DNA of 64,000 bases from Eubacterium sp. ER2 (GTDB taxonomy: Bacteria; Bacillota; Clostridia; Lachnospirales; Lachnospiraceae): NCBI RefSeq assembly GCF_000765215.1, contig NZ_JPJE01000002.1, positions 62,001 to 126,000 on the forward strand, given 5' to 3'. Shown here piece by piece: positions 1 to 64,000 of this stretch (positions are counted from its first letter, which is position 1; every line of letters begins with the position of its first letter). A model generated the notes under the pieces. That model saw only the letters and a list, made by a program, of their open reading frames with translations. It made no database searches and was not told the origin of the DNA. A program made the position numbers and the translations under genes.

Positions 1-1036
1 CGCTGGCCAGCACACTGTCACTGAACACATCCCGCACATGTGCCATGGTAAATGTCATCTGGTAGGGCCACTCGCTGACAAAGGGAACGATAAACACCAC
101 CGCAAAGATAATGACGATCATCAGCAGGACCACTCCGCAGCAGATACCGCAGGCAATATCTCTTCCTCTGTTCTTAAGGTTCTCCACAATAGAAATCTTG
201 CTGTACCGCACATTGTACCGCTCCAGATAATGGAGGAGAAGGATGCTCACCACAGAGGGCACCAGCATGGCCATAGCCACCACAGCGCCGTTGTTAAAGT
301 CAGGCAGGCTCCCCAGCATCTCATCGTACAGGACAGAGGCCACCACCTCGTACTGTCCTCCCACGGAGGCCGGGATACCAAAATCTGTAAATGACAGAAA
401 GAAGCACTGTACAAAGGAGGCCGCCAGGGTGCCAAGAAGCGGACGGATGATGGTGATCCAGAAGGTCTTCATCCCTCCGTCTCCCATGATCCTGGACACC
501 ACCATAAATTTCTTGTCAATGTACCCCATAGTGTTATGGATCAGCAGGAAGGACACCGGCAGCGTGTAGATCACATAGCCAAGCAGCAGCCCTGTGAACC
601 CGTAGATGTCAAAAAGCTGATGGCCCAGGAGCCGGGTGATGAGCCCCTGCTTCCCAAAGGAGTAGATGATGGCAAATCCGTAGGTGATGGTGGGCAGCAG
701 CATGGGCAGCACCGCCCCGCCGTGGATCAGCTTTTTTAAGGGCTTCGGAAGGTTGGTGTAGTGCACCGTGTAGGCCAGCAAAAAGGCCAGAACCGTGGTG
801 ATGACGGCGCTCAGGCCGGCTGATTTAAAGCTGTTTCCCACAGATGTCCAGAAGCCGTTCTCCGTGAACACATCCACATAGTGAACCCAGAAGTCTCCCC
901 CTGTACTCTGGAAGGATTTTAAGAGCAGCAGGATGATGGGCGCTGCCAGGAACCAGAGAAACAGGACTGCCACTGCGATGAAAATGATCTTGATCTCTAT
1001 CTGAGATTTTATCAGTCTCTCAAGCTTTGTCTTCAT
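1..1036 (-). CDS. ABC importer permease, double-module type (partial, cut by window edge)
   Basis: Membrane permease of a binding-protein-dependent importer. The frame opens at ATG 1036 (MKTKLERLIKSQ) and stays open for 345 residues to the left edge, so the C-terminus is missing. A short basic N-terminus is followed at once by a hydrophobic helix. An EAA-like cytoplasmic loop is visible (SRIMGDGGMKTFWITIIRP), and after a polar stretch (ENLKNRGRD) a new hydrophobic segment begins. That suggests a two-module permease of about 550 residues, as in the AfuB/PhnV-like and Fe3+ families. Its start lies 11 bases after the stop of the ATPase gene, so the two are one operon. Substrate is unknown; phosphonate, phosphate ester or iron are candidates from family resemblance only. 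Confidence 0.85.
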   Translation of the reverse strand, partial: MKTKLERLIKSQIEIKIIFIAVAVLFLWFLAAPIILLLLKSFQSTGGDFWVHYVDVFTENGFWTSVGNSFKSAGLSAVITTVLAFLLAYTVHYTNLPKPLKKLIHGGAVLPMLLPTITYGFAIIYSFGKQGLITRLLGHQLFDIYGFTGLLLGYVIYTLPVSFLLIHNTMGYIDKKFMVVSRIMGDGGMKTFWITIIRPLLGTLAASFVQCFFLSFTDFGIPASVGGQYEVVASVLYDEMLGSLPDFNNGAVVAMAMLVPSVVSILLLHYLERYNVRYSKISIVENLKNRGRDIACGICCGVVLLMIVIIFAVVFIVPFVSEWPYQMTFTMAHVRDVFSDSVLAS

Positions 1037-1047
1037 CTGTCCGCCCT

Positions 1048-1803
1048 CTACGCTGTCGCTTCACACTGAAACAGGGTGAAGATATTGCTTCTCTTGATCT
1101 CAAGCTGGTTTAAGATAAATTCCCTGATAAACGGATTGCTGGGCCTGTTGATGATCTCCTCCGGCTTTCCGTACTGGGATATCTTTCCCTCATTTATAAT
1201 AAGGACACGGTCAGACAGCGTCAGGGCCTCCTCCGGATCATGGGTCACGATGATGGTAGTCAGGTGATACTCCCTGGCGATGGTCTTGATCCTGTCCTTG
1301 ATGGACTCCTTGATGACGCCGTCCAGGGCGCTTAAGGGCTCATCCAGAAGAAGGATCTTCGGCTTCATAACCATGGTCCGGGCCAGCGCCACTCTCTGCT
1401 TCTGTCCTCCGGAGAGCTGCTCGATCTTCTTGTCCAGATGCTCCTTCAGCCCCAGGAGCTCGATCAGGTCGTCCACTTCATCCTGGCTGGAGATGCCTGG
1501 CTTGTTTTTTAGTCCGTAGGTAATATTCTGATAGGCATTCAGATTGGGGAACAGGGCGTAGTCCTGGAACACGATGTTAAATCCTCTCTGCTCCATGGGA
1601 ACGTTTGTCATATCCTCCCCATTGTAGATAATTTTGCCTCCGTCCACCTCCGTGATGCCCAGGATCAGGTTCAGCAGTGTAGTCTTCCCGCTTCCGGAGG
1701 GCCCTAATATGGAAATGATCTCTCCGTCCTGCACATCCAGGCTGATGTCGTTCAGTATTGTCTTTCCACCAAATGACTTCTTGATATTTTTCAGTTCCAG
1801 CAT
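1048..1803 (-). CDS. ABC importer ATP-binding protein (PotA/PhnT/FbpC type)
   Basis: Cytoplasmic ATPase that powers the adjacent permease. Visible motifs are Walker A (GPSGSGKTT), the Q-loop region (IVFQDYALFPN), signature LSGGQKQR, Walker B (ILLLDEPLSALD) and the H-loop (IIVTHDPEEA). The start was set at ATG 1803 (MLELKNIKKSFGG), because an AAAGGAG site lies 9-10 bases upstream and family homology begins there; the frame is open further upstream to 1884 without support. At 251 residues it lacks the TOBE domain common in PotA-type ATPases. A promoter lies at 1885-1914. Substrate cannot be named from sequence. Confidence 0.9.
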   Translation of the reverse strand: MLELKNIKKSFGGKTILNDISLDVQDGEIISILGPSGSGKTTLLNLILGITEVDGGKIIYNGEDMTNVPMEQRGFNIVFQDYALFPNLNAYQNITYGLKNKPGISSQDEVDDLIELLGLKEHLDKKIEQLSGGQKQRVALARTMVMKPKILLLDEPLSALDGVIKESIKDRIKTIAREYHLTTIIVTHDPEEALTLSDRVLIINEGKISQYGKPEEIINRPSNPFIREFILNQLEIKRSNIFTLFQCEATA

Positions 1804-1884
1804 AATATTGAAACTCCTTTCTTCTCCCGCGGCACCCGTTCTTCCCGTGCCGGTGTCCTCTTGTTTCGTTCCTGTCACGCCCAT

Positions 1885-1914
1885 ATTATAGGAGCTTCAT
1901 TTTTCTATCTTCAA
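1885..1914 (-). promoter_or_regulatory. Sigma-A promoter of the ABC importer operon
   Basis: On the minus strand, -35 TTGAAG (1914-1909) and -10 TATAAT (1890-1885) are separated by 18 bases. It lies about 80 bases upstream of the ATPase start at 1803 and directly after the RpiR gene's terminator. Confidence 0.6.
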
Positions 1915-1952
1915 TCAAATCGGGGTGAACTCTTTGTAAAGGGAATGTAAAA

Positions 1953-1989
1953 CAGAAAAAGAGGTTTGTAGATTTTCTACAAAACCTCT
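1953..1989 (-). terminator. Intrinsic terminator overlapping the rpiR-like stop codon
   Basis: The minus-strand transcript folds 1989-1977 onto 1971-1960 (AGAGG...CCTCT arms with a five-base loop), followed by TTTTTC. The TAG stop of the RpiR gene lies inside the 5' arm. Confidence 0.75.
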
Positions 1990-2855
1990 TCATCCTGGCT
2001 GTAGGCCCTCCGGGCCACGATCTCGTTTGTCTTTTTCAGCTTTTTTGAAAGGACCGGATAGTTCCGGTTCAGCACCCCCGCATAGAGCATGTCCACCAGC
2101 GCCAGCTGGGAAATGCGGGAAAAAATCGTATCTCCATAGAAGAACTGCCTGTGGCTGGCGCAAAGCAGGATGTCCGCGTACTTTGCAATGAGGGCGTTCT
2201 CAAAATTGGTCAGCACCAGCGTCCTGGCCCCCGCCCTCTTTGCCGTCTGCATCATCTCCACCGTGTTCCTGGAATACCCGGAGTAGGAGACTCCAATGGC
2301 CAGGTCCTTCTTCGTCAGATTGCCCGCGCTCACGTTCTGCAGGTAGGAGTCTGTGTAGGTCCTGCAGTTCAGTCCCAGGTAGGTGAGCTTGGTGAGCAGG
2401 TCGTTGACCGTGCAAAGGGAGTTCTCCACCCCGTAGATCACGATATTGTCCGCCCCCAGGATGGCGTCCACCGCCCTCTCAAATTCCTTTTTCCGTATGC
2501 TCTTTAAGGTCTCCTCCAGCATCTGGATGGAGGTAGTGATGATCTTCCCGGGTATCTCCTCCAGCCTGTCCTTGCCGGAAAGCCGGAATCCGTAGAGGCC
2601 GATCTCCTCCTCCTTCTCCTCTGCCCGCTCCCGCATCTCGTCCTGGAGCATGGCGTACTTGAAATCCTTAAAGCTCTTGTATCCTACAGCCTTCACAAAG
2701 CGCACCACTGTGGGCTGGCTTACCTCTGCCTCACGCGCCAGCTCCTCGATAAGGAGCTCTCCCGCCTTTCCCTGGTAGGAAAAAATGTAGTCGGCCACCT
2801 TGCGCTCTGACGGCCGCAGAGCCGCATAGATGTTCTGTATCTTCTGTTTTACCAT
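1977..2855 (-). CDS. RpiR/MurR-family transcriptional regulator
   Basis: DNA-binding regulator with an N-terminal HTH_6 domain (LRPSERKVADYIFS, recognition region VSQPTVVRFVKAVGYKSFKD) and a C-terminal SIS sugar-phosphate-binding domain (about residues 125-260; IYGVENS, GVSYSGYSRNTVEM). The start was placed at ATG 2855 (MVKQKIQNIY), which gives the usual length of 292 residues and has an AGGA-type site; the frame is open to 2984. It lies just upstream of the ABC importer genes, which have their own promoter, so it probably controls them in response to a phosphosugar or similar ligand (inference). A terminator overlaps its stop codon. Confidence 0.88.
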   Translation of the reverse strand: MVKQKIQNIYAALRPSERKVADYIFSYQGKAGELLIEELAREAEVSQPTVVRFVKAVGYKSFKDFKYAMLQDEMRERAEEKEEEIGLYGFRLSGKDRLEEIPGKIITTSIQMLEETLKSIRKKEFERAVDAILGADNIVIYGVENSLCTVNDLLTKLTYLGLNCRTYTDSYLQNVSAGNLTKKDLAIGVSYSGYSRNTVEMMQTAKRAGARTLVLTNFENALIAKYADILLCASHRQFFYGDTIFSRISQLALVDMLYAGVLNRNYPVLSKKLKKTNEIVARRAYSQDEEVL

Positions 2856-2984
2856 ATTTCCTGTTATCCTCTCTGTAGAAACTCTACGATTTTTGTTCAT
2901 TTTGAACTTTTGCCGGATGCCGTCCCTCCGACCGCTTTTTGTTATCATTTTTTCACTTTGGGGATTGTACCGAAAAAAATACAA

Positions 2985-3647
2985 TCAGCACAGCTTGCTC
3001 CCGTTTGCCACCAGCTTGAACTTGCATCCCAGCCGCTCCGCCGCCCGCCTGCACATGATCATCCGCTGCAGGAAGATCTCAAAGTAATCCATCACCGTGC
3101 ACATAGTGTCGTCCAGCTCAATCTCCATGCGGATCACTCTCTTGTCTTTATCTATAGTGAGAGTGGACGACAATGCCGCATAGTTGACCCTGTCGTGAAT
3201 GTCAAAATTCGCGGGAACCGGGTTCTGCACCCGGTTCCTCCGCACATCCGTCTTGTCCGCCAGGATCAGGGCCGCCGACACCTCGTCCACAGCCGCCCCT
3301 GTGTCCTCATCGTGATGGCCGATGGCCGTCATCACAGTCATAGCGTCCGACAGCTCTGCTCCCCTCTCCTTCAGGATCTGGTAGGCCAGCACTGCCCCAC
3401 TGTGGGGATGGTCATGCCGGTTCACGCTGTTGCCGATATCGTGCATGTACCCCGCAATACGGCCCAGCTCGATCTTGTGCTTCCCGTAGCCCAGCTCCTT
3501 TAAGATTTTCCCCGCCGTGTCCGCCACCTTGGCGGCGTGCTTCCTGGAATGCTCCGTGTATCCCAGCTCATTGAGTATCTCGTTTCCCTGCTCGATCAGG
3601 AGACCTATCTCCTCATCACTCCTGATCTGTTTAAATGTGACTGACAA
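2985..3647 (-). CDS. HD-domain phosphohydrolase
   Basis: Predicted metal-dependent phosphohydrolase of the HD superfamily. The core is seen as EHSRKHAAKVAD, the HD signature AGYMHDIGNSVNRHDHPHSG, and a later IGHHDED. The start is chosen at TTG 3647 because GGAGGAG lies six bases upstream; an in-frame ATG at 3686 adds 13 residues (MAVRYIEILEEKS) but has no ribosome binding site. It abuts the upstream frame of the RpiR gene and follows the PIN-PhoH gene on the same strand. Substrate is unknown; HD proteins of this size act on nucleotides or phosphorylated metabolites. Confidence 0.82.
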   Translation of the reverse strand: MSVTFKQIRSDEEIGLLIEQGNEILNELGYTEHSRKHAAKVADTAGKILKELGYGKHKIELGRIAGYMHDIGNSVNRHDHPHSGAVLAYQILKERGAELSDAMTVMTAIGHHDEDTGAAVDEVSAALILADKTDVRRNRVQNPVPANFDIHDRVNYAALSSTLTIDKDKRVIRMEIELDDTMCTVMDYFEIFLQRMIMCRRAAERLGCKFKLVANGSKLC

Positions 3648-3714
3648 ACTCTTCTCCTCCAATATCTCTATGTATCTTACAGCCATCTGTCTCAGACTAT
3701 ATAACTCATATGGG

Positions 3715-5088
3715 TTACAGCCTCCGGATGGCGTCCATGGCCAGCGCGGATCTCTCGCACTCCTCCGCTGTCATGGTCACCTGCCAGCATAGGGGGCTGC
3801 CCTTCATATGCTCTGAGGCGTAGCTGAGGCCGTTGGTCCTCTCGTCCAGAAAAGGCCGGTCTATCTGATCCGGGTCCCCCAGAAGGATAATCTTTGTGTC
3901 CTTTCCCGCCCTGGTGATGATGCCCTTGATCTGGTTGGGCGTCATGTTCTGGGCCTCATCTATAATAAGGTAGGTCTTGATGATGGACCGGCCCCGAATA
4001 TAATTCATGGCCTCTGTCTGGATCAGTCCTCTGGCAAAGATTTCCTCAATCTTTCCCCTCAGCTCGTCCTCATCCGCGTACCGCTCCTCCTCGTTGGAGT
4101 CGATCAGCTGCTCCAGGTTGTCGATAATGGGCCTCATCAGCGGAGAAATCTTCTCCTGCTCGTCCCCCGGCAGAAAGCCGATGTCCGAGTCGAACTGGGC
4201 GTTAGGCCTGCACACCAGTATCCGCCTGTACTCGCCTGTGGGATTGTTCAGCACCTTCTCAAGCCCCACTGCCAGTGAGTAAAAGGTCTTGCTTGTGCCT
4301 GCCATGCCCTTGACAATGACAAGGGGCGCCGTCTTCGCCGGCTGCATGAGAGCCTCCTGGAGAAAATACTGCCCTGCGTTTCTCGGTCGGATACCGTAGG
4401 GCGCGCTCTTTTTGTACTCCAGCTTCCGGATGACTCCTTTTTCCACCCTTCCCAGGTGGGTCTTCTTCACGGACTGATCCGCCCGCAGTATGACAAACTG
4501 ATTTTCTGTGAGCTCCGGAACAAACCGGTTGCCCTCACTGTCCGTCACGTACACGCACTGGGCCGGGATGCCTTTTTTCTTAAAATCCTTGAAAATCTCC
4601 TCAGGCACGTACACCTCGGTCCTGCCCTTGTACTGGTTTTCGTTGTCAAACACCTGCTCTGTCGTAAAGTCCTCGGCAGATATCCCCAGGATCTGCGCCT
4701 TGATGCGAAGTAGGATGTCCTTGGTCACGAGAGTCACCTGCTCCTCGTGGGTGTTCTTAAGGCCCAGGCACACCTTCAGGATCCGGTTGTCCATGACCTC
4801 CTCGGACAGCTCCGGCGGCAGCTTCACATCCACATAGTTTCTCTCCACCCGGCAGCTTCCTCCGCCGGGAAGCGGTACGCCGGTGAGCAGATCTCCCCTG
4901 TGGCGGAGCTGCTCCAGGAACCGGATAGCCCGCCTGGCGCTTGCGCCCCTCTCCCCTTCCGCTTTTTTCAGATGGTCAAGCTCCTCCAGCACAGCCATGG
5001 GAAGCACCACCTGGTTGTCCTCAAAGCACTCGGCCGCGTAGGGTGCCTGGATCAGGACATTCGTATCAAGCACATAGATCTTTACCAT
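3715..5088 (-). CDS. PIN-domain/PhoH-like ATPase fusion (YlaK type)
   Basis: 457-residue protein combining an N-terminal PIN nuclease domain (VLDTNVLIQAP, VLEELDHLK, acidic residues through about residue 130) with a C-terminal PhoH-type P-loop ATPase/helicase-like domain. Such PhoH2 proteins are proposed RNA helicase/RNases in RNA turnover. Walker B is LIIDEAQNM. Walker A reads GMAGTSKTF, with Ser in place of the usual Gly before Lys. The start ATG 5088 is preceded by AAGGGG. It is monocistronic or leads into the HD gene (28-base gap). Confidence 0.9.
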   Translation of the reverse strand: MVKIYVLDTNVLIQAPYAAECFEDNQVVLPMAVLEELDHLKKAEGERGASARRAIRFLEQLRHRGDLLTGVPLPGGGSCRVERNYVDVKLPPELSEEVMDNRILKVCLGLKNTHEEQVTLVTKDILLRIKAQILGISAEDFTTEQVFDNENQYKGRTEVYVPEEIFKDFKKKGIPAQCVYVTDSEGNRFVPELTENQFVILRADQSVKKTHLGRVEKGVIRKLEYKKSAPYGIRPRNAGQYFLQEALMQPAKTAPLVIVKGMAGTSKTFYSLAVGLEKVLNNPTGEYRRILVCRPNAQFDSDIGFLPGDEQEKISPLMRPIIDNLEQLIDSNEEERYADEDELRGKIEEIFARGLIQTEAMNYIRGRSIIKTYLIIDEAQNMTPNQIKGIITRAGKDTKIILLGDPDQIDRPFLDERTNGLSYASEHMKGSPLCWQVTMTAEECERSALAMDAIRRL

Positions 5089-5424
5089 AGAGTATCCCCT
5101 TTCCGGATTATATTTTACCTACAGTATATCGTTCTTTCCTTTTCTCAAAATCAAGATCCTGTAAAATCTACGTAAAATTTCCTTCGTTCATAATTTGTTC
5201 ATTTATCATTTAAAAAAGTTTCATTTCTTGAACACCATTTCTTCACAGCTCTGTCTTATACTAAAACTATCAAATAAATCAAGACGCTTCGTAGTAGAAA
5301 TACTATTGGAATAAACTTTTTCATAATACATGCCGGGGACTGAGAAATCGGTCACCCGGCATCCTCCCGTTTTACGGGGTTTTTCAGGTATATCTGTATT
5401 TTCACACATTTTAGAGATTTTTTC
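5089..5424. other. AT-rich intergenic region with a structured element
   Basis: No gene is supported here. The notable content is a perfect 8-base inverted repeat, ATGCCGGG (5330-5337) and CCCGGCAT (5355-5362). Inner GAC/GTC pairs extend the stem to 11 base pairs around one bulged A. On the plus strand a small second hairpin CCCG-TTTTA-CGGG (5366-5378) is followed by GTTTTTC, which resembles a terminator. The element lies upstream of the sulfatase promoter at 5425, so it is not in that gene's expected leader. Confidence 0.5.
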
Positions 5425-5453
5425 TTGAAGGCCTTCCCCAAACCTTTTATAAT
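5425..5453 (+). promoter_or_regulatory. Sigma-A promoter of the LtaS-like gene
   Basis: TTGAAG (5425-5430) and TATAAT (5448-5453) are separated by 17 bases, giving a leader of about 40 bases before ATG 5499. Confidence 0.7.
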
Positions 5454-5498
5454 AAGTAAGTTGACAAATGTAAAATTTAGGAGAAATGTGTGTAAAAA

Positions 5499-7331
5499 AT
5501 GAGAAATTTGTCTGTTTTTGTAAAAGCCTTCTTCCGCATCCTGTTCACGATCCTGGCTGTGCTGCTGGCTGTCCTTGCCACTGTCATCACCTGCAGCCTG
5601 CGGTGGATGTTCGATACCTGGAGCAACCTGACCATGGACGAGCTCATCTACCATCTGACATCCCCACTGGATGGAACCAACGATGCCATGATCAGGGAGT
5701 ACATTGATACATGTATTGTGCCGGCTGTCATCGTTCTTCTTTTCCTCCTCGTGCTTTTTGCCGCTTTCCGGAAAAAGAAGCGCTACTATATTGTCATGGC
5801 AGGGGCTATCGTCCTGTCCGTATCAGTGGGCGCTCTGTCGGTGAGAGGCGCCTGGCAGGATCTGGATGTGGGAAACTATGTGGCGGACAGGGGAACCTAC
5901 TCCACCTTTATCGACGACAATTATGTGAGTCCGTCGGATGTGGAGCTGACCTTCCCTCAGGAGAAGAGAAACCTGATCTACATCTTCCTTGAGTCCATGG
6001 AGACCACCTACGCTGACACACAAAGCGGCGGCGCCTTTGATCGCAATGTGATCCCTGAGCTGACACAGATTGCCCAGGAAAATGAAGACTTTTCCGGAGA
6101 GACCGCTGACCTGAACGGCGGATACTCCATGCCCGGCACTACCTGGACCATCGGCGCCATGTTTGCCCAGACCTCCGGCCTGCCACTGAGCGTCTCCATC
6201 GACGGGAACAGCATGGATACCCAGACCAGCTTCTTTGCCGGGGCCGTGACTCTTGGCGACATCCTGGAAAGCCAGGGCTATTCCCAGACTCTCCTCATCG
6301 GCTCAGACGCAGCCTTCGGAGGGCGGGAGCTCTACTTCACCGAGCACGGGAATTACGAGATGATGGATTATAAATACGCGGTGCAAAACGGCCTCATCCC
6401 GGAGGACTACCATGTATGGTGGGGCTATGAAGATGAGAAGCTCTTTGAGTTCGCCAGGCAGAAGGTGACCGAGCTGGCCGCCCAGCCGGAGCCCTTTAAC
6501 CTCACCATGCTGACAGTGGACACACACTTTGAGGACGGGTATGTGTGCGAGCGCTGCCCGCAGCTCTACGGTGATGACCAGTATTCCAATGTCATGCGCT
6601 GCTCCAGCCGGCAGGTCTCCGCCTTCGTACAGTGGCTCCAGCAGCAGGATTTTTACGAGAACACCACCATCATCCTCTGCGGAGACCATCCTACCATGGA
6701 CAGCGACTACTGCGAGGATATTGACAGCGGCTACACCCGGAAGACCTACACCGCCTACATCAATGCCGCGGCCCAGAAGGAGACGGAGACAAGGCGGGAT
6801 TTCACCACCTTTGATCAGTTTCCCACCACTCTGGCCGCCCTGGGCGTGCAGATTGAGGGCAACCGCCTGGGGCTGGGTACCAACCTTTTCTCCTCCGAGC
6901 CCACGCTGACTGAGAGATTTGGGCGGGAAACAGAGGAGAGGGAGCTGAAGAAAAATTCTCAGCTCATCGAGAAGCTGGCAGATATCGACTATGACTCCGA
7001 GTCTCTGAAAGTGCGAGAGGGGCGTGTTCCCACAGGCACTGTCTACGCGGATCCCTATCTGCGGGACATCGGAGGAATTCCTGTCACGGTGACAGACCTG
7101 GCCAATCTGCCGGACGAGGTGCAGAGCGTGCAGATCGCGGTCTGGACCAATGAGGACCAGAGCGACCTGCAGTGGATACAGCTGGGGGCCCGGGAAGACG
7201 GAAGCTTTGGCGCTAACATCAATGTGGCCAACTACGGCTTCAAGCTGGGTGTCTACTATATAGACGCCTACATTGTGGACAGCACCGGCACTCCCTATAT
7301 GATCGGCCAGGCCACAGGCTATGTAGATTAA
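5499..7331 (+). CDS. LtaS/MdoB-family membrane phosphoglycerol transferase-like sulfatase
   Basis: 610-residue membrane enzyme of the alkaline phosphatase superfamily. Three hydrophobic helices (about residues 9-32, 71-90 and 97-114) precede an extracellular sulfatase domain. That domain has the first metal-ligand strand (LIYIFLESMETTY), the region carrying the threonine nucleophile (MPGTTWTIGAMFAQTSGLP) and the late metal ligand (CGDHPTMDSDY). By family it transfers phosphoglycerol groups to a cell-surface glycolipid or polymer. The last ~85 residues (VTDLANLPDEVQSVQIAVWT onward) resemble a GBS_Bsp-like repeat, an unusual tail for LtaS. The only in-frame start is ATG 5499; AGGAGA lies 14 bases upstream, a long spacing. 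Confidence 0.85.
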   Translation: MRNLSVFVKAFFRILFTILAVLLAVLATVITCSLRWMFDTWSNLTMDELIYHLTSPLDGTNDAMIREYIDTCIVPAVIVLLFLLVLFAAFRKKKRYYIVMAGAIVLSVSVGALSVRGAWQDLDVGNYVADRGTYSTFIDDNYVSPSDVELTFPQEKRNLIYIFLESMETTYADTQSGGAFDRNVIPELTQIAQENEDFSGETADLNGGYSMPGTTWTIGAMFAQTSGLPLSVSIDGNSMDTQTSFFAGAVTLGDILESQGYSQTLLIGSDAAFGGRELYFTEHGNYEMMDYKYAVQNGLIPEDYHVWWGYEDEKLFEFARQKVTELAAQPEPFNLTMLTVDTHFEDGYVCERCPQLYGDDQYSNVMRCSSRQVSAFVQWLQQQDFYENTTIILCGDHPTMDSDYCEDIDSGYTRKTYTAYINAAAQKETETRRDFTTFDQFPTTLAALGVQIEGNRLGLGTNLFSSEPTLTERFGRETEERELKKNSQLIEKLADIDYDSESLKVREGRVPTGTVYADPYLRDIGGIPVTVTDLANLPDEVQSVQIAVWTNEDQSDLQWIQLGAREDGSFGANINVANYGFKLGVYYIDAYIVDSTGTPYMIGQATGYVD

Positions 7332-7362
7332 AACCATACAGATGAAAGCAGCAATTTATAAC

Positions 7363-7389
7363 GGCGCTGCCCTTTACGGGGTCAGCGCC
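7363..7389. terminator. Possible bidirectional terminator between convergent genes
   Basis: GGCGCTG (7363-7369) pairs with CAGCGCC (7383-7389), with a 13-base loop, straddling the stop codon of the dehydrogenase. Flanking T-runs are short on both strands, so termination is only plausible. Confidence 0.4.
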
Positions 7390-8414
7390 ACTTTTATCAC
7401 CCCGTCCTCTTTTCTTTCAAACAGCCGGTACATTTCCATGGCGTCCGCCAGGGGTGCTCTGTGGGTGATCAGACACTCTCCCTTCAGCCTTCCCTGCGCT
7501 GTCAGCTCCAGTATTTCCCTGCAGCTGCAGGCATCCACACCCCCTGTCTTGAAGATCAGATTTTTCCCGTACATTTCCGGGAGAGGCAGAATCTGGTTCT
7601 CCTCGTACATGGCTGCAACAACCACCACCGCGTTAGGCCTCGCCGCCTGCCAGGCAAGCTGAAAGCTGTCCTTTCCTCCAGCCGCCTCGATGACCACATC
7701 GGCCCCCCTGCCCTGTGTCCGCTCTCTCAGCGCATCCGGCACAGAGACATTGGCAGGGTTCAGAAAATCGTCCGCCAGTCCGTGTCTCCTCGCAAAAGCC
7801 AGCCTGCTCTCATCTATATCCGCCGCCACGATCCTGGCAGGACTGTAGAGGGCCGCACACATCATGGCACACATGCCTGCCGGCCCTGCCCCCAGCACAA
7901 GGACTGTGTCTCTCTTTTTGATCTCCCCGATCTTTGCCGCCCAGTACCCGGTGGACAGAAGGTCCCCTGTAAAGAGCGCCTGCTCGTCTGTCACCTGGTC
8001 CGGTATAGGCGTCAGGGCCTGGTCCGCAAAGGGAATGCGCACGTACTCAGCCTGGCCCCCGTCTATGCGGCAGCCCAGCGCCCATCCGCCGTTCTTGTCC
8101 TCACAGTTGTTGACAAATCCTCTTTTGCAGAAAAAGCATTCCCCGCAGAAGGTCTCCACATTCACCGCCACCCGCTGTCCGGGGCGCACATTTTTCACCC
8201 TCCTCCCTGTCTCCTCCACAACGCCCACAAACTCATGCCCCAGGATAATCCCCGGCACGGCCCTGGGAACTGCTCCGTTTCTTATATGAAGATCGCTGGT
8301 GCAGATGGTAGTCAGCGTCACCCGAAGGATGGCGTCCGTGTCCTCCTCTATGTGCGGCATGGGCCGCTCTTCCATGCCTATCTCACCTTTTCCTCTATAT
8401 ACAACTGCCTGCAT
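7374..8414 (-). CDS. Zinc-dependent medium-chain alcohol dehydrogenase
   Basis: 346-residue MDR-family oxidoreductase. Catalytic zinc ligands are seen at Cys38, His60 and Glu61 (GIILGHEFVGVVE). A structural zinc is indicated by Cys90, Cys93, Cys96 and Cys104 (CGECFFCKRGF...C). The NAD(P)-binding Rossmann motif is VLVLGAGPAGMCAMM. It resembles threonine or sorbitol dehydrogenase-like enzymes; the substrate alcohol is not evident. It is single on this strand between the convergent sulfatase gene and the secreted Ig-like gene, 34 bases from the latter's stop. Confidence 0.9.
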   Translation of the reverse strand: MQAVVYRGKGEIGMEERPMPHIEEDTDAILRVTLTTICTSDLHIRNGAVPRAVPGIILGHEFVGVVEETGRRVKNVRPGQRVAVNVETFCGECFFCKRGFVNNCEDKNGGWALGCRIDGGQAEYVRIPFADQALTPIPDQVTDEQALFTGDLLSTGYWAAKIGEIKKRDTVLVLGAGPAGMCAMMCAALYSPARIVAADIDESRLAFARRHGLADDFLNPANVSVPDALRERTQGRGADVVIEAAGGKDSFQLAWQAARPNAVVVVAAMYEENQILPLPEMYGKNLIFKTGGVDACSCREILELTAQGRLKGECLITHRAPLADAMEMYRLFERKEDGVIKVALTP

Positions 8415-8448
8415 GCTTCTCCCTCCCTGTCTGTTTTAGTCCATTCTA

Positions 8449-10365
8449 TCACACTCCCTTCCTTTTTGCGATACGCCTGTACAGGGCAAAGCCCGGCAGG
8501 AGAAGGACAAGAAAGATAAGCAGGAGGACAGCCACCGTCACGGCAGGCATCGCACCGCTCTCTTCTTCCCTTCCTTCCACAGCAGCCCCTGTCCCGTCCT
8601 CATGCTGCTTAAAGCCATCCTTCTCCAGTCCCAGGGATTGCCTGACAGGGGACAGCAGCCGGCCCGCCAGCGACTGCCTTGGCACCACCTGGAACACCAC
8701 AGAATCCTTTTTCTCATTTCCAGCCTTATCCACAGCGGTCACGCGGATACTGTGAACCTGATACTCCTCAAATGTGCAGGTGTATTCATCTGTGCCCGGC
8801 GCCAGGCTCTGCCTTTCACCATTGACCCGGATCTCCTTTATCCAGTCCGCGCTGTTTCCCAGGCGGACCGTGCAGGTCCTGCGCTCCTCGTAGGCCACGC
8901 CGTTTTCCACCCCTTCAAATACGATCTTTGGGGGCGTGTGGTCGATGACAAACTCCGCCGCTGCCCGGGAGCGGTTGCCCGCCGCGTCCACTGCCTCGGC
9001 CTCCAGAATACGCCTGCCTTCCTTTTTCACCGTCTGTCCCGGAAGATAGGGAACGCCGTCCAGTGTCAGCCTGTAGGTGTAGCTGGTAAAATCCGTGAAT
9101 ATCTCGGATACAGGCCTGTCCCAGCAAAATTCCTTCACCCAGGTTCCATCTATCTCATCCACATAGGCGATCACCGGGTTCTGCTTGTCCACAATGACCT
9201 GGGTCTCTGTCTCCGATTGGAACCCGGCCCTGTCCACAGCCCTGATCCGCATCCGGTAAATGCCGTCCTGGCTGAAAATCTGGCTCAGCTTGCTGCTGCC
9301 ATTTTCATCCCTCCATTCCCCCTCCTCAAGCACAGTACTGGCCCCCTCCGGGGAAATCCAGATAGTGTGCACGCTGCAGGAGGCCAGCCCGTTGTCATCG
9401 GATGCCTCGAAAAGAGCCTGGACGTCCCTGCTGGTGATCATATAGTCCTGCACTCCTCTGATCTCCACAGCAGGAGGGGCATCATCCACATACACCTGGC
9501 TCTCCCGATAGGTCCGGTTGCCGGCCTGGTCAACAGCAGCAACCGCCACAGGGATTCCCTGTCCTCCTCTGGATGCCTGGCGGACAGAGAAGGCTCCCTC
9601 ACTCTTTTCTGTTCTTTCCTGTTGCTGTCCATTTATATAGCATACAATGTATTTTATTCCGCTTCCATCACTGCTTTCTCTTGTTTTGTATCTTACATTA
9701 GCCTGATACTGATGCCAGTCCTCTCCTCCTTCCACCCACATATCCAGGGCAGGCGGACAGGTATCTATTTTAAATAAGAACTCCTTCTCATAGAGAATCC
9801 GGAGTTCTTCCCCCGGCGGCGTGTACTCGATCCAGACCCGAAGATGGTTCTCCCCCTCCCCGAAGGCCTCCGGCTCCACAACCGCCTGCCCGTCCGGCTG
9901 GCTGATGCGGCCCCCGGCCGAGACTCCCGAGGCGTTTTCCAGGCTGTAGACAGTCTCCCCTGTCTCTCCCTGGTGCAGGATCGTCACCTGCGGCTTTACT
10001 GTATAGTACTGATCCTCCCCGTCCGGCTCCCCATATGTAATCTCATACGGAACAGGCGGATCCTCCTTCTGGCCATCACCGTCCTCCCCCTTCTGGGGCT
10101 GGTCTGTCTGCTCCTCTCCCGGGTTTTCGCCTCCCTCTCCTGATTGCTCTGTATCCCCCTTCGGCTGCTCATGCTGTTCCTCACCTTCATCTCCGCTGTC
10201 TGTCTCCTCCCTCTCCTCGTATGTTTGCTTCCCGTCCTCGTATGTTTCCTGACTTTCCTCATACGTTTCCTGTCTGTCCTCCTGGGCAAATGTCTCCTGC
10301 TGCCCGTACAGAGCAGCCAGAAGAAGAACCAGCAGAAGGAACTGAGCTGCTATTTTCCTACCCAT
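8449..10365 (-). CDS. Secreted, membrane-anchored protein with tandem Ig-like domains
   Basis: 638 residues. A signal peptide (IAAQFLLLVLLLAALYG) leads to a highly acidic low-complexity stretch (about residues 25-115) that opens with three 7-residue repeats of the QETYEES type. Next come several bacterial Ig-like modules recognised by recurring AVDxAGN (AVDQAGNRT, AVDRAGFQS, AVDAAGNRS, AVDKAGNEK) and DxTPP/DDAPP linkers. A C-terminal helix (AVTVAVLLLIFLVLLLPG) and RRIAKRKG tail anchor it. Its start overlaps the end of the pseudokinase gene by 16 bases, so the two are translationally coupled. Probably an extracellular binding or stalk protein; ligand unknown. Confidence 0.8.
   Translation of the reverse strand: MGRKIAAQFLLLVLLLAALYGQQETFAQEDRQETYEESQETYEDGKQTYEEREETDSGDEGEEQHEQPKGDTEQSGEGGENPGEEQTDQPQKGEDGDGQKEDPPVPYEITYGEPDGEDQYYTVKPQVTILHQGETGETVYSLENASGVSAGGRISQPDGQAVVEPEAFGEGENHLRVWIEYTPPGEELRILYEKEFLFKIDTCPPALDMWVEGGEDWHQYQANVRYKTRESSDGSGIKYIVCYINGQQQERTEKSEGAFSVRQASRGGQGIPVAVAAVDQAGNRTYRESQVYVDDAPPAVEIRGVQDYMITSRDVQALFEASDDNGLASCSVHTIWISPEGASTVLEEGEWRDENGSSKLSQIFSQDGIYRMRIRAVDRAGFQSETETQVIVDKQNPVIAYVDEIDGTWVKEFCWDRPVSEIFTDFTSYTYRLTLDGVPYLPGQTVKKEGRRILEAEAVDAAGNRSRAAAEFVIDHTPPKIVFEGVENGVAYEERRTCTVRLGNSADWIKEIRVNGERQSLAPGTDEYTCTFEEYQVHSIRVTAVDKAGNEKKDSVVFQVVPRQSLAGRLLSPVRQSLGLEKDGFKQHEDGTGAAVEGREEESGAMPAVTVAVLLLIFLVLLLPGFALYRRIAKRKGV
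10214..10276 (-). repeat. Three 21-base coding repeats
   Basis: Three tandem 21-base units (10214-10234, 10235-10255, 10256-10276) encode the heptads near the N-terminus of the Ig-like protein (QETYEES, QETYEDG, KQTYEER). The copies differ at a few bases. Confidence 0.7.
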
Positions 10366-11906
10366 ACTTCCTCACCCTCCACTTTGATCTCATACTCTTC
10401 CTGCAGCTTCTTAAACTCCGGCTCATCCGCTATCTTTGGAACCTCACGGAGAAATTTCTGTATCGTCTGGGCGCAGACCTGCCTGTCTGTCTCCGGCGAG
10501 GCGCACTGCATACGGATATACTGAACGCGAAGGAGCACAGAGTCTGTCAGCTCCTCCAGCCCTCTCTGGCAGTATTCCCAAGCAGCCTCCATGTCCCCGC
10601 TTTCCCCGCAGAGAGAGATCAGACTGCTGTATATCTGCTCCCGTATCCCTTCCTCCTCTTCCAGCTCCAGTATGTACCCGTACTGCTCTGCCGACTTTTC
10701 CGGCTTCCCCGCCGCCTCAAAGGCCCCGGCCAGCATCCACCTGGCCTCCTTTTCCTTCTCGTGGTCTCTGTCCGCCTCCGTCCAGTCCCGGAGGGCAAAA
10801 AGCTGCTCCCCCAGCCGAATGATCTCCTCCTTGGCCTCGTCCTTTTCCAGGAGCCCGTATCCCCGCAGGATGGACAGATAGTATCTGTAGTCCGCCCTGT
10901 CCGGCATATTTTCCTGCAGCTCCTTCAGAAGCGTTTCCAACTCCTCCGCATCCATGTAATCCGCATCCAGCATGCAGGCGGAGAGCTCGGCGTAACCGGC
11001 TGCCAGAAAATTGTCCTGGCCCGCCTCCCGGAACAGCTGCCGGCTCTCCCGGTAGTCCTCAAGCTCCAGAAAATAGAGCATGGCCATATCAAATTTCAGC
11101 TGATCCGCTGTCTGAGCGGCCTCCTCCGTCTCTCCTTCTGTCTTTGCTTTTGTGCTATTCCTGGGGCTCTCACCTGCACCGCCCTCTGAACTCTCCTGCG
11201 GGCTCTTGGAATTTTCCTGCACACTTTTATCTGCGGGATCCTTTGCTGTGATGACCATGACTGCTGTAAAGGAAACTGCCGCGGCGGCAATGACCATAGC
11301 TTTTCTTGTCTTTTTTGTCTCCTGTCTGTCTTTTGGAAATTGTTCTGATATTTCTCGAACCGAATGATATTGTTTTCTGGATCTGCCTCTCTTCTCCTGA
11401 CCAGGAGTCTGACTGAGGCATCTGAAAATGATTTTTTGCAGCTTTCGCTTTGTCCCCCCCTGAATGGGCGGGTCTGTCTCTACCGCTGCCAGCATATACT
11501 GGAAGGTCCGGCCGATCCCGTATATGTCGTCCGCCAGGCTTTCCCGCTGGCAGTACTGGTTGTCCGGCATCAGGAAGCTCTCCCTTACGCTCCTTCTCGT
11601 CAGCTTCTTTCTGAGCTCCTGCTGCCCTGCGGCGGACAGGTCGAGAAGATGGATCCTCCCATCCTCCCCCGCGATCATGCTGTAGGGATTTACGTACTGA
11701 TAACAGGGGTTTCCCCTGCACCGGTGAAATTTCTCCAGCTCCTCAAGGATCTGCCGCATCCATGCAAGAAGCTGCTCTCTGGGCAGGCTGGGCCGGTATT
11801 TCAGACAGGATGCCAGCAGTACGCCCGGCATGCAGTCTGAACTGACATAGCACCGCCCCTGGTTTTCCACAAGTTTCAGGATGTCATATTCTGTCTGCTG
11901 CTCCAT
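10350..11906 (-). CDS. Membrane pseudokinase with extracellular TPR-like domain
   Basis: 518 residues from ATG 11906, chosen for GGAGGTG six bases upstream; the open frame starts at 11939. The first ~190 residues match a protein-kinase C-lobe: YQYVNPYSMIAGEDGRIHLL aligns with the HRDLKPxN segment, LLDLSAA with DFG, and SLADDIYGIGRTFQYML with the SxDIYSLG helix. The HRD and DFG residues are lost and no glycine-rich loop or VAIK lysine is seen, so it should be catalytically dead. A single helix (MVIAAAAVSFTAVMVIT) follows a basic stop-transfer region. The outer part (~290 residues) is helical with TPR-like repeats. This layout resembles EssB/YukC of type VII secretion, but no other ESX gene is nearby. 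Coupled to the Ig-like protein gene. Confidence 0.75.
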   Translation of the reverse strand: MEQQTEYDILKLVENQGRCYVSSDCMPGVLLASCLKYRPSLPREQLLAWMRQILEELEKFHRCRGNPCYQYVNPYSMIAGEDGRIHLLDLSAAGQQELRKKLTRRSVRESFLMPDNQYCQRESLADDIYGIGRTFQYMLAAVETDPPIQGGTKRKLQKIIFRCLSQTPGQEKRGRSRKQYHSVREISEQFPKDRQETKKTRKAMVIAAAAVSFTAVMVITAKDPADKSVQENSKSPQESSEGGAGESPRNSTKAKTEGETEEAAQTADQLKFDMAMLYFLELEDYRESRQLFREAGQDNFLAAGYAELSACMLDADYMDAEELETLLKELQENMPDRADYRYYLSILRGYGLLEKDEAKEEIIRLGEQLFALRDWTEADRDHEKEKEARWMLAGAFEAAGKPEKSAEQYGYILELEEEEGIREQIYSSLISLCGESGDMEAAWEYCQRGLEELTDSVLLRVQYIRMQCASPETDRQVCAQTIQKFLREVPKIADEPEFKKLQEEYEIKVEGEEVWVGK

Positions 11907-11974
11907 ATGCACACCTCCAGTCTGTACTGTACTCTGCATTGAAAAGGAATAGACTCGGCGAAGTGCCGAAGAAT

Positions 11975-11994
11975 GAAAAAAGCGACCGCTTTTT
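11975..11994 (-). terminator. Likely terminator after the MATE gene
   Basis: The minus strand reads AAAAAGC-GGTC-GCTTTTTT just upstream of the pseudokinase gene. The stem is A/T rich, so strength is uncertain. Confidence 0.4.
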
Positions 11995-12056
11995 GAAGCT
12001 TATACAGATAGTAGCACAGACCAGAGGAAAATGCAAGATAAAATTATGTGAATTTT

Positions 12057-13448
12057 TTATTGTTGCTCCTCCTGGAGCCGGCGCATATGCCCCATCTCTC
12101 TCCCCACGAGGATAACTGCTGTCACAAAGGCAATGGAGTCTGCCGCAGGCCCCGCAAACATGATGCCGTCCAGGCCGAGGAAGACCGGGAGGATCAAAAG
12201 CAGCGGTATCAGGAAGAAGACCTGTCTTGTCATGGACAGGAGCAGTCCCTTCACCGGCTTGCCGATAGCGGCAAAGAAATTGGATGAGATAAGCTGCACG
12301 CCGTTTGCGATGACCATAAAGAGGAAAATTCTCATGAAACGTACCGCAAAGGTAAAATACAGCTCATCCCCTGTCCCGAACAGAGAGATAATCTGCCTGG
12401 GGAAAAACTGGAACAGAATAAATCCCACCGCAGAGATTGCCAGGTTGACACAGATCGCCAGCTTGTAGGTGCTGCGCACCCGGTCATATTTTCTCGCCCC
12501 GTAGTTGAAGCCGATGATGGGCTGGCTTCCCTGGGAAATCCCTATGATGAACGCCAGCAGAATGGCGTTTGTCTTCATGACGATCCCGCAGGCGGCCAGG
12601 GGGATGTCCGTCCCGTAGGGAGAGGAGGCCCCGTAATAGGTCAGAGAATTGTTCAGGACAATCTGCACAAACGTGATGGCCACCTGGTTCAGGCTGTTGC
12701 TCATGCCCAGGGAGGCGGTACTCAGACATTCCCGGGGGACGAGGCGGATGTCCTCCCTCTTCAGTTCAATGTTTTTAAATTTCCAGATATAACGCACAGC
12801 GGCCACAAAGGAGCAGACCTGTCCGATGACCGTAGCCCAGGCAGCGCCCGCCACGCCCCAGTGAAAGATGAAGATGAACACCGGGTCCAGGATGGTGTTG
12901 ACCACAGCGCCTATGAGCATGCTTGTCATAGAGTATTTGGGGCTGCCATCCGCCCTGGCCAGGTTGCTCATGCCGTTGGTCACGATGAGGAAGGGCATGC
13001 CCACCGCCGTGATCCTTGTGTAGTCGATAGCATAGGGAAGTACATCCGCTGTAGCCCCGAAGGCCATCAGAAGAGGATGAAGAAATACTTCGATCAGCAC
13101 CGCATAAATGACTCCAAAGGCCACCATCATGCTGATGCCGTTTCCCACCACCAGCCGCGCCTTGTCCTTCTCCCCCGCTCCCAGATGGAGGGAAAAGCGC
13201 GAGGCACTGCCGATGCCGATGAGAAGGGCGATGGCAAGACAGATGGTGGTGAGTGGATAGGCCACGTTGGTGGCCGCGTTTCCCAGGTAGCCCACTCCCT
13301 GTCCGATAAAAATCTGGTCCACGATATTGTAGAGGGAGCTCACCACCATGGCGATGATACTGGGGATGGCAAAGCCGCGCAAAAGCTCCGGTATGCTCTT
13401 GTATCCCAGCGGATTTTCCTGTGTTTGTACAGCTGTGTTCATTTCCAT
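12057..13448 (-). CDS. MATE-family efflux transporter
   Basis: 463-residue multidrug and toxin extrusion pump with the usual twelve hydrophobic helices in two MatE halves. The first half opens IPSIIAMVVSSLYNIVDQIF with an IGxGVGxLGNAA-type loop, and the second has GMSNSLNQVAITFVQIVLN and a GISQGSQPIIGFNYGA motif. It exchanges Na+ or H+ for organic cations by family. Start ATG 13448 gives the family length. It stands alone, with no regulator beside it; a short gap separates it from the ABC ATPase gene upstream. Confidence 0.92.
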   Translation of the reverse strand: MEMNTAVQTQENPLGYKSIPELLRGFAIPSIIAMVVSSLYNIVDQIFIGQGVGYLGNAATNVAYPLTTICLAIALLIGIGSASRFSLHLGAGEKDKARLVVGNGISMMVAFGVIYAVLIEVFLHPLLMAFGATADVLPYAIDYTRITAVGMPFLIVTNGMSNLARADGSPKYSMTSMLIGAVVNTILDPVFIFIFHWGVAGAAWATVIGQVCSFVAAVRYIWKFKNIELKREDIRLVPRECLSTASLGMSNSLNQVAITFVQIVLNNSLTYYGASSPYGTDIPLAACGIVMKTNAILLAFIIGISQGSQPIIGFNYGARKYDRVRSTYKLAICVNLAISAVGFILFQFFPRQIISLFGTGDELYFTFAVRFMRIFLFMVIANGVQLISSNFFAAIGKPVKGLLLSMTRQVFFLIPLLLILPVFLGLDGIMFAGPAADSIAFVTAVILVGREMGHMRRLQEEQQ

Positions 13449-13517
13449 ATTTTCTCCTGCTTGTTCTTTCTTATTTTCTCCATATGATCTTTCTATTTTC
13501 CTGGCAGCATTTCGCCG

Positions 13518-14105
13518 TCAACAGAGGGCCTCCATGGAAATGACCGCCGCAGCTTTCATAAGCCCGGCTTCTCTCTCATCGTGGGTCACAAAGAGAACCG
13601 TCCTCCCCTGACATTTCCTGGCTGTGTAGGCGATGACCTTCTGCCGGGTCTCCTCGTCCAGCCCTTTGAAGGGCTCGTCCAGGAACAGGATGTCACCGGG
13701 GGCCAGCAGCGCCCGCAGCAGGGCGACTCTGCGCTTCATGCCGCCGGACAGCTCGTGGACAGGCTGTCCCGCGCAGCCCTCCAGATCCACCTCCCTCATC
13801 TCTTCTTGTATCTGCGCTTTCGTTCTGTCCGGGCATGTGAGGCGGATGTTGGCCATGACGCTTAAGTTCTCGCACAGCCTGTCCTCCTGGAAGACAGCGC
13901 TCTTTTTCATGGCAGCCATCTCCCTGGATCCGCCGAAATCTTCGTCCGCCTGTTCAAGTCCCATGAGGATCCGGAGGAGAGTCGTCTTGCCACAGCCAGA
14001 CCTGCCCATGATGCAGGTGGTTCTCCCCTCCTCTATGTGAAGAGAGAAATGCTCCAGCACCCTGTGTTCCCCGTATGTTTTATTTATATCTGTGATGTCA
14101 GGCAT
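13518..14105 (-). CDS. ABC importer ATP-binding protein (SsuB/TauB/ThiZ-like, short)
   Basis: ATPase of the importer encoded just upstream. Motifs are Walker A (GRSGCGKTTLLRIL), signature (LSGGMKRRVALLRALL) and Walker B (ILFLDEPFKGLD). Start ATG 14105 (MPDITDINKTYGEH) has AGAGAGGA eight bases upstream; a longer frame to 14198 overlaps the permease gene and is unsupported. At 195 residues it is about 50 shorter than typical SsuB/TauB ATPases: it ends soon after the H-loop (LFVTHDEREAGLM) and lacks the C-terminal helices. Confidence 0.85.
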   Translation of the reverse strand: MPDITDINKTYGEHRVLEHFSLHIEEGRTTCIMGRSGCGKTTLLRILMGLEQADEDFGGSREMAAMKKSAVFQEDRLCENLSVMANIRLTCPDRTKAQIQEEMREVDLEGCAGQPVHELSGGMKRRVALLRALLAPGDILFLDEPFKGLDEETRQKVIAYTARKCQGRTVLFVTHDEREAGLMKAAAVISMEALC

Positions 14106-14157
14106 GATTTTTCCTCTCTTTCTCTTTACCGCCTTGGCCGCCAGCCGTCCGCATACC

Positions 14158-14922
14158 TTATCCCATCCGCTCCATACAACGGACAAGATATTCCACACCC
14201 CTTAAAAATCCCTTCTCAAAGAGGACACTGATACAAATGATGACCAGCGTCCAGGCAAAGAGCTTCGGCGTATCCAGATAAATCTTCGCATTGTAGAGAT
14301 TTTCTCCTATGGAATTCTGAGGGATGCCGATGACCTCCGCCGCCACGCCGGCCTTCCAGCACAATCCCAGAGCCAGGGAGCAGCCGGTCCGGAAATAGGG
14401 GAGGACCTGGGAGACGTAAATGCTCCGCAGCCTTCTGCCAAAGGGGATGTCAAAGACCTGCGCCATCTCCAGGAGCTTCCCGTCCATCTGGCTGATGCCG
14501 TCCAGCACGTTCGTGTAGATCACCGGAAATACCATGAGAAATGAGATCAGCACAGACAGGTTCCGGGACGACACCCAGATGAGGACGAGGATGACAAAGG
14601 ACGCCACCGGGATGGATTTGATGGTCACCACAAAGGGAAGGAGGAATTCCTTAAGCCGCGCCGAAGCGGCCGAGAGACCCGCAAGCGCCACTCCCAGGAT
14701 CACAGCCAGCAGAAATCCTCCCACGATCCGGAGCATGGATGAGGCAATAGAGAGCCAGAACTGTGCCGTGGCAGCCAGCTGAAAGAGGGTAAAGACAACA
14801 GTGACAGGAGATACGAGAAGTATCTCCTGTCCGATCCACATACTCACTGCCTGCCATATGAGCAGCCATACAAGTACCGCCCACAGCTTTATCTTATTCC
14901 TGGGTGTAGTAGAAATCATCAT
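14158..14922 (-). CDS. ABC importer permease (SsuC/TauC/ThiX-like)
   Basis: 254-residue permease with six or so hydrophobic helices and the BPD_transp_1 EAA loop (LEMAQVFDIPFGRRLRSIYV). A conserved KSIPVASFVILVLIWV segment and the C-terminal GLCWKAGVAAEVIGIP motif are typical of nitrate/sulfonate/pyrimidine-precursor importers. Its start overlaps the end of the binding-protein gene by 29 bases, so translation is coupled. Confidence 0.88.
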   Translation of the reverse strand: MMISTTPRNKIKLWAVLVWLLIWQAVSMWIGQEILLVSPVTVVFTLFQLAATAQFWLSIASSMLRIVGGFLLAVILGVALAGLSAASARLKEFLLPFVVTIKSIPVASFVILVLIWVSSRNLSVLISFLMVFPVIYTNVLDGISQMDGKLLEMAQVFDIPFGRRLRSIYVSQVLPYFRTGCSLALGLCWKAGVAAEVIGIPQNSIGENLYNAKIYLDTPKLFAWTLVIICISVLFEKGFLRGVEYLVRCMERMG

Positions 14923-15958
14923 CTGGCAGCTGTCCTCCTATAGCCTCCGGGTTCTGCTCGTTTAATACGGCAAGATATCCGGACAGCTTCTCCTGCATCT
15001 CATCCCCTGTGATGCAGACGATGTTGCACGCGGGGATCGCCTTCTTTGCCACCTCCGCAGGAACGATATCATAGTTTCCGACAAGCTGGGCCGCCTCGTC
15101 CACATTTTCATTGACAAATTCAACGGATGACTTATATCTCTCCATAAAATCGGACACAGCCTCCGGATGCTCCTTGGCAAACTCTGTCCTCACGATCACC
15201 ACGCCAGTGAGGAGGGCGCTTGGATTTTCCGCATTCTCCTGGATCTTATCCCACTCTTCTGTCAGATCCAGGGCTACCCGCAGGTCCGGGTTCTGGGCCT
15301 GGGCTGTAGTCACAAAGGGCTGGGGCAGCATGGCAATGCCGGACGGATCCTGGGCCAGAGCCGCCACGCACTCAGAGTGCTCGCTCTTCCACTCGATGGT
15401 CACATCCGACGCCGGGTCAATGCCGTTCTCCTGCAGGATATAGTTGAGGGCATACTCCGGTGTGGCTCCCTTGCCGCTTGCGTAGATCGTCTTTCCCCTC
15501 AGGTCAGCCACGGACTGAACCGTATCCCCGTTTTCCACAATGTAGAGGACACCCAGCGTGTTGATGGCAAGGACCTGTACGCCGCCCTCCAGTTTATTGT
15601 AGAGGACAGAGGACACATTAGCGGGCACTGCCGCGATGTCTGTCTCTCCCTGGGAGATGGACGGCGTCACCTCGTCGATGGAAGCCGCGATGGTAAACTG
15701 ATAATTTTCGCTGTCAATCTTTCCGTTGTCAGCATCGTCCATCATCTGGACCATCCCCATAGCTGTAGGGCCCTTGAGGGCTGTCACGTTCACATCCACA
15801 GGCTCGCTCTCCGTCTCCTGAGCCCCGCTCTGTGACTCACTCTGGGTCTGCTCCTCACTGCTGCTGTCAGCCGCGCTGCTGCCGCAGCCGGCCAGCATGG
15901 AAGCGGTCATGGCAAAGGCCAGCAGGATGGCGCTGATCTTCTTCATTCTCTTTTTCAT
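14894..15958 (-). CDS. ABC importer substrate-binding lipoprotein (NMT1/SsuA-like)
   Basis: 354 residues with a lipoprotein signal peptide (lipobox LAGC, Cys25), a Ser/Glu-rich linker, then a periplasmic-binding fold of the NMT1/TauA type (LKGPTAMGMVQMM, then VADLRGKTIYASGKGATPEY). Good ribosome binding site AAGGAGG before ATG 15958. It heads an operon with the permease and ATPase behind a strong promoter. Substrate is uncertain: the family includes sulfonate, nitrate and thiamine-pyrimidine binders. The thi genes are 5 kb away and have their own control, so a ThiY role is only a possibility. Confidence 0.88.
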   Translation of the reverse strand: MKKRMKKISAILLAFAMTASMLAGCGSSAADSSSEEQTQSESQSGAQETESEPVDVNVTALKGPTAMGMVQMMDDADNGKIDSENYQFTIAASIDEVTPSISQGETDIAAVPANVSSVLYNKLEGGVQVLAINTLGVLYIVENGDTVQSVADLRGKTIYASGKGATPEYALNYILQENGIDPASDVTIEWKSEHSECVAALAQDPSGIAMLPQPFVTTAQAQNPDLRVALDLTEEWDKIQENAENPSALLTGVVIVRTEFAKEHPEAVSDFMERYKSSVEFVNENVDEAAQLVGNYDIVPAEVAKKAIPACNIVCITGDEMQEKLSGYLAVLNEQNPEAIGGQLPDDDFYYTQE

Positions 15959-16001
15959 AATTTATATTCCTCCTTTTGTCGTTCAATGATGTCCAGGGAA
16001 T

Positions 16002-16030
16002 ATTATAACGCGGCAAAACCAAGGTGTAAA
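16002..16030 (-). promoter_or_regulatory. Sigma-A promoter of the SsuA-like importer operon
   Basis: Minus strand -35 TTTACA (16030-16025), 17-base spacer, -10 TATAAT (16007-16002). It lies about 45 bases upstream of the lipoprotein start. Confidence 0.75.
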
Positions 16031-16088
16031 GGCAGGCCGGACTGTTTTTCTATGTCTTCAGTTCCGGTGAACCTTCCCCTTTTCCGTA

Positions 16089-16127
16089 CAAAAATCCCGC
16101 AGATACATTCATCAGCATCTGCGGGAT
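16089..16127 (-). terminator. Intrinsic terminator of the phosphofructokinase gene
   Basis: Perfect 11-base arms ATCCCGCAGAT (16094-16104) and ATCTGCGGGAT (16117-16127) with a 12-base loop; the minus-strand transcript continues into TTTTTG. Confidence 0.85.
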
Positions 16128-16179
16128 CTCCATAACAGATATTCACATGGTATAAAAGAAATTTTTTCGTTTACAGAGT

Positions 16180-17418
16180 TTACAAATTATAAGGCCGGAA
16201 CAGATGTCTCGGAATTCCGTCTACCATAACAGGAGACACATCTCCCTGGATGAGGGGCCGCACATAGGCCACAAACTCATCTGTCACACCTGTGCCCTCC
16301 TCATTGACCCACTCTCTTGGCACCAGCTTCTCGTCGTTGGCGATCTTGTGCACGTCCTTCACCTCTGTGCCGCACTGGTACGGATCATCGGACAGTCTCT
16401 GGAGAACCACCATCTTTCCGGAATCTCCCTCATCCGCCGCCTTCACGGCCGCACCGCCCACCTGGTAGGCTTCCAGGATATCCACTCTGGATGCCGCATG
16501 GGATGCGGATCTCTGGAGGCTGCTCAGCTCGATAGCCCTGGTCTTACATCCGATCTCCCCGGCAATAAAGCTGGCAAGATAGGACGCTGTCCCGGACAGC
16601 TGCTTATGTCCAAAGGCATCCACAAAGTCAATGCTGCTTCCCAGCTCGCACACATAGGTGCCATCGGCCGTCCGAATTCCCTCTGACACTGCCACTACGA
16701 CAGAGGGCTTCTTGGACAGGAGCTCCTTTACCTTGTCGCTGAAGGCGTGCAGGTCAAAGGGAAGCTCCGGCAGGTAGATCAGATCCGGGCCCTCGCAGTC
16801 CTCGCCCTTTGCCAATGCAGCCGCTCCGGTCAGCCATCCCGCATTCCTTCCCATGATCTCCACAATGCTCACAAGTCCCTTGCTGTACTCCAGGCAGAAG
16901 CTGTCGCGGATGATTTCTTTTACAGAGGTTCCGATATATTTCGCGGCGCTCCCATAGCCGGGGGTGTGGTCCGTCAGAGCCAGATCATTGTCAATGGTCT
17001 TTGGGCAGCCGATAAAGCGGGTCGGATGTCCGGTCACAATGGCATAATCGGAAAGCTTTTTGATGGTGTCCATGGAGTCGTTTCCGCCGATGTAGATAAA
17101 GGCCTCTATGTCCAGCTTGTCAAGGATGCCGAATATTTTTTCATATACCCCCCTGTCCTCGTGGATCTCCGGCAGCTTAAAGCGGCAGGATCCAAGAAAC
17201 GCAGCGGGAGTCCTCTTCAGAAGCTCCGCGTCCAGCTCTGTGGTGATATACTCAGACAGATCGAGATACCTTTCCTGCAAAAGCCCCTGTATGCCGTGAA
17301 GCATGCCGTACACTTTATTCGCCCCGCGGTCCTTTGCTGTGCGGTACACACCGGCAAGGCTGGAATTGATGGCGGCTGTGGGACCGCCAGACTGACCTAC
17401 GATTACATTTCGTTTCAT
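16180..17418 (-). CDS. pfp: Pyrophosphate-dependent 6-phosphofructokinase
   Basis: 412-residue glycolytic enzyme that phosphorylates fructose 6-phosphate. The nucleotide-site loop reads GGNDSMDTIKKLSDYA; the Asp in this loop, where ATP enzymes have Gly, indicates use of pyrophosphate. The catalytic PKTIDNDLALTDHTPGYGSA follows. The N-terminus NVIVGQSGGPTAAINSS is the usual first phosphate loop. It has its own promoter and terminator. PPi use fits with the membrane pyrophosphatase encoded at 54732, which draws on the same PPi pool (inference). Confidence 0.92.
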   Translation of the reverse strand: MKRNVIVGQSGGPTAAINSSLAGVYRTAKDRGANKVYGMLHGIQGLLQERYLDLSEYITTELDAELLKRTPAAFLGSCRFKLPEIHEDRGVYEKIFGILDKLDIEAFIYIGGNDSMDTIKKLSDYAIVTGHPTRFIGCPKTIDNDLALTDHTPGYGSAAKYIGTSVKEIIRDSFCLEYSKGLVSIVEIMGRNAGWLTGAAALAKGEDCEGPDLIYLPELPFDLHAFSDKVKELLSKKPSVVVAVSEGIRTADGTYVCELGSSIDFVDAFGHKQLSGTASYLASFIAGEIGCKTRAIELSSLQRSASHAASRVDILEAYQVGGAAVKAADEGDSGKMVVLQRLSDDPYQCGTEVKDVHKIANDEKLVPREWVNEEGTGVTDEFVAYVRPLIQGDVSPVMVDGIPRHLFRPYNL

Positions 17419-17518
17419 GTTATGCTACCTCCGTCCTTTTTGCCTGCCCACGGCGCATCCTTTCCGCCACGAAAACCCGGACATAATATGTGGCCGCTGT
17501 CAGGCTCTTAATATATCT

Positions 17519-17547
17519 ATTTTAGTATATTTATCCATATATGTCCA
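17519..17547 (-). promoter_or_regulatory. Probable promoter of the phosphofructokinase gene
   Basis: Minus strand TGGACA (17547-17542), 17 bases, TAAAAT (17524-17519), about 100 bases upstream of ATG 17418. The region is AT-rich, so this is moderate evidence. Confidence 0.5.
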
Positions 17548-17573
17548 TAAAAATAAGGTTTTTTTGTTTATTT

Positions 17574-19076
17574 TTACAATTCTTCATCCTTCGCCCAGTG
17601 GTAGGAGTAGCGGACCGCCTTGTTCCAGCCCCTTATTTTCTTCACTCTCTCCTCCTCCGGGATTTGGGGTGTAAAAATCTGATCACTGGCCCAATTCCGC
17701 AGCACTTCCTCCTTATTTTTCCAGTATCCGACAGCAAGACCGGCCAGGTAGGCAGCTCCCATGGCTGTGGTCTCCACGCATTTCGGCCGGTTCACAGGCG
17801 CGTTGCTGATGTCCGCCTGGGACTGCATCAGAAAATCGTTGGCGCTGGCTCCTCCGTCCACCTTCAGGGAGCTCAGGGTCAGCCCTGCGTCCGCCTCCAT
17901 GGCTCTGAGCACGTCATTGACCTGGTAGGCCAGTGACTCCAAGGTAGCCCGGATGATGTGGTATTTGTTCACTCCGCGGGTGATGCCCACGATGGTTCCT
18001 CTCGCATAGGGATCCCAGTGGGGCGCGCCCAGGCCGGTGAAGGCAGGCACCACGTAGCAGCCGTTTGTGTCCGGCACTTTGTTTGCCATGTACTCGGAAT
18101 CCTCGGAGGAGTCAATCAGGCGCATTTCATCCCGGAGCCATTGAATGGCGGCTCCCGCCACGAAAATGGATCCCTCCAGGGCATAGCTTACCTTTCCGTC
18201 CAGACCCCAGGCAATGGTGGTGAGAAGGCCGTTGTCGGAGAAAACCGGCTTCTCACCCGTATTCATGAGAAGAAAACAGCCTGTGCCGTAGGTATTCTTT
18301 GCCTCCCCGGGCTGAAAGCAGGTCTGCCCGAAGAGAGCTGACTGCTGATCTCCCGCCGCCCCGCTGATGGGGATGCTGCCGCCGAAGTAGGAGGGATCGC
18401 TCTCCCCGTAAATGCAGCTGGAGGGCTTCACCTCCGGCAGCATGGAGGCCGGAATGTCCAGAAGCTTCAGTATATCCTCGTCCCACTGAAGGGTGTTGAT
18501 GTTAAAAAGCATAGTCCGGGAAGCGTTGGAGTAGTCCGTCACATGGACCTTTCCCTTTGTCAGCTTCCAGATCAGCCACGTCTCCACCGTCCCGAAGAGC
18601 AGCTCACCCTTCTTCGCCCTCTCTCTGGCCCCCTCCACATGGTCCAGGATCCACTTGATCTTGGTTGCTGAAAAGTAGGCGTCTATCTTGAGTCCTGTCT
18701 TCTGCCTTATCATATCCTCCAGCCCGTCCGCCATCAGCTTATCGCAGAAGCCCGCTGTCCTTCGGCACTGCCAAACGATGGCGTGACAGATGGGCTCCCC
18801 TGTCTTCTTATCCCATACGATGACTGTCTCCCGCTGGTTGGTGATCCCGATCGTCGCAATATCCGCCGCCTCGGCCCCGATCTTGGTCATGGCCTCCACC
18901 GCCACTCCAAGCTGGGTGGACCAGATTTCATCCGCGTCATGCTCCACCCAGCCCGGCTTCGGAAAATACTGAGTGAACTCCTTTTGCGCCACACTGCGTA
19001 TATTTCCCCGGCGGTCAAATAAAATGCAACGGTTGCTGGTGGTACCGGCGTCCAGCGCCATCACAAACTGTTTCAT
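17574..19076 (-). CDS. glpK: Glycerol kinase
   Basis: 500-residue FGGY-family kinase that makes sn-glycerol 3-phosphate from glycerol and ATP. It shows the family's N-terminal phosphate loop ([15 protein letters not shown]), the glycerol-site region ([26 protein letters not shown]), [11 protein letters not shown] and the second ATPase-fold motif ([13 protein letters not shown]). It ends the acyP - Fe-S protein - glpK operon, only 12 bases after the Fe-S gene. No glycerol facilitator or glycerol 3-phosphate dehydrogenase is in the window. Confidence 0.95.
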
Positions 19077-19088
19077 AATTGTCCTCCT

Positions 19089-19859
19089 TTATTCTATGGA
19101 ATTATCTGCCTGCTTTCTGGCCAGATATCGGCGGGTATAGGGGCACACGGCAAAGCATTTGCCGCACAGATCTGCCTCTATTCCGGTCCGCCGGCGCATG
19201 ATCTCCACCTGCTTGCGGTAACAGGCCTCTCTGTCAAACAGCTCTTTTCTCTCCATACCGGCTCGCCACAGCGTCCCCTTCAGAGCCTGAGCCGGACAGC
19301 TGTCCACGCAGACCCGGCAGTCCCCGCACCGGGAGACAGTGACCGGCCTGGCACAGGGAAGAGGCGCGTCTGTGAGAAGGGAGGACAGGCGGATGGCGGA
19401 GCCGTACTGCTCTGTCACCAGAATACAGCTCTTTCCAATCCATCCAAGCCCGGCCCTTGTGGCCACTGTCTTGTGGGGAAGGGGCGTTCTCCACTCCTCG
19501 TCCTGGCTGACCCTGTCCGTAGTCTGGGCCCAGGCCTGGAACCCCTTTCCCCTCAGGAAAGCCTCCCCGGCGAGCACGATCTCATTGAGCTTCCGGTTCA
19601 TGGCATGGTAAGTCTCATAATATTCCTTCGTGGGGCCCTCCAGAAGCTGCCGGATGATTGGATCCGGGACCGGCAGGGCCACGGCAACGCCCACTGAATA
19701 CGCCTGTCCTCTCAGATCGCCGCAGCCTGCCAGAGCCGCCCCTGCGCTCTCCAGCAGGCCCTTAAGCTCCTCCCATAGCAGTCTCCCGTAACCGGCACCT
19801 GCTTTCTCCGGCGTAAGCTCCTCTCTCCTGTCTCTGTCCCCGCACATCTTCTCGCTCAT
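19089..19859 (-). CDS. QueG-like 4Fe-4S double-cluster protein
   Basis: 256 residues. The C-terminal half carries two 4Fe-4S sites: CGDCRVCVDSCP (CxxCxxCxxxCP) and CGKCFAVCP with an upstream Cys (REACYRKQ). The stretch LPHKTVATRAGLGWIGKS is the hallmark of epoxyqueuosine reductase-like proteins. It is about 100 residues shorter than classical QueG, so a true role in queuosine synthesis is uncertain; shorter clostridial relatives are usually named only as double-cluster ferredoxin-like proteins. It lies in an operon between acylphosphatase and glycerol kinase. Confidence 0.8.
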   Translation of the reverse strand: MSEKMCGDRDRREELTPEKAGAGYGRLLWEELKGLLESAGAALAGCGDLRGQAYSVGVAVALPVPDPIIRQLLEGPTKEYYETYHAMNRKLNEIVLAGEAFLRGKGFQAWAQTTDRVSQDEEWRTPLPHKTVATRAGLGWIGKSCILVTEQYGSAIRLSSLLTDAPLPCARPVTVSRCGDCRVCVDSCPAQALKGTLWRAGMERKELFDREACYRKQVEIMRRRTGIEADLCGKCFAVCPYTRRYLARKQADNSIE

Positions 19860-19890
19860 CCTTTTTATCCCTCTCTTTGCATCTGTTTTC

Positions 19891-20166
19891 TCACATCAGG
19901 ACCTTAAAGCTTTTTTCTTCCTCTTCTACAGGGATATCCTTCCCGTCGACCCAGTCAATCTCAATAAAGCTGTCGTGGTTCAGTCCCTGCAGAAGCTTGT
20001 CCACGAGCTGGGGGCGCCCCTGGATCTCCAGCGTCACTGTGCCGTCCATCTCGTTTCTCACCCATCCTGTCAGCCCCATGGATTTTGCCAGGTATTTTGC
20101 CTTGTAGCGGAAGCCTACGCCCTGCACCCTCCCGCGAAAATTCAATCTCCTTCTGACTTCAGCCAT
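19891..20166 (-). CDS. acyP: Acylphosphatase
   Basis: 91-residue enzyme that hydrolyses acyl phosphates. The active-site loop GRVQGVGFRYKAK (catalytic Arg) and the GWVRNEMDGTV motif with its catalytic Asn are intact. The start is backed by an AGGAGGAAGAC site. It is first in the acyP - Fe-S - glpK operon, behind the promoter at 20204-20232. Confidence 0.93.
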   Translation of the reverse strand: MAEVRRRLNFRGRVQGVGFRYKAKYLAKSMGLTGWVRNEMDGTVTLEIQGRPQLVDKLLQGLNHDSFIEIDWVDGKDIPVEEEEKSFKVLM

Positions 20167-20203
20167 GTCTTCCTCCTGTCACTTGTTTTTGTATATTGTT
20201 ATT

Positions 20204-20232
20204 ATTGTAAATCCTTTTCCCTGGACTGACAA
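20204..20232 (-). promoter_or_regulatory. Sigma-A promoter of the acyP-glpK operon
   Basis: Minus strand TTGTCA (20232-20227), 17 bases, TACAAT (20209-20204). It separates this operon from thiE, which ends at 20276. Confidence 0.65.
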
Positions 20233-20275
20233 GTGGTTTGGCAGCGCAAGGCAGAGCAAAACAGCTTGCAGCTCC

Positions 20276-20842
20276 TTATATCCGCATCATTTCCGACATG
20301 ACACAGGCCCCGGCCGCCCCGCAGGAGAGCACCTCCTCCACCTGGCCCTGGCCTGTATGGATACCGCCGATGGCCCAGACAGGCGCCGGCGACAGTCTGC
20401 AGATTTCTTTTAGATAGGAAAGCCCCCGGGGCGGCAGCCCCTTCTTGCAGTCTGTGCTGTAAATATGTCCGGCCGTCAGACAGGTAGCTCCCAGACGCAG
20501 AGCCTCCCCCGCCTCAGCCGCGGAGTGAACGGAAGTGCCCACATGCACAAAGGACTCCAGAAGTCCCTGCTCTCTGTAGGCGCGCAGCAAAGGCAGAGGC
20601 AGATGGATGGCCTTCACCCCTGCTCTCAGCGCGGCTTCCGGGTAGGTGTGGTAAACGCAGGGCACCTGATAGGCTCTGCACACTTCCAGCACCTGTCCAG
20701 CCAGGAGGGTGTAGTCCCTCTCCGCCAGATCCTTCTCCCGCAGGATCACAGCCGCCGGGTGCAGCCTGCACACCCGCTCGATCTGCTCAAGGAAGGGCCT
20801 GGCGGCCAGGTGGCGGTTTGTCACAGCCGCCACCCGGGACAT
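20276..20842 (-). CDS. thiE: Thiamine-phosphate synthase family protein (ThiE/TenI)
   Basis: 188-residue TIM-barrel protein. ThiE joins HMP-PP and thiazole phosphate to thiamine phosphate. The diphosphate-site motif is VHVGTSVHSAAEAGEA, with the later GHIYSTDCKKGLPPRG and AIGGIHTGQ segments. Start ATG 20842 (MSRVAAVTNRHL) follows GGCGGAG; a frame extending to 20881 overlaps thiH. It is the last gene of the thi operon. It is shorter and more TenI-like than B. subtilis ThiE, so a TenI-type thiazole tautomerase role is an alternative. Confidence 0.82.
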   Translation of the reverse strand: MSRVAAVTNRHLAARPFLEQIERVCRLHPAAVILREKDLAERDYTLLAGQVLEVCRAYQVPCVYHTYPEAALRAGVKAIHLPLPLLRAYREQGLLESFVHVGTSVHSAAEAGEALRLGATCLTAGHIYSTDCKKGLPPRGLSYLKEICRLSPAPVWAIGGIHTGQGQVEEVLSCGAAGACVMSEMMRI

Positions 20843-20873
20843 AATATTTTCTCCGCCCTCTTCCCTGTGTGTC

Positions 20874-22091
20874 CTACACATAGATGTACTCCGCCATCAC
20901 AGGCTGCAGATGATTGGCCTCCAGTGCGTGGTAAACCTCGTCCACAGAGCGGCCGTCTGAAATCTCGAACTGCTCGTCTCCCTTGTCCGCCACTTCCTCG
21001 CCGTGCTCCCCTATGCCGGTGCTGACTCCCGCGGAGATCTTGGTGGCAGCGATCTGCACCAGGTTGTCCCGCACTCTGGCGCACTCCCGGCTGGAGATGG
21101 TGATGCTGGCAAAGGGCATGAAGAGCCGGTAGGCGCACACCACCTGGAGGAGCTGGGCTTCGTGGACGTCCATGGGATTGATCCTGTCATTGTTGATGAT
21201 AGGCCGAAGCCTGGGGCAGGAAAAGGCAATCTCCCCGTGGGGATATTTCTTCTGCAGCAGCCAGGCGTGCATGCCTGTGGCGAACGCGTCCTTTCGGAAA
21301 TCATCCAGTCCTAAGAGCGCCGCAAATCCCACGCCCCTCATGCCGCCCATGAGAGCTCTCTGCTGCGCATTGAACCGGTAGGGGAAAATCCTCTTGTGCC
21401 CGGCCAGATGGAGAGTCTCGTACTTATCTGAATTGTAGGTCTCCTGGAAGACCGTCACATAGTCCGCCCCGCATTTTTGCAGATAGGCGTACTCGTCTGA
21501 GTTCATGGGGTAGACCTCCAGGCCGATGACCCGGAAATATTTCCTGGCAATCTGACAGGCCCTTCCGATGTACTCCACCGTGGACTTCTTTCTGCTCTCC
21601 CCTGTCAGGATCAGGATCTCCTGAAGTCCGGTCTTTGCGATGGCCGCAAACTCCCGCTCGATCTCCGCCTCGTCAAGCTGCGCCCTCTTGATACGGTTGT
21701 GGCAGTTAAAGCCGCAGTAAATACAGTAATTTTCACAGTAGTTTGCAATGTAGGCCGGGGTGAACATGGCGACGGAATTGCCGAAATGCTTCCTCGTCTC
21801 CGCCTGGGCTGCCTGGGCTATCTCCTCAAGGAGCGGCATGGCCGCCGGGGAGAGGAGGGCCTTGAAATCCTCCAGGGACCGGTTGTCCCTTGCCAGTGCC
21901 CTTCGCACGTCAGCCTCCGTGTAGCTGTCATAGTCGTATCCTTTCACCTCGGAGATGACCTTGTCCATCACCTCCGAGCCAATGTCCTCCATGTCCGGCA
22001 GGTAGGTCATATGGTCGATCCGGTTCTTCCTCTGGTGCTCCCGGATCTCATCGCTTAAAATGCTTTCATTTACATGGTTTTCTGCGCTCAT
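20874..22091 (-). CDS. thiH: 2-iminoacetate synthase
   Basis: 405-residue radical SAM enzyme that cleaves tyrosine to dehydroglycine (2-iminoacetate) for the thiazole ring; this is the anaerobic route replacing ThiO. The 4Fe-4S/SAM motif is CENYCIYCGF (CxxxCxxC), and the ThiH family end region (ISAGVSTGIGEH) is present. HydG is a close relative, but the position between thiG and thiE argues for ThiH. Confidence 0.92.
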   Translation of the reverse strand: MSAENHVNESILSDEIREHQRKNRIDHMTYLPDMEDIGSEVMDKVISEVKGYDYDSYTEADVRRALARDNRSLEDFKALLSPAAMPLLEEIAQAAQAETRKHFGNSVAMFTPAYIANYCENYCIYCGFNCHNRIKRAQLDEAEIEREFAAIAKTGLQEILILTGESRKKSTVEYIGRACQIARKYFRVIGLEVYPMNSDEYAYLQKCGADYVTVFQETYNSDKYETLHLAGHKRIFPYRFNAQQRALMGGMRGVGFAALLGLDDFRKDAFATGMHAWLLQKKYPHGEIAFSCPRLRPIINNDRINPMDVHEAQLLQVVCAYRLFMPFASITISSRECARVRDNLVQIAATKISAGVSTGIGEHGEEVADKGDEQFEISDGRSVDEVYHALEANHLQPVMAEYIYV

Positions 22092-22119
22092 TTTCGCAAG
22101 CCTCCTTCTGCGTCCAATG

Positions 22120-22908
22120 TTAATCTCTCAGATACCCGGTAAGGGGTGACGAAGCGCTTCCTCCTTTTGCACGGACGCTTCCCATCCCCGCGAGGTAAGC
22201 GGCGCGGCCCGCCTCCACGGCCAGCTTCATGGCTCCGGCCATGGCCGCAATGTCTCCCGATGTGGCGATGGCAGTGTTGGCCATAACGGCGGCAGCCCCC
22301 ATCTCCATGGCCTCGCATGCCTGGGAGGGCTTCCCGATCCCGGCGTCCACAATGATGGGAAGATCGATCTCATCGATAAGGATCTGGATAAATTCCTTGG
22401 TGCACAGTCCCTTGTTGGACCCGATGGGCGCCCCCAGAGGCATGATGCAGGCAGCACCCGCGTCCGCCATGTCCCTTGCCATATTCAGATCCGGATACAT
22501 GTAGGGCATCACGGTAAACCCTTCCTTTGCCAGGATTTCCGTGGCTTTGACCGTCTCGTAGTTGTCCGGGAGGAGGTATTTGCTGTCCCGCATGATCTCG
22601 ATCTTGATAAGATCGCTTCCGCAGACCTCCCTGGCCAGCCGTGCGATGCGCACCGCCTCCTGGGCATTTCTGGCTCCCGACGTGTTGGGCAGGATAGAGA
22701 CGCCCTCCGGTATGTAATCCAGGATGTTGGCAAGTCCTCCCTCGTTTGCCCGCCGCAGGGCCATCGTGACGATCTGAGCCCCCGCGTGCTCCACTGCCGC
22801 CTGGATCAACTCCAGGGAATACTTGCCTGACCCCAGGATGAACCTGGAGGTAAATGTATGGTCTCCCAGCTTCCACGTATCCTTTTTGATTTCTGTATTT
22901 GTCTCCAT
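22120..22908 (-). CDS. thiG: Thiazole synthase
   Basis: 262-residue barrel enzyme that builds the thiazole phosphate from deoxyxylulose 5-phosphate, ThiS-thiocarboxylate and iminoacetate. It shows the N-terminal [13 protein letters not shown], the ALRRANEG strand and the phosphate-binding [14 protein letters not shown] and [12 protein letters not shown] motifs. It lies between thiF and thiH in the riboswitch-controlled operon. Confidence 0.95.
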
Positions 22909-23006
22909 TTTTTCTCCTTTCTGCCGCCGGAACAGGCGGCGCCTTTCTCTTCAGTTCTGTCTTCTTTTCTTCTGTTTCTCCTACTATAGTCTGCCAGGGG
23001 CGTGAT

Positions 23007-23645
23007 CTACCTCTCTCCCAGTATAAGCCGCAGCACCATATTGGCCTGGTGCGCCGCGCAGAGAGCCACCCTGGGAGCCATAAGGCCCCGCCCTGCCTCC
23101 GCCTCGGTCTTTTCATCCCCGCACAGATAAAAATGGGAGGTGACCCGTCTTGTGCGAATCTCATTGCTGTCCCCATATCCGGCCATACCGCTGGCGGCCA
23201 CCAGATATTTCTCCGGGAAATGCTCCAGCACCTCCCCCGCAAGCATGGCCTTATTCTCCGCAATATCAAAGGCCTCGCAGATATAGGCGTCATCCCGCAG
23301 CAGCTCTGCCGCGTTTTCCTCTGTCACACGCAGGCAGTCGGTCCGCAGCTCAAGCCACGGATTGATACGCAGCAGATTTTCCCGGAGGGCCTCGGTCTTG
23401 TACATGCCCACCTGGTCTGCAAAATACTGCTGCCTGTTCAGGTTGGTCACATCCACCCGGTCAAAATCAATGAGATGGAGATGCCCCACTCCGATTCTGG
23501 CCAGGCTGACCGCTATGTTGGATCCCAGACCCCCAAGTCCAGCCACGGCCACCCGGGCCGCGCGGATCCGGGCCTGAACCTCCTCCGTGTGACGGTCAAT
23601 GAGCGCCTGAGAGATCTCCTCCTCTGTGATCCTGATGTCCCTCAT
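23007..23645 (-). CDS. thiF: ThiS adenylyltransferase
   Basis: 212-residue E1-like enzyme that adenylates the C-terminus of ThiS. The nucleotide loop VAGLGGLGSNIA, the strand LIDFDRVDVTNLNRQ and the conserved DxxxxK helix region are present. It is a short clostridial form without the C-terminal extension of E. coli ThiF. It starts five bases after the thiS stop, so the two are coupled. Confidence 0.92.
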   Translation of the reverse strand: MRDIRITEEEISQALIDRHTEEVQARIRAARVAVAGLGGLGSNIAVSLARIGVGHLHLIDFDRVDVTNLNRQQYFADQVGMYKTEALRENLLRINPWLELRTDCLRVTEENAAELLRDDAYICEAFDIAENKAMLAGEVLEHFPEKYLVAASGMAGYGDSNEIRTRRVTSHFYLCGDEKTEAEAGRGLMAPRVALCAAHQANMVLRLILGER

Positions 23646-23650
23646 CTTCT

Positions 23651-23854
23651 CTAGCCTCCTCCCACAAAGCTCACGACCTCCAGTGTATCTCCGTCATCGA
23701 TAAGACAGCTCTCATGCTCTCTTTTTGGTACGATGGCTCCGTTTTTTTCCACGGCCACCCGGTCCGACCGGTAGCCCTTCTCTTCCAGAAATGCGCTGAC
23801 AGAAAGAGAAGACGAAAATATCTCTTCCTGCCCGTTTATGCGCGCTGTGATCAT
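23651..23854 (-). CDS. thiS: Sulfur carrier protein ThiS
   Basis: 67-residue ubiquitin-like sulfur carrier. It ends in GGG, one Gly more than the usual GG, so the mature tail may be the last two. Start ATG 23854 ([13 protein letters not shown]) has GGAGGAG seven bases upstream; the frame is open to 23998, but that part has no coding character. First structural gene of the thi operon. Confidence 0.93.
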
Positions 23855-23972
23855 AAAGCTCTCCTCCTTTCTCCCTAAGCAGGCCGCTGCGCCGGAACCG
23901 AAGCGGGATATTGCTCCGAGATTCCCCGGGCTATTCCCGGCTATTTCCAGGATATTCCCCGAGATTTCCCAA

Positions 23973-24025
23973 GAAAAAAGGTTCACGAAAGAATACACCC
24001 GCGGTGGTGCACCCCTTCGTGAACC
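23973..24025 (-). terminator. Second hairpin-plus-T-run in the thi leader
   Basis: GGTTCACGAA (23980-23989) pairs with TTCGTGAACC (24016-24025), with a 26-base apical part that can pair further; the minus-strand transcript runs on into TTTTTTC. It sits about 120 bases before thiS, downstream of the riboswitch terminator. Confidence 0.7.
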
Positions 24026-24151
24026 GTCTTAATCCATTTCCTGTTCACTCACATAGTCCTGCTGTATTTTGTTGTCTGTAAATCTCCTGACCTTTCTGCC
24101 AGACAAAGCGGGGCAGGTCCGCCCCTTTTTGCCGAAAGGATTTCTCTATAG

Positions 24152-24186
24152 AATAAGAAAAGGGAAATGGCATCATGCCATTTCCC
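24152..24186 (-). terminator. Riboswitch-associated intrinsic terminator
   Basis: GGGAAATGGCAT (24162-24173) and ATGCCATTTCCC (24175-24186) form a perfect hairpin starting 18 bases after the TPP aptamer, followed on the minus strand by TTTTCTTATTC. It is the likely expression platform for thiamine control. Confidence 0.85.
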
Positions 24187-24203
24187 GCAGTCTCTCATCT
24201 TTC

Positions 24204-24285
24204 TCCCTACGTTGGCATTATCCAAATCAGGTTCCCGGGTCGAAGTTCACAACTTCCTCTCAGCCTGTCTACAAGCTCCCCATAT
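24204..24285 (-). promoter_or_regulatory. TPP (THI-box) riboswitch
   Basis: The minus strand carries the conserved thi-box blocks in order: GGGGAGC at the 5' side, CTGAGAGG, then ACCCGGGAACCTGATTTGG and AATGCCAACGTAGGGA. These are the pyrimidine-binding CUGAGA and the diphosphate-binding blocks of the TPP aptamer. It lies directly downstream of a strong promoter and upstream of thiSFGHE. TPP binding should favour the terminator at 24152-24186. Confidence 0.95.
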
Positions 24286-24301
24286 GCAATTTACATGTTC
24301 C

Positions 24302-24330
24302 AATATACTCATTTTCCCGTGAAAAGTCAA
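24302..24330 (-). promoter_or_regulatory. Sigma-A promoter of the thi operon
   Basis: Minus strand TTGACT (24330-24325), 17 bases, TATATT (24307-24302), placing the transcript start just before the riboswitch. Confidence 0.8.
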
Positions 24331-24344
24331 TAGCCTTTCTTCCT

Positions 24345-25349
24345 CTACTCGGCTTCTATGGCCTCGTAGCCCTCAGGGATAGTAATGCCCAGCTCCTCGC
24401 AGATCGTGGGATTGTACTTTTTCGTCACCTGGGCTGCTGTCTCTACGTCCATGGTGGAGATGTCAGCGCCCTCCTCCAGGATCTTGTAGGCCATCTCGCC
24501 CGTCTGGTATCCCAGGTCGTAGTAGCTGATGGAAAGAGTAGCCACGCCGCAGCCGCTGCAGATGCCCTCCTCCCCCGCGATCACCGGAACCTTGGCAGGA
24601 AGACAGATGTTATTGATGATCTGGGTATTGGACGCCATAGTGTTGTCCGTGGGGATGTAGATGGCATCACAGTCCTCCACCGCATTTTGAGTCACAGACT
24701 GAATCTCGTTGGAGTCTGCCGCTGTGTACTCCTTGTAGGAAATGCCGTCCGCCTCCAGCTCTGCCTCAAAAAGCTCTGCCTGGTATTTGGAGTTGGATTC
24801 GGAGGAGCAGTACAGAATTCCCACTGTCTGGGCGTCCGGCACAAGCTCCAGGAGCATGTCCTCCTGCTCCTCGATAGGCGCCAGGTCGCTGGTTCCTGAA
24901 ATATTCACTCCCGTGGCTCCTGTCCAGTCATCGATGCCCAGCGCACTGCCGTAATCAGTAACGGAAGTTCCCAGGATCGGGATGTCTGACGTCGCCTGGG
25001 CTGCTGTCTGGAGAGGCAGGGTAGCGTTGGCAAGAATTAAATCTACATCAGAAGAAACAAAATTATTAACGATGGTGGAGCACATAGTCTGCTCTCCCTG
25101 TGCGTTCTGCACGTCAAACTCTACATTGTCCTCGCCAAACAGCTCCCGGCAGGCATCCTGAAACCCTTCCGTGGCCGCATCCAGAGCCGCATGCTCCATC
25201 TGCTGGCAGATTCCTATAGTATATGTACCGCTTCCGCCTGCGTCATCTCCGCTGCTTCCAGAGCTGTCTCCTGAGCTGCTTCCGCAGGCTGCAAGTGCGG
25301 CTGTCATGACTGCTGTCAGTAAGATTGCTGTTACCTTTTTTAACTTCAT
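24345..25349 (-). CDS. Orphan ABC substrate-binding lipoprotein (TrpX-like)
   Basis: 334 residues with a lipobox (LAAC, Cys22), a Gly/Ser linker and the ABC_sub_bind fold (TYTIGICQQMEHAALDAATE; LILANATLPLQTAAQAT; DAIYIPTDNTMASNTQIIN). The family includes TrpX-type aromatic amino acid binders. Normally a permease and an ATPase follow, but here the next features are the TPP riboswitch and the thi genes, so it is an orphan. Its own promoter (25421-25448) overlaps a dyad that suggests repressor control. Substrate unassigned. Confidence 0.85.
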   Translation of the reverse strand: MKLKKVTAILLTAVMTAALAACGSSSGDSSGSSGDDAGGSGTYTIGICQQMEHAALDAATEGFQDACRELFGEDNVEFDVQNAQGEQTMCSTIVNNFVSSDVDLILANATLPLQTAAQATSDIPILGTSVTDYGSALGIDDWTGATGVNISGTSDLAPIEEQEDMLLELVPDAQTVGILYCSSESNSKYQAELFEAELEADGISYKEYTAADSNEIQSVTQNAVEDCDAIYIPTDNTMASNTQIINNICLPAKVPVIAGEEGICSGCGVATLSISYYDLGYQTGEMAYKILEEGADISTMDVETAAQVTKKYNPTICEELGITIPEGYEAIEAE

Positions 25350-25389
25350 GTCCTTTTCCTCCTGTCGCTTTATCGCTTAAAACTTCTAC

Positions 25390-25407
25390 ACTTTATAGTG
25401 CTAAAGT
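25390..25407. promoter_or_regulatory. Candidate operator (ACTTTA-N6-TAAAGT)
   Basis: A perfect inverted repeat ACTTTA (25390-25395) / TAAAGT (25402-25407) lies just downstream of the -10 of the TrpX-like gene's promoter, where repressors often bind. No regulator gene is adjacent. Confidence 0.45.
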
Positions 25408-25420
25408 ATTTATGAAATAA

Positions 25421-25448
25421 ATTATACAGAGATACGCAGAAAAGTCAA
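25421..25448 (-). promoter_or_regulatory. Sigma-A promoter of the TrpX-like lipoprotein gene
   Basis: Minus strand TTGACT (25448-25443), 16 bases, TATAAT (25426-25421), about 70 bases upstream of ATG 25349. Confidence 0.75.
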
Positions 25449-25467
25449 GCCCTTTTTTATTTTCTTT

Positions 25468-26391
25468 TCACACGTCCTCTGTATACCCCTTTGCTCCACA
25501 TGGCAGCGCCGCAAGCTGCACCTCAGCCACAAACCAGTCTTCCTCCATACGGGCGGCGATATCTCCCTCCATCCTGCGGGCCAGCTCTCTGGCAATGGAG
25601 AGGCCCAGCCCCGTGGAGGTCCGGCTCCTTGCCTCATCTGCCTTGTAGAACCTGTCAAACACATGCTCTGTATCAATCTTGTCCGGACAGGACACCTGGT
25701 TGGCAAAGGTCATGACAGCCCTGTCCCCCTGCCTCTTGAGCGCAATGCGGATCTTCTTCTCGCCGTGGTCCATCCCGTTCTTAATGAGATTCTGGATGAC
25801 CCGCCTGAGGGCACGGGGGTCTGCCTCCACACAGATTTCCTCCTCAGGAATGGAAAACTCCGGTCTGATCCCAAGCGCCAGCCATTCCTCGTAGTAGGAA
25901 AACAGCGTCTCCTTCAGGATCCGGTTCAGCCGGCAGGCTGTCCTCTCTATTTCATAGCGCCCGCCCTGGAGTTTCGTGTAAGTGAACAGCTCCTCCAGCA
26001 TCTCCTTCAGACTGCCGATCCTCTCCTGGATGATGCGGATATACCGTTCCTGCTCCTCCGGGTCTCTGGTCTCCCGGAGGAGCTGAAAATACCCGTCCAG
26101 GGAGGTGAGAGGCGTGCGGATATCGTGGGACAGGTCCGTGTAGATGCGGGCAATCTCTCCCTCCTTTTCCATGTACTCTCTATGTTCACTTTTCATCTCC
26201 AGCAATAGTTCATTGAGCTCTTCTGCCAGCTCGCCCACCCCGCCGGCCCGGATCTGGGTCGTGATGAGCATATTGCTGTCGTGCTCCCGCAGGAACGCAA
26301 TCTGGCGGCAGATGTCTTTCATCTGCCGCTGGTATTTCCACAGCACTGCCGCCAGGATCACGATACCTGTTATAAGGATAATAGTCAGCAT
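25468..26391 (-). CDS. Sensor histidine kinase (HisKA type)
   Basis: 307-residue kinase with one N-terminal membrane helix (about residues 2-18), a short linker and a HisKA dimerisation box with phospho-acceptor His89 (DLSHDIRTPLTSLDGY). The HATPase domain has LIKNGMDHG (N-box), a G1-like segment ending at DRFYKADEARSR and the GLGLSIARELARR G2 box. With almost no extracellular part it probably senses through the membrane or through the adjacent ABC transporter, as in BceS-like systems. It is the last gene of the cluster. Confidence 0.88.
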   Translation of the reverse strand: MLTIILITGIVILAAVLWKYQRQMKDICRQIAFLREHDSNMLITTQIRAGGVGELAEELNELLLEMKSEHREYMEKEGEIARIYTDLSHDIRTPLTSLDGYFQLLRETRDPEEQERYIRIIQERIGSLKEMLEELFTYTKLQGGRYEIERTACRLNRILKETLFSYYEEWLALGIRPEFSIPEEEICVEADPRALRRVIQNLIKNGMDHGEKKIRIALKRQGDRAVMTFANQVSCPDKIDTEHVFDRFYKADEARSRTSTGLGLSIARELARRMEGDIAARMEEDWFVAEVQLAALPCGAKGYTEDV

Positions 26392-26441
26392 CCTGTCTCT
26401 CTCCTTCTGTAAATGCTCCTCCTGTTGACTTCTCCTGTCCC

Positions 26442-27311
26442 CTACACATCCCTCTTCTGGAACACAAGAGCCCCCAGGCCTGCCGACAGGACAAGGAACA
26501 GGGCCGCTGTCAGCAGCGCTCCTGTCACGTCTGACGCGGAGGGCGCCAGGGGGAGCATGGCAATCTTTCCCGTGATGGTGTGGGAGATAATGTCAACATC
26601 TCCAGCCCCCATCCTGCGCAGCAGTGTCTCCGCCCCGCCGTACAGGATGATAGCCAGGTTCTGGCAGAGCAGCACCCCCAGCACCATGCTCAGCACGCTG
26701 CTCCGTATGATCACTGTAAGGGCACACAGGACCACCATAAAGGTACAGTGCAGCGCTGTCTGCGCTCCCAGATAAGGGAGGAACTCGCCCGGGTCACCCC
26801 AGGCCAAAGCTCCAAAAAGCAAGGCATCAGAAATCGCCTCAATGGCCACGAAAAAGAGGATGGTAAACACTGTGTACACCATCACAGCCACCGCCTTGGC
26901 CGCCACAAGGGCCGCCCGGCTCCTCACCTGTCCCGCTGTGTTCTTCACATAGCCGCTGCTCATGTCCGCCCCGGAAAACAAAATCGTGAATATAGCAATA
27001 AAAAGAGCTATAAATCGCCCCTGTATATTTGCCGCAAACAGGTCAAACACAGTCACCTGCTCTCCAGGTGTGGTGGGGAGAGTGACAGTCATACCCAGAT
27101 TGGGCGTCTCCTCCCCGCTCTCATCCGGCGAGGAGGGACTCACCTGCACCATATCCACCGATGCCTCGGCCGCCTTCCTTGTGTCTGCCCGATACTCATC
27201 CCGGCTCATGATATTAGTAAAAAGCACGCACCCCGTCAGCACGATGAGGATCACATAGGCGCTCCTTGTGTGGAGCATCCGGTATGTTTCCATTTTTATC
27301 ATATTAAGCAT
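26442..27311 (-). CDS. ABC-2 type permease (BcrB-like)
   Basis: 289-residue membrane protein with about six helices and a large outer loop between helices 1 and 2 (about residues 34-90), as in BcrB/NatB-type export permeases. Its start overlaps the end of the ATPase gene by eight bases. Together they should export or dislodge a membrane-active substrate such as a peptide antibiotic (inference from the adjacent TCS genes). Confidence 0.8.
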   Translation of the reverse strand: MLNMIKMETYRMLHTRSAYVILIVLTGCVLFTNIMSRDEYRADTRKAAEASVDMVQVSPSSPDESGEETPNLGMTVTLPTTPGEQVTVFDLFAANIQGRFIALFIAIFTILFSGADMSSGYVKNTAGQVRSRAALVAAKAVAVMVYTVFTILFFVAIEAISDALLFGALAWGDPGEFLPYLGAQTALHCTFMVVLCALTVIIRSSVLSMVLGVLLCQNLAIILYGGAETLLRRMGAGDVDIISHTITGKIAMLPLAPSASDVTGALLTAALFLVLSAGLGALVFQKRDV

Positions 27312-28221
27312 TTGCCCCGCCTCCTGTCAGTTTTAAGAAATAGGTCTCCAGCTCCTCGTTTGTGACAGAGATGCCCCGCACAGGGATTCCTGCCTTTGCG
27401 AAGGCCATGTTGAGCGCCGCGCTCTCCTCCAGCCTCTCAAAAATATAGATGTGCTCCCTGTCTGCCACCTGGTATCGTTTTATTCCCAGGCGGTCCATCA
27501 CCGGAACAGCCCGCTCCGGGTCATCCAGTGTGACCTCCAGCCTCTCGCTGCATTTTTCCATCAGCTCTTCGTTCGTCAACTCCTGGAGAAGAGTCCCGTT
27601 GTGGATGATCCCGTAGTCTGTGGCTATCTTGGAGAGCTCCTCCAGGATATGGCTGGAAATGAGGATCGTCATATTCCTTTCCCTGTTCAGCTTCAGCACC
27701 GTATCCCGCACCTCCGCGATCCCCTGTGGGTCCAGGCCGTTGATGGGCTCGTCGAGGACCAGCAGGTCCGGCTCTCCCACCAGGGCCAGGGCGATGCCCA
27801 GCCTCTGCTTCATGCCCAGGGAGTACCTCTTCACCGGCTTCTTGCCCACGCCCCCAAGGCCCACGATATCCAGAAGCTCCTCCTCGTATCCCCTCTTGTA
27901 CACGCCAAGGAGCATGCTCTTCATTTTCAGGTTGTCTCTGGCAGACATGCTTCCATAGAGGCCCGGCCCCTCGATAAGGCAGCCCACCCTGGAGCGTATC
28001 CGGCTCAGCTCGCGGCCCCTGCACCCGAACAGCTCGATCTCTCCCGCCGTGGGGGAGGCCAGACCGCTGATCATCCGCAGGGTAGTGGTCTTGCCCGCTC
28101 CGTTCCTGCCGATAAAACCGTATATCGCCCCCTTCTTTATATGCATGCTCACCTGGTCTACTGCCCTGTGCCTGCCGTACTGTTTTGTCAATGCCATTGT
28201 CTGCAGCAGCAGCTCACTCAT
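27304..28221 (-). CDS. ABC transporter ATP-binding protein (BcrA-like)
   Basis: 305-residue ATPase. Walker A GRNGAGKTTTLRMISG, signature YSLGMKQRLGIALAL, Walker B LLVLDEPINGLDPQG and the C-terminal extension typical of BcrA/lantibiotic-immunity ATPases are visible. The start is ATG 28221 (MSELLLQTM) behind AAAAGGAG; a GTG nine bases earlier is in frame. It lies 90 bases after the OmpR-type regulator gene; a short weak hairpin (GGTAA-GCT-TTACC plus TTTTC) spans that regulator's stop. Confidence 0.9.
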   Translation of the reverse strand: MSELLLQTMALTKQYGRHRAVDQVSMHIKKGAIYGFIGRNGAGKTTTLRMISGLASPTAGEIELFGCRGRELSRIRSRVGCLIEGPGLYGSMSARDNLKMKSMLLGVYKRGYEEELLDIVGLGGVGKKPVKRYSLGMKQRLGIALALVGEPDLLVLDEPINGLDPQGIAEVRDTVLKLNRERNMTILISSHILEELSKIATDYGIIHNGTLLQELTNEELMEKCSERLEVTLDDPERAVPVMDRLGIKRYQVADREHIYIFERLEESAALNMAFAKAGIPVRGISVTNEELETYFLKLTGGGANA

Positions 28222-28310
28222 ATGTCTCACTCCTTTTCTCTCGATCTGTCTTACATTCTAAGGACCTTTCCTTAATCCTTCGCAAATAAAATCTAAAGAA
28301 AAGGTAAAGC

Positions 28311-28988
28311 TTACCGGGGCATACGGTAGCCGATACCCCATATAGTCTCAATGTACTCCTCCTGCGTCTCCTTCTTTATCTTCCTGCGGATATTGCTGAT
28401 GTGCACATCCAGCGTCTTGGTCTCCCCCATGTAGGGCTCCTCCCAGGCGTACTCAAAGATCTCCTCCTTGCTGTAGACCCGCCCCGGGTGGGACAGGAGG
28501 AGTTCCAGGATGCCAAACTCCTGGCGTGTAAACCGGGGCAGCTCTCTTCCCCTCACAAAGACCTTAAAGGTCTCCTTGTCCAGGGTCATCTTCCTGTGGC
28601 TCAGAGTGTCCCCGGCAGCCTCGGCTGTCCCCCGCCTGCGCAGCTGCACCTCGATCCTTGCCAGCACCTCCCGTATCTCAAAGGGCTTTGTCACATAGTC
28701 GTCCGCCCCGCTCTTTAAGAGGTCCACCTTGTCGTCCAGCCGGTCCTTCGCAGTCAGCACAATGACCGGGATATCCCTCTTTCTGCGTATCTCCTCCAGC
28801 ACCCTCTCCCCGGACATGCCCGGCAGCATCAGGTCCAGGAGGACCAGGTCAAAGGGCTCCATGTCCAGGCGCAAAAGCGCCTCAGTGCCGGAGTAGGCCT
28901 GGCTGCAGGTGTAACTGCCCTTCTCCAGGGCCTCCCTTAAAAGATTGTTGATATTTGTGTCATCGTCTATGATCAGTATGTGGTCCAC
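28311..28988 (-). CDS. OmpR-family response regulator
   Basis: 225 residues. The receiver has the acidic pocket IIDDD, phospho-acceptor Asp52 (LVLLDLMLPGMSG) and conserved Lys in VTKPFEIRE. The C-terminal winged helix (FTRQEFGILELLLSHPGR; TKTLDVHISNIRRKIKK) binds DNA. It overlaps the LytTR regulator gene by 29 bases. Probable partner is the HisKA kinase at the end of the cluster. Confidence 0.92.
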   Translation of the reverse strand: MDHILIIDDDTNINNLLREALEKGSYTCSQAYSGTEALLRLDMEPFDLVLLDLMLPGMSGERVLEEIRRKRDIPVIVLTAKDRLDDKVDLLKSGADDYVTKPFEIREVLARIEVQLRRRGTAEAAGDTLSHRKMTLDKETFKVFVRGRELPRFTRQEFGILELLLSHPGRVYSKEEIFEYAWEEPYMGETKTLDVHISNIRRKIKKETQEEYIETIWGIGYRMPR

Positions 28989-29751
28989 CTTGCCCTGTCT
29001 CTCCTTTTCTTCCTGTTCCTCTTAGGAAGGAGATACCCAGTTTTTCCATCTCCTCCCTAAGCTTTCCGTACCGGCTTCTGCTGACCGGGACGGATGTCCC
29101 TCCCTCTAACTTCGCCTCGTAAGTCTGACCGAAACGGCTGGCGCCTACTGCCCGTATATTGGCAAGGGGCACCAGGAAGGACTGATGGCAGCGAAAGAAA
29201 TGGTAGTCTAGGAAGATCCGCTCCAGCTCCTCCAGCGTGTGGGAGGTCTGCCAGGTCCCTCCGTCCTTCCTGTGGATCTGCACCTTCCGTTTCTCTTTGC
29301 ATATGTAGAGGATCTGATCTGGCTCCAGGAACAGATAGTCTGCCCCGCTCCTGACAGCAATCTTCTCTTTTCTCGGCACACCTGCCTTTTTCCGCACCTT
29401 CTCAAAGGTCCGCTCCATCCGCCGGATATCCACTGGCTTAGTGAGGAAATCCACCGGCTCATACTCGTAGCTCTCCAAGGCAAAATCCGCGTGCCCGGTG
29501 AGGAATACATAGGGCAGACCCGGATGCCTATCTTCAATGTAAGCCGCCAGGGAAAAGCCGTCCCCGCCAGGCATTTCTATATCCAGAAAGGCCAGCCGGA
29601 CCGGCTCCGTATCCAGAATCTGCCTGGCCGCCTTGGCGTCCTCGGCAAAGAGGATCTGGGACGGCTTTGCAAAATGCTCTAAGGCGGCGATGGAGTCCTG
29701 CGCCGCCACAGGCTGGTCGTCCACCAGAAGTATCTTTCCCTCAAACATCAC
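28960..29751 (-). CDS. LytTR-family response regulator
   Basis: 263 residues. Receiver with Asp57 (LAFLDIEMPGGDGF) and FLTKPVDIRR, followed by a LytTR DNA-binding domain (about 135-240; FFRCHQSFLVPLANIRAV). It overlaps the GHKL kinase gene by four bases (ATGA), marking a cognate pair of the AgrA/AgrC or VirR type. No peptide pheromone gene was recognised beside it. Confidence 0.92.
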   Translation of the reverse strand: MMFEGKILLVDDQPVAAQDSIAALEHFAKPSQILFAEDAKAARQILDTEPVRLAFLDIEMPGGDGFSLAAYIEDRHPGLPYVFLTGHADFALESYEYEPVDFLTKPVDIRRMERTFEKVRKKAGVPRKEKIAVRSGADYLFLEPDQILYICKEKRKVQIHRKDGGTWQTSHTLEELERIFLDYHFFRCHQSFLVPLANIRAVGASRFGQTYEAKLEGGTSVPVSRSRYGKLREEMEKLGISFLRGTGRKGETGQGGPHTDHRR

Positions 29752-31016
29752 GATGCCTCCTTCACAAGTCTAAGCGGGATCTTTGCCACGAAATGGATGA
29801 CCTGGCCCTCCATGCGGGAGTACACCACGCCCCCGTACCTGGCCGCCAGGGCCTGGATGGAGGCGATGCCGATGCCCTCGTGCCCGCTCTTGGAGGAGGC
29901 GCCTGCCTGGTAGGATGCCATGGGGTCCCCCTGCCGCGTCTTGTTGGCCACATTGATGATGCAGAACTCGCCCCTTTTTAGGATCGTCAGATGGATGCCA
30001 AAGGATTGGTCCGGCAGCCGCTCCGTCTCGTCCAGGGCATTCTGCAGAAGGTTGCCGATGATCTTGTTTGTCTCATAGACATTGGTGGCGATCTGGGACA
30101 GGTCGTTCTCCACCGTGATCTCCAGGCGGATGCCCTCCTGCTGGGCCCGGCTCTGGAAGGAGAGGATGAGGGCGCTGACCGCGGCGTCTTTTAGGGGCAG
30201 CAACCGGTTCATGGCCACCGAATCCTGCAAAAGCTCCTCCAGATACTTCTCGCAGGCCTCGTAGTCCTTCCTGAGGAGCAGGCCGTGGAGAGTCTGCACA
30301 TGGAAATTGTAGTCGTGCCTCTGGGAGCGGACCACGCTCATGTAGGTCTGCATGTCATCCCGGTACTGTTTCTCCGTGCGCAGGGACTCCCTCTCCCTGC
30401 TGGCTGCCACCACCAGGCAGAAAAGCCGCAGGCCTCCGAAGAAGGCGAAAAGGGCGAGGGCTGCCGTGGGCAGAGAGCATTTTCCCAGGACGGGGAGCGA
30501 CAGGCACAGGCCAAAGGCTGCAAAGAGCAGCGCACGCCTCCCCGGCCTGTCCCCATCCTGCGTCCCCTCCTTACAGAAGTACTGCTGCCATCCCTCCTCC
30601 GGGAACTCCCGGGACAAATAAGCCAGGCCTGCGCAGACACCCAGGACGGACATCAGCGCCAGCATCGTCCGGAAGAAAGGGGAGAGGTAAGAAATCCCAA
30701 GGAGCGCTCCCGACACCACCCGCAGCATGCCAAAGCAGCCGCAGGCGAGAGACACGGCTGCCAGGATATCGACCAGGGATTTCTCCTGCTCCGCCCCATG
30801 GCGCAGCAGCACCGCCATGTAGGAGACCAGAAAGAGAAGGCAGGCCCCGCTGCCCAGACGGATCCCTGCGTCCAGGCACCAGGCCAGCCCGCAGACAGCT
30901 CCGCCTATAAAAGAAAGTACCAGGCTGCGCCGTACTCTCTCCCTCTCCCAGCGCAGAGCCGCAAAGCATGACACGGCTCCGCCCAGTCCAAGAAGTGCGT
31001 AATCGGCAAACAGCAT
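29748..31016 (-). CDS. GHKL-type sensor histidine kinase (AgrC/VirS-like)
   Basis: 422 residues. The N-terminal ~200 residues form about six membrane helices. The phospho-acceptor box is RSQRHDYNFHVQTLHGLL, followed by a GHKL ATPase (NKIIGNLLQNALDE; SSKSGHEGIGIASIQALA). First gene of the six-gene cluster, behind GGAGGAGGTACC and the promoter at 31061-31089. Such kinases sense peptides or membrane stress. Confidence 0.9.
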   Translation of the reverse strand: MLFADYALLGLGGAVSCFAALRWERERVRRSLVLSFIGGAVCGLAWCLDAGIRLGSGACLLFLVSYMAVLLRHGAEQEKSLVDILAAVSLACGCFGMLRVVSGALLGISYLSPFFRTMLALMSVLGVCAGLAYLSREFPEEGWQQYFCKEGTQDGDRPGRRALLFAAFGLCLSLPVLGKCSLPTAALALFAFFGGLRLFCLVVAASRERESLRTEKQYRDDMQTYMSVVRSQRHDYNFHVQTLHGLLLRKDYEACEKYLEELLQDSVAMNRLLPLKDAAVSALILSFQSRAQQEGIRLEITVENDLSQIATNVYETNKIIGNLLQNALDETERLPDQSFGIHLTILKRGEFCIINVANKTRQGDPMASYQAGASSKSGHEGIGIASIQALAARYGGVVYSRMEGQVIHFVAKIPLRLVKEAS

Positions 31017-31060
31017 GGTACCTCCTCCTTCTTCTGTGATCGTTTCCTCAAATATGTTTT

Positions 31061-31089
31061 AGTATAGCATCCCCTCTGCTACTTTTCAA
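31061..31089 (-). promoter_or_regulatory. Sigma-A promoter of the two-TCS/ABC operon
   Basis: Minus strand TTGAAA (31089-31084), 17 bases, TATACT (31066-31061). The -35 lies inside the last codons of the thioredoxin-like gene. Confidence 0.65.
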
Positions 31090-31417
31090 TCTTTTCATCG
31101 TGGTAGAGGAGCTCTGCCAACTCCCTGTGGATCCGCTCTGTGTCCATGCCCCCCACGGACTGGTGGACCACCTGCCCGTTGTGGAAATAGCGGAAGGCCG
31201 GGATGCCCATGATCTTGTATCTCCTGGCCAGTTTCCGGTACACAGACGTGTTCACCTGGATGAAGCGGATGAACGCCATATCGTCCGCCACCTCCCGGTA
31301 GTAGGGAGCCGTGCCGACGCAGGCCCCGCAGTTGTCCCCGTAGAAATCCACCATCACGTACTCTGCGCCTTGTACCAGCTGGTCAAAATTTTCCTCTGTC
31401 GCTTCTATCACTGCCAT
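31079..31417 (-). CDS. Thioredoxin-like protein
   Basis: 112-residue thioredoxin fold without a signal peptide. The redox motif is CGAC (YGDNCGACV) instead of CGPC, and the cis-Pro loop is MGIPAFRYF. It starts four bases after the trigger-factor-like gene, so the two are coupled; a role in cytoplasmic thiol reduction or redox-assisted folding is inferred. Confidence 0.88.
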   Translation of the reverse strand: MAVIEATEENFDQLVQGAEYVMVDFYGDNCGACVGTAPYYREVADDMAFIRFIQVNTSVYRKLARRYKIMGIPAFRYFHNGQVVHQSVGGMDTERIHRELAELLYHDEKIEK

Positions 31418-31421
31418 CTTC

Positions 31422-32339
31422 TTACACCTCCAGATATGTATTGGCCTCTCTCATCAGCATATGGAATGTGTGCTCCTGGAGCTTCACACTCTTAAATATC
31501 TCAAAATCCGCCTGTTTCTTAAGCTCCTCCACATCTTCCTTTCTCTCTGCCGCCATCTGCCGGACCATCTCTTCCATGTCCTCCTCTGTGACAGAAAAGC
31601 CATCCTTCTCACAGAAATAGCAGTAGATGACATTGGGAAGGTAGTATTTCTCCTGCTCCTGTTCCATGACCTTCATAGTCTCCTCCTCTGTGAGGGATAT
31701 GCCGTCCGGCTGTTTCTTCGGGTCCACACCTGCCGCCTCCAGGGCGTCGTAGCGGGTCTTGGCCTGGTGATGGCACCAGGCCGCCTTCTCTGCCTCGTCC
31801 ACATCGAAGGTGCTCTCCCTTAGGATCGCCTCCAGCCAGAACTGGCAGATGCGGATGCTGGCCTTGTCCCGGTACGCCTGGTCGTGCTTTTCGTGGTACC
31901 AGCGCCGGTAGTCCTCCACGGTCTCCACGCCTGGCAGTCCCAAAAGGCCCACCAGCGTATCGCCCACTGTGAGGGTGCGCTTCTCCACTACCTTTTCCAC
32001 CTTGAGCACAAGGGTCCTTGCTTTCAGCTGGCAGGAGAAGGTCTCCCCTTGTCTTTTGCCCAGCACAGCCTGCTCTGCCTCCTGGGCCCCCGGCAGGCTG
32101 CGGCCTGGATAGAGGAGCACCGTGCGCCCCTCCCAGTTTCCTTTTTCATCCTTCAGACAGGTGCACTGCACGCTGTGCCCGTCCTTCACAGGCCCCTCCA
32201 TCTGCTGTTCGCTGGAGTGGTCCCTGGCCAGGGCCTCAAGCTCTTCGTCGATCTGGCTCTCCGGGAAACGCCATTTCTTTAACTCCTCCGGCACCGCAAG
32301 CTGCCGGTAGTCATAACACTGTGTCAACTTTGATCTCAT
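31422..32339 (-). CDS. Trigger-factor-like foldase lacking the ribosome-binding domain
   Basis: 305-residue protein. The first ~130 residues resemble the FKBP-like PPIase portion of trigger factor in degenerate form (VKDGHSVQCTCLKDEKGN). The rest is helical and similar to the trigger factor C-terminal chaperone arms (DKASIRICQFWLEAILREST; VTEEDMEEMVRQMA). The ribosome-binding GFRxGxxP signature is absent, and there is no signal peptide. It lies 44 bases after the ABC exporter genes and four bases before the thioredoxin gene, suggesting a folding role for a local client (inference). Confidence 0.7.
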   Translation of the reverse strand: MRSKLTQCYDYRQLAVPEELKKWRFPESQIDEELEALARDHSSEQQMEGPVKDGHSVQCTCLKDEKGNWEGRTVLLYPGRSLPGAQEAEQAVLGKRQGETFSCQLKARTLVLKVEKVVEKRTLTVGDTLVGLLGLPGVETVEDYRRWYHEKHDQAYRDKASIRICQFWLEAILRESTFDVDEAEKAAWCHHQAKTRYDALEAAGVDPKKQPDGISLTEEETMKVMEQEQEKYYLPNVIYCYFCEKDGFSVTEEDMEEMVRQMAAERKEDVEELKKQADFEIFKSVKLQEHTFHMLMREANTYLEV

Positions 32340-32383
32340 CTTGTATCCTTTCCTTTCTGCTGTTCGCCTTCCGTCTGTCTATA

Positions 32384-34099
32384 TTATTTCCCCGCCTCTG
32401 CCGCCTGGTGGGCAAAGGTCCGGTAGTAGTCGTTTGTCCGCAGCAGCTCCTCTGGCGTGCCGCAGGCCTCAATCTGGCCGTCGCACAGGACGATCACCTG
32501 GTCCGCGAACACAGTGGCGGAATAGTTGTGGGCGATGAGGATGGTGGTGCGGCCCTTCATCAGGTTGCTTAGGGCTTCTGTCACCGTCTTTTCGCTCTTC
32601 ACATCCAGGTTGCTGGTAGCCTCGTCAAGGAGCAGGTAATCCGGGTTGCGCATCATGGCCCTGGCGATGGCAATGCACTGCTGCTGGCCGCCGGAGAAGT
32701 TGGAGCCTCCCGGCCCCACCTGGGCGTCAAACTGTCCCGGCGTGTCCATGACAAAGTCATAGACATTGGCCATCTTCGCCACGTGGATGAGTTCTTCTTC
32801 CGTCACCTTCCGCTCCACGCCGTAGAGGATATTGTCCCGCACAGTGCCAGATAGGAGAGGCTTATCCTGAGACACGATGGCAAAGCTCTTGCGCCAGGCG
32901 GACAGCTTAAAGTCCCTGACATCCCGGTCCCCAAAGAGGATAGTCCCCTCTGTGGGATCGTACATCCGCTCCAGCAGCTTAAAGAGGGTCGTCTTGCCGG
33001 CGCCGTTGGTCCCTACGATGGCCGTGACCTTCCCCTTTGGTATAGAGCAGCTTAGATCCCGCAGCACTTTGGCGCTCTGGTAGGAGAAGTCCACGTGGTC
33101 CAGGACAATGTCCTCGTCCGCCACGTCCATCTCGCAGCCCTCCTCCTTCTCGTCAGGCACATCTAAGACCTGCCCGATCTTCTTCATGATACCCGCGTTC
33201 TGGGAGAAAGTCCCCACGCTGGTGCACAAGGTAGCAAGCCGGGTCACCGCCAGGCCGCACAGGGTGTAGAAACCGATCAGCTTGCCCACGGTCAGGTCGC
33301 CGGAGGCGATCATGCGGCTTCCAAGCACAAAGGAGATGACGATGTTGAGGCATCCCATGACCTCCATGCCGGCAAGCTGGATCATGGATGTGTAGCTTAG
33401 GAGGATGTCCGCCTTGCACTGTCTTCCAAAAAGTCCCCTTGCCTTTTTCTGCTCCTCTCCCTCCGTGCAGAAGGATTTCATAAGGCGGATGCTGCGCACG
33501 TGCTCTGCCAGGTACCCCATGACAGAGGCCAGCCTTGTCCTGGCGGCAGCTCCCGCCGTGTAGGTCAGCCTTCCGTAGAGCCAGGTGATAAACACCATGA
33601 CCGGGATCACCAGCAGACTGGCAAGGGCCATCTGGAACTGGAAACTGAACAGCTTCTGGTAGGCCACAATGCCTGCGTACACAGCAGTGAAAATGTCGAT
33701 CAGCAGCTGGAAATAGTTTCCCGCACTCTCCGCGTCCGTAGTCACACGGGTCACCAGCTCGTTCACATTGTCTGAGTCATAATAGCTGGTGGGCAGGCGC
33801 ATCATCTTGTTCCACATCCGCAGCCTCACCGCCAGGTTGATCTTCTGCAGGAGCAGTCCGGTCAGGTAGGTAAAAGCGATGGTGATGCCCCCTGTAATGA
33901 GCTGGAACTCGATATAGCGGATCAGCTCGTCTGTCTTGATGGAGTTCTGGGTCCCGTCGATGATGGAGGCCGTGATCGTGATGGCCTCCACCTCCACATG
34001 GGACTTGATCATGGAGATGACAAGCACCAGGAGGATGAGGAACCAGGGCAGCCGGATGCCCTTAAATATCTTTGTGTAGTCTTTGATCTGTCTTAGCAT
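32384..34099 (-). CDS. ABC exporter half-transporter (second subunit)
   Basis: 571 residues from ATG 34099 (MLRQIKDYTKIFKG, behind GGAGGCGG); the frame is open to 34156. Six-helix TMD (residues ~15-310), then an NBD with Walker A GTNGAGKTTLFKLL, signature FSGGQQQCIAIARAM, Walker B YLLLDEATSNLD and H-loop LIAHNYSATVF. It overlaps the stop of its partner by seven bases. The pair should form a heterodimeric type IV exporter. Substrate unknown; the repeat-domain proteins encoded upstream are candidate clients only by position. Confidence 0.9.
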   Translation of the reverse strand: MLRQIKDYTKIFKGIRLPWFLILLVLVISMIKSHVEVEAITITASIIDGTQNSIKTDELIRYIEFQLITGGITIAFTYLTGLLLQKINLAVRLRMWNKMMRLPTSYYDSDNVNELVTRVTTDAESAGNYFQLLIDIFTAVYAGIVAYQKLFSFQFQMALASLLVIPVMVFITWLYGRLTYTAGAAARTRLASVMGYLAEHVRSIRLMKSFCTEGEEQKKARGLFGRQCKADILLSYTSMIQLAGMEVMGCLNIVISFVLGSRMIASGDLTVGKLIGFYTLCGLAVTRLATLCTSVGTFSQNAGIMKKIGQVLDVPDEKEEGCEMDVADEDIVLDHVDFSYQSAKVLRDLSCSIPKGKVTAIVGTNGAGKTTLFKLLERMYDPTEGTILFGDRDVRDFKLSAWRKSFAIVSQDKPLLSGTVRDNILYGVERKVTEEELIHVAKMANVYDFVMDTPGQFDAQVGPGGSNFSGGQQQCIAIARAMMRNPDYLLLDEATSNLDVKSEKTVTEALSNLMKGRTTILIAHNYSATVFADQVIVLCDGQIEACGTPEELLRTNDYYRTFAHQAAEAGK

Positions 34100-35850
34100 T
34101 GCGCCGCCTCCTTCTCTGCCTGACAGGCTGCGATCAGCTCCATGAAAGCCCCGCACTTCCCATACAGGTCATTGTAGCTCCCGCACCCGGCCAGTACGCC
34201 TCTGTCCAGGACAATGATCTGGTCCACCCGCCTGATAAGAGACAGGTCGTGAGTGACGATGATCTTCGTCTGATCTGGAAATGTATCAAAGATCGTATCC
34301 TGTACCATCCTGGCCGCCGCAGCGTCCAGAGCTGAGGTGGGCTCATCAAACAGGAGCACGTCTGCGCCCCGCATGAACTCCCTGGTGAGCACCAGCTTTT
34401 GCCTCTGTCCGCCGGACATAGAAGTGCCGCCTGGGGCCACCGGCGTGTCAAGGCCTGCGTCCCATTTCTCCAGGATTTCCGCAAAGCCCGTCTTGCGGGC
34501 TGCCTCCCAGATCTCCTCATCCGGCACCTCCCGGTGGAGCCCGTAGGTGAGAGCCTCCCGCACGGTGCCGCTGAAGACATCCGCCCCCTGCTGCACATAG
34601 CCCATACGCCCCCGCAGCGCCTGAAGCGGGATGTCCGCCACCGGCACTCCGCCTAAGGACACGGTCCCTTCCTGGGGCTCATAGAAGTGCTCCAGCAGAC
34701 TCAGGGAGGTGGTCTTGCCGCTGCCGCACAGGCCGATAACTGCCGCGGAGCTGCCCTCCGGGATAGTGAAGGACACGTCCCTTAGGGCCTCCTTGTCCCC
34801 GTAGGAGAAGGAGACATGGTCAAAACGCACCTCGGTGCCAGCGCTTTTTCCTTCCCCCTGCCCTTCTTTTTCTTCCTCCTCAGGGGCGCGCAAAAGCTCC
34901 GCCGTGCGGGCCATGGCTCCCTGCACGCTTTTAAGCTTCATCCAATAGTCGATCAGATTGCTGAAGGAAGTGGAGAGCGTGCCGGAAAACATATAGAAAG
35001 CCACCCACTGCTGGATGTCAATGTCCCCTCTTTTCAGGAGCACTACGCCGAACACCATGACCACCATCACCTGGGCCATGCCAAGGAGGGTGGTGAGGGC
35101 TGTGATCACACAGTTCAGCTTATTGACCTTCATGTTGGCGTCAAAAAGCCCGTAAGAGGTCTTCTCCCCGTTTTTCAGCTCCCGTTCTTCGTTGGTGTAA
35201 GTCTTGATGAGCATCAGGTTGCGCACCCTCTCCGCCAGGTACGCGGTCAGGCTGCCGATCTCCTTAAACACGCCGAACTGGGTCCTGTACTGCCATCTTC
35301 CCACAAAGACTGCGTAAATAAGCTTCAGAGGAAGGAGGAGAAAGACCGACACCATCAGCCACACATTGTAGGAGGAGATGGTCTGCAGGGCTGCCGCCAC
35401 ATAGTAGATCGTGGGGAGAAAGCCCACCAGGAACTCCACCAGATACTCTGTCGCCGTCGTAGCGTCGTTTGTCATAGTGCTCATCAGATCCGAAGGATTG
35501 TGTCCGTCATAGTAATCCATGCGGATGCGGAGCATCTTCTTCCAGATCACCCTCCTTATATTCCTGGCCGCCACATGCCTGGCGGGCGAGCGCAGGGCCA
35601 CATCCCCGCAGAGCACCAGGGTGAACAGCACATAGAACCAGACCGCGTCCACCAGAGCCTGGCTGTCCGTGCTGCCGCTCATCAGGCCTGCTGTCACCGT
35701 GGGAAGGTCCAGCATGACCCTGTTGTACAGGAAATTGCACAGGAAGGCAATGATGATCCAGTGCCACGGCAGGCGCATCTTCCGGATCACATGGAAGAAA
35801 TCCTTCCAGTTTCCCCCGCCCTTGTGTCCCTCTTTTTTAACTTTACTCAC
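34093..35850 (-). CDS. ABC exporter half-transporter (first subunit)
   Basis: 585 residues from GTG 35850, chosen for AAAGGAG eight bases upstream; the frame is open to 35901. Six-helix TMD, then an NBD with Walker A GLCGSGKTTSLSLL, signature MSGGQRQKLVLTREFM, Walker B VLLFDEPTSALD and H-loop IVTHDLSLI. Both subunits keep a catalytic Glu after Walker B. A terminator-like hairpin lies just before this gene. Confidence 0.9.
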   Translation of the reverse strand: MSKVKKEGHKGGGNWKDFFHVIRKMRLPWHWIIIAFLCNFLYNRVMLDLPTVTAGLMSGSTDSQALVDAVWFYVLFTLVLCGDVALRSPARHVAARNIRRVIWKKMLRIRMDYYDGHNPSDLMSTMTNDATTATEYLVEFLVGFLPTIYYVAAALQTISSYNVWLMVSVFLLLPLKLIYAVFVGRWQYRTQFGVFKEIGSLTAYLAERVRNLMLIKTYTNEERELKNGEKTSYGLFDANMKVNKLNCVITALTTLLGMAQVMVVMVFGVVLLKRGDIDIQQWVAFYMFSGTLSTSFSNLIDYWMKLKSVQGAMARTAELLRAPEEEEKEGQGEGKSAGTEVRFDHVSFSYGDKEALRDVSFTIPEGSSAAVIGLCGSGKTTSLSLLEHFYEPQEGTVSLGGVPVADIPLQALRGRMGYVQQGADVFSGTVREALTYGLHREVPDEEIWEAARKTGFAEILEKWDAGLDTPVAPGGTSMSGGQRQKLVLTREFMRGADVLLFDEPTSALDAAAARMVQDTIFDTFPDQTKIIVTHDLSLIRRVDQIIVLDRGVLAGCGSYNDLYGKCGAFMELIAACQAEKEAAQC

Positions 35851-35878
35851 TGTCGTATCTCCTTTCAGATCCCGTATA

Positions 35879-35921
35879 TGAAAAGACGGCAGACAGAACA
35901 TTCTTTTTTCTGCCCGCCGTC
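35879..35921 (-). terminator. Terminator-like hairpin between the lipoprotein and exporter genes
   Basis: 14-base arms (35908-35921 with 35885-35898, two G-U pairs) followed on the minus strand by TTTTC. Only about 20 bases separate it from the exporter's ribosome binding site, leaving no room for a new promoter, so it may attenuate rather than end transcription. Confidence 0.65.
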
Positions 35922-35931
35922 CGGAAGGTGC

Positions 35932-36477
35932 CTAATAATCTGTCAGTCCGTAAGAATTCTTCATCATCTCCGCATAGTCCTCCACTGTGTCACCGGACAT
36001 AGCCCCCTGGGATGACAGGGTAATGATGGTCGCCTGGAGTGTGTCGCCGTCCATCACCGAGTAGAGTACATTGCCCTCCTGCGTCACCTGCTGCCCCTGG
36101 GAGGTGTAGAACTGGGCCAGCGCCTGGGCGGACGCCTCGTCCGGCGTCACGTAGTAGTCGTATTCCGCCGCGCCCTCCCCGTCCTTGGCGTAGATGATCT
36201 GGTATACATTCGTAGCGGTATAGCCAAAGTTCTTCATATCTGACAGAAGCTTGCAGCTCTCATCCCCCTTCAGCACAAAGCGCTGGTCAAAGTCCAGATC
36301 CTGGGGGTCTGTGTAAGTATAGGTGTCCGTCATGGCAAGGCTGAAATCCTTGTCCACCGTTGTCTCCTGCCCCGCGTCTCCCGCGTCAGAGCTCCCTTTG
36401 TCTTTGCCGGCGCCGCAGGCTGTGGCCGCCAGGCCAAGGGTGAGACAGAGCAGGACTGTGATCAGTTTCTTCTTCAT
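35932..36477 (-). CDS. Lipoprotein with one copy of the DPxGLxFDTRYVL domain
   Basis: 181 residues: lipoprotein-like signal peptide (LGLAATACGAG), a short Asp/Ser linker, then one ~125-residue domain (about 48-175) clearly related to those in the 1008-residue protein: DTYTYTDPQDLDFDQRFVLK, then VYQIIYAKDGEGAAEYDYYV. ATG 36477 overlaps the stop of the larger gene (ATGA), so the two are coupled. I do not recognise the domain. Extracellular, lipid-anchored location is inferred from the signal sequence. Confidence 0.8.
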   Translation of the reverse strand: MKKKLITVLLCLTLGLAATACGAGKDKGSSDAGDAGQETTVDKDFSLAMTDTYTYTDPQDLDFDQRFVLKGDESCKLLSDMKNFGYTATNVYQIIYAKDGEGAAEYDYYVTPDEASAQALAQFYTSQGQQVTQEGNVLYSVMDGDTLQATIITLSSQGAMSGDTVEDYAEMMKNSYGLTDY

Positions 36478-39400
36478 CTTGTTTCCTCTCCTTCCTTATA
36501 TTCCTCAAGCTGTTCTATCTGCTTCATCCATCCTGTGTATCCCTGCAAGGAGGCCTCAAAGGCCGGCTGTCCGACCGGCAGGGCGCTGATGCGCTCCGCC
36601 AGCTTTTCCGGCTTCATCCTCTGGCAGAAGATATGATCTCCCGCCACGATACACCGGTACTGGGCCACCGCCTGGCCATCCTTCGCGTAAAGGATCTCGT
36701 ACACCTGAGTCACTGCTATCTGGCCCTGGCCTGCCGCCTGGGCCGCCAGAGCGCTCCGGGCGTCTCCCCAATACACAAGCCGCGTGTCAAAATCAAGATC
36801 CTGGGGATCTGCAAAACAGACACCCTCCCCCACAGTAAGCTCCTGGGGACCTGCCGGGCTGCCAGCTCTCAGACGGTCCGCCGCGTCGTCAAAGTCCGCA
36901 TCGTTCCACTGTGCCGTGCTGCCGACCGTCAGTGCTGTCCCGCCGGACTCTCCGGCCATCCCGCCGTCTGCCGCCGTCTCACTTCCGGCCCCGGACGCCG
37001 CTCCTTCATCTCCTGTCCCGTCAGTCCCTGCCGGCATACTGCCTGCCGTGGAGGGATCAAATGTCCCTGCCTGTGATAAGCTGTCTTCTGCCTGCCCTGC
37101 TTCGCTCCGGCCATCTGCCTGCTGACCATCTGCCGCCTGAGCCGCATTTCCGGCTGCTGCCGGGTCAAATCCCTCCTGCTGCCCGGTCTCGCCTGCGACG
37201 GTCCCTGCGTCTGCCGGGTCAAAGGCCTCCGCCTCCCTGGCGGTCCGGTCTACGCTCTCTGCCGACAGATCCGCCTCCGGGTCCAGCACGCCCGTCACGG
37301 GGATCACCGGCGTGGGCTCCGTCTCCGCCCACTGCGCGGCTCCCGTATCCAGCAGTCCCTCCGCCTCGTAGAGCAGGCGGTTCATATCTGCCTGAGGCAG
37401 GCAGATGTAGGTAAGCGCTTTTCCGTCTGCCGTCACCTCGGTCATGCCCAGCTTCATCAAAAATCCTTCTATGTAGGCCCGGGGCGTTGCCTCTGCGATC
37501 TGTCCGTACTGTGCATACATATCAATCGTGTCCTGCAGATCCGTCCCGATCACCAGCACCGCATCTGTCCCCGGCATTGCCACCGCATACAGGCCCGCGT
37601 CCACGAACTGCCCTGCCAGAACTCCGGCTTCCTCTGCACTCGGCATGACGTAAATCTTGATTTCGTAAAGCGCACGGCTGTCCTGTTCGTAGATGACCTC
37701 ATAGAATGCATTGGCTCCCTGCTGAGCCGCAAATCCGTTTGTCTCATCTCCATACAGTACATATCGTCTGTCATACTCTGGACCCGGCAGCACCTGCGCC
37801 TCATCGTACGTGTAGCTGTCGCTCACTTTCACGCTGAACGCCTCATCCGGCGTGGTGCCTGTCAGTCCGCCAGATGGCTCCTCCGGCTCCTCTGCCGGGT
37901 TGGGATTGCGGAAATACTGATAGCCCTCATTCTTGTAAAGAGCCGCCATATATGCCTCCGGGGTCGCCTCGTCCGCATAGCCCATCTGCACGTACATCTC
38001 CATCATGCTCTCGATCATGGCAAGATCCATATCGATGCAGGCCACTCTGCCTGTGACTTCGACTTCTCCCATGCCGCCGTACATGCTCTCGATCTGGGCC
38101 GCGTCATCTGCACTGGCCGCATCGTAGCACCGGTACACGGCCGCCAGTTTTCCGTCTTTCAAGTAATAGATCTCATAGACCCCTTTAACCTGACTTCCGA
38201 TCTGGCCTGCTGCCGAGACCGCCCCGCTGTCCTCTCCGCCGTAGAGCACATACCTTGTATCATACTCCAGTCCTTTTGGATCTTCAAAGGTATATTTGTC
38301 TGTGATCTCCACAGGGAAGGAATTGTCCGCCGTCGCCAGAGCTTCCTCCAGCTTGTCGGTAAGCTGCTCATCCGTCACGGCCACGCTCGTCTCCCCGGAG
38401 GGATCGGGTGTATCCGGGTCGTCCGGTTTATCTGGCTGGTCAGGTTCTTCCGGGCCTGACGGGGTGTCCCCTCCCGGCGTATTTCCTCCCGGCGTATTAC
38501 CACCCGGTGTAGTTCCCCCTGGCGTGGAGCCGCCCGGCGTACTTCCGCCGCCTCCACCGCCACTGCCGCCGCTGCCGTTTCCGGAGGATGCAGGCGGCTG
38601 GTACTCGCTCATGCCGCCAAAGTAGAACTGCATGCCAAGGTAAGCTGCCGGAGTCTCGGACTTGATAACGCCCTGATCGTAATATGTCCGGATCGAAGTC
38701 TGCACGTAGTCTCCTGATGAGTACACATACACGACATCCCCCCAGCGTCCGGCGCTCTGTCCGCCTCCATTATATACTCCCGCATAGGCCGAAGCCATCC
38801 TCTGTGCCTCCGCCTCGCTACTCATGACGTAACAGACATATTCGCCTGCCGCCTGGCCCCCCTTCGCATAGAGGACCACATACGCTTCTTTGCAGCTATA
38901 CCCCTGCGCATTCGCTCTTTTGGCCGGGATGCAGTCGGAGCCTCCATGGAGCACGTACCTGGTGTCAAAGCTGAGCCCGGACGGATCCGAGAACGTACAA
39001 AGATCACTCATCTTGATGGGGTAGCTGTTGCTGGCGCTGGTGCCTCCCACCTGTGCGCCCCCGTTGTCCACATAGCCTGTCTGCTGTACAGCTCCGTCTG
39101 TTCCGGAGGCCCCGCCGGCTCCCGACGCGCCGTCGGCTCCGTCTTTATCCTGATTTCCTGCGCTCCCAGCGTCCACGTCATCTCCCTTGATCTTGTCCGC
39201 CAGGTCGGCCAGGGGCGAGTCCTCCAGGAGCTCTTCTATCCCGCCGTTCTTAGAGATCAGGTAAGCGCCTGTCCCCACGCCGCAGGCCAGGGCGGCCACA
39301 GCGACACCTGCAATGACCTTTGTCCTGGTCTTCATTTTTTTCTTCTGTCCTTCCGGCTGTTTCTCTTGTCCGTCCTGTACCTGGACCTTTTCCTCATTTT

Positions 39401-39500
39401 CCACTTCTGCCACTCTCCTTAGACGACTGTATCTTGCGTATTGCTCATATTCCTTCTGAAATAATTTTAACAATCTTAACACGTCTCTGTTTTTCCGCAC
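36474..39500 (-). CDS. Large membrane-anchored protein with four copies of an unrecognised domain
   Basis: 1008 residues. A cytoplasmic Lys/Glu-rich N-terminus precedes one helix (VIAGVAVAALACGVGTGAYLI, about 62-82), so the rest is outside. Related domains lie at about 163-298, 398-525, 557-685 and 888-1000, each opening with D(x)YTFxDPxGLxFDTRYVLYGG and continuing V(Y)EIxYAKDGxxxAxYxCYV; the fourth is shorter. Linkers are TPGG repeats (320-345), Asp/Pro-rich, and an Ala/Gly/Asp-rich stretch holding three FDPxxAG units (759-820). The GTG start at 39500 has no clear ribosome binding site; GTG 39404, ten bases after AAGGAG, is a good alternative and keeps the anchor. Coupled to the lipoprotein gene. 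Confidence 0.8.
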   Translation of the reverse strand: MRKNRDVLRLLKLFQKEYEQYARYSRLRRVAEVENEEKVQVQDGQEKQPEGQKKKMKTRTKVIAGVAVAALACGVGTGAYLISKNGGIEELLEDSPLADLADKIKGDDVDAGSAGNQDKDGADGASGAGGASGTDGAVQQTGYVDNGGAQVGGTSASNSYPIKMSDLCTFSDPSGLSFDTRYVLHGGSDCIPAKRANAQGYSCKEAYVVLYAKGGQAAGEYVCYVMSSEAEAQRMASAYAGVYNGGGQSAGRWGDVVYVYSSGDYVQTSIRTYYDQGVIKSETPAAYLGMQFYFGGMSEYQPPASSGNGSGGSGGGGGGSTPGGSTPGGTTPGGNTPGGNTPGGDTPSGPEEPDQPDKPDDPDTPDPSGETSVAVTDEQLTDKLEEALATADNSFPVEITDKYTFEDPKGLEYDTRYVLYGGEDSGAVSAAGQIGSQVKGVYEIYYLKDGKLAAVYRCYDAASADDAAQIESMYGGMGEVEVTGRVACIDMDLAMIESMMEMYVQMGYADEATPEAYMAALYKNEGYQYFRNPNPAEEPEEPSGGLTGTTPDEAFSVKVSDSYTYDEAQVLPGPEYDRRYVLYGDETNGFAAQQGANAFYEVIYEQDSRALYEIKIYVMPSAEEAGVLAGQFVDAGLYAVAMPGTDAVLVIGTDLQDTIDMYAQYGQIAEATPRAYIEGFLMKLGMTEVTADGKALTYICLPQADMNRLLYEAEGLLDTGAAQWAETEPTPVIPVTGVLDPEADLSAESVDRTAREAEAFDPADAGTVAGETGQQEGFDPAAAGNAAQAADGQQADGRSEAGQAEDSLSQAGTFDPSTAGSMPAGTDGTGDEGAASGAGSETAADGGMAGESGGTALTVGSTAQWNDADFDDAADRLRAGSPAGPQELTVGEGVCFADPQDLDFDTRLVYWGDARSALAAQAAGQGQIAVTQVYEILYAKDGQAVAQYRCIVAGDHIFCQRMKPEKLAERISALPVGQPAFEASLQGYTGWMKQIEQLEEYKEGEETR
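38466..38543 (-). repeat. TPGG-type 15-base coding repeats
   Basis: Five to six near-identical 15-base units encode (S/T/N)TPGG pentapeptides in the linker after the first domain of the 1008-residue protein. Confidence 0.75.
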
Positions 39501-39546
39501 AATACGACATGTCTATTCGGATGTTTTTGTTGTCTGTTCGGCAGTT

Positions 39547-42465
39547 TTACAGGTCCCTTCTGCAGGATAAGGCCCCGTCTGCCGCCTCCAGGATCTCCTG
39601 GCCGCCTACGATGCACGAGCCTCCTTTTTCACAGATCTCATCCAGGATACGGCTGACCTTCTCTAAATCCTCTTTGGTCGTACAAAGGATCTGCCTGCGG
39701 TCCCTTTGGCGCATCTGCCCTGTCACCTGCTCCATGTAATCTTCCGCTGCCTGCATGCCTTTCTGCCTTGCTGTAAGAAGAGGCTCTGTGGCCGCGATGG
39801 TGCTGATGATATAGGAGGTCAGCTCCTGCCCGCTGGCGCACAGTTCCCGAAGGGAGGCCCCGGCCTTGTCAAAGACGGCCAGGGAGGCGGCGGCAGAAGG
39901 ATCTCGGAAACTGGTAAAGGCCACGTCCCCGCCAGGCGTGATGGCAAGCCGGGTGCCGTAGGCTCCCCCTTTGACCCGGACGGTGTTCCACAGATACCCG
40001 TAGGACAGGATGCGGGCTGCCACTGCCATAGCTCCGCTGTACCTGGCCCCGCACTGGGCCAGATGTCCTCCCTTGCCGGCAAAGCCCACCGGGGCCGGGA
40101 CAAGGATACCTTCTTTCCTCGCCGGCTTTTCCCAAGACCAGGAGACCGCCTCTTTCGGGGCCCGTCCCTCTGGCAGGAAGGAGGCCAGACCGGGAAGCTC
40201 CTCTCTTGGCATCTGTCCTGTGACAGAAAGGACGGCGCGCCTTCTCACGAAGAGCCGTCTGCACAGTTCTTTCAGCCTGCCTGCCAGCTCCGCGCCTCTC
40301 TCCTCAAACTGGCTGTCCATCTCCCGCAGCCAGTCCAGCATACTGACGCCCCGCAGCGCCTCCCTGGCCCCGCCTTTCGCCGAGCACCCGGCGGCGATGC
40401 GCAGGGAGGCATAGCTGTCACCGTGCATGAGGACGTGCTGTTCCAGCGACAGCTTGAGCTGGCGCAGACGGCCTCTTAGGTAGGCAAGATCACCAAAATC
40501 CGTGTCCAGCAGCACTTCCCTTGTCAGTTCCTTTGCCTCCTCCAGCTTTTCCTCCAGGGCTGACACATGGACGGCAAAGCAGGGCTTACACGTTGCCGTC
40601 TCCCCTCTTGGCGCGAACACCTCCACACTGGTCTGAAAACGCCCCAGCTCTCCTTCCAGAGACGCCGCAAGCTCCAGGACGGAAAAACGCGCCGTCCTGG
40701 TCTGCCCCAGCAGGGTCTGCAGGAAGGAAAGAAGGTGCAGCTCCTCCTCTGTCAGGTCCCCGGCCAGGAAGTACCAGACAAGATGGGCGATGCCTTCTGT
40801 CTCCAGAGGATGACAAAGGACCTTGACCCCCGCCTCCTCTGTCACCTGCTGGGGGATGTCCGGCGTCTCTTCCTCTATATCCGCAAGGGACAGCACCGGA
40901 AGCGCGGCCAGGTCCTGGGGGCGGTCCGGCCTATTCTGGAAGGCCCTAAGGGCTGCCAGCTTCTGGATGACCTGCTCCCTCTCCTGGCTGCTCCAGCTCT
41001 CTTTTATCCTGCGGAAACGCTCTGCCTCCTCCTTTCTCTTCCTCTCTCCCAGCTCCCTGGAGGGGAAAAGCACCACCTGGGCACAGTGTGGGTTCTCCAG
41101 GAAATTCTCCCGGATAAACTGCTCAAAATATCCGTCTTCTATTCCTTCCCGCAGGCGCAAGAAGGCGTCCCCCAGGCAGAGATTCTGGGCCGGATCCCCT
41201 CCGTAGAGGCAGCTCTCCAGCATTTTCATGCAGTTGAAAAGCCCCTGGGGAAAGCCTCCTGTCTCCTTCTCCCGATAGCGGAACTCCATCCGGCTGATGA
41301 CCGCCTCCAGCCTTCTGTGGTCCAGCCCCTGGGCGGCCAGCTGCTCCAGCACTGTGCGCACGGTATCCCAGATCTCCTGCTCCTTCTCTTTGGCGGCATG
41401 TCTTACCACCAGGACGGCAAAGGGCTGCTGGACGCCGTCCACCTTGGAAAATTCCACATTCTCAGCCAGCCCTCTCTCCAGCAGCGCCTTCTTAAGAGGC
41501 GCCTCGTCAGAGCCGCAGAGCATCTCGCATAAGGTCTGGCAGGCTAAGTCCTTTGCCGGCTCATCAAACCGCCCGTAGACCCATCCCTTTGCCAGGATCG
41601 TCTTCCTTTCCACGTCCTCCTCCCCGGCCTCATAGGGAATACGTACCTCCCCTGGGTGTACCGGGCTCTGGAAGGGAATCGGATGATCCTTTTGCTGGGG
41701 TCCAAAGCCGGACAGCACCTGCCCGATCTTCTCCAGCACCGGCCCGATCTCCATCTCCCCGTCCAAAAGGAACCACGCGCCTGACGGGTGATAGTATTCA
41801 TGGTACTGTGCCTTGTATTCCTCGTAGGTGAGCGCCGGGATACAGGCAGGGTCCCCGCCGGACTGGAACTGATAGCAGTTGTCCGGGAAAAGGGCCCGGT
41901 TCAGGGCGCTGTCGATCAGCATGTCCGGCGACGCGTACATCCCCTTCATCTCATTGTACACCACGCCGTTGCAGGAGAGCTCCCCCTCCTGGCCGTCCAG
42001 CTCATAATGCCATCCCTCCTGGCGGAAGATTTCTTCCTTTTCCAGGCAGAGCGGATGCAGCACAGCGTCCAGATACACGTCCATCAGGTTGAGGAAATCC
42101 TTCTGGTTGCGGCTGCTTACCGGATACATGGTCTTATCCGGGAAGGTAAAGGCATTCATAAAGGTCTGCAGGGAACTTTTGATCATCTCTACAAACGGCT
42201 TGCTCACCGGATATTTCCGGGAACCGCACAAAAGCGAGTGCTCCAGTATGTGGAAGACGCCTGTATCGTCCGATGGCAGTGTCTTGAATGCCGCCGCAAA
42301 TGTCTTGTTCTCCTCCCTGCGTTCCAGCCACAGGAGCCGGGCGCCATTTTTTGCAAAGTGCATCTGCCAGAGGACTGCCCCCATCTGCGGCAGCTTTCTT
42401 CTTCTATCTATGACAAAGCCGCAGGACGCAGCCGCCTGCTCTGTCTTCTGTCTTTTCAGATCCAT
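39547..42465 (-). CDS. M16C-family metallopeptidase (presequence-protease-like)
   Basis: 972 residues from ATG 42465 (MDLKRQKTEQ), chosen for AAGGAG eight bases upstream; the frame is open to 42600. The inverted zinc motif HxxEH is HILEH (His72, Glu75, His76), followed by SLLCGSRKYPVSKPFVEM typical of Cym1/PreP-type M16C enzymes. The length fits the two-half clamshell fold with a linker. No signal peptide, so it probably degrades peptides in the cytoplasm. Only 46 bases separate it from the 1008-residue protein gene, with no terminator between. Confidence 0.92.
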   Translation of the reverse strand: MDLKRQKTEQAAASCGFVIDRRRKLPQMGAVLWQMHFAKNGARLLWLERREENKTFAAAFKTLPSDDTGVFHILEHSLLCGSRKYPVSKPFVEMIKSSLQTFMNAFTFPDKTMYPVSSRNQKDFLNLMDVYLDAVLHPLCLEKEEIFRQEGWHYELDGQEGELSCNGVVYNEMKGMYASPDMLIDSALNRALFPDNCYQFQSGGDPACIPALTYEEYKAQYHEYYHPSGAWFLLDGEMEIGPVLEKIGQVLSGFGPQQKDHPIPFQSPVHPGEVRIPYEAGEEDVERKTILAKGWVYGRFDEPAKDLACQTLCEMLCGSDEAPLKKALLERGLAENVEFSKVDGVQQPFAVLVVRHAAKEKEQEIWDTVRTVLEQLAAQGLDHRRLEAVISRMEFRYREKETGGFPQGLFNCMKMLESCLYGGDPAQNLCLGDAFLRLREGIEDGYFEQFIRENFLENPHCAQVVLFPSRELGERKRKEEAERFRRIKESWSSQEREQVIQKLAALRAFQNRPDRPQDLAALPVLSLADIEEETPDIPQQVTEEAGVKVLCHPLETEGIAHLVWYFLAGDLTEEELHLLSFLQTLLGQTRTARFSVLELAASLEGELGRFQTSVEVFAPRGETATCKPCFAVHVSALEEKLEEAKELTREVLLDTDFGDLAYLRGRLRQLKLSLEQHVLMHGDSYASLRIAAGCSAKGGAREALRGVSMLDWLREMDSQFEERGAELAGRLKELCRRLFVRRRAVLSVTGQMPREELPGLASFLPEGRAPKEAVSWSWEKPARKEGILVPAPVGFAGKGGHLAQCGARYSGAMAVAARILSYGYLWNTVRVKGGAYGTRLAITPGGDVAFTSFRDPSAAASLAVFDKAGASLRELCASGQELTSYIISTIAATEPLLTARQKGMQAAEDYMEQVTGQMRQRDRRQILCTTKEDLEKVSRILDEICEKGGSCIVGGQEILEAADGALSCRRDL

Positions 42466-42609
42466 CCTTTTTCTCCTTACTGTGCCATTGTCTTTTTTCA
42501 ATCTTCTCTCTATTGTCCAGATGCCGGGAACATCTGTCTGCAAAGATAACCGATTTCCAGAGGGGTGATATGTCTCCTTGCAGCGCTTTAGTCCCGGCAT
42601 CTATCTGCA

Positions 42610-42651
42610 TAAAATAAAAGAAAAAGGGACAGCCGTCAATGCGGACTGTCC
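42610..42651 (-). terminator. Second terminator upstream of the M16 gene
   Basis: Minus strand GGACAG-(T)-CCG, six-base loop, CGG-CTGTCC (42651-42627), then CTTTTTCTTTT. It lies about 110 bases downstream of the aldo/keto reductase terminator and 145 bases upstream of the M16 start. Confidence 0.7.
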
Positions 42652-42751
42652 ATTTGGCATCTCTCTTTGTCTATCTGGCAGTTTCAGCAGCCTCTCAGAT
42701 TATGTTCACGATTAGACCTGTTTGTTTTTCACCCGGCATTTTCCCAAATCT

Positions 42752-42815
42752 TTGCAAAAATATCCGGCGCCGGATTCCTCGGACAGTCTGTTCAAGGGAA
42801 AACCGGCGCCGGCGC
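42752..42815 (-). terminator. Terminator of the aldo/keto reductase gene
   Basis: Two copies of the palindrome CCGGCGCCGG (42764-42773 and 42803-42812) pair into a long GC hairpin, helped by TTTTCC/GGAA pairs, followed on the minus strand by ATATTTTTG. Confidence 0.7.
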
Positions 42816-42843
42816 CATCTTTCTCTATTCTACTGTATCTTCC

Positions 42844-43938
42844 CTACGCCCCAAAGTACGCCTGGATCTCCTGCATCCTCTCCGTCTGCTTCACATGGAA
42901 GGGACACCGTCTGTCGCAGTGGCCGCAGCCGGTGCAGTCAGACGCCTTTTTCTCCAGATGGAGATAGTGGTCTTTTGCCAGAGCATCCCCCGCCATAGCA
43001 AGGTCATAGTACTTGTTGATAAGTCCCACATCCAGACCGAAGGGGCAGGGCTGGCAGTGGTTGCAGTAGACGCAGACCCCTTCCGCGTCCCGGGGCGCAA
43101 AGGAGCCGAGGATCGAGTAGTCCCGCTCCTCCTTGGACGCCTCAAAAAAGCCCAGAAGCCGCTGCAGATCCGCTGTGCTGCGAAGTCCCGGAAGGACGGT
43201 CAGCACGCCCGGCTTGTCCAGCGCGTACTGGATGCACTGATATTCGCTGAGAGCCTGACCAAAGGGGGAAGTTCCCGCACTCAAAAGCTGTCCGCCCCCA
43301 AATGCCTTCATGACAGAGATGCCTACGCCCTCCGCCTCGCACCGGCGGTACAGAGCCGTCCGCTCGTCCACGGTCCCGACGGCATAGTCTCCGTGTCGGT
43401 AGTCGTAGGCAGGATTGATACTGAACATGACCATGTCGATGAGTCCTGTGTCCAGCATCATGTTCACGATCTTCGGCGTGTGGGAGGACAGGGCAAGGTG
43501 ACGGATAACTCCCTCCTCCTTCAGCTCCTTCATATAGTCCAGCGTTCCTCCCTCTGCGGCTTTCCTTAAGTCCGCCTCCTCGTCGATGCAGTGAACAAAG
43601 CCAAAATCAATATAGTCGGTCTTGAGCATAGCAAGCTGCCAGTCCACAGATTTTTTGATCTTCTCCAGGTTCAGTGTCCATCCGTATTTCCCCGTGGTGT
43701 ACTCGGCCCCGAAATGGAGCTGGTAGTAGATGTCCTTTCTCTGATCTCTCAGAGTCTCTCCGTACGCGGCAAAGGGGACTGCCTCTGACATAGCCAGGTC
43801 AAAATAGTTGACGCCCCGGCTGACAGCCAGCTCCAGGGCCTGCCTCGTCTCTTTCTCTCCGCCCTCGCCGATGTAGCCTCCTCCAAGGCCGATCACGCTG
43901 ATTCTCTCTCCTCCTCTTGGAAGTGTGCGGTATTCCAT
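42844..43938 (-). CDS. Aldo/keto reductase with C-terminal 4Fe-4S ferredoxin domain
   Basis: 364 residues. The N-terminal TIM barrel is an aldo/keto reductase (ISVIGLGGGYIGEGG; GVNYFDLAMSE; TDYIDFGFVHCID). The C-terminus carries two Cys motifs, CVYCNHCQPCPFG and CTGCGHCDRRCPF, for two 4Fe-4S clusters. Such fusions are common in anaerobes and may take electrons from ferredoxin. Substrate unknown. Start ATG 43938 has AGGAGGAGATAC just upstream. Confidence 0.9.
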   Translation of the reverse strand: MEYRTLPRGGERISVIGLGGGYIGEGGEKETRQALELAVSRGVNYFDLAMSEAVPFAAYGETLRDQRKDIYYQLHFGAEYTTGKYGWTLNLEKIKKSVDWQLAMLKTDYIDFGFVHCIDEEADLRKAAEGGTLDYMKELKEEGVIRHLALSSHTPKIVNMMLDTGLIDMVMFSINPAYDYRHGDYAVGTVDERTALYRRCEAEGVGISVMKAFGGGQLLSAGTSPFGQALSEYQCIQYALDKPGVLTVLPGLRSTADLQRLLGFFEASKEERDYSILGSFAPRDAEGVCVYCNHCQPCPFGLDVGLINKYYDLAMAGDALAKDHYLHLEKKASDCTGCGHCDRRCPFHVKQTERMQEIQAYFGA

Positions 43939-44188
43939 ATGTATCTCCTCCTGTGTCCCCTTTTTTCACAATTTATTATAAAATGGCCGCTCAAAAAGGG
44001 CAAATACTTAAAAACAATACATTCCTATAGCTGTTCCGTATGGATCGCACATCGGGCCGGCGGTCTCCTGCGGTTTTGTTCAGTTTCAAAAAAATGTTCC
44101 GCCATCCTGCTCTGTATGTTATAATTCTTTTTGTTGTATCCAACGTATTTAAATATGAAATCATTTTATAGAAAGAAGGCTTGTGCAT
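43939..44188. other. Divergent intergenic region, weak promoters only
   Basis: A minus-strand TATAAT (43980-43975) with TTGCCC 17 bases upstream could serve the aldo/keto reductase. A plus-strand TATAAT (44120-44125) without a good -35 could serve the gene at 44189. Nothing else is evident. Confidence 0.4.
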
Positions 44189-45133
44189 ATGAAACCATTT
44201 GCAGACAAGAAGATCACTGTCCTGGGACTGGGAGGCGTAGGCGGCTACGTAGGCGCCCTGCTGGCGGACGCATATCCCCACGTCACCTTTGTAGCCCGTG
44301 GAGAGCGGGGAAGATCCATCCGGGAGAAGGGCCTTGTCCTCCACAGCGACTACCGGGGAGAACGCACTGTCCGCCCGGAGCGTGTGGTGGAGACAGCAGA
44401 GAGCCTGGAAACCCAGGACTACATTTTTATCTGCGTCAAAAATTATTCCCTAAAGGAGGCCTGCCTCTCCCTCGCAGGCTGCGTGTCCGAGGGCACCGTC
44501 ATCGTCCCTGTCATGAACGGCGCAGACCCCGGTGACCGGGTGCGGGAGTACCTGCCAAAAGGCACGGTCGTCGACTCTCTCATCTACATCGTGGCTTTTG
44601 CAAACGCCGACTTCTCCATCACCCAGCAGGACAAATTTGCCAACCTCTACGTGGGCATCCAGGATGCCAGCGCTCCCTGCTGGCAAAAATGCTGTGATGT
44701 GACAGACCTGCTGAACATCGCCGGCGTGGACTGCACCGCCTCCCGGGATATCCAGGCTGAGATCTGGAAAAAATACATACTGAACTGCGCCTACAATGTA
44801 GAGACAGCTCTCTACGACAACTCCATCGGGCAGCTCCGGGAGGACCCCAAGAAGGCCGCCATCTATGAAGCTCTCGTGGACGAGGCATGGCGGGTGGCTC
44901 TGGCAAAGGGCATCCACGTGACGCAGGCAGACCGGGACGCCATCATCTACCGCTTCTACTACAAGCTGCAGTACGATGCGACCAGCTCTCTCCAGCGGGA
45001 CGTAGGCGCCGGGCGTCCTACAGAGCTTGAGACCTTCAGCGGCTATATCGTCCGGGAGGCGCAGCGCCTTGGAGTAGATGCTCCGGTATCTGCGGACATG
45101 TACAGGAAACTGAAAGAAAAATGCCGGGTCTGA
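44189..45133 (+). CDS. Ketopantoate reductase family protein (PanE/ApbA)
   Basis: 314 residues from ATG 44189 (MKPFADKKITVLGLGG); a GTG six bases earlier is in frame. N-terminal NADPH-binding loop VLGLGGVGGYVGALLA; the conserved central Lys region (IWKKYILNCAYN) and C-terminal ELETFSGYIVREAQRLG match ApbA_C. True PanE makes pantoate, but many clostridial paralogues reduce other 2-oxo acids, and no other pan gene is nearby. It starts the plus-strand block ahead of two ABC exporter genes (31-base gap). Confidence 0.85.
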   Translation: MKPFADKKITVLGLGGVGGYVGALLADAYPHVTFVARGERGRSIREKGLVLHSDYRGERTVRPERVVETAESLETQDYIFICVKNYSLKEACLSLAGCVSEGTVIVPVMNGADPGDRVREYLPKGTVVDSLIYIVAFANADFSITQQDKFANLYVGIQDASAPCWQKCCDVTDLLNIAGVDCTASRDIQAEIWKKYILNCAYNVETALYDNSIGQLREDPKKAAIYEALVDEAWRVALAKGIHVTQADRDAIIYRFYYKLQYDATSSLQRDVGAGRPTELETFSGYIVREAQRLGVDAPVSADMYRKLKEKCRV

Positions 45134-45164
45134 CCCCGCGTGACTACCGAAGGAGGAACATACA

Positions 45165-46910
45165 ATGACACGATTATTAAGCTACCTGCGGCCCCATCCC
45201 ATCATCACGGTCATGGCCCCTCTCTTTAAGATGCTGGAGGCCACCTTCGAGCTCTTTGTCCCCCTGGTAGTGGCGCAGATGATCGACGTGGGAATTGCCG
45301 GGAACAATACTCCCTATCTCTGGAGAATGGGCGCACTCCTCATTCTCCTTGGCATCGTGGGCTTCTCCTTTTCACTGACCGCCCAGTACTTTGCGGCCAA
45401 ATCTGCCGTCAGTGCCGGCATGGCTATGCGCAGCGACCTGTTTGCCCACATCGGCACCTTCTCCTACCAGGAGATCGACACGATCGGCACTTCCACCCTC
45501 ATCAACCGGATGACCAATGATGTGAACCAGGTACAGAACGGAATCAATATGTTTCTCCGCCTGTTCCTGCGCTCTCCCTTTGTTGTCCTGGGAGCCATGG
45601 TCATGGCCTTCTCCGTGGATGTCAGGGCAGCACTTCCCTTTGCCATCACCATTCCTGTGCTCCTGGTGGTTGTCTTCGCCATCCTCCTGATCAGCATGCC
45701 CCTCTACAAGAAAGTACAAAGACAGCTTGACAGAGTACTCCTCCTGACACGGGAAAATCTCCTTGGCATCCGGGTTGTACGAGCCTTTGCGAGGCAGCGG
45801 GAGGAGAAGGAGCGGTTCAGCCGGGAGGCGGACGGGCTGTACAGAAAGCAGATCTTCGTGGGAAAAATCTCAGCCCTCTTAAATCCCCTCACTTACGTCA
45901 TCATCAATCTTGGGATCATCGCGGTCCTCTGGTTCGGCGGGCGCCAGGTGGATGCAGGAGACCTGACCCAGGGACAGGTCATTGCCCTCATCAACTACAT
46001 GTCCCAGATCCTGACAGAGCTGGTGAAGCTGGCCAATCTGATCATTCTTCTCTCCCGTGCCCTGGCAAGCCTTGCCCGGGTAGACGCCATCTTCGATGTG
46101 GAGCCCTCCATGCCCGATGAAGGGGCATCTCCCTCCTTCTCCTCTGCCCAGGAGGGACAGCCTGCCGTCTCCTTTGAAAATGTAGGCTTTACTTACGCCG
46201 GCGCAAGAGAGGAGACTCTCCAGGGCATCAGCTTTTCCGTCATGCCCGGAGAGACCATCGGCATCATCGGCGGGACAGGCTCAGGGAAATCTACGCTGGC
46301 AAACCTCATCCCCCGGTTCTACGACTGCACCTCCGGCACCATCCGCCTTTTCGGGCAGGATGTGCGCTCCCTTAAGCCCTCCGCCATCCGGAAAATAGTG
46401 GGCATCGTCCCGCAGAAAGCCACAATCTTCTCCGGCACGCTCAGAAAAAACATGCAGTGGGGCAAGCGGGACGCCACGGACGAGGAAATCTACCGGGCGC
46501 TGGATATCGCCCAGGCAAGAGAGTTCGTAGACAGCAAGGAGAAGGGACTGGATCTAATGATCCAGCAGGGCGGCAGCAACCTGTCCGGCGGGCAGAAGCA
46601 GCGGCTCACCATCGCCCGGGCTCTCGCAGGAGAGCCGGACATCCTCATCCTGGATGACAGTGCCTCAGCTCTTGACTTTGCCACGGATGCGAAACTCCGA
46701 AGGGCTATCAAGGGAAGCACCGAAAATATGACCGTGTTCATCATCTCCCAGCGGGTATCCGCTATCCGCAGCGCGGATCATATCCTTGTCCTGGATGACG
46801 GCCGTCCCGCCGGGTACGGCACTCACGAGGAGCTGTTCTCCTCTAACCACGTATACCAGGAGATCTGCGCATCTCAGTCTGCCGGAAAGGAGGCATCTGC
46901 AAATGCATAA
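45165..46910 (+). CDS. ABC exporter half-transporter, degenerate-site subunit
   Basis: 581 residues, six-helix TMD then NBD. Walker A GGTGSGKSTLANLI, signature LSGGQKQRLTIARAL, H-loop replaced by Gln (IISQRVSAI). Walker B reads ILILDDSASALD, with Asp where the catalytic Glu should be. Loss of both the Glu and the H-loop His marks the non-hydrolysing half of a heterodimeric exporter such as TM287/288 or LmrCD. Overlaps its partner by eight bases. Confidence 0.92.
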   Translation: MTRLLSYLRPHPIITVMAPLFKMLEATFELFVPLVVAQMIDVGIAGNNTPYLWRMGALLILLGIVGFSFSLTAQYFAAKSAVSAGMAMRSDLFAHIGTFSYQEIDTIGTSTLINRMTNDVNQVQNGINMFLRLFLRSPFVVLGAMVMAFSVDVRAALPFAITIPVLLVVVFAILLISMPLYKKVQRQLDRVLLLTRENLLGIRVVRAFARQREEKERFSREADGLYRKQIFVGKISALLNPLTYVIINLGIIAVLWFGGRQVDAGDLTQGQVIALINYMSQILTELVKLANLIILLSRALASLARVDAIFDVEPSMPDEGASPSFSSAQEGQPAVSFENVGFTYAGAREETLQGISFSVMPGETIGIIGGTGSGKSTLANLIPRFYDCTSGTIRLFGQDVRSLKPSAIRKIVGIVPQKATIFSGTLRKNMQWGKRDATDEEIYRALDIAQAREFVDSKEKGLDLMIQQGGSNLSGGQKQRLTIARALAGEPDILILDDSASALDFATDAKLRRAIKGSTENMTVFIISQRVSAIRSADHILVLDDGRPAGYGTHEELFSSNHVYQEICASQSAGKEASANA

Positions 46911-48672
46911 AGAAAAAACAGAAAAAAAAGTGGACAGCCAGAAGACGCTGAAACGGATCCTCCTCTATATCCGGCCCTACACAGCTCTCGTCATCCTCTC
47001 CCTCCTTCTCTCAGCTCTGACCGTGGGGCTGACACTCTACATCCCCATTCTGACCGGGCGGGGCGTGGACTGCATCGTGGGAGAAGGACAGGTGGATTTC
47101 AAAGGGCTCATGGCCGTGATCACGGGGATTCTCATCTCCATCGCCATTACCGCGGCGGCCCAGTGGATCATGAACCATATCAACAACAAGATCACCTACC
47201 GTATCGTCCGGGATCTTCGGACCCAGGCTTTTGGCCATCTCCAGGAGCTGCCCCTGTCCTATGTGGACCGGCACTCCTCAGGGGATCTGTTAAGCCGTGT
47301 CATCACGGATATCGACCAGTTCTCCGACGGACTGCTTCTGGGCTTCACCCAGCTCTTTACAGGGGTGGCCACCATTGTGGGAACCATCCTTTTCATGCTG
47401 GGCATTAACCCCTGGATCACCCTGATCGTGGTGGTTTTAAGCCCCATGTCCTTCCTGGTAGCCAATTTCATCTCCAGGAAGTCCTTCACCATGTTCAAAA
47501 AACAGTCCGAGACCCGGGGGGAGCTGACAGGCTTTACAAACGAGATGCTGGGCGGCATCAAGGTGGTCCAGGCCTTCGGCTATCAGGACGAGGCAAATGA
47601 GGAGTTTGACGAGATCAACAGAAGGCTCTCCGAGTACTCTCTGAAGGCCACCTTCTTCTCCTCCATCACCAACCCCGCCACCCGCTTCATGTACTCGGCC
47701 ATCTACGCGGGCGTGGCCATTGCAGGGTGCTTTTCTGTCATAGGCGGCATGCTGACCGTGGGACAGCTCTCCAGCTTCCTGAGCTACACAAACCAATACA
47801 CAAAGCCTTTTAATGACATCACCAGCGTGCTGACCGAGTTCCAGAATTCCATCGCCTCCGCCGCCCGGGTGTTTGAGCTCATAGACGAGCCGTCTGCACC
47901 GGCTGAGCCTGCGGACGCCATTGTCCTTACCGAGCCGGAGGGGCGCATTCTCCTGCAGGATGTGGACTTCTCCTACACGCCCCAGGTGCCTCTCATCCAG
48001 GGGCTGAACCTGTCCGTAGAACCGGGGCAGCGGATCGCTATCGTGGGACCCACGGGCTGCGGCAAGACCACCCTCATCAACCTGCTCATGCGGTTCTACG
48101 ATGTACAGAAGGGCTCCATCCAGGTGGACGGACACGACATACGTCAGATCACCCGCCACTCCCTGCGCACCAGCTACGGCATGGTCCTCCAGGAGACCTG
48201 GCTGAAATCCGCCTCCATCCGGGACAACATCGCCTACGGCCGGCCTGACGCCACAGAGGAGGAGATCATTGAGGCAGCCAAAAAGGCGCACGCCCACAGC
48301 TTTATCATGCGTATGCCGGAGGGGTATGACACCATCATCTCCGAGGGCGGCGGCAACCTGTCCCAGGGACAGAAGCAGCTCCTGTGCATCGCCAGGATCA
48401 TGCTCTGCCTGCCCCCCATGCTGATCCTGGACGAGGCCACCTCCTCCATCGACACCATGACGGAGATCCGCATTCAGAAAGCCTTTGAGACGCTGATGAA
48501 GGGGCGCACCAGCTTTGTGGTAGCACACCGCCTCTCCACCATCCAGACGGCAGACGTGATCCTTGTCATGAACCAGGGGCACATCATCGAGCAGGGGACG
48601 CACCAGGAGCTTCTGGCAAAGAAGGGCTTCTACGCGGACCTGTACTACAGCCAGTTTGCGGCGGACAGCTAG
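46903..48672 (+). CDS. ABC exporter half-transporter, catalytic subunit
   Basis: 589 residues from ATG 46903 (MHKEKTEKKVD), behind AAAGGAGG inside the partner gene. Six-helix TMD; NBD with Walker A GPTGCGKTTLINLL, Walker B MLILDEATSSID with catalytic Glu, and H-loop VVAHRLSTI. The signature is LSQGQKQLLC. It supplies the working hydrolytic site for the heterodimer. Probably drug or lipid export; substrate not evident. Confidence 0.92.
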   Translation: MHKEKTEKKVDSQKTLKRILLYIRPYTALVILSLLLSALTVGLTLYIPILTGRGVDCIVGEGQVDFKGLMAVITGILISIAITAAAQWIMNHINNKITYRIVRDLRTQAFGHLQELPLSYVDRHSSGDLLSRVITDIDQFSDGLLLGFTQLFTGVATIVGTILFMLGINPWITLIVVVLSPMSFLVANFISRKSFTMFKKQSETRGELTGFTNEMLGGIKVVQAFGYQDEANEEFDEINRRLSEYSLKATFFSSITNPATRFMYSAIYAGVAIAGCFSVIGGMLTVGQLSSFLSYTNQYTKPFNDITSVLTEFQNSIASAARVFELIDEPSAPAEPADAIVLTEPEGRILLQDVDFSYTPQVPLIQGLNLSVEPGQRIAIVGPTGCGKTTLINLLMRFYDVQKGSIQVDGHDIRQITRHSLRTSYGMVLQETWLKSASIRDNIAYGRPDATEEEIIEAAKKAHAHSFIMRMPEGYDTIISEGGGNLSQGQKQLLCIARIMLCLPPMLILDEATSSIDTMTEIRIQKAFETLMKGRTSFVVAHRLSTIQTADVILVMNQGHIIEQGTHQELLAKKGFYADLYYSQFAADS

Positions 48673-48721
48673 GCCTTCCCCCTTTTCTTTCGACGGCCTG
48701 CCAAGTTTTTTCATTTTTTTC

Positions 48722-48750
48722 TTGACAGGCCTGCCAAAGTATAATATAAT
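48722..48750 (+). promoter_or_regulatory. Full-consensus sigma-A promoter of tRNA-Arg
   Basis: TTGACA (48722-48727), 17 bases, TATAAT (48745-48750): a perfect consensus promoter, as expected for a stable RNA gene. Confidence 0.9.
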
Positions 48751-48779
48751 AATTTTTGCTGTGAGAGATACGCAGCAAT

Positions 48780-48853
48780 GTGGGCATAGCTCAGCTGGAT
48801 AGAGCGTCTGGCTACGGACCAGAAGGTCGGGGGTTCGAATCCTCTTGCCCACG
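48780..48853 (+). tRNA. tRNA-Arg (anticodon ACG)
   Basis: 74-base cloverleaf. Acceptor GTGGGCA pairs with TGCCCAC; D arm GCTC/GAGC; anticodon arm TCTGG-CTACGGA-CCAGA puts ACG at positions 34-36; T arm has TTCGAAT. The wobble A34 is normally edited to inosine. CCA is not encoded. Flanked by a perfect promoter and a terminator. Confidence 0.96.
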
Positions 48854-48861
48854 CTTTGGAG

Positions 48862-48890
48862 ACGGGTTCCGGGATGGAGCCCGTTTTTTT
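48862..48890 (+). terminator. Terminator of the tRNA-Arg gene
   Basis: ACGGGTTCC pairs with GGAGCCCGT across a GGGAT loop (one G-U pair), followed by a run of seven T. Confidence 0.85.
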
Positions 48891-49087
48891 GTTCCTGTCG
48901 GATGCTTTTCATCAGAAAACCTTCATTTTCATTTCACATTTATTTAATATCGCAGTCACATTTTCATCACATTTTCCCGGTATAGTAATAATCGAACAAA
49001 GGAATGAAACCTTTATTCAATTTTCTTTTTCATAATTTCCCCCTCCGGCCAGAGTGTTTTCACTCTGGTCTTTTTATGCCCTTTTGT
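48891..49087 (+). other. Intergenic region with an orphan terminator, possible small RNA
   Basis: No gene is supported. A strong terminator, CCAGAGTG-TTTT-CACTCTGG then TCTTTTT (49049-49075), ends a stretch with AAAGG-AATGAAA-CCTTT as a possible 5' hairpin (about 48999-49015). A TATAGT box is at 48981-48986, without a convincing -35. Together these could mark a small RNA of ~85 bases, or a second terminator behind the tRNA. Confidence 0.4.
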
Positions 49088-49115
49088 TTGACTTGCCCTC
49101 TTCCCCTGGTATACA
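49088..49115 (+). promoter_or_regulatory. Probable promoter of the pyridoxamine kinase gene
   Basis: TTGACT (49088-49093) with TATACA (49110-49115, 16-base spacer) or TACAAT (49112-49117, 18 bases). An imperfect dyad GAATTGAC / GTCATTC follows at about 49122-49142 and could be an operator. Confidence 0.55.
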
Positions 49116-49170
49116 ATAGAATGAATTGACACGAGAGTCATTCTACATCAAATGAAAAGGACTGAAGAAA

Positions 49171-50076
49171 ATGACAAAAAAAATAGCCGTTATCAACGAC
49201 CTCTCCGGATTTGGGCGATGCTCTCTCACAGCCGCCATTTCCGTCATCTCTGTCATGGGAGTGCAGCCCTGTCCCCTGCCCACAGCCATCTTAAGCGGGC
49301 AGACCGGATATCCCCACTACTACTTTGACAGCTATACAGACAAGATGCCTCTCATCCGCTCCGAGTGGGAAAAGATGGGGGTCCGCTTCGACGGCATCTG
49401 CACCGGCTTTCTGGCAGATGAAAGACAGGTGAAGCAGATCCAGATGTTCCTGGACAGTTTCCTGAATGAAGACACCTTTCTCCTGGTGGATCCGGTCCTG
49501 GGCGGGGACGGAAAGCCCCACGGCCTCTTCACGGAAGGGCTCCTGAAGAAAATGCAGGAGCTGTGCAAAAGGGCGGACATCATCACCCCAAACCTGACTG
49601 AGCTGTGCCTCCTCACAGGAGCCGACTATGAGGAGCTGGGATCCATCAAAAATATCTCTCTCCTCATGGAGGTAATCAGTGAGCTGGCCCGCTCTCTCCT
49701 CCACGAGAGGCTCCGGGAGGTGCTCGTCACTGGCATCCGCTACACGGACGGGGACGGCGTCCCCATGATGGGCAACCTGACCGTGACCGCTGGCGGTCAC
49801 ACCCTGCTCCCCTTCCCCCTCATCGGGGGCAGCTACTCCGGCACCGGGGACCTCTTTGCCGCCTGCATCGCGGCTGGCATGGCAAGAGGGGACTCTGTGG
49901 AGGACACGGTCCGGCTGGCCGGGAAATTCATCAGCCTGGCCATGGCTGACTCCATAAAAGAACAGGTACCTCGCAATGACGGCGTCAATTACGAAAAGTA
50001 CCTGTCCATGCTGGCTCCTAGCGGAACCCTCTATAACGGTTCAGACACGCATAGATCTCCTGCTTCCTCGTCATAG
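49171..50076 (+). CDS. pdxY: Pyridoxamine/pyridoxal kinase
   Basis: 301-residue ribokinase-fold enzyme that phosphorylates B6 vitamers for salvage. Family marks are the N-terminal VINDLSGFGRCSLTAAISV, LLVDPVLGGDGK and the anion-hole region GGSYSGTGDLFAACIAAG. It ends within the 3' end of the convergent ATPase gene, overlapping it by 59 bases. A single plus-strand gene with its own promoter. Confidence 0.9.
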   Translation: MTKKIAVINDLSGFGRCSLTAAISVISVMGVQPCPLPTAILSGQTGYPHYYFDSYTDKMPLIRSEWEKMGVRFDGICTGFLADERQVKQIQMFLDSFLNEDTFLLVDPVLGGDGKPHGLFTEGLLKKMQELCKRADIITPNLTELCLLTGADYEELGSIKNISLLMEVISELARSLLHERLREVLVTGIRYTDGDGVPMMGNLTVTAGGHTLLPFPLIGGSYSGTGDLFAACIAAGMARGDSVEDTVRLAGKFISLAMADSIKEQVPRNDGVNYEKYLSMLAPSGTLYNGSDTHRSPASSS

Positions 50077-51739
50077 CGAGGGAGGAGGGGATATAGGAGC
50101 CCTTCACCAGGCAGGAAAGTCCCCTGCCTTCTATCTCTCTCCAGATTTTCTCCGCCAGCTCCTCCAGGCTGGCGTTCTTTTTTGTCTCCATCTCCTCGAT
50201 GACATTTTTCAGCACATAGCTGAGCGTAGTGGTCTGCTCGCTGTCCGTGATCTGCTCCACATACTTGAGCTCCACCGTGTCCTTTCCGATGGAGAAGCTG
50301 TCCTTTCCATACTGCTTTACCTTGATCTGGCCGTGCTTTTTGTCGATCTTTCCAAGGCGGGGATGGCGGGACATGACACCCCATCTGGCGATACCCTCGG
50401 ACTCCTTCCTGTGGGCTGTCACAAAATCCATCTCCTCTTTATTCCGGCTGCATATATCCTTCACCTGATCCGTGATGTCGTATGCCCGGTAGGTGTCCAT
50501 CTGGATGATCTTGTCCGCGATGTAGAAGTAGGCTCCCGAGCTGCCCGCCACAAGGATGACAGAGATATCCTTCTCCTCGTAGAGCTTCCTGGCCTGCTCG
50601 ATAAAGGGGGTGATGGGCTCCTGCTCTCTGGCGATGACGGACTGCATGAGGGCGTCCCGCACCATAAAGTTTGTGGCCGAGGTGTCCTCGTCGATGAGGA
50701 GCACGCCTGCTCCCGCCTCCACAGCCTCCACCACATTGGCCGCCTGGGAGGTGGAACCGCTGGCATCCTCTGTGGAGAAGTCCACCGTGTCCTTCCCGTT
50801 GGGGAGATGGTTGATAAAAGGCGAGATGTCCACATGGGCCACCGCCCTTCCGTCCTCCGCCCGGATCTTCATAGCCGTGTCGTCTGTGATGACGTACTCT
50901 CTTCCGTCCCCCCTGATATGGTTGTACACGCCCAGCTCCAGCGCCTTCAGGAGAGTGGATTTGCCGTGATAGCCGCCGCCCACAATGAGGGTGATGCCTT
51001 TTGGCACCGCCATCCCCTTCAGCGCACCCTTATGGGGAAGGGAAAGCTCCACCTCCATGCTCTTCGGGCTCTCAAACACCACCGCCCCTTTCATGGGCTT
51101 GTCTGAGACGCCGCTCTGCCGGGGCAGGACAGAGCCGTTGGCCACAAAGGCGGCCAGGCCTCTCTTTCTTAGCTCCTCCCGGATAAAGGTCTGGTCCTCC
51201 GCCAGGTCCGCCACCTCCCGGAGCACCTTCGGATTGAGATTTTTGTAATACAGGGCTCTCTTCACACATTGGGGCACGTAGTCAAACAGGATCTTCTTCA
51301 GCTCCGGAGCGTTGATGGTCCGGCCGTTTGCGGGAAATCCCACCTCAAAGCGCACCAGGATCCGCTTTCCGTTCATCTCCAGGGCTGTCCGCTCCAGCAC
51401 CTCCTGGCCGCAGCGGCTGATGCTGATAAGACCGCTCTTGCCGGAGCCCTTCGCCTGGAACATGTACTCGCCGATCTGCCGGGAGAACTCCCTTGTAAGA
51501 TGATCCTGCAGGGCAATCCTCTTGTCCTTTCTGTCAAAAAGCTCCTCCGGGAAGGCCGCCGTCTTCTGGGACACCTCCACGCTCACCTTGGAGGGCGCCG
51601 CAAAGGGATCTCCCTGCACGTGGTCGATGTGGAGGATAAAGCCGGGGAACTGCCAGCTCCCGGCCAGGCTCTTGTATGCCGGATAGCTTTTCCTGTGTAT
51701 GCTCATAAGCTGCTGTTCCAGCTGCACTGATGTGTTCAT
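50018..51739 (-). CDS. Predicted ATPase of the ABC class (COG3044, MRB1590-like)
   Basis: 573-residue cytoplasmic protein of a poorly studied family (Pfam ABC_ATPase). The Walker A motif is GGGYHGKSTLLKALELG, followed by a YVITDDTAMKIRAEDGR stretch, VDISPFINHLP, the Walker B-like GVLLIDEDTSATNFM and VAGSSGAYFYIAD. A trypanosome homologue (MRB1590) is linked to mitochondrial RNA editing, which hints at RNA binding; the bacterial role is not known. It lies 29 bases after xpt in an operon and overlaps pdxY at the 3' end. Confidence 0.88.
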   Translation of the reverse strand: MNTSVQLEQQLMSIHRKSYPAYKSLAGSWQFPGFILHIDHVQGDPFAAPSKVSVEVSQKTAAFPEELFDRKDKRIALQDHLTREFSRQIGEYMFQAKGSGKSGLISISRCGQEVLERTALEMNGKRILVRFEVGFPANGRTINAPELKKILFDYVPQCVKRALYYKNLNPKVLREVADLAEDQTFIREELRKRGLAAFVANGSVLPRQSGVSDKPMKGAVVFESPKSMEVELSLPHKGALKGMAVPKGITLIVGGGYHGKSTLLKALELGVYNHIRGDGREYVITDDTAMKIRAEDGRAVAHVDISPFINHLPNGKDTVDFSTEDASGSTSQAANVVEAVEAGAGVLLIDEDTSATNFMVRDALMQSVIAREQEPITPFIEQARKLYEEKDISVILVAGSSGAYFYIADKIIQMDTYRAYDITDQVKDICSRNKEEMDFVTAHRKESEGIARWGVMSRHPRLGKIDKKHGQIKVKQYGKDSFSIGKDTVELKYVEQITDSEQTTTLSYVLKNVIEEMETKKNASLEELAEKIWREIEGRGLSCLVKGSYIPSSLAMTRKQEIYACLNRYRGFR

Positions 51740-51768
51740 ATTCTGTCTTTGCTCCTTTTCGTCTATTC

Positions 51769-52353
51769 CTATTTCTGTTCCCGGAATACAAAGGTTCCGG
51801 TCTTCTCATCCATGGCGTCCACAATGGCCAGGGACTCAAGCTGATATCCCAGATTTCTTATAATGCTGCCTCCTGCCTGGAAGCCTTTCTCGATGACAAT
51901 TCCAATTCCCTCCACGGTGGCACCCGCCGCCTGGACGATTTGGATCAGTCCCTGGAGAGCACAGCCGTTGGCCAGGAAATCATCGATGATCAGCACGTGA
52001 TCCTCCTCACTCAGGAATTTCTGGGACACGATGACCTGGTTCTTGCAGCGGTGGGTAAAGGACTCTACCTCCGCCACGTACATCTCTCCCTCCAGGTTGA
52101 TGCTCTGGGTCTTCTTGGCGAACACCACCGGCACCTTGAAGTGCTGGGCCGCCACGCAGGCGATGCCGATGCCGGAGGCCTCAATGGTGAGGATCTTGTT
52201 GATGGGCTTGCCCTCAAATCTCCTCTTGAACTCCGCCCCGATCTGGTCAAACAGCTCAATGTCCATCTGATGATTTAAAAAGCTGTCCACCTTCAGCACG
52301 TTCCCTTCTGTAATAATTCCATCCTTTACAATGCGTTCCTCTAAAAAATTCAT
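51769..52353 (-). CDS. xpt: Xanthine phosphoribosyltransferase
   Basis: 194-residue purine-salvage enzyme converting xanthine and PRPP to XMP. N-terminal [20 protein letters not shown] and the PRPP loop [16 protein letters not shown] match B. subtilis Xpt. Ribosome binding site AGAGGA before ATG 52353. In Bacillus it is under a guanine riboswitch; no purine aptamer is visible in the ~35-base leader here. Confidence 0.94.
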
Positions 52354-52388
52354 ACCAAATTCCTCTTTTGTTTTTGATTTTACTATCT

Positions 52389-52417
52389 ATTATAGGAGAA
52401 AACGGCATAGTTGACAA
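52389..52417 (-). promoter_or_regulatory. Sigma-A promoter of xpt
   Basis: Minus strand TTGTCA (52417-52412), 17 bases, TATAAT (52394-52389). Its -35 shares bases with the -35 of the divergent promoter at 52411-52440. Confidence 0.8.
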
Positions 52418-52440
52418 TCACTGTTTTTTCATTCTATACT
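52411..52440 (+). promoter_or_regulatory. Sigma-A promoter of the HAD-aminopeptidase operon
   Basis: TTGACA (52411-52416), 18 bases, TATACT (52435-52440), back-to-back with the xpt promoter so that both cannot easily be occupied at once. Confidence 0.75.
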
Positions 52441-52452
52441 TTATCTGTTGCC

Positions 52453-52505
52453 GCGGGGCCGGACGCGGACAGTCCCGGGAAAGGGCAGCCGCCCGTCCGC
52501 CCCGC
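52453..52505 (+). other. GC-rich leader hairpin
   Basis: GCGGGGC (52453-52459) pairs with GCCCCGC (52499-52505) and GGACG (52461-52465) with CGTCC (52494-52498), a 12-bp stem with one bulge, in the leader of the HAD gene. It is followed by ATTTTG, too short a T-run for a confident terminator. Confidence 0.55.
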
Positions 52506-52530
52506 ATTTTGTGAGACGAGGAGAATACAT

Positions 52531-53244
52531 ATGGAAAAGATCACGACTGTTTTATTTGACCTGGACGGGACCTTGCTCCCCATGGACCAGGATCTGTTTG
52601 TAAAATCATATTTCAAAAGGCTGGCTGAAAAGATGGCCCCCAGAGGCTACGACCCGGAGGGCCTGATCAAGGCCGTGTGGGGCGGCACCGCCGCCATGGT
52701 ACAAAACGACGGCAGAGCCACCAACGAGGAGGTATTCTGGGACTTCTTCAGCAGCGTCTACGGTGAGAAAGCCCTAAAGGACATCCCCGTCTTCCAGGAG
52801 TTTTATGAGGTGGAATTTCAGGAGGCCAGACAGGTGTGCGGCCACAATCCGCTGGCGGCCCGCTCCGTGGCACTCTGCCGGGAGCTGGGACTTCGCAGGG
52901 TCCTGGCCACTAATCCCCTCTTTCCCTCCATCGCCACAGAGAGCCGGATGAGGTGGGCCGGCGTCTCGCCGGAGGACTTCGAATACTACACCACCTATGA
53001 GAATTCCGTCCACTGCAAGCCCAACCCGGACTACTACAGGGACATCCTCGCCCACTGTGGCCTGCGTCCCCAGGAGTGCCTGATGGTGGGAAACGATGTA
53101 TCAGAGGACATGATCACGGAAACACTGGGAATGAAGGTCTTTCTTCTTACGGACTGCCTGATCAACAAGGAGGGACGGGATCTGTCCGGCTATCCCCGGG
53201 GAGGCTTTGAGGATCTGATTTCCTATTTGGAAAAACTGAGATAA
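52531..53244 (+). CDS. HAD-superfamily hydrolase
   Basis: 237-residue phosphatase. Motif I is LFDLDGTLLPMD (nucleophile Asp10, acid Asp12), with a helical cap, motif II near VLATNPL and motif IV LMVGNDVSEDM. Start ATG 52531 follows GAGGAG; the frame is open 40 codons further up through the GC hairpin without coding character. It is coupled to the M18 peptidase gene 14 bases downstream. Substrate unknown. Confidence 0.88.
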   Translation: MEKITTVLFDLDGTLLPMDQDLFVKSYFKRLAEKMAPRGYDPEGLIKAVWGGTAAMVQNDGRATNEEVFWDFFSSVYGEKALKDIPVFQEFYEVEFQEARQVCGHNPLAARSVALCRELGLRRVLATNPLFPSIATESRMRWAGVSPEDFEYYTTYENSVHCKPNPDYYRDILAHCGLRPQECLMVGNDVSEDMITETLGMKVFLLTDCLINKEGRDLSGYPRGGFEDLISYLEKLR

Positions 53245-53258
53245 GGAGGCGTGCGGCT

Positions 53259-54575
53259 TTGCAGACAACAATCAACAATCTCTTTTCATTCATCCGGCTC
53301 TCTCCCACCAGCTTCCACACGGTGGACACTATGAAGGCCGCTCTGCAAAAAGAGGGCTACATGCAGCTGGAGGAGAGCCGCCCCTGGGCACTGGCTCCGG
53401 GAGGAAAATATTTTGTCACCCGCAATCTCTCCTCCCTCATCGTCTTCCGTGTTCCGGAGGGATCCCCGGACAGCTTCCACATCATCGCCAGCCACAGCGA
53501 CTCCCCTTCCCTCAAGATCAAAGAGATGCCGGAGCTTCCCTCAGCCGGGCTCTACGTCCGCCTGAATGTGGAGCGGTACGGCGGCATGCTGATGGCTCCC
53601 TGGCTGGACCGGCCGCTCTCCGTGGCGGGGCGCATCCTTGTGGAGGAGGACGGGAGGCTTCGGACAAGACTTGTGAACATAGACCGGGATCTCCTCCTCA
53701 TCCCCAACCTGGCCATCCACATGAACAAGGAGGCCAACGCCGGCTTCAAGCCGGATCCCCAGAAGGACATGCTGCCCCTCTACGGAGACATTGCCCGGAA
53801 GGACACCTTCCTCCGCTGCGTAGCGGAGGCTGCCGGGACAGTACCGGAGCGGATCGCAGGCCATGACCTGCTGCTCTACTGCCGCATGCCGGGGATCTGC
53901 TGGGGCGCGGCAGGGGAGTACATCTCAGCTCCCAGACTGGATGACCTGCAGTGCGTCTTCGCCTCCCTGACCGCCTTTCTAAAGACGGAGAGGGAAAGCG
54001 GCAGCACCTCTATCCCCGTCCACTGCGTGCTGGACAACGAGGAGGTAGGCAGCGGCACAAAGCAGGGCGCCGCCTCCACCTTTCTCAAGGACACCCTCCG
54101 GCGGATCTGCCTTTGTCTCGGAAAAACGGAGGAGGACTATCTTGCCATGCTCTCCTCCAGCTTCATGCTGTCGGCAGACAACGCCCACGCGGTGCACCCC
54201 AACCAGCCGGAGAGATCGGACGCCGTAAACCGTCCGGCCATGAACCAGGGCATTGTGATCAAGTACAACGGAAACCAGCGGTATACAACGGACGCTGTCT
54301 CCGCCGCCCTCTTCAAGACTATCTGCCGCCGGGCAGGAGTTCCCTTCCAGACCTTCCTGAACCGCTCCGACATGGCAGGAGGCTCCACTCTGGGGAACAT
54401 TTCCAATGCCCAGGTAGCCCTGAACACAGTGGACATCGGCCTGGCCCAGCTCGCCATGCACTCTCCCTTCGAGACGGCCGGAGCCTCGGACACAGACAAT
54501 ATGATCCGGGCCATGGAGGAATTTTTCCGGTGCGGTATCCGGTGCCTGGGCGACGGCTCATACGACATCATCTGA
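53259..54575 (+). CDS. M18-family aminopeptidase
   Basis: 438-residue dinuclear zinc aminopeptidase (ApeB/aspartyl aminopeptidase type). Metal and catalytic motifs are ASHSDSPSLKIKE, VLDNEEVGSGTKQGA and SADNAHAVHPN. It begins at TTG 53259 (QTTINNLFSFIRL) with AAGGAGG upstream; no ATG is available before the conserved region. Releases N-terminal residues, often acidic, from peptides. Confidence 0.93.
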   Translation: MQTTINNLFSFIRLSPTSFHTVDTMKAALQKEGYMQLEESRPWALAPGGKYFVTRNLSSLIVFRVPEGSPDSFHIIASHSDSPSLKIKEMPELPSAGLYVRLNVERYGGMLMAPWLDRPLSVAGRILVEEDGRLRTRLVNIDRDLLLIPNLAIHMNKEANAGFKPDPQKDMLPLYGDIARKDTFLRCVAEAAGTVPERIAGHDLLLYCRMPGICWGAAGEYISAPRLDDLQCVFASLTAFLKTERESGSTSIPVHCVLDNEEVGSGTKQGAASTFLKDTLRRICLCLGKTEEDYLAMLSSSFMLSADNAHAVHPNQPERSDAVNRPAMNQGIVIKYNGNQRYTTDAVSAALFKTICRRAGVPFQTFLNRSDMAGGSTLGNISNAQVALNTVDIGLAQLAMHSPFETAGASDTDNMIRAMEEFFRCGIRCLGDGSYDII

Positions 54576-54579
54576 TCAA

Positions 54580-54605
54580 ATGCCTGGTTTTTCCAGGCAT
54601 TTTTT
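54580..54605 (+). terminator. Terminator of the HAD-M18 operon
   Basis: ATGCCTGG (54580-54587), loop TTTTT, CCAGGCAT (54593-54600), then TTTTT. Confidence 0.9.
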
Positions 54606-54654
54606 ATTATTAACAAATCATTCAAAAAATTCACAATTTATTTACTGAATAATA

Positions 54655-54683
54655 GTGGTTTTTCACAACAGAAGTGCTATAAT
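54655..54683 (+). promoter_or_regulatory. Possible promoter of the pyrophosphatase gene
   Basis: A clear -10 TATAAT (54678-54683) with a poor -35 (GTGGTT, 17-base spacer). About 50 bases upstream of the start. Confidence 0.4.
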
Positions 54684-54731
54684 AGGTCTCAAATCGTTAT
54701 TTTTTCAATACAGGAATGGAGGAAAGATCAA

Positions 54732-56831
54732 ATGGACAATCAATTGGCACTACTGACACTTTGCGGATCGATCATTGCTCTTCTTTTTGTGGCAAGCCGA
54801 GCGAAGAGAGTCCTGGGCTTCTCTGAGGGCACTGACCAGATGAAAAAGATCTCCGCATCCATCCACAACGGGGCTATGGCCTACTTAAGGCGCCAGTACA
54901 AGATCCTGGTGTGCTTTTTTGTCGTCATGTTCGTCATCCTCTTTGTCATGTCAGCTCTGGGACTTCTGACATGGTTCGTTCCCTTTGCCTTTGTGACAGG
55001 AGGATTTTTTTCCGGCCTCTCCGGCTTTGTAGGCATGCAGATCGCCACCAGGGCTAACGCCCGGACGGCGGCCGCCTGCCAGAGCAGTCTGAACAAGGGA
55101 CTGAATGTGGCCTTCTCAGCCGGGTCTGTCATGGGCTTCACGGTGGTGGGACTGGGACTTCTGGATATCTCCATCTGGTACCTTCTGCTCCGCCTCGTCT
55201 TCCATCTTCCGCTGGAGGACCTTACAAGCACTATGCTGACCTTCGGAATGGGAGCTTCTTCCATGGCTCTGTTCGCCCGTGTGGGCGGCGGCATTTACAC
55301 CAAGGCAGCCGATGTGGGCGCCGACCTGGTCGGAAAGGTGGAGGCCGGCATCCCGGAGGATGATCCCAGAAACCCGGCTGTTATCGCGGACAACGTGGGC
55401 GACAATGTGGGCGACGTAGCCGGCATGGGCGCTGACCTCTACGAGTCCTACGTGGGCTCCATCCTCTCCGCCTGCTCCCTGGGCGTCATCGCCTTTGACA
55501 AGGTGGCCTCTGTGGACAGCGTCAACGCCGTGGTAATCCCCATGGTCCTGGCCGCTGTGGGCGTGCTGGCATCCATCATCGGCTCCCTGCTGGTAAAGAC
55601 AGGGGAGAGCACAGACCAGAGCACTCTTCTTAAGGCTCTGCGCCGCGGAACCAACACGAGCGCCCTGATCATCGCGGTCATCGCCTTCCCGCTTGTATGG
55701 TTTATCCTTGGAAGGGAGTTCATCGGCGTGTACTTCGCCATCCTGGGCGGACTGCTGGCAGGCGTGCTGATCGGCTTCTTTACCGAGTACTTTACATCTG
55801 ATACATACAAACCGACCCAGAACCTGGCAGACAAATCCGAGACCGGCTCCGCCACCATCATCATCGGCGGGCTGAGCCTTGGCATGCTGTCCACCGCGGT
55901 TCCCATCATCATTATCGCCGTGTGCGTCATGGCTGCCTACGCCTTCTCCGGCGGCTTTATCGAGTCCACAAGAGGCCTCTACGGCATTGCCCTGGCAGCT
56001 GTGGGTATGCTCTCCACGCTGGGTATCACGCTGGCCACAGACGCCTACGGTCCCATCGCTGACAACGCCGGAGGAATCGCCGAGATGGCAGGTCTGGAGG
56101 AGACCGTGCGCCAGCGCACCGACGCCCTGGACTCCCTGGGCAATACGACGGCCGCCACAGGAAAGGGCTTCGCCATCGGAAGCGCTGCCCTCACCGCCCT
56201 GGCTCTCATCGCCTCCTATGTGGAGAAGGTGCAGGAGGTAGGCGGCAGCGATGTGGTTCTGGACATGAGCGTCATGAACCCCACCGTTCTTGTGGGCATC
56301 TTCATCGGCGCCTGCCTGCCCTTCGTCTTCGCAGCACTCACCATGTCCTCTGTAGGCCGCGCGGCACAGAGCATCGTTGTTGAGGTGCGCCGCCAGTTTA
56401 AGGAGATCAAGGGCCTGATGGAGGGGAAGGCTGACGCGGACTACGAGACATGCGTGGACATCTGCACAAAGGCCAGCCTCCACGAGATGATCCTCCCCAC
56501 TCTGCTGGCCATCGTGACCCCTGTGGTGACGGGACTGATCCTTGGCTACAACGGCGTTATCGGCCTTCTCACAGGCTCCACGGCAACCGGCTTCCTGATG
56601 GCCATCTTCATGGCGAACGCGGGCGGCGCCTGGGACAATGCCAAGAAGTACATTGAGAGCGGAAAGCACGGCGGCAAGGGAAGCGAGCAGCACAAGGCCG
56701 CTGTAGTGGGCGACACAGTAGGCGATCCATTCAAGGATACGTCAGGGCCCTCCATCAACATCCTCATCAAGCTGCTGTCCATGGTTTCCATCGTGTTTGC
56801 AGCGCTTGTTGTAAACTATCATATATTCTGA
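54732..56831 (+). CDS. hppA: K+-dependent membrane-bound pyrophosphatase (ion pump)
   Basis: 699-residue integral pump with about 16 helices that couples PPi hydrolysis to H+ or Na+ export. The active-site motif [18 protein letters not shown] and [20 protein letters not shown] are intact, as is the C-terminal [14 protein letters not shown]. The segment [11 protein letters not shown] carries Ala where K+-independent enzymes carry Lys, so it should need K+. Whether it pumps Na+ or H+ is not decided here. It would recover energy from PPi made in biosynthesis, the same pool used by the PPi-phosphofructokinase. Confidence 0.95.
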
Positions 56832-56847
56832 CAGAGACGAAAAAAAG

Positions 56848-56872
56848 ACCGGGCGGAAATGCCCGGTTCTTT
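56848..56872 (+). terminator. Terminator of the pyrophosphatase gene
   Basis: ACCGGGC (56848-56854), loop GGAAAT, GCCCGGT (56861-56867), then TCTTTC. Confidence 0.85.
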
Positions 56873-56941
56873 CATGTCTCTTTCACTTATCTTGTCTGTG
56901 AGATCAATATACCAGTGGAAGATTAAAGAGAAAAATATTTT

Positions 56942-57149
56942 TTATTTCCAGATCCAGCACATGCCGTTGTAGAAGTACTGCTGCGCATACTCCCCGCTGT
57001 GGGTGCCGCCTCGCCTAAAGTAACTGGCTCGCTTGCTGTGTCTGACTCCTCAGCCCGGGGCTGCACCTTCTCTATATCCTGCTCCTGACTCCCGCCAGGG
57101 AAAGAGAGGACATAGAGAACAGGAAAATACAAAGCGCTGTCTTTTGCAT
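56942..57149 (-). pseudogene. Decayed small secreted protein gene
   Basis: From ATG 57149 (AAGGAG 11 bases upstream) one frame encodes a signal peptide, MQKTALCIFLFSMSSLSLAG, and then stops. A second frame continues with a hydrophilic SQEQDIEKVQPRAEESD stretch. A third ends at TAA 56944-56942 with HSGEYAQQYFYNGMCWIWK, a Tyr/Trp-rich end with the look of real protein. The whole spans 208 bases, not a multiple of three. Two frameshifts are needed to join the parts, so it is read as a relic. It begins 37 bases after the GH32 gene on the same strand. Confidence 0.45.
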
Positions 57150-57185
57150 GGAACATCCATCTCCTTGCCTGCATTGTATTTTCCT

Positions 57186-58652
57186 TCACTCCACAGTCTC
57201 CAGGGTGACAGAGCCGCTGCCCTCAATCTTCAGCTCCCGCTCTTTCTTTTCAAGATACAGCCTCGTGGTGAACACCATCTCACCGCCGTTGACAAAGATC
57301 TCGGCGATGGAGCTGTCCACCAGGATGAGGAGCCGATCCACAGGTTCCTCCAGACGCCCGGTGCGGGCTTTACGGCCGCCTCCGCAGGCGGAGGGCTCTC
57401 CCTCTTCATTTATATAGGATAGTGTCACTGTGTCCCGGTCCGCCTGTATGGCAAGTCCGTTCCCGGGTGTCCCAAGGAGGACTCCCGCGCTTCCGCCGCT
57501 AATGTCCCTGATATCCAGCCGGACTGCCCGGCTGCTCCAGCGAAACGGCTCTCCGCCGCTTGGGTCTTCTTTCCTCCAGGGGAGACCAAAAATCTCCCGG
57601 ACCGGCCGCTGGATGACCCGGCCCCTCTCAAGGGTCAGCTCCCTTGGCAGGGTGAGGCAGTGCTGCCAGCCGTTTTTTACAGACAGGTTTGCGTGCTCCT
57701 CCTGGGTATCCGGGACACCGGCCCAGCCGATCAGAATGCGTCTGCCGTCCTCCGCCTGAAAGGTCTGGGGCGCGTAGAAGTCAAATCCCATATCCCACTC
57801 TGTGAATGTCTCCTCCGGTCTGCCGCCGGACAGGAAGCCCCATCCGGACTGGTATCTGTTCTGGAACCGCTCTTTTTCATGGGCCAGCCCCTGTGGGCTG
57901 AAGGAGAGGATTTTCCTCTCTTCCTCCCCCTCTCCGAGGGAAAAGATGTCCGGGCACTCCCACATGTAGCCGAAATACTGCTTCGGGAAGATCTCCCGCT
58001 CCAGCGACCAGCTGTGCATATCTGCCGAGGAGTAGACAAGGACTCCCCCCTCGTCCCGGCGCTCTCCGTCTTCCTTCCAGGCTCTTCTCCTTGCGCCCAG
58101 CACCATGTGATACCGGCCCTCCTCCTTCCACACCTTGGGATCCCGGACATGCTGGGTGATGTCCGCCGGGTAGTCCTTCATCTCAAGGACCTTCTCCTTT
58201 TGGGACATGTGCTGTCCGTCCGGGCTCTCCACCAGGATCTGGGTGGAAATCCTCCCCGCGTCAATGTAGTCGTAGTCCCCGGGGAGCTTCACGTTTCCCG
58301 TGTAGAAGAGGTACAGCCTGCCATCCTCCACCAGCGCGGAGCCGGAGTAGACGCCGCCTGCGTCCTCCGGGATGTCTGTGGTCAGGACAGGCTCTTTGTA
58401 CTCCCAGTGGAGGAGATCCTGGCTCACACAGTGGCCCCAGAAGCCGCCTCCGCCGTTTACGCTTAAAGGGGAATACTGAAAATAGGCGTGGAAGATGCCC
58501 TGGAACTGGCACAGTCCGTTGGGATCGTTGATCCAGCCCACCGGGGGCATGATGTGAAATCTTGTCCGGAAGGGACAGCTCTTCACTGTCCCTTCCATAG
58601 ACTGCTCCTGCTCCCGGGCCTTTTCCATCATTTCCTTTGTCTTTTCATTCAT
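57186..58652 (-). CDS. scrB: Sucrose-6-phosphate hydrolase (GH32)
   Basis: 488-residue five-bladed beta-propeller hydrolase plus beta-sandwich. Catalytic motifs are GWINDPNGLCQF (nucleophile Asp43), RDPKVW (transition-state Asp) and MWECPDIF (acid/base Glu). It splits sucrose 6-phosphate made by the adjacent PTS into glucose 6-phosphate and fructose. Start ATG 58652 is preferred because AGGGA is then well spaced; ATG 58658 overlaps the PTS stop (TAATG). Operon with the PTS gene. Confidence 0.92.
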   Translation of the reverse strand: MNEKTKEMMEKAREQEQSMEGTVKSCPFRTRFHIMPPVGWINDPNGLCQFQGIFHAYFQYSPLSVNGGGGFWGHCVSQDLLHWEYKEPVLTTDIPEDAGGVYSGSALVEDGRLYLFYTGNVKLPGDYDYIDAGRISTQILVESPDGQHMSQKEKVLEMKDYPADITQHVRDPKVWKEEGRYHMVLGARRRAWKEDGERRDEGGVLVYSSADMHSWSLEREIFPKQYFGYMWECPDIFSLGEGEEERKILSFSPQGLAHEKERFQNRYQSGWGFLSGGRPEETFTEWDMGFDFYAPQTFQAEDGRRILIGWAGVPDTQEEHANLSVKNGWQHCLTLPRELTLERGRVIQRPVREIFGLPWRKEDPSGGEPFRWSSRAVRLDIRDISGGSAGVLLGTPGNGLAIQADRDTVTLSYINEEGEPSACGGGRKARTGRLEEPVDRLLILVDSSIAEIFVNGGEMVFTTRLYLEKKERELKIEGSGSVTLETVE

Positions 58653-58657
58653 AGTCA

Positions 58658-60649
58658 TTATCCCTGCATAGCGACAACCGCGATCCTGTCGCCTGCCGCC
58701 ACGGTCCTTTCCGCGTCTCTTACCAGCTGGGTGCCCTCCACAGGCTCTGTGAATATCAAGCAGGCGGCTGTGTCATACCCCTCCGCTTTGATCTTCTCCA
58801 TGTCAAAGTCCAGCAGATAGTCGCCCTGTTTCACCTGCTGTCCCTCGGTCACATGGGCGGTGAAATATTTTCCTCCCAGATTGACTGTGTCAATGCCCAC
58901 ATGGATGAGAAAGCCGCTGCCGGCCTTCGTCCGCAGGGCAATGGCGTGCTTTGTGTCCATGACCATCTCCACTGTGCTGTCCGCAGGGGCGTAGATCTTC
59001 CCCTCCGCAGGCAGGATAGCCACCCCGTCTCCCAACACCTTCTGGGCAAAGGTGGGGTCGTTCACCTTCTCAATGCCGACCAGCTCGCCCGGCACGTAGG
59101 CCTTTATCTCCTCCGGGAAATCCGCCGCCTTGTCGGATACAGGCTGCCCGGATACCTGCTGGGCAGATGTCTCCTCCGCCGGCGATGCCGCTGCACCAGG
59201 CGCCGTCTCCTTCGGTGCCGTCCGTGCGGGTTCCTGGTTTGCCTTTCCCCTGAAGCCTATGCTCAGGAGTATGGTGAAGAGGAAGCCCGCTGCCAGAGCC
59301 ACCACGTGGGCGATGATATAGTTGATATAGCCGTTGTGGGCCGGGTCCGCCAGGGCAAGTCCGGGCACCACAGTGGTTCCGAAGCCGAGGGCTGCCAGGT
59401 CTGTGACGTAGACGATCACGCCGCCCACTGCTCCGCCCAGGCAACCGCCGATGATGGGGTAGCGATACCGCAGGTTCACACCGAAGAGAGCCGGCTCGGT
59501 GATGCCGAACAGTACAGAGATAAAGCTGGGTATACAGAGCTCCCTCGTCTTAGCCTCCTTAAAGTGCCCCGCAAGATAGCCGAGGACAGCGCCGCCCTGG
59601 GCGATGATGGCCACAGACATGAGGGGATTTAGGAAGTTTCTTCCCGTATCCACCAGGAGCTGAGACTCGATGGCACCGAACACATGGTGCAGTCCGGTGA
59701 TGACGATGAGCTGCTGCACGCCGGAGAAGGCGGCGTAGCCAATCACGCCCAGATTTTCCGTCATCCACACGAGCACGGCCGTAATCCCGTTTGCCAGCCC
59801 CCGCCCGATGGGCCCGATGATCATGAACAGCAAAAACGAGCTGACCAGGGTGGTCAGAAGGGGCGATACGAGAAGACGGATCACCTCCGGTATCTTCCGC
59901 TCAAAGAAAATGTCCAGCTTGGCTGTCACGATGCCGATGAGCAGGGCCACGATGATGCCGCCCTGGAAGCCGATGAGCTCCACCGGCAGTCCGAAAATGT
60001 GCAGGGTCGTGACCTCCACTGTCCCCTGGGCCGCCGCGCTGGCGTCCGCCAGGCTGTTGGTCAGCATGATGCAGCCAATGACAAGTCCCATGATGGGCCG
60101 GCCGCCGAACCGCTTCACTGTGCTGTAGGCCACGCAGAGGGGCAGGAACCCGAAGATGGCGCCGGATGAAATATTGATCAGCCTGGACAGGCCATAGAGC
60201 GTGTCGTTGTTCTGCACAAACTCAATATTTCCAAGCACACTGGAAAGACCGGTCAGAAGAGCCGCCGCCAGGATGCCCGGCATGATCTCGATAAACACAT
60301 CCGATAGGGCCTTGACCGCTCTCTGGAGAGGGTTCATCCTCTTGTTTGCCTTTGTCTTCAGGTCTCCCAGGCTCATGCTGTCCATGTGCAGGTACTCCGC
60401 CAGTACCTGGCACACATCGTTGACCAGGCCGGCTCCGAAGATGATCTGCAGCTGGTCTCCCGCCACAAACACACCCTTTGCCAGGTCCACCTCCTCGATG
60501 GCCTTTGTGTCCGCCTTGTCGTTGTCCTCCAGCACGAGGCGCAGCCTGGTGGCACAGTGGGCTATGCCCAGGATGTTGCTGCGCCCGCCGCAAAGGCGGA
60601 CAATGTCTTCCGCTATCTTCTCATAGCGCTGTCTCTTTTCCGCATCCAT
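58658..60649 (-). CDS. PTS sucrose/beta-glucoside-type transporter subunit IIBCA
   Basis: 663 residues in the order IIB-IIC-IIA. IIB has phospho-Cys32 in HCATRLRLVL. IIC spans about ten helices (MPGILAAALLTGL; HHVFGAIESQLLV; GITEPALFGVNL). After a Pro/Ala/Glu-rich linker, IIA carries GSGFLIHVGIDTVNL with its phospho-His. Start ATG 60649 follows GGAGGAAT; the frame is open to 60700. Linkage to a GH32 hydrolase points to sucrose as substrate; the domain order alone is of the beta-glucoside/sucrose group. Confidence 0.92.
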   Translation of the reverse strand: MDAEKRQRYEKIAEDIVRLCGGRSNILGIAHCATRLRLVLEDNDKADTKAIEEVDLAKGVFVAGDQLQIIFGAGLVNDVCQVLAEYLHMDSMSLGDLKTKANKRMNPLQRAVKALSDVFIEIMPGILAAALLTGLSSVLGNIEFVQNNDTLYGLSRLINISSGAIFGFLPLCVAYSTVKRFGGRPIMGLVIGCIMLTNSLADASAAAQGTVEVTTLHIFGLPVELIGFQGGIIVALLIGIVTAKLDIFFERKIPEVIRLLVSPLLTTLVSSFLLFMIIGPIGRGLANGITAVLVWMTENLGVIGYAAFSGVQQLIVITGLHHVFGAIESQLLVDTGRNFLNPLMSVAIIAQGGAVLGYLAGHFKEAKTRELCIPSFISVLFGITEPALFGVNLRYRYPIIGGCLGGAVGGVIVYVTDLAALGFGTTVVPGLALADPAHNGYINYIIAHVVALAAGFLFTILLSIGFRGKANQEPARTAPKETAPGAAASPAEETSAQQVSGQPVSDKAADFPEEIKAYVPGELVGIEKVNDPTFAQKVLGDGVAILPAEGKIYAPADSTVEMVMDTKHAIALRTKAGSGFLIHVGIDTVNLGGKYFTAHVTEGQQVKQGDYLLDFDMEKIKAEGYDTAACLIFTEPVEGTQLVRDAERTVAAGDRIAVVAMQG

Positions 60650-60825
60650 TACTATTCCTCCTATTCCCTGTATCATGCGTATGTTTCCGCGAACAAACAT
60701 CTTGTCGAGAGCTCTCTTCCATTTGTTCTTGTAATTATGATTATAGTTGGATATACTAAAGATAATATAGACAAATGTTGTATATCTATGTTATTTTGTT
60801 GGTTCTTTCCACAGAAGGAGGCTCT
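60650..60825. other. Divergent control region of the sucrose genes
   Basis: AT-rich region between the PTS and AraC genes. An inverted pair GATATAC (60750-60756) / GTATATC (60780-60786) could be a regulator site. A minus-strand TATAAT (about 60746-60741) lacks a well-spaced -35, as expected for an activator-dependent promoter. No antiterminator (RAT) hairpin was recognised. Confidence 0.4.
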
Positions 60826-61695
60826 ATGAAGGATTACATTTTTTCCAACGACTTTTCCAGAAACCTGGACGCCATGATCTACACCTGCGGCTACGAGACG
60901 TGTCGGCCCTCCCACAGCTACGGCCCCGCCGTGCGCAGCGGCTACATGATCCACTATATCCTGAAGGGGAAGGGCGTCTACAAGACCGGCGGACATATCT
61001 ATCCCCTGTCGGAGGGGGACGCTTTCCTCATTTGCCCCAACGAGCTGATCTACTACGAGGCGGACAAATACAATCCATGGACCTACACCTGGATCGGCTT
61101 CCAGGGCGTGAAGATGGAGCAGTACCTGAAGCGCACCTCCCTCCTCGACACCCCCTGCTTCCACTACGGGAAGGACGACCGGGTCCGGCTCTGCCACGAA
61201 AAGATGTTCGAGGCCTCCAAGCTGCCCCACAACCGGGATCTGATGATGAACAGCGTCATGTACGAGTACCTGTACCTGCTGGCCAGCAAATTTCCCCGGA
61301 CCTACATTCCCCCGAAGGAGAAGAAGATCTCCTACGTGGAGGAGGCCCTCCGGTATATTGAAAACAATTACGACGGGGATGTCAACATCCAGGTCATCGC
61401 TGACCACCTGAACATCGAGCGCACCTACCTGTACCGCCTCTTCAAGACCATCACCGGGGTCTCACCCCAGGAGTACCTGCTGGACTTCAGGCTCCGCCGG
61501 GCCTGCAGCCTTCTGGAGAGCACGGACCTGTCCGTCAGCTACATAGCCCGTTCCGTGGGGTACGAGGACGCCCTCTATTTCTCCCGCCTTTTTAAGCAAA
61601 AAAAGGGGCGCACCCCTATCCGATACAGGCAGGAGTGCACCCGCGAGAAGCCTGCGCCTTCATCAGACCCACAGACCCCCGCTAAAGAGCGCTGA
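60826..61695 (+). CDS. AraC-family transcriptional regulator of the sucrose genes
   Basis: 289 residues from ATG 60826 (AAGGAGG upstream). The N-terminal cupin-like ligand domain (GYMIHYILKGKGVYKTGG; LSEGDAFLICPNELIYYEA) precedes two AraC helix-turn-helix motifs (NIQVIADHLNIERTYLYRLF; SVSYIARSVGYEDALYFSRL). It is divergent from the PTS/GH32 operon, so it likely activates it in response to a sugar (inference). Confidence 0.9.
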   Translation: MKDYIFSNDFSRNLDAMIYTCGYETCRPSHSYGPAVRSGYMIHYILKGKGVYKTGGHIYPLSEGDAFLICPNELIYYEADKYNPWTYTWIGFQGVKMEQYLKRTSLLDTPCFHYGKDDRVRLCHEKMFEASKLPHNRDLMMNSVMYEYLYLLASKFPRTYIPPKEKKISYVEEALRYIENNYDGDVNIQVIADHLNIERTYLYRLFKTITGVSPQEYLLDFRLRRACSLLESTDLSVSYIARSVGYEDALYFSRLFKQKKGRTPIRYRQECTREKPAPSSDPQTPAKER

Positions 61696-61721
61696 AAGGT
61701 GCAAAAAATGCACCGAAAATA

Positions 61722-62612
61722 CTACAGCTCGATCAGCTCGTACTCCCGGGAGCCAACTCCCAGGTCTGCGGCCGCCTCGATGGTGTGGATGCCATTGCGG
61801 CTGTTCACCCGCTCCATAAAGTGGTCGCGCCCCGGATCATCGGAGTTCATGACCAGATCAATGCAGGCCTGGTCTATGGCCACCGGGTCTGTGGAGGCCA
61901 GGATGCCGATATCCTTCATGCACGGATCCTCCGCCACAACGCAGCAGTCACAGTCCACAGAAAGATTTTTCATGACATTGATGAACGCGATCTTTCCAGC
62001 AAAATGATCCACCACACTGGAGGCTGCGTCCGCCATGGCCTCCGGGAAGACAACGCTGGACGCGTGCTGCTTCCATGTCTCAAACCGGTCGTCTGTCTTT
62101 CCGGCAGAGTGGATCAGCGCCTTGCCCGCCCGGGATGCACAGCCGATGGCGAGCTGCTTGAGGGCTCCGCCGTAGCCTCCCATGGGATGTCCCTTGAAGT
62201 GGGCCAGCACAAGCATGGAGTCGTAGTTCTCAATGTGCTTCCCCAGCTTGTTCTCCTTCAGGATCTTTCCGCCCGGAACAGGCCATACCACATCCGGCCC
62301 CTCCGCGTCCATCAGATCCACGTCAAAATATTTTGTCCAGCCGTGCTCCTCCAGCAGCTGAAGATGAGAGGGAGTATTGTCACGCACGCCGCCTGCCGCG
62401 TCGCCGTAGGCTGTATTGCACTCCACAATGGTTCCCTTGATCTTGTCCACCATAGGCTTCCAGAATTCAGGGCGGAGGAAATTCTAGTTCCCCTTCTCCC
62501 CGGAGTGAACCTTCACAGCCACCTTTCCGGGAAGCTCCACGCCCAGCGCATTGTACATTTCAACCACCTTCTCAGGTGTGATCTCTCTTGTAAAATATAC
62601 TTTTGATTTCAT
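61722..62612 (-). pseudogene. DUF362-family protein, interrupted by an in-frame amber codon
   Basis: From ATG 62612 the frame reads MKSKVYFTREITPEKVVEMY to ...HSGEKGN, then TAG at 62486-62484 (codon 43). It resumes in the same frame as NFLRPEFWKPMVDKIKGTIV and runs to 61722. Joined, it is a 296-codon DUF362 protein (VECNTAYGDAAGG; KGHPMGGYGGALKQLAIG; DCDCCVVAEDPCMKDIG). The TAG is one base from CAG (Gln). Reinitiation at ATG 62453 would lose the conserved N-terminus. DUF362 proteins are redox or Fe-S-linked and uncharacterised. Its promoter is of MerR type. Confidence 0.85.
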
Positions 62613-62673
62613 GATCTCATTTCCCTCGCTTTCCTGCCGTCCGCACATGAGATGGCATCCGTATTCTGTTTTT

Positions 62674-62704
62674 ATTCTAGCACCTAAAGTTAGCTTAAGG
62701 TCAA
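62674..62704 (-). promoter_or_regulatory. MerR-type promoter with operator in a 19-base spacer
   Basis: Minus strand TTGACC (62704-62699), 19-base spacer, TAGAAT (62679-62674). The spacer region holds the dyad ACCTAAAG-TTAG-CTTAAGGT (62682-62701). Over-long spacer plus centred dyad is the hallmark of MerR/NmlR/AdhR-activated promoters. It drives the DUF362 gene. Confidence 0.75.
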
Positions 62705-62799
62705 GCTCTTTCCAGGCAAAATTTTATCCAGGGATAAGAAGATGTGATATTCAGAAAAAGAATACCTTCCAGGCATAGAAGAGGATAAATTATAAGCAT

Positions 62800-62828
62800 T
62801 AGACATCTCGCCTTCTCCATACTACAAT
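62800..62828 (+). promoter_or_regulatory. Promoter of the MerR-like/cupin operon
   Basis: TAGACA (62800-62805), 17 bases, TACAAT (62823-62828), about 27 bases before ATG 62855. Confidence 0.55.
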
Positions 62829-62854
62829 GAAAACATCCAGAAAGGAGGCGTCAA

Positions 62855-63163
62855 ATGACCATTGATGAAGTGAGCAGGTGCTGCGGCATCCCCCTCAAAG
62901 TCCTGCAGGAATATGACAACACGGACCCGGAGCGTCTGAGCGTGCTCATCACCCTGCACCAGATCGGCTTTGAGAGCGCCGAGATAGAAGCCTACATGAA
63001 GCTGCTGGAAAAAGAGGACAGCGATGGCCAGCGCCTCCGGATACTTGAGCGGAAGCGGCGCAGACTTCTCGATGAGATCCATTTCCAGGAAAAGCAGCTC
63101 AGCCAGCTGGACTATCTCCGCTACAGCATCCGCAAAAAGCAAAGTAAAAAAACAACTATTTAA
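62855..63163 (+). CDS. Short MerR-like regulator, wing region apparently missing
   Basis: 102 residues. The N-terminus is a MerR helix-turn-helix start (MTIDEVSRCCGIPLKVLQEY), but it passes directly to DNTDPERLSVLITLHQIGF, the third helix region. The ~20 residues of wing 1 expected between them are absent, which suggests an internal in-frame deletion. A dimerisation coiled coil follows (RLRILERKRRRLLDEIHFQE). Strong site AAAGGAGG. In an operon with the cupin gene (13-base gap). It may no longer bind DNA normally. Confidence 0.7.
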   Translation: MTIDEVSRCCGIPLKVLQEYDNTDPERLSVLITLHQIGFESAEIEAYMKLLEKEDSDGQRLRILERKRRRLLDEIHFQEKQLSQLDYLRYSIRKKQSKKTTI

Positions 63164-63176
63164 GGAGGCATTTTTC

Positions 63177-63614
63177 ATGAAAATTCAGGACAAAGAGACT
63201 TTTGACAAGGCGAATGTATTCGGGCAGGGTCAGGCAAACACCGCCTACGCCCAGTATTTTATCGGAAATTCCTATTTAAATCCGCTGACTGACCCAAAGG
63301 AGTGCGGCGTCGGCCTGGCCAACGTCACCTTTGAGCCGGGATGCCGCAACAACTGGCACATCCACCACGCAAAGACAGGCGGCGGACAGATCCTCGTCTG
63401 CACAGCTGGCAGCGGCTGGTATCAGGAGGAGGGCAAGGAGCCTGTCAGCCTGGAGCCCGGCACGGTCATCGTCATCCCGGCTGAGGTCAAGCACTGGCAC
63501 GGCGCCAAGGCTGACAGCTGGTTCTCCCACATCGCCTTTGAGGCTCCCGGCACAGAGACAAGCAACGAGTGGCTGGAGCCGGTGGACGACGAGACATACG
63601 CCAACCTGGGCTAA
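63177..63614 (+). CDS. Cupin-domain protein
   Basis: 145-residue single-domain cupin. Metal-binding motif 1 is WHIHHAKTGGGQILVCTAGSG and motif 2 is PGTVIVIPAEVKHWHGA, with His ligands present. Start ATG 63177 has TAAGGAGG eight bases upstream. Such cupins often act in aromatic or aldehyde stress responses beside MerR regulators; substrate unknown. Confidence 0.88.
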   Translation: MKIQDKETFDKANVFGQGQANTAYAQYFIGNSYLNPLTDPKECGVGLANVTFEPGCRNNWHIHHAKTGGGQILVCTAGSGWYQEEGKEPVSLEPGTVIVIPAEVKHWHGAKADSWFSHIAFEAPGTETSNEWLEPVDDETYANLG

Positions 63615-63642
63615 ACTGAGCAAAACGGAAATAACTTGGTGA

Positions 63643-63671
63643 TTGCCTTACAGCGGGATTTATCTTATACT
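63643..63671 (+). promoter_or_regulatory. Promoter of the HicB gene
   Basis: TTGCCT (63643-63648), 17 bases, TATACT (63666-63671), with an inverted repeat directly downstream. Confidence 0.6.
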
Positions 63672-63672
63672 T

Positions 63673-63705
63673 AACTGTGTTGAAAAAATATTGGGAAACA
63701 CAGTT
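63673..63705. promoter_or_regulatory. Candidate HicB operator
   Basis: Perfect 9-base arms AACTGTGTT (63673-63681) and AACACAGTT (63697-63705) around a 15-base centre, between the -10 and the ribosome binding site. Position fits autoregulation of a toxin-antitoxin gene. Confidence 0.5.
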
Positions 63706-63722
63706 GAAAGGAGACTACTCAC

Positions 63723-64000
63723 ATGAATTTTATATATCCCGCTGTCTTCCGCAAAAGGGAAGACGGAAAGTACCACGCGACCTTCCCGGACCTGGCATGC
63801 TGCGAGGCTGTCGGCGACACCCTGGACGACGCCATTGATAACGCCAACGAGGCGGCCCGCAATTGGATCTCCGTGGAGCTGGAGGAAGAGGAGCCGGACA
63901 TGCCCTGCGTCTCCGACCTGGAGGACATCCCCGTCGGGGAGGGCGATATCGTCCGCAACATCTCTGTCAATATCCGCTTCTACGAGGGCTGGGACGAGTA
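63723..64000 (+). CDS. hicB: HicB-family antitoxin (partial, cut by window edge)
   Basis: 92 residues are visible before the window ends. The start MNFIYPAVFRKREDGKYHA and FPDLACCEAVGDTLDDAIDN match the HicB partial-RNase-H antitoxin fold, with EAARNWISVELEEEE following. GAAAGGAG precedes ATG 63723. No hicA toxin lies directly upstream, so it must be downstream of the window or absent. Any C-terminal DNA-binding domain is out of view. Confidence 0.85.
   Translation, partial: MNFIYPAVFRKREDGKYHATFPDLACCEAVGDTLDDAIDNANEAARNWISVELEEEEPDMPCVSDLEDIPVGEGDIVRNISVNIRFYEGWDE

Follow-up and report, generated by a model that had tools for sequence, protein, structure and literature searches.

The locus discussed here raises the question of what is done by a large protein and a small lipoprotein that share a domain of about 120 residues, four times in the one and once in the other, and that were originally predicted to be a surface binding or sensing pair. 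Within the window (the whole stretch of DNA analyzed, 64,000 nucleotides), the 1008-aa protein is encoded by an open frame on the minus strand at 36474..39500 and the 181-aa lipoprotein, whose lipobox was recognized by eye, by an open frame at 35932..36477 on the same strand, the stop codon of the former overlapping the start of the latter as ATGA. Which start codon the 1008-aa frame uses is uncertain, as the MAG relative starts at the residue aligned with Met56. The most hydrophobic stretch, residues 62-80 (39261..39317, minus strand; Kyte-Doolittle 19-mer mean of 1.83), is a probable signal anchor. The predicted repeats between the copies were located as five TPGG repeats at residues 321-344 (38469..38540, minus strand) and three FDPxxAG repeats (at 760, 778, and 814) in a linker stretch of residues 760-820 (37041..37223, minus strand). 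A PHROGs tail-protein match at residues 304-368 of the large protein (E 2.5e-5) was located on the Gly/Pro repeat linker and attributed to composition. Weaker PHROGs matches were phrog_2088 for the large protein (residues 930-969, E 0.019) and phrog_5610 for the lipoprotein (residues 1-78, E 0.004). Neither the plasmid nor the phage collection searched contained relatives of the large protein, and among 31 pattern matches to the domain in viral contigs none was confirmed.

Leave-one-out profile HMMs demonstrated that the lipoprotein segment (LP) and the four segments of the large protein (S1-S4) are homologous. Each held-out segment was recovered, with E values from 6.8e-18 (S4) to 1.5e-33 (S1) and 1.2e-31 for LP, while the best of 999 shuffled controls per segment gave E 0.017 to 0.18. 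All 10 segment pairs scored 6.4 to 31.2 SD above 300 shuffles each in Smith-Waterman alignments, S3-S4 being the lowest-scoring pair. The shuffle controls exclude a chance repeat as the origin of the five segments, and the 4 + 1 copies of the original prediction were thus confirmed. The segment borders proposed there (163-298, 398-525, 557-685, and 888-1000; lipoprotein 48-175) lie close to those refined with a model built on those very segments. All copies lie on the minus strand: LP at residues 41-181 (35935..36357; hmmsearch E 2.9e-66 with a model that includes LP), S1, the copy nearest the anchor and the most conserved of the four, at residues 156-304 (38589..39035), S2 at residues 391-534 (37899..38330), S3, strongly different in the sister species, at residues 551-693 (37422..37850), and the shortened S4 at residues 882-1005 (36486..36857). 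The late motif, TPxAY or TVEDY, was found where it had been described, as TPAAY 283, TPEAY 513, and TPRAY 672 in S1-S3 and TVEDY 164 in the lipoprotein; S4, shorter than the others, has SLQGY 984 at this place. None of the invariant residues of the domain is a cysteine.

The statement that the domain belongs to no named family withstood the profile searches: none of 17 domain members reached a curated Pfam or NCBIfam cut-off (best E 0.023 in each library). The whole large protein matched no Pfam or NCBIfam family, and the best NCBIfam match of the whole lipoprotein (E 0.0068 over residues 1-40) scored 16.4 bits against a cut-off of 118. The whole lipoprotein of locus L045 had a ChlamPMP_M match (E 0.0013, 19.2 bits, cut-off 25), and one of the 17 domain members matched this family. 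PDB sequences gave no match to the domain. The lipoprotein copy was predicted by AF2 at a mean pLDDT of 90.1, and of the 415 PDB matches of this model at E<=10 none reached E<=0.001, nor was any of 436 in BFVD significant. Membership in DUF1307/YehR (PF06998) was rejected, as none of 139 genomes, that of the window included, gave a match and the control rang in E. coli only. Structure prediction bore out a common architecture in part: LP and S1-S3 share the core order of predicted elements, while S4 appears shortened and the large-protein model (3 rows, mean pLDDT 48.7) is of low confidence and was used for element order in its better-scored parts only. Altogether, the profile searches and models support an unnamed extracytoplasmic domain family.

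The genes around the pair, all on the minus strand, form a compact run. Downstream of the lipoprotein lie two adjacent ABC genes, ABC1 (602 aa, 34093..35901) and ABC2 (590 aa, 32384..34156, its frame overlapping subunit 1), each with ABC_membrane and ABC_tran as expected of a heterodimeric exporter, so that their products probably pair. These are followed by a trigger-factor-like protein (305 aa, 31422..32339), a thioredoxin (Trx, 112 aa, 31079..31417, CGAC motif recognized by eye), a histidine kinase (422 aa, 29748..31016, SPOB_a and HATPase_c_5), and a LytTR response regulator (263 aa, 28960..29751). An M16C (PreP-like) peptidase of 1017 aa (39547..42600) precedes the large protein and is also a neighbor in L002, in L003, and in 6 of the 8 related modules described below. 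Gaps from the M16 gene to the kinase gene measure 4 to 62 bases; the best promoter-like site lies directly before the kinase gene, in a site scan that performs near chance for promoters. No RNA family reached the Rfam gathering score within 28000-43000. The trigger-factor-like protein scored 48.6 bits against TIGR00115 (curated cut-off 180.2) over model positions 109-386 of 410, the ribosome-binding part being unmatched, and its Pfam Trigger_C match (E 0.007) was also below cut-off; it had no PDB sequence match, and its relatives in L045 and L061 had no trigger-factor Pfam match. An anti-phage defense system was rejected, as PADLOC on 9 proteins matched only the two ABC proteins, over their ATPase regions.

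Gene order was conserved wherever the domain occurred. Five genomes were found to have it, and in each of them the lipoprotein gene directly precedes ABC1, ABC2, the trigger-factor-like gene, and the thioredoxin gene; the kinase and LytTR genes adjoin in four, and the remaining locus, L031, is cut off by the end of its contig shortly after the thioredoxin gene. Three of the five encode the large protein, with four to five domain copies, and it is absent in G331 and G464, where it could have been lost rather than gained elsewhere. The unit thus appears to be an extracytoplasmic domain within a larger module, for which the predicted "pair" was too narrow. Neither the exporter, trigger-factor-like, thioredoxin, and two-component genes nor the copy-number variation had featured in the original prediction. 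The domain-positive genomes numbered 3/397, 2/11, 2/392, 1/371, and 1/199 in overlapping sets, each with the genome of the window among the matches, and 1/19 around G464 and 1/1 around G331, the match being the centre genome in both. The set of 11 is the genus of the window, in which the trigger-factor marker occurred in the same two genomes. The contig scan was queried with a single lipoprotein, which limits it to close relatives; five may be an underestimate of the number of genomes with the domain. Lipoprotein matches were obtained in 8/61 genomes, and those outside G000 and G009 were not counted because they were limited to residues 1-70, the signal-peptide region.

Related modules were sought via the trigger-factor marker (E<=1e-12), which gave 12 matches in 11/394 genomes, a threshold at which weaker modules may be missed. 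All 12 neighborhoods were inspected, and G334, with no exporter in 11 kb, was excluded from the module count. Eight more distant modules lack the domain, four of them having another lipoprotein family and four an anchored protein of 163-164 aa. The exporter tree separated first and second subunits into two clades by position, within which the first and the second subunits of the five domain modules each formed one clade (support 100/100); loci with the two other small proteins formed clades of their own. The type of extracytoplasmic protein hence follows the exporter clade. The three 163-164-aa loci in the tree are nearly identical and therefore count as about one case, and L060 was left out because its second ABC gene lies in two frames, the pieces being kept apart. 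A relationship between the domain and the sister-module lipoprotein was rejected (hhalign probability of 0.2%); equal roles of the two are suggested by place alone because the profile comparison shows no relation.

Uneven divergence was observed among the copies. Amino acid identity between the window and C. monacensis was 99.4% for LP, 100% for S1, 91.0% for S2, and 89.0% for S4 in comparison with 55.9% for S3 (dS 1.3), the drop coinciding roughly with S3, and the C. monacensis large protein has one extra S2-like copy. For S3, differential loss of old copies could account for the divergence. Against the MAG, S1 was 79% identical, S2 54%, S3 55%, and S4 34%, with 80% for ABC2, 79% for Trx, and 67% for LP; in this comparison S1 was no more conserved than ABC2 or Trx, and LP was less so. 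In the domain tree, the S1, S2, and S4 positions grouped with strong support, LP and S3 with weak support.

The reading that we prefer, at a probability of about one half, is that the lipoprotein and the large protein are putative extracytoplasmic ligand-binding parts of a sensing/export module, by analogy with lantibiotic immunity lipoproteins. This module would comprise the histidine kinase with its LytTR regulator, the heterodimeric ABC exporter, thioredoxin, and a trigger-factor-like chaperone that lacks the ribosome-binding part; contact with the exporter and kinase control would be expected of it. The lipoprotein would be the original part, kept at the membrane beside the exporter, and the large protein would have derived from it by copying of the domain. 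Anchor-side S1 would be kept constant, probably by contact with a fixed partner, and the outer, presumably surface-exposed copies S2-S4, varying in sequence and number, would be the parts likely to meet changing molecules from outside, for which antimicrobial or signaling peptides are candidates. Tentatively, and with considerable doubt, this may be extended to a surface receptor array of a new class, in which an exporter-linked lipoprotein domain was copied into a surface protein of several domains, the anchor-side domain docks onto the module, and external peptides drive the exchange and multiplication of the outer domains one at a time. The sister modules, each combining the same exporter, chaperone, and thioredoxin core with an extracytoplasmic protein type of its own, would then represent a broad undescribed sensing/export family in Lachnospirales.

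The trigger-factor-like protein and the cytosolic thioredoxin fit protein export as well as they fit resistance, and a machine is conceivable in which these two keep a cargo protein unfolded and reduced inside the cell until it leaves through the ABC pair, to be received or folded on the outer side by the domain proteins. Both genes directly follow the ABC genes in 5/5 domain genomes, and the best NCBIfam scores of the ABC proteins, none of which reaches its cut-off, are to exporters (MsbA, TAP2). Still, we consider this unlikely, as the gaps of 4 to 62 bases leave no room for a separate cargo gene between the M16 and kinase genes, a cargo elsewhere in the genome being possible, and the ABC proteins have no peptidase domain at E 0.01. 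A display chain whose repeats bind host or neighbor surfaces, with the adjoining exporter genes being incidental, would also suit the repetition of the domain, its variable copy number, the low-complexity Pro/Gly spacers, and the probable signal anchor; the lipoprotein copy without the large protein in 2/5 genomes, and beside the exporter in 5/5, makes such a stalk or adhesin decidedly improbable.

Least credible is the export of a small thiol by the ABC pair in the manner of CydDC, with the domain proteins as redox sensors. Thioredoxin is present in 5/5 domain loci, and a thioredoxin-reductase-like gene adjoins it in L045 and lies nearby in L058; yet the lack of cysteines among the invariant residues and the scores against TIGR02857/TIGR02868, far below the cut-offs at 205.5 and 220 bits for CydD (cut-off 435) and 178.7 and 207.2 bits for CydC (cut-off 329.05), argue against it. 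What the exporter shares with CydDC is its heterodimeric form near thioredoxin genes, CydDC of E. coli having thioredoxin reductase in its neighborhood; CydDC is not known to have such a lipoprotein.

Besides defining a new extracytoplasmic domain family tied to an exporter/trigger-factor-like/thioredoxin/LytTR module, the match of protein type to exporter clade and the strong difference of one domain between sister species offer ways to find out what these gut bacteria detect or pump out. A word search found no paper on this gene set, other wording or subscription papers being possible. Structural comparisons of the lipoprotein-copy model gave weakly similar, not significant layouts in two DUF1307 lipoproteins, YehR (2joe) and one from Streptococcus pneumoniae (2mvb), at Foldseek E 0.36 and 0.77 and TM 0.36-0.42, and a weak, not significant match to the PknH extracellular domain (4esq; E 0.97, TM 0.23-0.27); NisI and SpaI were not among the best 50 of the 415 PDB matches. 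The likeness to the LanI lipoproteins NisI and SpaI with LanFEG consists in a small lipoprotein beside an ABC transporter, and in LanI systems a two-component system lies within the same gene cluster. LanFEG, however, differs in make-up from the pair of membrane-plus-ATPase subunits that forms the exporter here, and the module of the window adds a trigger-factor-like protein and thioredoxin to what is found in lantibiotic immunity; no lantibiotic genes were seen in its run of genes. The putative division between a docked S1 and outer binding copies resembles NisI, in which two like-folded domains are reported to have separate tasks, the first being placed at the membrane and the second binding the peptide (PMC4828448).

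The two frames claimed in the original prediction, that of the 181-residue lipoprotein (35932-36477, minus strand) and that of the 1008-residue large protein (36474-39500, minus strand), were both present as described, overlapping at ATGA. The claimed relatedness of their five segments, S1 to S4 of the large protein (S1 nearest the anchor) and LP of the lipoprotein, was confirmed by Smith-Waterman comparisons (z = 6.4 to 31.2 over all 10 segment pairs) and leave-one-out profiles (E from 6.8e-18 to 1.5e-33 across the five segments). The profile set the domain borders at residues 156-304, 391-534, 551-693, and 882-1005 of the large protein and 41-181 of the lipoprotein. Across 17 rows, D42, R44, V46, Y70, Y74, and Y146 (numbering of the first row) were invariant and P36 nearly so. 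None of the 17 domain members scanned reached the Pfam or NCBIfam cut-offs, as expected of the new family proposed originally, and the domain profile matched no PDB sequences. The closest approach to a family match was that of the whole lipoprotein of locus L045 to ChlamPMP_M (E 0.0013, below its cut-off). Within the scope of these libraries, it counts as a new family.

The AlphaFold2 model of LP (15-row alignment, mean pLDDT 90.1) had the predicted element order E E E H E E H E E H H. The overall confidence of the large-protein model was low (48.7), which limits the element readings of S1-S4. The common fold sought in all copies was recovered as a shared predicted element order in LP and S1-S3, but S4 appeared reduced, its model lacking the two opening strands, the middle helix, and one further strand. 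S1 and S3 were predicted with a short end strand and S1 with a split last helix; in S2, the first two modeled strands comprised merely two residues each. Foldseek searches of the LP model found nothing in the PDB at E<=0.001. The best 10 rows included YehR (2joe), TP0453 (3k8j), a pneumococcal protein (2mvb), and the PknH extracellular domain (4esq), with TM <=0.42, together with unrelated enzymes and a regulator. No significant match to this model was found in BFVD (best E 0.044).

Hydrophobicity in the large protein peaks at residues 62-80 (19-mer mean 1.83), which for this reason probably form a signal anchor that would leave the domains outside; one further 19-mer, at residue 633 within S3, barely reached 1.4. 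Cys73 (39282-39284) sits within the hydrophobic stretch. Its context is a loose fit to an old lipobox pattern, and on that account a lipid anchor via this residue would retain a small residual probability.

The domain was found in five genomes: the window's, Claveliimonas monacensis, a MAG labeled uncultured Dorea, G331 (same family as the window's genome), and G464 (another family of the same order, taken as Lachnospirales from the taxonomy of Claveliimonas). Class-wide and phylum-wide genome samples yielded no further domain-bearing genomes. In every one of them, two ABC genes come after the lipoprotein gene, then genes for a trigger-factor-like protein and a thioredoxin; the window's trigger-factor-like protein aligns only with model positions 109-386 of 410, at a score below the cut-off. 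A histidine kinase and a LytTR-type regulator adjoin in four loci, and in the remaining one, G331, the contig ends shortly past the thioredoxin gene. The large protein and an M16 peptidase are each present in the window, C. monacensis, and the MAG (3/5). Upstream of the G331 lipoprotein, TnpA- and TnpB-like transposase frames (L031:28-2007) were seen by eye, as was an esterase-like frame with Glu/Pro-rich repeats (L031:2031-4232). The window also holds a second tandem ABC exporter-like gene pair (45165-48672, plus strand; 581 and 628 aa, by eye) followed by a tRNA (48780-48853), and a TPP riboswitch (24186-24292, minus strand; Rfam, 61.6 bits).

Eight more-distant loci were retrieved by the trigger-factor-like profile, and the domain was absent from all eight neighborhoods examined. 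Each contains the ABC pair and thioredoxin, the second ABC gene being split in one; response-regulator, histidine-kinase, and M16 peptidase matches occurred in seven, three, and six of them, respectively. In L060, the second ABC gene (2369-4377) lies in two frames of 460 and 209 aa, owing to a frameshift or an assembly error. Four sister loci encode a different lipoprotein family (DLSKYPxxxxEWT..., F at the end; L058:7067-7711, L063:7428-8054, L064:616-1248, and L066:10070-10591), with no Pfam match above cut-off in any of the four. In the other four, the gene between exporter and regulator encodes an anchored protein of 163-164 aa (L059:10253-10744, L060:4390-4884, L061:7469-7960, and L062:7965-8459), the L061 copy having no family match above cut-off. 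In the exporter tree (built without L060; G383, G066, and G296 nearly identical), first and second subunits separated, and within each group the five domain-bearing loci formed one clade at 100/100, the loci with each of the two other extracytoplasmic proteins forming further clades. Judged by these clades, the type of the outside protein goes with the type of exporter.

The domain tree was built from 17 copies, without the near-copies S1 and LP of C. monacensis and with two rows for S1. The S1, S2, and S4 positions formed supported groups across genera, the LP and S3 groups being weaker. The lipoprotein stands alone in G331 and G464, which suggests that the large protein originated later; its loss from both would also be possible. 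An additional S2-like copy occurs in C. monacensis, and in the MAG one further copy groups with S3 on a long branch. Between the window and C. monacensis, identity was 100% for S1, 99.4% for LP, and 55.9% for S3, and dS was 1.3 for S3 and 0.016-0.436 for the other parts and genes compared. Nucleotide identity fell from ~91% to 48-71% across S3, returning to 85% beyond, with a smaller dip (77%) ahead of S4. The three S3 copies lie at roughly equal distances from one another (identity window-MAG 54.9%, C. monacensis-MAG 48.5%); recombination replacement and differential loss of older copies would both fit. Between the window and the MAG, S1 (79%) is conserved to the degree of the second ABC subunit and thioredoxin, LP (67%) less so.

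In the best reading, both the lipoprotein and the large protein would bind a putative ligand outside the cell, serving the adjoining exporter and kinase. An export-and-fold machine is the main rival, since no signal was seen by eye in the chaperone-like protein or the thioredoxin and both appear cytosolic. Word searches of the literature covered gave no description of the module's gene set. The working principle proposed in the ligand-binding reading combines a lipoprotein, an ABC transporter, and a two-component system, a combination already known in kind. In NisI, two like-folded domains are described as splitting membrane contact and peptide binding between them (PMC4828448). A similar division of labor would fit the fixed S1 and LP and the changing S2-S4 that distinguish the sister species, the window's and C. 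monacensis.
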